A stretch of 15,931 bases of DNA from Treponema sp. (lineage in GTDB: Bacteria > Spirochaetota > Spirochaetia > Treponematales > Breznakiellaceae), in contig JAIRRR010000298.1 in NCBI GenBank assembly GCA_031255875.1, forward strand, positions 1 through 15,931. Reading direction: 5' to 3'. The notes under the pieces were generated by a model, which made no database searches, was not told where the DNA came from, and saw nothing but the letters and a program-made list of their open reading frames with translations. Position numbers and translations under genes: made by a program. Below, piece after piece: positions 1 through 15,931 of the stretch; position 1 is the stretch's first letter, and each line of letters opens with the position of its first letter.

Positions 1-780
1 TGCGCGGAAAAGCTGGAACGGGGGGAATCCCTTGAAAGCGCGGTCGTCCCCATGCAGGTGGTCGATCTTCCGGTAAGCGCCACGGAAGACCGCGTGGTAG
101 GCACCCTGGACATGGAGCACGCGGTCAAAACCGGGGAGAAGCGTTTTGAAACCGGGATACTCGCCAGGGCGAACCGGAATATCCTCTACGTGGACGAGGT
201 GAACCTCCTGGAGGACCATGTGGTGGACGTGCTCCTCGATTCGGCCGCCATGGGGGTGAACACCGTGGAGCGGGAAGGGGTCTCGTACTCGCATCCCGCC
301 CGGTTTATCCTGGTGGGTACCATGAACCCCGAGGAAGGCGACCTGAGGCCCCAGCTTATCGACCGTTTCGGCCTGTCGGTGACCGTTGCCGGGGAACAAA
401 ACCCGGAAGACCGGATGGCGGTTATGGAGAACAGGCTCAGGTTTGAAAATGACCCCGAGGGGTTTTTCGCCGAATTCGAGGGGGAGCAGGAAAAACTGCG
501 GGGGGAAATCCTCCGGGCCAGGGAGCTTCTGGCTTCCGTTTCCTGCCCCGGGGAAATTCTGAAAAGCATAGTGAATATATGCATCAAGCTTAAAGTTGAC
601 GGGCACCGGGCCGACATAGGGATGCTGAAGACTGCCATGACCCTGGCGGCTTTCCGCGGGCGGCGGGAGGTCCGGCAGGAAGATTTAAGAGAGGCGGCGA
701 AACTGGTATTGCCGCACCGTATGCGCCGCAGGCCCTTTGAGGAAACGGGGTTTGACATAAGCGAGATTGAAGGGCTGTAG
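1..780 (+). CDS. chlI: ChlI/BchI-type AAA+ magnesium/cobalt chelatase subunit I, 5'-truncated by window edge
   Basis: The reading frame is open from base 1, so the gene begins upstream; the first internal ATG (52) lies well inside the domain and is not the start. The visible 259 residues match the ChlI/BchI family: a Val-Asp-Leu-Pro...Ala-Thr-Glu-Asp-Arg-Val segment, Walker [11 protein letters not shown] (bases about 181-210), the VEREG loop, and a sensor/arginine region reading [16 protein letters not shown]. The C-terminal helical lid ends with the [12 protein letters not shown] segment typical of this family. The Walker A loop must lie upstream; family proteins are about 340 residues, so roughly 80-90 residues are missing. 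In the family, this hexameric ATPase pairs with a D subunit and drives metal insertion by the large H/CobN subunit. There is no VWA domain here, so this is a stand-alone I subunit; a second I module is fused to D at about 8006. The gene lies 18 bases before the permease, apparently in the same operon. Confidence 0.93.
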
Positions 781-798
781 GGCAAGGCCGGAGGCCGG

Positions 799-1833
799 AT
801 GGAAAGCGCCGAAGCGGGCAACATAAAAAACACTATACGCCTCCTCTGTTTCGCGGCGCTGGCCACCGGGGTGCTGGCTATATTCCTCCTCAACCTGGGG
901 GTGGGCTCGGCCAGAATCGGCATCCCGGAAGCGGCCCGTATCCTGTTCGGCGGCGCTGCGGAAGCGGACAAGAATTTTATTATCATACAGAAGATACGGC
1001 TGCCCAGGGCGCTCGCGTCCCTGGCCGGGGGCGCGTCTTTGGCAATCGCGGGGCTGCTGCTGCAAACCTACTTTGCCAATCCCATCATCGAACCCTATAT
1101 ACTCGGCGTAACTTCGGGTTCCACCCTCTTTGTGGGGCTCGTGATGCTCGGGGGCGTTACCTTCGGCCAGCCGCGGGTTACCCCCATGTTCCTCTTCGGC
1201 GGCGCTTTCCTGGGGGCCATGCTGGTAATGGCGGTAATACTCTTTGCAGCGGGAAGGGTAAAAAGCATTATCACCCTGCTCATAATCGGCCTTATGGCCG
1301 GGTATGCCTGCGGCGCCGCCAACGGCATACTCAGCGCCTACGCGGAAAGAGAGCGGCTGGCCAGTTTCGCCATGTGGAATATGGGGAGCTTTTCCGGCTT
1401 TACCTGGGATCGGATAAAGCTGATGTACGGGGTGACGGTCCCCATGCTGGGGCTGTCCTTCCTCCTGGCAAAGCCGCTGAACCTCCTCAGCATGGGGGAT
1501 CAGTACGCCCTCAGTATGGGAATCAACGTCAAACTGACCCGTTACGGGATTATTGTTATTTCCAGCGTCCTTGTGGCGGCGACTACCGCCTTTGCCGGCC
1601 CGATTTCCTTTATCGGCCTCGCGGCGCCCCATATCTGCCGCATCCTGTTCCGGACTTCCAATAACAGGCTTCTGATTCCCGCAGCCGTCCTGGGGGGAAG
1701 CCTTTTAAGCGGCTTCTGCGATTTTGTGGCGCGGAACATCGTTTCCCCCATGGAGCTGCCGCTGGGCTCGGTCACCGCCCTTATCGGCGCGCCCCTGGTA
1801 GTTTTTCTACTGGTAAGGAAAGACAAGTTATGA
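799..1833 (+). CDS. FecCD/BtuC-family ABC transporter permease (probable corrinoid importer)
   Basis: This 344-residue, very hydrophobic inner-membrane protein has the length of BtuC/FecCD permeases, which form a homodimer with about ten helices per chain. The first membrane span is at about residues 12-36. The family hallmark GPISFIGLAAPH starts at residue 267, in the region that contacts the ATPase, and is followed by an Arg and the conserved final helices. The start is supported by GGAGG at 790-794, four bases before ATG. It follows chlI by 18 bases and overlaps the ATPase gene by four bases (ATGA), so it is translationally coupled. The family imports iron-siderophores, haem and cobalamin. 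The substrate cannot be read from the permease alone; corrinoid is inferred from the cbiZ and cobN neighbours, and haem is the main alternative. Confidence 0.92.
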   Translation: MESAEAGNIKNTIRLLCFAALATGVLAIFLLNLGVGSARIGIPEAARILFGGAAEADKNFIIIQKIRLPRALASLAGGASLAIAGLLLQTYFANPIIEPYILGVTSGSTLFVGLVMLGGVTFGQPRVTPMFLFGGAFLGAMLVMAVILFAAGRVKSIITLLIIGLMAGYACGAANGILSAYAERERLASFAMWNMGSFSGFTWDRIKLMYGVTVPMLGLSFLLAKPLNLLSMGDQYALSMGINVKLTRYGIIVISSVLVAATTAFAGPISFIGLAAPHICRILFRTSNNRLLIPAAVLGGSLLSGFCDFVARNIVSPMELPLGSVTALIGAPLVVFLLVRKDKL

Positions 1834-3038
1834 ATACGCTGCTGTCCGCGGAAGGCCTGGACTCGGGTTACGGCAAAGCGGCGGTTGTCAGGGGCCTGGA
1901 CCTGGACGCCCTGCGGGGGCAGACTATATGCCTTATCGGCCCGAACGGATCGGGGAAAACCACGGTCCTGAGAACCCTGGCGGGCCTTCTTGCCCCGATA
2001 AAGGGCGCGGTCTACATAGGCGGGCGGGAGATAGGCCGGATAAAGCCCGGCCAAAAGGCGAAACAGATGGCGCTGGTGCTGACGGAAAAGCTCAGCGTAA
2101 ACATGACCACGGCCAGGGAAATCGCCGCCATGGGCCGCGCTCCCCATACGGGCTTCCTGGGCCGCCTCTTGCCCGAAGACCGCCGGATCGTGGATGAGGC
2201 GCTGGAAACCGTCGGCGCCCTCGGCCTCGGGGAGAGGAATTTCGCCAGCCTGAGCGACGGGGAAAAACAAAAAGTGCTTATCGCCCGCGCACTGGCCCAG
2301 GAGCCGGAACTGGTTATCCTGGACGAGCCGACAAGCCATCTGGACCTTAGGCACAAGGTAGAACTGATACAGATACTCGGCCGCCTTGCCCGGGAACGGG
2401 GGATGACGGTAATCATGGCCCTCCACGACATTGACATAGCGGCCAAAAACTGCCAGGCGCTCCTGCTGGTAAAAAACGGGAGGGTGCTTGCCCAGGGCAA
2501 ACCGGAAGATATTATAAACGAAAATACCATCGGGGATCTCTACGATATCGAGGGCGCCTCTTTTGACGCGCTTACCGGGTCTCTGGAAGTCTGTAACGAA
2601 AAAGAGCCGGACGTATTCGCGGCGGCCGGGGCGGGCACGGGCTCGTCAGTATACCGTATCCTGGGCCGCATGGGGTACGGCGTCGCTACGGGGATACTGC
2701 AAGAAAACGATATTGACTACCGGGTGGCTTCTTCCATGCGCCTCCGGGTGATCGGTGAGAAGCCCTTTGAGCCTATAAGCGCCGCCTCCGCCGAACGCGC
2801 CCGGCGGCAGATGGAAAAGGCCAAATTTATCATTGACTGCGGTTTCCCCCTGGGGGAATTCAACCGGATAAACCGCGATCTCCTGGGGGAGGCAGTCGCC
2901 AGAGGCTTCCCGGTTATTTCGCGCAGGGGGGCGGCGGAAGCGGCCGGATTCTGGGGGGCCGCCAAAAACCTATTCCACGCGGCTTCCGCTGCGGAACTCT
3001 GCGGGCGCATCGGCGAGCTTGGCTATCCCCCGGGGTAA
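1830..3038 (+). CDS. BtuD/FepC-family ABC transporter ATPase with C-terminal extension domain
   Basis: The first ~245 residues are a standard iron/B12-class ABC ATPase: Walker A GPNGSGKT at 37-44, signature LSDGE at 141-145, Walker B LVILDEP at 161-167, D-loop SHLD at 169-172 and switch His199 in ALHD. All catalytic residues are present. Residues ~246-402 form an extra domain not needed for transport. It contains a GSSVYRILGRMGYGVATG stretch, then NDIDYRVA, then a segment EKPFEPIS, and a hydrophobic strand FIIDCGFPLGEFN. The pattern of alternating strands and helices suggests a small alpha/beta, possibly nucleotide-binding or regulatory, fold. Similar tails occur in some BtuD-like ATPases, to my recollection, but their role is not established. 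The gene starts inside the permease stop codon (ATGA overlap) and is followed by a 30-base gap before the binding protein. Confidence 0.92.
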   Translation: MNTLLSAEGLDSGYGKAAVVRGLDLDALRGQTICLIGPNGSGKTTVLRTLAGLLAPIKGAVYIGGREIGRIKPGQKAKQMALVLTEKLSVNMTTAREIAAMGRAPHTGFLGRLLPEDRRIVDEALETVGALGLGERNFASLSDGEKQKVLIARALAQEPELVILDEPTSHLDLRHKVELIQILGRLARERGMTVIMALHDIDIAAKNCQALLLVKNGRVLAQGKPEDIINENTIGDLYDIEGASFDALTGSLEVCNEKEPDVFAAAGAGTGSSVYRILGRMGYGVATGILQENDIDYRVASSMRLRVIGEKPFEPISAASAERARRQMEKAKFIIDCGFPLGEFNRINRDLLGEAVARGFPVISRRGAAEAAGFWGAAKNLFHAASAAELCGRIGELGYPPG

Positions 3039-3068
3039 CCCGGATTATACTAACAAAAGGAAACTTGC

Positions 3069-4256
3069 ATGAGGGACGCGACGAAAAGAAAAAAACTGTT
3101 TCTGCCCGGTACCGCGCTTATCGTTATTCTGTTTTTTCCGGGCTGCGGAAAAAACAGCGCGGCCCGGCCCCCTTCGGAAAACGCGGCGGCCGGAAGCGTT
3201 TCAATGCCGGAAACACGTATTAAATACGCGAAAAATTTCGCCATTGAATATCTGCCGGAAGGAGTGAAACTCCTGACGGATTCCAACGGAAACAGGCGGC
3301 TCCTGGTTCCGAGGGGAAGGGACGCGCCCGCCGGTTACGAAGGGGTCCAGGCGATACCCACGCCCGTGAGCAGGGCGCTCTACACCTCCACCCCCCAGGT
3401 CGGCTTTATAGACGCCCTGGGCAAGGCGCAGGGGGACGATTCCCTTTTTGGCAGCGTCGCCGGAGTAACGACCCCCCCCGGAGACTGGACAATCCCCTGG
3501 ATAGAGGAGGGCCTGGAGAAGGGGACAATCGAGTACATCCCCCAGGATCACCGCAGCGCCGCGAACATTGAGTCGGTAGTGTCCCTCTTCCCGGACATTG
3601 TTTTTACCGACGGCCTTACGGAATCACAGGTCCTGCTCCGGGCTATGCTGGACGAAGCGGGGATACCCTATGTAACGGTGACCAACTGGACGGAGCCGGA
3701 CAATACCGCGGGCCTGGAATGGCTCAAATTCTTCGCCGCCTTTTACAACCTTGACAGACTCGCGGACGATCTCTTTGAGGAAAAACTCGCCCGTATAGAG
3801 GATCTGGCCAAAATAACCGCCGGCATACCCGCCGCCGAACGGCCGACGGCGGTGTTCGGCATGGTGTACGACGGCATCGTTTATACCCAGGGGGGGCAGT
3901 CAACCACGGCGCAGGAACTGTACAAGGCCGGCGGCCTGTACGCGTTCCGGGATATTCCGGGGAAAGCCGGGATAAGCCTGGGGATGGAGGAATTTGTAAA
4001 CCTCGCCAAGGACGCGGACGTGCTTATATACACGTCGCTTCCCGCGTACTGCCCGGATAAGAGAGCCCTGCTTGACATCGATCCCCTGCTGGGGGAATTG
4101 AAGGCTTTCAAGGAGGACCGCGTCTTCATTCTTGACAAGGGCTACTACATGAACAGCGCCGGCGCGGACGAAAAATTCCTGGACACGGTTTTTATGCTGC
4201 ACCCTGAATTAATGGGCGGGTATACGCCCAGGAATTACCTTAGGCTCCCGGATTAG
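3069..4256 (+). CDS. Periplasmic (lipoprotein) substrate-binding protein of the importer, PF01497/BtuF-like
   Basis: The 395-residue product begins with a basic stretch (RDATKRKKLF), a hydrophobic segment and a lipobox-like FFPGC, with the acylated Cys at residue 26; this relaxed lipobox suits spirochaetes. After a short polar linker, the protein follows the class III metal-chelate binding fold. An N-lobe includes the RALYTSTPQVGFIDALG segment and the SVVSLFPDIVFTDG strand, a long connecting helix follows (about residues 215-260), and the C-lobe holds the ADVLIYTSLP strand and VFILDKGYY. It should capture the substrate and deliver it to the permease dimer. The aromatic segment DWTIPW could help stack a planar ligand, but this is inference. 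The start is preceded by AAAAGG at 3055-3060. Iron-chelate or haem binding cannot be excluded; the cbiZ context favours corrinoid. Confidence 0.88.
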   Translation: MRDATKRKKLFLPGTALIVILFFPGCGKNSAARPPSENAAAGSVSMPETRIKYAKNFAIEYLPEGVKLLTDSNGNRRLLVPRGRDAPAGYEGVQAIPTPVSRALYTSTPQVGFIDALGKAQGDDSLFGSVAGVTTPPGDWTIPWIEEGLEKGTIEYIPQDHRSAANIESVVSLFPDIVFTDGLTESQVLLRAMLDEAGIPYVTVTNWTEPDNTAGLEWLKFFAAFYNLDRLADDLFEEKLARIEDLAKITAGIPAAERPTAVFGMVYDGIVYTQGGQSTTAQELYKAGGLYAFRDIPGKAGISLGMEEFVNLAKDADVLIYTSLPAYCPDKRALLDIDPLLGELKAFKEDRVFILDKGYYMNSAGADEKFLDTVFMLHPELMGGYTPRNYLRLPD

Positions 4257-4265
4257 GGCGGCCCT

Positions 4266-7200
4266 ATGATACGCAGCGCGGCCCTGCTGTCGGGAAGCGA
4301 GCCTTTCGCCGCATTCAGGCAGGCGGAGGAAATCCTCGCCGAAAAACACAAGGGGGATTTTTCCCTGAGCCTCTGGGAAGCCGAAAGCCTGGGGGAAGGG
4401 GAATCCCTTGAAGACTGCGGGAAAGACATTGAAAAAGCGGATTTTGTTATCATCGTCCTCCACGGGACCGTGGGGGAATGCAAGGGTTTTGACCGCCTGC
4501 TCCCCCTGCTTGCGGATAAAAAACTTTTTTTCCAGTCCGGCATAGACGACGAAAACAGGGAAATGGCCGGGAAGATGAATCTCTTCCCGGATCAGGCGAA
4601 AGCCATACGCGCCTATTACCAAAACGCCGATCCGGAAAGCCTGGCGGATCTTTTCCGCTATGTCGCAGACGCGGTACTCCGCCGGGGGGCATGGAACGCC
4701 CGGCCCCCCCGGAAGCCGAAATGGGACGGCGTTTATGACAAGGGGCCGGCATCTGACGAAGCGGCATGCCTTAGGGGGGCGGAAGAAGCGGCGGCGGCGG
4801 GCAGGCCGGTCATCGGGATACTCTTCCACCGTTACAATTTTTCCCGGCGCAATACGGCTACGGTAGACGCGATGGCGGAAAAACTGCGGGACATGGGCGC
4901 CTACCCCCTCTGCGTTTATTCCCACCTGGCCCCGGATGAGGACGGGGCTTTTGGCGGGGCGGAAGACACGTTCAGGCGCTACTTTCTTAAAGACGGGAAA
5001 CCCCGGATAGGCTGCCTTATCAACCTGTGCAATTTTTCGCTGACCCTGCTCGCCCGGCCCGGCAACGGGAACGCCGGGGAACAAGACAGCCTGCTCTGCC
5101 TTTTGGGAGTCCCCGTGATCCAGGCGATGAGTTCCCCCTTCGGCCTTGAGGAATGGCAGAACGCCTCTGCCGGGATTCCCCCGCAATACTACAGTTCTTC
5201 GGTATTCCACCCTGAATTCGACGGGCAGATCATCAGCTTTTCCGTGTCCTATACCGAAAAAGGCGGGGAAGGGAAAGAGCCTGCCGCGCTGCCGATTGCC
5301 GAACGTGTCGGCAAGCTCTGCCTCCTGGCCGTAAACTGGGCAAGGCTCGCGCTGGTCCCGAATGCGGAAAAACGCGTGGCGATTATCCTCCATAATATGC
5401 CCCCCCGTAACGACAGTATAGGCTGCGCCACGGGGCTGGACACCCCCCGGTCGCTCATGAACATACTGGAAGCCCTCCGCGGGCGGGGCTACCACATGGA
5501 TTATACTTTCCGGGACGGGGAGGAAATTATATCGAAGATTACAGCCGGCCTTACCAACGACACGAGATGGAGCAGCCCGGAAAGGATGCGGGAAAAAAGC
5601 GCGGGCACGGTAAGCGCGGGCCGCTATTGCTCATGGTTCGCGGAATTCCCCTCTGCCGTACAGGAAAAACTCTCCGCCTGCTGGGGGCCGCCCCCGGGGA
5701 ATTTCCTGACCGCCGGGGACGACGTCCTTGTGCCGGGCATTCTCAACGGCAATATCTTCATCGGCCTGCAGCCGGCCAGGGGGCTTGAGGACAAGGCCGA
5801 GGAACTGACGCACTCCCCCGACATAGTCTGCCCGCACCAGTACCTCGCCTTTTACCGCTGGGTATCCCGGGTCTTTGGGGCCTGCGCGCTGATCCACGTG
5901 GGCACGCACGGCACCCTGGAATGGCTGCCGGGCAAGGAAGTGTCCCTGGGCGGATCCTGCTACCCGGACATCGCCGTTGACGCCCTGCCCAATATCTACC
6001 CTTATATTGTCAACAATCCCGGAGAGGGGACCCAGGCGAAGCGCCGCAGCTACTGCGCCCTTGCAGACCACCTGATCCCCTCCATGATCGAAGGGGGGTA
6101 CTACGACGAGCTTTCGGATCTGGACGACATGATGAAGGAGTACTTCCGCTTCAAACAAACCGATCCCCGGCGCGCGGCATCCGCGGGAAGGCGTATATGG
6201 GAATTCGCCCGGAAAAGCCATATTACCGAAGATATCGGCCTTTCCGACACGGATGCCGAAACGGACCTTGACGGCTGCGTCGGCCGTATCCACGCCTGGG
6301 CCGCCCGTATAGCCCGGACCGAGATACGGGACGGGCTTCATATTTTGGGAGAAGCCCCGCAGGGGGAAAGGCTCCGCAACCTTCTCAGGCTTGTCCTGCG
6401 GGTAAAAAACAACGCGGCCCCTTCCCTGCGGGAAGCCCTCTGCGCCGCTGCGGGACTCGATCCGGGCCGCCTTCTTGAAAACCCCGCCGAACTGATGCCC
6501 GGCGGGAAAACCTGCGCCATGATTCTGGAAGATATTGACGCTTTGGGGAAGGATATCCTGCTTAAATGGGAGGGGCGGGGCTATGCTCCGGAAGAGGCGG
6601 GGGATATTATCCGAGAAGCTTTCCCGGACTCCCGCGACAGCAGGCCCCTGCTGCAGTGCCTTGGGTTCGCAAGGGATATTAGAAGGCGGCTTCTGGAAAC
6701 CGGCAGGGAAATCGACTCGCTGGCAAATGCCCTGGAAGGGCGCATGGTTCCCACCGGCCCTTCGGGAAACCCGAGCCGGGGAGGCGCGGCGGCCCTTCCC
6801 ACCGGGAAGAATTTCTATTCCATTGATCCCGCCGCCGTACCTTCCCGAAACGCCTGGGAAACGGGGATTCTGCTGGCGGATCAGCTTCTGGCGCGCTACC
6901 GGAGGGAGGAGGGGCGTTTTCCGGAAAGCGTCGCCATCCTGGTTTACGCCACCGATACCATGCGTACTGCCGGCGACGACATCGCCGAGATACTCTGCCT
7001 CCTGGGTATGCGCCCTCGCTGGCTGGGCGGTTCCGACCGGGTAATCGGGATCGAGGCGATCCCCCTTTCGGAACTGGGGCGGCCCCGTATCGACGTTACC
7101 CTGCGGATAACCGGCCTCTTCCGGGACACCTTCCCCAACCTCATCGAGCGGATCGAGGACGCCGTTCTGCTGGCCGCCTCCCTGGAGGAGCCTCCCGGGG

Positions 7201-8009
7201 AAAATTATGTAAAAAAGCATATTGACGATGAGGCGGCGGAACTTGTCACGGGCGGGGCGGAAAAAGAAGAGGCGTTCAGGCGGGCTTCCCTGCGGGTATT
7301 TGGCGATCCCCCGGGGGTGTACGGTGCCGGGGTGGCGGAACTGGTAGGCTCGAAGAAATGGAAAACCCAGGACGAGCTTGCCGAAGCGTACATGGCCTGG
7401 GGCTGCCACGGGTACGGGAAAAAATTCCACGGGGAAAAACTCTACAGCGATTTTTCGCGCCGCCTCTCAAAAACCGATGTATCGGTAAAAAACGAGCCGG
7501 CCGTGGAAATGGATATGTTCGGCTGCGATGATTACTACAACTACTTCGGCGGCCTGGTTTCCGCAGTCTCCTCCCGCGCCGGGGGCGGAAAGGCGGCGTT
7601 CATTCCCAGCGCCGCCGACCGGGAAAGGCCCGAATTGTTTTCCCTCCGCGAGGAAACGGCCCGGATCATGCGGGCCAGGATATGCAACCCCCGGTGGATC
7701 GCCGGCCTTAAACAGCACGGCTACAAGGGCGCCCAGGACATATCCGAGATGGTAGACATCGTCTTTGGCTGGGACGCCGTCGCGTCGGTTATTGACGGCT
7801 GGATGTACGAAGCGATTGCGGGCCGTTATGTATTTGACACGGAAAACGCCGCCTGGATCAGGGAGCATAACCCCTGGGCCCTGCATAACATAAGCGAACG
7901 CCTTTTGGAAGCGGCAAGCCGGGGCATGTGGGACGCCCCGGAGAAGACGGTAGAAAAACTGCGCGCCGTTTATATGGAAACGGAAGGCTTGATAGAGGAT
8001 TTCAATTGA
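4266..8009 (+). CDS. cobN: CobN-family large chelatase subunit, canonical copy
   Basis: The 1247-residue protein is the right length for CobN/BchH/ChlH. The N-terminal region contains GILFHRYNFSRRNTATVDAM and LGVPVIQAMSS, as in CobN. The central core has CPHQYLAFYRWVSR, then HVGTHGTLEWLPGK at 544-557 with both conserved histidines (544, 548), and the NNPGEGTQAKRR segment. The C-terminal part has CDDYYNYFGGL, NPRWI, HGYKGAQDI, FGWDAVASV and NPWALHNI followed by RLLEA, all CobN signatures. The family binds the tetrapyrrole and metal, while I and D subunits supply ATP-driven motion. With chlI and the chlI-chlD fusion present, a complete three-part complex is encoded here. Cobalt insertion into a corrin precursor is the classical role. 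In an import/salvage locus, metal removal (as reported for the CobN-like haem protein HmuS) or metal exchange is also possible. The gene is 9 bases after the binding-protein gene, with only a weak ribosome site. Confidence 0.93.
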   Translation: MIRSAALLSGSEPFAAFRQAEEILAEKHKGDFSLSLWEAESLGEGESLEDCGKDIEKADFVIIVLHGTVGECKGFDRLLPLLADKKLFFQSGIDDENREMAGKMNLFPDQAKAIRAYYQNADPESLADLFRYVADAVLRRGAWNARPPRKPKWDGVYDKGPASDEAACLRGAEEAAAAGRPVIGILFHRYNFSRRNTATVDAMAEKLRDMGAYPLCVYSHLAPDEDGAFGGAEDTFRRYFLKDGKPRIGCLINLCNFSLTLLARPGNGNAGEQDSLLCLLGVPVIQAMSSPFGLEEWQNASAGIPPQYYSSSVFHPEFDGQIISFSVSYTEKGGEGKEPAALPIAERVGKLCLLAVNWARLALVPNAEKRVAIILHNMPPRNDSIGCATGLDTPRSLMNILEALRGRGYHMDYTFRDGEEIISKITAGLTNDTRWSSPERMREKSAGTVSAGRYCSWFAEFPSAVQEKLSACWGPPPGNFLTAGDDVLVPGILNGNIFIGLQPARGLEDKAEELTHSPDIVCPHQYLAFYRWVSRVFGACALIHVGTHGTLEWLPGKEVSLGGSCYPDIAVDALPNIYPYIVNNPGEGTQAKRRSYCALADHLIPSMIEGGYYDELSDLDDMMKEYFRFKQTDPRRAASAGRRIWEFARKSHITEDIGLSDTDAETDLDGCVGRIHAWAARIARTEIRDGLHILGEAPQGERLRNLLRLVLRVKNNAAPSLREALCAAAGLDPGRLLENPAELMPGGKTCAMILEDIDALGKDILLKWEGRGYAPEEAGDIIREAFPDSRDSRPLLQCLGFARDIRRRLLETGREIDSLANALEGRMVPTGPSGNPSRGGAAALPTGKNFYSIDPAAVPSRNAWETGILLADQLLARYRREEGRFPESVAILVYATDTMRTAGDDIAEILCLLGMRPRWLGGSDRVIGIEAIPLSELGRPRIDVTLRITGLFRDTFPNLIERIEDAVLLAASLEEPPGENYVKKHIDDEAAELVTGGAEKEEAFRRASLRVFGDPPGVYGAGVAELVGSKKWKTQDELAEAYMAWGCHGYGKKFHGEKLYSDFSRRLSKTDVSVKNEPAVEMDMFGCDDYYNYFGGLVSAVSSRAGGGKAAFIPSAADRERPELFSLREETARIMRARICNPRWIAGLKQHGYKGAQDISEMVDIVFGWDAVASVIDGWMYEAIAGRYVFDTENAAWIREHNPWALHNISERLLEAASRGMWDAPEKTVEKLRAVYMETEGLIEDFN

Positions 8010-9922
8010 CGGAAAAGCGCGGGCGGCCCCCGGTTTTCCCCTTTACCGCGGTGCTCGGACAGGAAAAGATAAAAAACGCCCTTATCAGGATCATCATCAA
8101 CCCCCGGATAGGCGGGCTGCTCATCGCCGGGGAAAAGGGGACCGCCAAATCAACCCTGATTCGCGCCACCCGGGCCATTACCGGAGGCAGGCGCATCGTG
8201 GAATGCCCCCTCAATATTACGGAGGACCGCCTGGTCGGGGCCATTGACATAGAGGCGGCGCTGCTGTCGGGCCGGCGCGCCCTTGCCCGGGGGCTGCTCG
8301 AGGAAGCGGACGGAAACATCCTCTATGTGGACGAAGTGAACCTGCTGGCCGACCATATCGTAAACGCCCTGCTCGACGCGGCTTCCGGGGGTATAAACGT
8401 AATTGAGCGTGAGGGGATATCCGCACGCCGCAAGAGCCGCTTTGTCCTGCTGGGCAGCATGAACCCGGAAGAGGGAAAACTCAGGCCGCAATTTCTGGAC
8501 CGTTTCGGCCTTTACACCGAAGCCGAGGGCGAAAAGGAAGCGGAAACCAGGGCGGAGATCGTCAGGCGCTGCCTTGCCTTCGAAGCGGATCCTTCGGGTT
8601 TTGCCGGGCATTTCGCGCCGGAAACCGAAAAACTTTCCAAAAAAATCGCCGCCGCGAAGGCGCTGCTTCCTCAGGTGGAAACCACCCAGAACGCCCTGCG
8701 CCTGGCCGCCCGCCTTTCGTCCGAGGCGAACTGCGCCGGGCACCGGGGGGAACTCGCCCTTATCGAGGCCGCCCGGGCCGGCGCCGCCTTTGACGGACGG
8801 CGTATGGTGAATCTGGAAGATATCCGCGAAGCCGCGGCATACGCCCTGCCCCACCGGGCGAGGGAGGCCTCCCCTCCCCCTCCCGAAATGAGGATACCGG
8901 AAACAGCGGAGGCGGGACAGGAAGACGGCGGGGAATCCGCGCCAAACGAAGCGCCGCAAGACGCGCAGCCGGAGCCGGACGCGGCCCCCCGGGGCAGCCG
9001 CGATGATGAAAAAAATGCCCCACCCCCGGACATGGAAGGCCCTTCCGGCGAGGCCGGGAATCCCGAAGGGGACGACAGCGCCCCGGAGGAAGTCCAAATG
9101 CCGGGGGAGCCTTTCTTTATTAAACAGTGGCAGGAGGACCGGAGTATCCGGGCGAAGAGCGCGGGGACAGGGAAACGGTACCCGGTACGGACCGGACGCC
9201 GCCACGGGCGATACGTAGGGTACCGCCTGCCGGGCCCGGAGGGAGCGCGGGACCTGGCCTTCGACGCTACCCTGCGGGCAGCCGCGCCCTTTCAGGGCAG
9301 GCGCGACAGGGCCGGAACGGCGATCGCCATTACTGCTTCGGACATCCGGGTAAAGATCAGGGAAAAGCGCTGCGGGGGCTGCGTCCTCTTTGTGGTGGAT
9401 GCCAGCGCTTCCATGGGCGCCAACGCCCGCATGGCTGCCGTAAAAGCCGCGATAGTTTCCATGCTGAACGTCTCATATCAAAAACGGGACAAGGTGGGGC
9501 TTATTGTCTTCCGGCGGGACCGGGCGGAGCTGTCTCTGGGATTCACTTCGTCGGTGGAGCTTGCCCGGAAAAAGCTGGAACTACTTCCCACCGGCGGGGC
9601 GACCCCCCTGGCCCGGGGCCTCGAACTGGCCTACGAAGTGATCATGGGCCTGCGGAGCCGGGACCCCGGCATGATCCCCGTCATGGCGCTGGTTTCAGAC
9701 GGCCGGGCAAGCGGACGGCCGGGCCTGGATCATTTTGGGGATGCCCTGGCGGCGGCGGAACGGATAGGCCGGCAGAAAATACAGAGCATCATTCTGGATA
9801 CTGAAAACAGTTTTATCCGTCTGGGCATGTGCGCGAAACTGCGCGAAAAACTCGGCGGCGCCCTCGTCACCATGGAAGAACTGGAGGCGGAGGGTATCGT
9901 AACGGCGGTACGGCGGAAGTAG
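8006..9922 (+). CDS. chlD: Chelatase ChlI-ChlD fusion: AAA+ domain, acidic linker, VWA domain
   Basis: The preferred start is TTG at 8006-8008, overlapping the cobN stop TGA by sharing TTGA, with AGAGGA at 7994-7999 at ideal distance. An upstream ATG at 7928 would add 26 non-family residues inside cobN and is disfavoured. The 638-residue product has an AAA+ domain: Walker A GEKGTAKST at 42-50, Walker B NILYVDE at 104-110, and NPEEGKLRPQFLDRFG. A Pro/Glu/Asp/Gly-rich disordered linker covers about 287-368. The C-terminal von Willebrand A domain has an intact metal site, DASAS at 465-469, with Thr533 and Asp565 completing it. Known ChlD/BchD proteins bridge the I ring to the large subunit. Unlike many ChlD proteins, this AAA+ domain keeps all visible ATP-binding motifs, so it may hydrolyse ATP itself. 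It is coupled to cobN and probably serves both CobN-like proteins. Confidence 0.92.
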   Translation: MTEKRGRPPVFPFTAVLGQEKIKNALIRIIINPRIGGLLIAGEKGTAKSTLIRATRAITGGRRIVECPLNITEDRLVGAIDIEAALLSGRRALARGLLEEADGNILYVDEVNLLADHIVNALLDAASGGINVIEREGISARRKSRFVLLGSMNPEEGKLRPQFLDRFGLYTEAEGEKEAETRAEIVRRCLAFEADPSGFAGHFAPETEKLSKKIAAAKALLPQVETTQNALRLAARLSSEANCAGHRGELALIEAARAGAAFDGRRMVNLEDIREAAAYALPHRAREASPPPPEMRIPETAEAGQEDGGESAPNEAPQDAQPEPDAAPRGSRDDEKNAPPPDMEGPSGEAGNPEGDDSAPEEVQMPGEPFFIKQWQEDRSIRAKSAGTGKRYPVRTGRRHGRYVGYRLPGPEGARDLAFDATLRAAAPFQGRRDRAGTAIAITASDIRVKIREKRCGGCVLFVVDASASMGANARMAAVKAAIVSMLNVSYQKRDKVGLIVFRRDRAELSLGFTSSVELARKKLELLPTGGATPLARGLELAYEVIMGLRSRDPGMIPVMALVSDGRASGRPGLDHFGDALAAAERIGRQKIQSIILDTENSFIRLGMCAKLREKLGGALVTMEELEAEGIVTAVRRK

Positions 9923-9940
9923 TCTTTTATGGAGGCAAAT

Positions 9941-11065
9941 ATGCTGTTATGCACATTGTGTACCGGGGAGGAAGTGCACCGGTACAAAAAATCAATCGTG
10001 GTGAATTTTACCGGCCGCCGCAGGGTTCTCAGCACCGCCCCCCATAACGGGGGGCTCAGGGAGGATCTCAGGGCGGTATTCAACCACGACGCGACAACAG
10101 GCGCGGGCATGGCGGTCACGCTTAAAGCGCCGAGCTACGCCGAACACATGGAGATCCTTTCCCGGGAACTCGGCCTTCCGCCGGGGCAAAGCGCGGGTCT
10201 TGCCACTGCGGCTCAAATGGAAAACGTGTCCATCAAGACGGAAACCTGGGGGGAGCTTTCCGTTACCGCCATAGTCACCGGCGGCGTGGAGGTAAACGGC
10301 GGCCGCGCCGGGGACCCTGCTTCCTGGGACGAGATGGCCGGGAAACCGGCTGAAACGGAAAAACACGGCACCATCAATATTATGGTTTTTTTCAATGCCG
10401 GCCTGACCCCCGGGGCTTTGACCCGCGCCCTGGTAACCTGTACCGAGGCGAAAACCGCTGCCCTCCAGGAACTGGCCGCCCCGAGCAGGTATTCCCGGGG
10501 GCTTGCCACCGGCTCCGGCACCGACGGCAGCATACTTGCCGCCAATATGGATTCGGCGATCCTGCTTACCGATGCGGGAAAGCACAACAAACTGGGAGAG
10601 CTTATCGGACGCTCCGTAACGGCCGCAGTCAAAGAGGCGCTCTTTTTGCAGAGCGGGCTCTGCGCGAAGTCCCAGCACAACGTACTGCGCCGCCTAAGCC
10701 GTTTCGGCATTACCTGCGATTCCCTTTGGGAAAAAGCACGGGGGGAAGAAGCGGAAGGCCTGCGGCGGGCCCGCTTCGCCGCCCTGGCGGAAAAGCTGTC
10801 CTGCCGGGATATGCCCCTGACCTATACGGCGCTGTACGCGCATCTTCTGGACGAGCTTATGTGGGGCCTTATCGGCCCTGCCGAGGCGTTTTGCGCGGGC
10901 GCGGAACTGCTCCGGCTCATGGGCATGCCCGGCGGGGCTTTCCGTGCCGGGGAATTGCCCGCTAATGCCGACAGCTGTATCGATGTTATGACTGCCGCCC
11001 TTGAGGACGGCCTGGCCTTCCTCCTCCGGGAAGAAGAAGCGGCGCAGGAAGGGGTAAAATTATGA
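9941..11065 (+). CDS. cbiZ: CbiZ adenosylcobinamide amidohydrolase with C-terminal extension
   Basis: The start is placed at ATG 9941 because GGAGG (9931-9935) sits five bases upstream; an in-frame ATG at 9929 overlaps that ribosome site. The first ~235 of 374 residues match CbiZ: RRVLSTAPHNGGL at 27-39, FNHD at 47-50, a TGGVEVNGGRAGD segment, HGTINIMV at 142-149, CTEAKTAAL at 167-175, GLATGSGTDG at 187-196 and GKHNKLGELIG at 213-223. In archaea and some bacteria CbiZ cuts the aminopropanol amide of adenosylcobinamide (and of some complete cobamides) to give adenosylcobyric acid, allowing the lower ligand to be rebuilt. Residues ~236-374 are an added mostly helical region with several Cys and a SCRDMPLTYTALYAHLLDEL stretch; its role is unknown. 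This gene is the strongest sign that the cluster handles corrinoids. Its stop overlaps the next start (ATGA). Confidence 0.9.
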   Translation: MLLCTLCTGEEVHRYKKSIVVNFTGRRRVLSTAPHNGGLREDLRAVFNHDATTGAGMAVTLKAPSYAEHMEILSRELGLPPGQSAGLATAAQMENVSIKTETWGELSVTAIVTGGVEVNGGRAGDPASWDEMAGKPAETEKHGTINIMVFFNAGLTPGALTRALVTCTEAKTAALQELAAPSRYSRGLATGSGTDGSILAANMDSAILLTDAGKHNKLGELIGRSVTAAVKEALFLQSGLCAKSQHNVLRRLSRFGITCDSLWEKARGEEAEGLRRARFAALAEKLSCRDMPLTYTALYAHLLDELMWGLIGPAEAFCAGAELLRLMGMPGGAFRAGELPANADSCIDVMTAALEDGLAFLLREEEAAQEGVKL

Positions 11066-14000
11066 ATATAATCTGTATTGACTGCGACGGCGAATACCGA
11101 ATCTGGCGGGAGCTTTTTCCCCAAACGGAAATTACCGTAGAAAGCTACGCGCAAAACTATATCAGGCGGGACGCCATGGAAGGAAAGCCGGCAAAACCCG
11201 GCGCGGAACTTTCCGCGTCCTTCGCCGCAATGGCGGGGGAATCGCGCACGGCTATCCTGTTCCGCCATCATACCATGGACTCCGAAGTGGAAGGGTTCCT
11301 CCGGAATTTGCCCCGGGAGGCGCTTGTCGTCCCCGTGGGGCCGGAGGCTATTCTCCTGGGGGTCTCCACGGTTACCGCCGAACAGCTCGAAAATATCAAC
11401 CGCTACCTTGTCTTCGGGGGGAGCGAAAATGTCCGCAACGCGGGGCTTTATATCAGGCTGCATCTGCTTGAAGATACCCCTCCGGGCGGGGAAAGCGCCG
11501 GAATACCGCCCCCCCGGGAAATGCCCTTTTCGGGCCTTTTCAGCCTTAAAGGCGATCCCTTTAAGGTATACGAAACGCCGGAACAGTACCTTAAAGAAAA
11601 TTACCCCGGCGGGCCGCCGCCTTTGGGTTACGCGGGGATATACCTGTACCGGTATAACTGGGTCCAGGAAGATCTCGAAGTTTTCCGCCTTCTCGCGGCC
11701 GCCCTGGAAAAAGAAGGCGTCGGGGTCATTCCGGTTTTTTCAAGCTCCGATGAAAAGTCCAGGACTTTCCGGGAAATGGTAAAAACTTTTTTTACTATAA
11801 ACGGAAAAGTACAAATCGAGCTGCTCGTTAATTTCCAGGTATTCCCCGTCAGGGCAGAAGAGGGCCGCAGCATAGCCGAACAATCAGTTCTGGAATTCGA
11901 GGCGCTGGGCGTCCCCGTGCTGGCCCCGGTACAGGCCTTCTGCCTTACCCGGAAAGCGTGGCGGGAACGCAATGCGCCCCTTTCCGCCGATATGCCCATG
12001 GCCCTTATCGCTCCCGAAATGTCCGGGATGATTGAGCCGGTCCTGGCCGCCGCTGCCGCCGAAGAGGGCGGCCGCAACGAGCCTGTCCCCGAGCGTATCG
12101 AATTCCTTGCCCGGCGGGCGGCCAGGCTGATTGCCCTGCGGAAAAAGCCGAATTCCGAAAAAAGACTGGCGCTCATGCTGCACAACGCGGTCTGCAACGG
12201 CGCGGAAGCAACAATCGGCTGCGCCTTCGGGCTTGAGCCTTTTGAATCTGCGGTAGAGATACTGCGCCGTTTGAAACGCGAAGGCTATACCACGGAAGAG
12301 ATTCCGCATGACGGCCCGGCGCTTCTTGCGCGGATTATGGAAAAAAAAGCCGTCTCCGATTTTCGCTGGACTGCGGCGGAGGATATCGCCGAAGCCGGGG
12401 GCTGCGTTTACCGCATGCCGGTAAAAGGGGAATACGAAAACTACTACCGGGCGCTGCCGGAAGGACTCAGGGATCAGATGGAAAGAGTCTGGGGGCCGCC
12501 TCCGGGAGAAGGGATGGTTATTGGAGACGACATTATCATTACCGGCCTGCAATTCGGCAATATCACCGTAATGGTGCAGCCCAAGCGCGGATGCTACGGC
12601 GCAAAATGTACCGGCGAGGTCTGCAAGATCCTCCACGATCCCGCCTGCCCTCCCCCGCACCAGTACCTGGCCTCCTATCGGTACATTGAACGCACGCTCA
12701 AGGCCGACGCCTGCGTGGAAATAGGGACCAAGGGGAGCCTGGAACTGCTCCCGGGAAAAACCAACGCGCTTTCAGAACTTTGCTGGCCCCACGCAGTCCT
12801 CGGTTCCCTGCCGGAACTGTACATCTACAACGCCGGAGTCACTACCGAGGCGCTCATCGCCAAGCGGCGCGCCCAGGCGGTAATAATCGATCATCTGCCC
12901 CCGGCCAGCGCCGGGGCCGGCAAAGAATCGCGGCGCCTTTCGGAGCTTATCGCGGCCTATTCCCGGGCAAAGGATCTGGGCAGCGGCCAGGCGGAAACGC
13001 TGGAGCGGGACATCAGCCGCCTTGTTACCGGCATACCCGCCGCCTCGCGGATAATGGAAAGGGCAGAAGATTTCCGCCGGGGGCTTTCAGAAATTTCCGA
13101 TGCCGTAAACCGGGCGGACCGGGGGCAGCAGATACGATCGGCCCATGTATTCGGCAAAATTCCGGACAGGGAAGAAACCGGGCGCTATATCGGGGAAACC
13201 CTCGGCGCGGCCGGTATCCCCGAAGAATCGGCGGAAGGCGCGGCCATGGCGGAAAAAATAAGCTCGGGCCTGCTCCGGGCGGGCGAGGAAATGGATATGC
13301 TGATCCGCGCCCTCTCCGGGGGCTATATCCCCTCCGGGGAAAGCGGCATGCCCGACACCAACGGCGTCGGCATACTCCCCACCGGGCGCAACATGACGGG
13401 GGAGCAGAGCGGCCGCGCGCCCTCCCGAATTGCCTGGGAGCGGGGCAGGGAACTGGCCCGGCAGCTTCTGGATTCCTACCTTGCCGACGAGGGGCGCCTC
13501 CCGGAAAAAGTCGCCATGAACATGATATCGCTTGATATCAGCCGTACCGGGGGCGAGCAGCTTTCGCAGTTCCTGTACCTCCTGGGAATAAGGCCCCTTT
13601 GGGACAGCCAGGGCAAGGTAAGCGGTCTTGAAACAATAACCCTTGCCGAGCTTGGCCGGCCGCGGATCGATGTTACGGTCCGCATATCCGGGGTATTACG
13701 GGATACCTATCCCGAAGCGGTGGAACTTATGGATCAGGCGGCGCTCATTGCGGCGGGCCTGGAGGAACCTGACGCGGATAATTACATCGCCAAGCACGCC
13801 CGCGCCTATGCCGCCTGCGGTCCGAACGCCGGGGAGAGCTGCGGGGAAGATCCGTACCGGAACGCGGCGATCCGCATTTTCGGCGACCCGCCGGGGACTT
13901 ACGGCGCGGGCCTTGACCTGGCCCTTCTGGCAAGCGCGTGGAAGGACGAAAAGGACCTGGCAAAATATTTCGTGCAGAACTCCGCCTTTGCCTACGGGAA

Positions 14001-14697
14001 AAACCTGGAGGGCAGGAAAAGCATCCGCGAATTTATTCTGAATGTACGGGAAGCGGATCTTTCCTGCGACGTTACCCAGTCCCGCCGCCAGACCCCTCTG
14101 TCCTGTGATTTCAGCACCCAGATCCAGGGCGGGTTCCGCCTGGCGGCAAAATACTACGGCGGAAAAAACATACGCCAGTACCAGGCAAAAAGCGAAAGGA
14201 AAGAACCGGTAAAAACAGAATCCCTGCGGGCCGCGATTAACAGCGCCCTGGAAGACACCCTTTTAAACGAATTCTGGAAAGACAGCGCTATGGAACGGGG
14301 GTACAGCGGCGCGGCGGAGATAATGATGCTGACCCAAAGCGCGTTTTCCGCGCAGTGCGTCTGCGGCTGTTTTGACAGCAGCGTCCTTGACGCCCTTGCC
14401 GAATTTTACCTCAACGACGAGTTTACGCGGAACTGGCTTATGGAAAACAACCGCTTTGCCGCCGAAGAAATGGCGCGCCGCCTTTTGGAACTCAATTCCA
14501 GAGGCAAGTGGGACGGGGACGCGCGGGTGCTGGAAAAACTAAAAACAAATTATCTTGCCATAGAAGGGAACATCGAAGGGGGGATAGAAAGCAAAGGCGC
14601 CATACAGGGAGGCGCCGTTGAGATTATCAACGATGAGAATATCCCCCTCTGGCGGGAGCAGCTTGCCGGGATCGAAGACGCGCTGTCGTCAATATAA
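11062..14697 (+). CDS. Diverged CobN-family protein lacking the active-site histidine pair and rich in cysteine clusters
   Basis: The 1211-residue protein is CobN-family along its length: YAGIYLYRYNWVQEDLEVF, LGVPVLAPVQAF, a WGPPPGEG segment, PPPHQYLASYRYIE, LPGK at 563-566, and AKRRAQAVIIDHLPP. However, the position of HVGTHG in the upstream copy reads EIGTKG (553-558), so both histidines are replaced (by Glu553 and Lys557), while the later Glu of the motif (561) is kept. The NPGEG loop is replaced by NAGVTTE. The C-terminal marks HGYKGA, GWDA and NPWAL have changed to RGYSGA, CVCGC and NRFAA. Cysteines 511, 516, 521 and 529 form CX4CX4CX7C just before the core motif, and 1099, 1101 and 1103 form a second group. 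The start overlaps the cbiZ stop (ATGA) after GGAAGGGG. It may be an accessory or scaffold partner, a substrate carrier, or a chelatase for another metal. It is intact, so probably not a decaying copy. Confidence 0.88.
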   Translation: MNIICIDCDGEYRIWRELFPQTEITVESYAQNYIRRDAMEGKPAKPGAELSASFAAMAGESRTAILFRHHTMDSEVEGFLRNLPREALVVPVGPEAILLGVSTVTAEQLENINRYLVFGGSENVRNAGLYIRLHLLEDTPPGGESAGIPPPREMPFSGLFSLKGDPFKVYETPEQYLKENYPGGPPPLGYAGIYLYRYNWVQEDLEVFRLLAAALEKEGVGVIPVFSSSDEKSRTFREMVKTFFTINGKVQIELLVNFQVFPVRAEEGRSIAEQSVLEFEALGVPVLAPVQAFCLTRKAWRERNAPLSADMPMALIAPEMSGMIEPVLAAAAAEEGGRNEPVPERIEFLARRAARLIALRKKPNSEKRLALMLHNAVCNGAEATIGCAFGLEPFESAVEILRRLKREGYTTEEIPHDGPALLARIMEKKAVSDFRWTAAEDIAEAGGCVYRMPVKGEYENYYRALPEGLRDQMERVWGPPPGEGMVIGDDIIITGLQFGNITVMVQPKRGCYGAKCTGEVCKILHDPACPPPHQYLASYRYIERTLKADACVEIGTKGSLELLPGKTNALSELCWPHAVLGSLPELYIYNAGVTTEALIAKRRAQAVIIDHLPPASAGAGKESRRLSELIAAYSRAKDLGSGQAETLERDISRLVTGIPAASRIMERAEDFRRGLSEISDAVNRADRGQQIRSAHVFGKIPDREETGRYIGETLGAAGIPEESAEGAAMAEKISSGLLRAGEEMDMLIRALSGGYIPSGESGMPDTNGVGILPTGRNMTGEQSGRAPSRIAWERGRELARQLLDSYLADEGRLPEKVAMNMISLDISRTGGEQLSQFLYLLGIRPLWDSQGKVSGLETITLAELGRPRIDVTVRISGVLRDTYPEAVELMDQAALIAAGLEEPDADNYIAKHARAYAACGPNAGESCGEDPYRNAAIRIFGDPPGTYGAGLDLALLASAWKDEKDLAKYFVQNSAFAYGKNLEGRKSIREFILNVREADLSCDVTQSRRQTPLSCDFSTQIQGGFRLAAKYYGGKNIRQYQAKSERKEPVKTESLRAAINSALEDTLLNEFWKDSAMERGYSGAAEIMMLTQSAFSAQCVCGCFDSSVLDALAEFYLNDEFTRNWLMENNRFAAEEMARRLLELNSRGKWDGDARVLEKLKTNYLAIEGNIEGGIESKGAIQGGAVEIINDENIPLWREQLAGIEDALSSI

Positions 14698-14712
14698 CGG
14701 AAGAAGCGCCGA

Positions 14713-15693
14713 ATGAAAAAACTTATGAATATTACAACCAGCCATTTCGACATTCCCCGGTACAGGGACAACCTGGATCTAAAACATTTTTACCGCAGCT
14801 TCGGACTGGACGGCGTCGAGGTAATGGAAGGGTCCGTAGAATCCCAGGATATTATCCGCGAAGACGATGTGACGGGAGTGCATCTCGCTTTCTTTCCCTG
14901 CTGGGTCCGCCTTTGGCGCGGGGACGAGGCGGCAATCCTCGACGAATACGGCAGCTGGGATGTCTGCCGCGAAGTGTACGGCGGGGACACCGGGGAGACC
15001 CTCCTTAAAGCCTACGGAAAGAACCTGTCCTTTGCCGCCGGGCTTTTGCCGGAATACCTGGTGTTTCATATTTCCGACGCTTCGACCCGGGAGAGCGTGC
15101 ATCGCCGCTACCGTTATACCGACGAGGAGGTCATTGATGCCTCCGTCGAGCTGGTAAACCGTATCACGCCGGAAATACCGGGAGGGGCGCTTCTGCTCTT
15201 TGAAAACCTCTGGTGGCCCGGGCTGCGCCTTACCCGGCCGGATCTGACATTCCGACTCCTCCGGGGGATAGAATATAAAAACACCGGCGTCATGTTCGAC
15301 ATAGGGCATCTCCTCCACACAAACACCGCCCTCAAAACCCTTGACAAGGCGCTGGCCTACGTCCACAGCATACTGGATCTTTACGGCGACATTTCCTTTA
15401 TAAAAGGCGTCCATCTGCATCAAAGCCTGAGCGGAGAATATGTTGAAGGCATTCTCAAAAACCCGTTCCCCGTCGAGGAAGATTATTTCAGGCGCTTCGG
15501 GGACATCCATCAGCATATCTACCGGATCGACAGCCACGAGCCGTTCCTGCACCCCGGCGTCGCCGGCCTTATCGACAGAATCAGCCCCGAATACCTGGTG
15601 CTGGAACTTATATCCAAAACCAGGGAAGAACACGCGGAAAGCCTCGCGCGGCAGATGGAATACCTCCGGGGCCAGTGTCCGGAACACGGTTGA
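14713..15693 (+). CDS. Sugar-phosphate isomerase / AP-endonuclease-2-like TIM-barrel protein
   Basis: This 326-residue cytosolic protein has the alternating strand-helix rhythm of the xylose-isomerase-like TIM barrel superfamily (PF01261). Candidate metal and catalytic residues at strand ends are visible: His119 in VFHIS, Glu164 in LLFENLWW, Asp196 and His199 in MFDIGH, His234/His236 in KGVHLHQS, His275 in IDSHEPF and Glu298 in LVLELIS. This fits a divalent-metal site (Glu, Asp, His, Glu). Family members include sugar isomerases/epimerases, endonuclease IV and inosose dehydratases, so the reaction cannot be named. It begins 15 bases after the diverged cobN, in the same direction, and is the last gene before the hairpin cluster. 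It may act on a nucleotide-loop or tetrapyrrole product, or bind metal released by the chelatase; both are guesses. The start has a modest GGAAGAAG upstream. Confidence 0.7.
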   Translation: MKKLMNITTSHFDIPRYRDNLDLKHFYRSFGLDGVEVMEGSVESQDIIREDDVTGVHLAFFPCWVRLWRGDEAAILDEYGSWDVCREVYGGDTGETLLKAYGKNLSFAAGLLPEYLVFHISDASTRESVHRRYRYTDEEVIDASVELVNRITPEIPGGALLLFENLWWPGLRLTRPDLTFRLLRGIEYKNTGVMFDIGHLLHTNTALKTLDKALAYVHSILDLYGDISFIKGVHLHQSLSGEYVEGILKNPFPVEEDYFRRFGDIHQHIYRIDSHEPFLHPGVAGLIDRISPEYLVLELISKTREEHAESLARQMEYLRGQCPEHG

Positions 15694-15719
15694 TAAAAAT
15701 TGCGGGCTCATGCTATCTT
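15690..15719 (+). promoter_or_regulatory. Possible sigma-70-like promoter at the end of the cluster
   Basis: TTGATA at 15690-15695 (five of six matches to TTGACA) is followed 18 bases later by TATCTT at 15714-15719 (four of six to TATAAT), preceded by TG one base upstream as in an extended -10. It overlaps the stop of the TIM-barrel gene and would read into the hairpin region and beyond the window. It could be chance. Confidence 0.2.
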
Positions 15720-15815
15720 CGTATCAATGAGGAGAGGCGCCCGTTACCGTACCTTTCCTCCCTGCCCTTGCCTTTCCGCCGGCCGGTTTTGAAACAGGCC
15801 CAGGTACTAAATAGA

Positions 15816-15849
15816 GTCTGTCCATAATGTAGACACATTATGGACAGAC
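15816..15849. repeat. Perfect inverted repeat, 14-base arms
   Basis: GTCTGTCCATAATG (15816-15829) is matched exactly by its reverse complement CATTATGGACAGAC (15836-15849) around the six-base loop TAGACA. The outer eight bases, GTCTGTCC/GGACAGAC, are the same as in the hairpin at 15897-15931. No T run follows, so it is unlikely to be a simple terminator. An insertion-sequence end, MITE-like repeat or protein-binding site is more likely. Confidence 0.9.
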
Positions 15850-15852
15850 ACC

Positions 15853-15896
15853 CTTGAAAACCGCATTTTCGCAGCCCTTGGGCGAGAAAATGCAAG
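15853..15896. repeat. Imperfect hairpin between the two GTCTGTCC hairpins
   Basis: GCATTTTC (15863-15870) pairs with GAAAATGC (15886-15893), with an inner GCCC/GGGC (15874-15877 and 15880-15883) after a small internal loop, and a short outer CTT/AAG. It sits exactly between the two sister hairpins, giving a three-hairpin array of regular spacing. Confidence 0.65.
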
Positions 15897-15931
15897 GTCT
15901 GTCCGCAAAGTAACCGACTTTGTGGACAGAC
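15897..15931. repeat. Near-perfect inverted repeat, 15-base arms, sister of 15816-15849
   Basis: GTCTGTCCGCAAAGT (15897-15911) and ACTTTGTGGACAGAC (15917-15931) form a stem around the loop AACCG. The single mismatch would be a G-U pair in RNA. The outer eight bases equal those of the first hairpin, while the inner stem differs but stays paired. The right arm ends at the last base of the window, so the element may continue. Confidence 0.88.

Follow-up and report, generated by a model that had tools for sequence, protein, structure and literature searches.

A putative corrinoid uptake and chelatase locus of Treponema encodes two non-equivalent CobN-like proteins, one of them lacking the active-site histidine

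Genetic organisation of the locus

The window, i.e., the whole stretch of 15,931 nucleotides that we analysed, is an entire contig (G000:C246). It carries a single tight run of genes, all on the + strand: the 3' part of chlI, btuC, btuD, btuF, cobN-A, chlID, cbiZ, cobN-B and a TIM-barrel gene, separated by intergenic gaps of at most 31 bases and with several overlapping ORFs. The close run of importer, CbiZ, ChlI, ChlI-ChlD fusion and two CobN proteins described in the original prediction is thus confirmed by ORFs and by Pfam and NCBIfam matches. No corrin-ring synthesis gene was found on the contig, and the window contains neither a tRNA nor any Rfam family above its gathering score.

The importer consists of a BtuC-type permease of the FecCD family (799..1833; PF01032, 1.6e-75; top NCBIfam match BtuC, below cut-off), a BtuD-type ATPase with a C-terminal extension (1830..3038; PF00005) and a BtuF-type substrate-binding protein (3069..4256; PF01497, 8e-15). 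The top NCBIfam match of the ATPase, also below cut-off, is PRK09536 (corrinoid ABC transporter ATPase), with an alignment spanning residues 5-346. BtuF is probably a lipoprotein, judging from an N-terminal hydrophobic stretch followed by Cys26. The cbiZ gene (9929..11065) encodes a protein of the adenosylcobinamide amidohydrolase family (PF01955, 7e-59, residues 27-234) with a C-terminal extension, and the last gene encodes a xylose-isomerase-like TIM barrel (14713..15693; PF01261, 9e-6, below cut-off); PDB searches with CbiZ and with the TIM barrel gave no match.

The chelatase genes are interspersed among these. The AAA+ subunit ChlI (1..780; AAA_lid_2, Mg_chelatase and TIGR02442/TIGR02030) is a fragment that scores below the NCBIfam cut-offs, its 5' end being lost at the contig end. 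Its homologue in a close relative (L137, 7442-8482), the closest readable operon and a fuller one than that of the window, is complete (346 aa); to call the chelatase of the window complete presupposes that the cut ChlI is whole. The ChlID fusion of AAA+ and vWA domains (ORF 7928..9922; AAA_5, AAA_lid_2, VWA_2) has a DASAS motif and matches TIGR02442 with 633 bits, below the cut-off of 779; its true start probably lies near 8009. The two large subunits, CobN-A (4266..8009) and CobN-B (11062..14697; PF02514, 1e-264), differ in their key residues.

CobN-A and CobN-B differ in key residues

CobN-A is a canonical class I chelatase large subunit. It matches PF02514 above threshold, scores 882.5 bits with TIGR02257 (cut-off 822.05) and has an intact HxG(T/A)HG motif, as IHVGTHGTL. 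Its active-site His548 (codon at 5907..5909) falls in the same alignment column as His538 of the haem dechelatase HmuS, a residue whose replacement in the H538A mutant is reported to abolish dechelation (PMC12583661). From these features, CobN-A is best read as the working chelatase of the pair.

CobN-B also matches PF02514 above threshold, and its TIGR02257 score (556.6 bits) is below the same cut-off of 822.05. The HxGTHG motif is changed to ExGTKG: Glu553 and Lys557 (12718..12732) occupy two positions that are both His in the superfamily. CobN-B has in addition four diagnostic Cys, i.e., Cys378 (codon at 12193..12195) and Cys511-x4-Cys516-x4-Cys521 (12592..12624), the latter in a stretch aligned with Loop I of HmuS. 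The gene is nevertheless under the same purifying selection as cobN-A (dN about 0.16, dS about 1.0-1.1, in one genome pair). The non-equivalence of the two copies, evident at the residue level, had been missed in the earlier description of the locus. Lacking the active-site His and belonging to a four-Cys class, CobN-B has probably lost the usual mode of metal insertion.

CobN-like proteins fall into four-Cys and zero-Cys classes

CobN-like proteins are described as having unclear functions and, at times, several paralogues per species (PMC12583661), and those that lack a corresponding pathway pose a recognised problem. Our sample of them splits into two classes. Among the matches listed (best 120 of 348 and best 120 of 1099), with sequences shorter than 1000 aa left out and rows of at least 90% identity collapsed (406 to 329), all four Cys are present in 175 of the 329 non-redundant sequences and none in the remaining 154, with no intermediates. 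This all-or-none pattern has to be read with its definition in mind: Cys511-516-521 served initially to define the class, which left Cys378 as the one independent position in the first count, and the repeat count used queries from both classes, each of which samples its own class best.

Among the same listed matches, the His is missing in 51/175 four-Cys sequences and in 0/154 zero-Cys sequences. The loss leaves the rest of the protein largely untouched: 61 columns are conserved in 97% or more of the 278 His-bearing rows, and 57 of them are spared in the His-less rows. The four columns broken in more than 20% of the His-less rows are 377, 553, 557 and 115 (the last mostly through N-terminal gaps). 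On a FastTree reconstruction of 110 rows, the pattern corresponds to about six changes, regains possibly among them. The residue that replaces the His varies by subclade (K, D, E, G, A, L, F). Judged from these alignments, some members of the four-Cys class can do without the His, which has been lost more than once on the tree while the remainder of the protein is undecayed. The absence of this supposedly strictly conserved residue from CobN-B (Lys557) and from part of its class is new at the level of sequence; in the literature, judged by titles and abstract openings, we found no description of a His-less or four-Cys CobN.

CobN-B could instead be a full chelatase for another metal or ring, with Lys, Asp or Glu doing the work of the His and both CobN sharing one I/D motor to serve two substrates. 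The purifying selection and the 57/61 spared columns are in line with this, and green sulfur bacteria are described as having several large subunits per single I and D subunits (PMC8620254). We nonetheless find it unlikely, because the replacing residue differs among subclades and the side chains of Gly and Ala, the residues at this position in the His-less copies of Acetobacterium, are unable to ligate a metal.

The gene combination recurs in related loci

Alignment of CobN-B relatives and two peptide patterns, one holding Cys516 and Cys521, gave 69 named loci. Both CobN types are present in 25 of them (L088, with a CobN shorter than 700 aa, was dropped and L017 added), and these 25 loci include ChlID in 22 cases and CbiZ in 16, which indicates that the gene combination is more than chance. 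CbiZ is found in 16/25 two-CobN loci versus 5/44 one-type loci, and a homologue of the TIM barrel in 9/25 versus 0/44. The ring gene CbiD is present in 30 of 34 genomes (33 from the loci plus our own), the closest Treponema relative (G117) being among the four without it. A cobalamin riboswitch lies in or near 10/28 scanned loci (raw count); the window, truncated on its 5' side, gave no match, and neither did the initial 13.8 kb of the L137 contig. As a query against contigs, CbiZ alone retrieved no relative, and its protein had a match in 2/97 relatives, our own genome included.

In raw counts, His loss is more frequent in loci with a partner CobN (17/28) than in those without (6/41; p 9e-5), the partner group comprising the 25 full partners plus L033, L039 and L054 with fragments (in L054, from Lutispora, the partner is present as fragments only). 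This association is not significant once kinship is included, the tree offering 5 to 7 independent pairs. We searched for a partner elsewhere in the genome for 25 loci. For the His-less loci with neither a full nor a partial partner (L048, L050, L061, L066, L069 and L093), a zero-Cys CobN that keeps the His is encoded elsewhere in each genome; that of the L066 genome (L123) has one in-frame stop.

Most of the corrin-ring genes lie elsewhere in the genome

The statement that corrin-ring synthesis genes are absent holds for the contig but not for the organism, whose genome encodes CbiK and the greater part of an operon for oxygen-independent corrin synthesis. One contig (C293) encodes CbiHJ, CbiET, CbiA, CbiD and the start of CbiF, and another (C104) the end of CbiF, CbiG, a CobD-like aminotransferase, a CbiP-type protein, BtuR and CbiC; the ends of the two contigs have 119 identical bases in common. 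CbiK is encoded at C293:8813-9574, downstream of an AdoCbl-II riboswitch, and CobS was also found in the genome. Searches for CbiL gave no match in our genome (G000, 76% complete) or in G001 (90% complete), G117 and G118, and none of five methylase matches in our genome is a SUMT. De novo synthesis may thus be incomplete, and salvage may still be required.

These genes bear on the possibility that the chelatase of the window inserts cobalt for de novo synthesis by the late route, for which the score of CobN-A above the CobN equivalog cut-off would speak. A late-insertion pathway was the result named in advance as refuting the original prediction, and it was not found: CbiK, CbiD and CbiG are an early-cobalt signature, on which we reject late insertion as extremely improbable. 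Among 117 genomes (relatives plus our own), CobN has a match in 5, CbiD in 13 and CbiK in 15 (14 above cut-off). CbiK is present in 12/13 genomes with CbiD, and 10 of these 13, several of them incomplete, have no CobN match. G001, of the same genus, has CbiD and CbiK and no CobN match. The chelatase of the window very likely serves something other than de novo synthesis, which agrees with the proposal that it is tied to imported corrinoids and set apart from the ring-synthesis genes.

Comparison with known chelatases

The large, AAA+ and AAA+-vWA subunits are shared with the cobaltochelatases CobNST and CobN-ChlI-ChlD, but here an importer and CbiZ lie alongside, CbiK is encoded in the genome and the second large subunit lacks the His. 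With HmuS, CobN-A and CobN-B share the large-subunit superfamily, while the locus has I/D subunits and CobN-B has no equivalent of His538. HmuS is predicted to be membrane-anchored, and its dechelation is reported to be ATP-independent (PMC12583661). We saw no membrane anchor in either CobN (best 19-residue hydropathy 1.67 in CobN-A and 1.62 in CobN-B, versus 2.2-3.3 in nine longer homologues, P0048, P0053-P0057 and P0059-P0061). The Met-rich insertion is also absent, with at most 5 (CobN-A) and 7 (CobN-B) Met per 120 residues, versus 21 in P0057, which aligns with HmuS over the full chain. Three of the longer homologues, P0048, P0054 and P0060, also lack this insertion (5, 6 and 7 Met). Membership of the two CobN in HmuS is rejected on these two hallmarks.

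The original prediction had drawn on HmuS to suggest that the complex might run backward or swap metals, removing cobalt from imported corrinoids. The locus does place an importer and CbiZ beside a chelatase that early-insertion synthesis has no need of; the metal site of CobN-B is rewritten, with four nearby Cys that could accept a metal; and HmuS shows that the fold is capable of dechelation (PMC12583661). The analogy is nevertheless not supported, since the locus encodes the I/D motor subunits of insertion enzymes and no anchor, whereas HmuS works without ATP, and CobN-B has lost exactly the His that HmuS requires. Moreover, cobalt corrins are reported to resist cobalt removal short of destruction of the ring (PMC6771967). 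We thus consider cobalt removal distinctly unlikely on this analysis; the encoded ATP motor suggests that insertion is a better fit.

Haem had been named as the main alternative substrate. If haem or another porphyrin were imported, the chelatase would remove or insert iron or another metal. The permease has matches to siderophore importers as well, and the Treponema denticola cluster TDE_0746-0750, for which its authors suggest iron uptake from hemin (PMC12724145), shares BtuD, BtuC, BtuF, an A-type CobN and the chelatase I/D subunits with the window, as do two relatives (G059, G115). Unlike the window, these two relatives lack CbiZ and a second CobN within the 20 kb that we read, and neither genome gave another CobN match. 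The CobN-like group BtuS is also tied to haem iron in Bacteroides (PMC6460266). Like the CobN here, BtuS lies outside ring synthesis and has been proposed for salvage, with two copies in Methanosarcina barkeri; the Bacteroides protein is described as exported and membrane-attached, unlike those of the window. Against haem, the operon contains CbiZ, its ATPase scores best (below cut-off) with the corrinoid family, two hallmarks of HmuS are missing from its CobN, cobalamin riboswitches accompany related loci, and the four genes that precede the fuller operon in the relative gave no HmuY-type Pfam match. We hold haem to be very unlikely.

A proposed corrinoid salvage module

The explanation that we favour, to which we give an even chance of being right, is that the locus serves the uptake and salvage of corrinoids in a Treponema-like anaerobe, CobN-A being the chelatase and CobN-B a corrinoid-holding pseudo-chelatase with a four-Cys site. 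BtuF and BtuCD (with a TonB receptor, which accompanies the locus in a relative) would import corrinoids, and CbiZ would remove the nucleotide loop or aminopropanol arm, allowing the ring to re-enter assembly at cobyric acid. CobN-A, ChlI and ChlID would form an ATP-driven class I chelatase that loads cobalt into rings arriving metal-free or with the wrong metal. CobN-B would be a paralogue that kept the ring-binding fold and lost the active-site His pair, with its four Cys within or close to the loop predicted to gate the cleft, where they may form a metal or Fe-S site; next to CobN-A, it would hold or pass on the corrinoid, most likely without canonical metal insertion. Several observations count against this explanation: no riboswitch was seen in the window or in the scanned part of the L137 contig, CbiL and SUMT were not found, some of the closer relatives of CobN-B (L065, P0012, P0015, P0036) keep the His, as does the Cys-type copy of 9/25 two-CobN loci, and the known substrates of CbiZ contain cobalt.

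A more specific version is tentative and, in our estimate, unlikely. The four-Cys class would have an Fe-S or metal centre by the chelatase cleft, and a His-less CobN-B and a canonical CobN would form a two-headed chelatase on one ChlI/ChlID motor, B reducing and holding the salvaged corrinoid and A inserting or exchanging the metal. Taken together, the first reading of the locus is partly supported. The pattern bears on a possible metallation or re-metallation of salvaged corrinoids by anaerobes, and it singles out His548 of CobN-A and Lys557 and Cys378/511/516/521 of CobN-B.

The gene set is of a known kind. BtuFCD, CbiZ, CobN and chelatase I/D subunits lie in one run as in the salvage operon (operon-2) of Dehalobacter restrictus, which shares with its Acetobacterium counterpart and with the window an ABC importer, CbiZ, CobN and Mg-chelatase-type subunits (PMC4285132). 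That genome, like ours, is reported to carry corrin synthesis genes in addition to the salvage operon (PMC4285132). Operon-2 is described as having a cobalamin riboswitch and two CbiZ, and a single gene in it bears the name CobN, others perhaps being named Mg-chelatase subunits (PMC4285132); in contrast, no riboswitch was seen in the window, and CobN-B has Lys for His. The proteins of operon-2 are reported to be on average 46-fold up under corrinoid starvation (PMC4285132). In Acetobacterium, the loci L044, L045, L047 and L049 each encode at least two CobN.

Gene organisation of the locus

The window is one entire contig (C246) of the source genome, which is 76% complete and assembled in 319 contigs. 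Nine genes were read on the + strand, in the order chlI (3' part), btuC, btuD, btuF, cobN-A (4266-8009), chlID, cbiZ, cobN-B (11062-14697) and a TIM-barrel gene (14713-15693), so the run of importer, CbiZ, ChlI, ChlID and two CobN in the original prediction is sound. Two close relatives of CobN-B carry the names Spirochaetaceae bacterium (P0002) and Treponema sp. (P0006), which places the window among Treponema-like spirochaetes. A Treponema relative (L028/L137) has the same gene order, with CobN proteins 76-77% identical to those of the window; there, a gene for a TonB-dependent receptor and an intact chlI precede btuC, which is the part lost at the window's contig end. In this relative, Treponema sp. 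Cc175_bin63, btuD and btuF are separated by a radical SAM gene (L137 10743-11756). A cobalamin riboswitch was found neither in the window, which is cut at the 5' end of the locus, nor ahead of the relative's operon (first 13.8 kb of the L137 contig). About 145 residues C-terminal of the CbiZ domain (window 10630-11065) had no Pfam match.

Corrin ring genes elsewhere in the genome

The absence of corrin-ring genes holds for the window but not for the genome: a search for tetrapyrrole methylases led to two other contigs, C293 (locus L015) and C104 (L016), which carry most ring genes, together with CbiK. The first encodes CbiH-CbiJ, CbiE-CbiT, CbiA and CbiD, and the second CbiG, a CobD-like aminotransferase, a CbiP-type amidotransferase, BtuR and CbiC; CbiF is divided, with its start on the first contig and its end on the second. 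Since the two contigs share 119 identical bases at their ends (3' ends of L015 and L016), inside cbiF, these genes very likely form one operon, apparently split only by assembly. The G+C content is ~60% in the window and in both corrin contigs, and composition thus gives no sign of a misplaced contig. CbiK adjoins the operon (L015 8807-9724, - strand), with an AdoCbl-II riboswitch just upstream (L015 9808-9887, - strand), and the same contig holds two more cobalamin riboswitches (L015 966-1139 and 2394-2561, - strand) and an additional BtuC/BtuF/TonB-like set. CobS lies on contig C92; a second TIM-barrel-like fragment was spotted by eye near its gene (L136 2316-2696).

This gene set (CbiK, CbiD, CbiG) is that of the oxygen-independent route, in which cobalt enters early, and not the late-insertion pathway that had been named as evidence against the original prediction. 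SUMT was not among the five methylase matches of the genome (CbiH, CbiE, two CbiF pieces and a 16S rRNA methylase), and CbiL gave only weak matches, to other methylases, in this genome, in G001 (same genus), in G117 (the closest Treponema relative) and in G118. Complete de novo synthesis is thus not established, and dependence on salvage is possible. The missing CbiL of these four Treponema-like genomes, observed despite CbiD or other ring genes in all but G117, may be lost, divergent or unassembled. In the complete genomes of two relatives (G059, G115), a CbiL scoring near the cut-off lies next to CbiK; both genomes also carry TD-1 RNAs (RF03155), flanked by two non-chelatase genes (L019 3698-3821, L020 3853-3976).

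Whether or not de novo synthesis is complete, the window chelatase is unlikely to provide the cobalt step of ring synthesis. Among 117 genomes (our own included), CobN was matched in 5 and CbiD in 13; CbiK was matched in 15, and 12 of those also have CbiD. G001 matched CbiD and CbiK, with CobN unmatched.

Recurrence in other genomes

The locus is a recurrent module. We surveyed 69 named loci, each chosen for its CobN-B-like protein; for the counts, L088 was dropped and L017 added, giving 25 loci that also carry an A-type CobN and 44 with the Cys type only. CbiZ was present in 16 of the former but only 5 of the latter, ChlID in 22 versus 27, and the TIM-barrel gene in 9 versus none. The two-CobN loci are spread over Spirochaetota, Bacillota, Actinomycetota, Chlorobiota and Thermoplasmatota, and the taxa with such loci are known as anaerobes. 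CbiD was found in 30 of 34 genomes searched (our own included), G117 being among the four without, and cobalamin riboswitches in or near 10 of 28 surveyed loci. Lutispora thermophila has a second CobN as fragments only, near an intact His-less CobN (G132:C15 52263-52844).

In Dehalobacter restrictus, the proteins of operon-2, a published relative of the locus, are reported to rise on average 46-fold under corrinoid scarcity (PMC4285132). This response, together with the company of CbiZ and riboswitches, places the locus with corrinoid salvage, and this half of the original interpretation stands. The other half, in which the chelatase takes cobalt out of corrinoids, is possible only by analogy with the haem dechelatase HmuS. 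In green sulfur bacteria, chelatases co-located with B12 transport are discussed as inserting cobalt into imported cobalamin (PMC8620254).

Two classes of CobN

Residue columns were transferred by aligning P0057, a HmuS relative, with the HmuS chain. The column of HmuS His538 holds His548 in CobN-A and Lys557 in CobN-B; this His is reported to be strictly conserved in the superfamily, and the H538A substitution to abolish dechelation by HmuS (PMC12583661). Among the matches listed, 406 sequences had at least 1000 residues: Cys378/511/516/521 were all present in 223 and all absent in 183, with no intermediates. After collapse at 90% identity (329 sequences), the His was kept in all 154 zero-Cys sequences and in 124 of the 175 with four Cys, and the remaining 51 carry D, E, K, G, A, L or F; with a methanogen query, it was retained in all 119 four-Cys sequences among the matches listed. 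The tree requires six His/not-His changes, at least five of them forced by well-supported branches, and regains may be among them. Conservation in 97% or more of the His-bearing rows is seen in 61 columns, and only four of these are broken in more than 20% of His-less rows: 377, 553, 557 and 115 (the last mostly through missing N-termini). On the opposite cleft wall, the HmuS His1209 column, in a loop with some risk of misalignment, holds Asp in 160/183 zero-Cys rows, Cys in 138/167 four-Cys His-bearing rows and Phe in 46/56 His-less rows. Cys521 of CobN-B occupies the column of HmuS Phe502, whose loop is described as gating the cleft (PMC12583661). The specific oddity is a His-less four-Cys CobN of more than one origin, paired with a canonical CobN in corrinoid salvage loci of anaerobes.

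Proposed mechanism

Alongside what was observed (the genes, the ring genes with CbiK, the residue patterns and the constraint), we propose that corrinoids would be imported and then cleaved by CbiZ, as in known salvage, and that CobN-A, ChlI and ChlID may insert cobalt into rings that hold none. Metal-free corrinoids are natural, being reported from some purple sulfur bacteria that make them without cobalt (PMC6771967). CobN-B, with its putative four-Cys site, could hold the corrinoid and perhaps have a redox role. We count against this reading as a whole the riboswitch, CbiL and SUMT that were not found, the His retained in the Cys-type copy of 9 of the 25 two-CobN loci and in some near relatives of CobN-B (L065, P0012, P0015, P0036), and the tree test, in which His loss was not significantly associated with a partner CobN in the locus. 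In one genome pair, dN/dS was ~0.14-0.16 for CobN-B and ~0.13-0.14 for CobN-A; this equal constraint indicates that CobN-B is a working protein rather than a relic.
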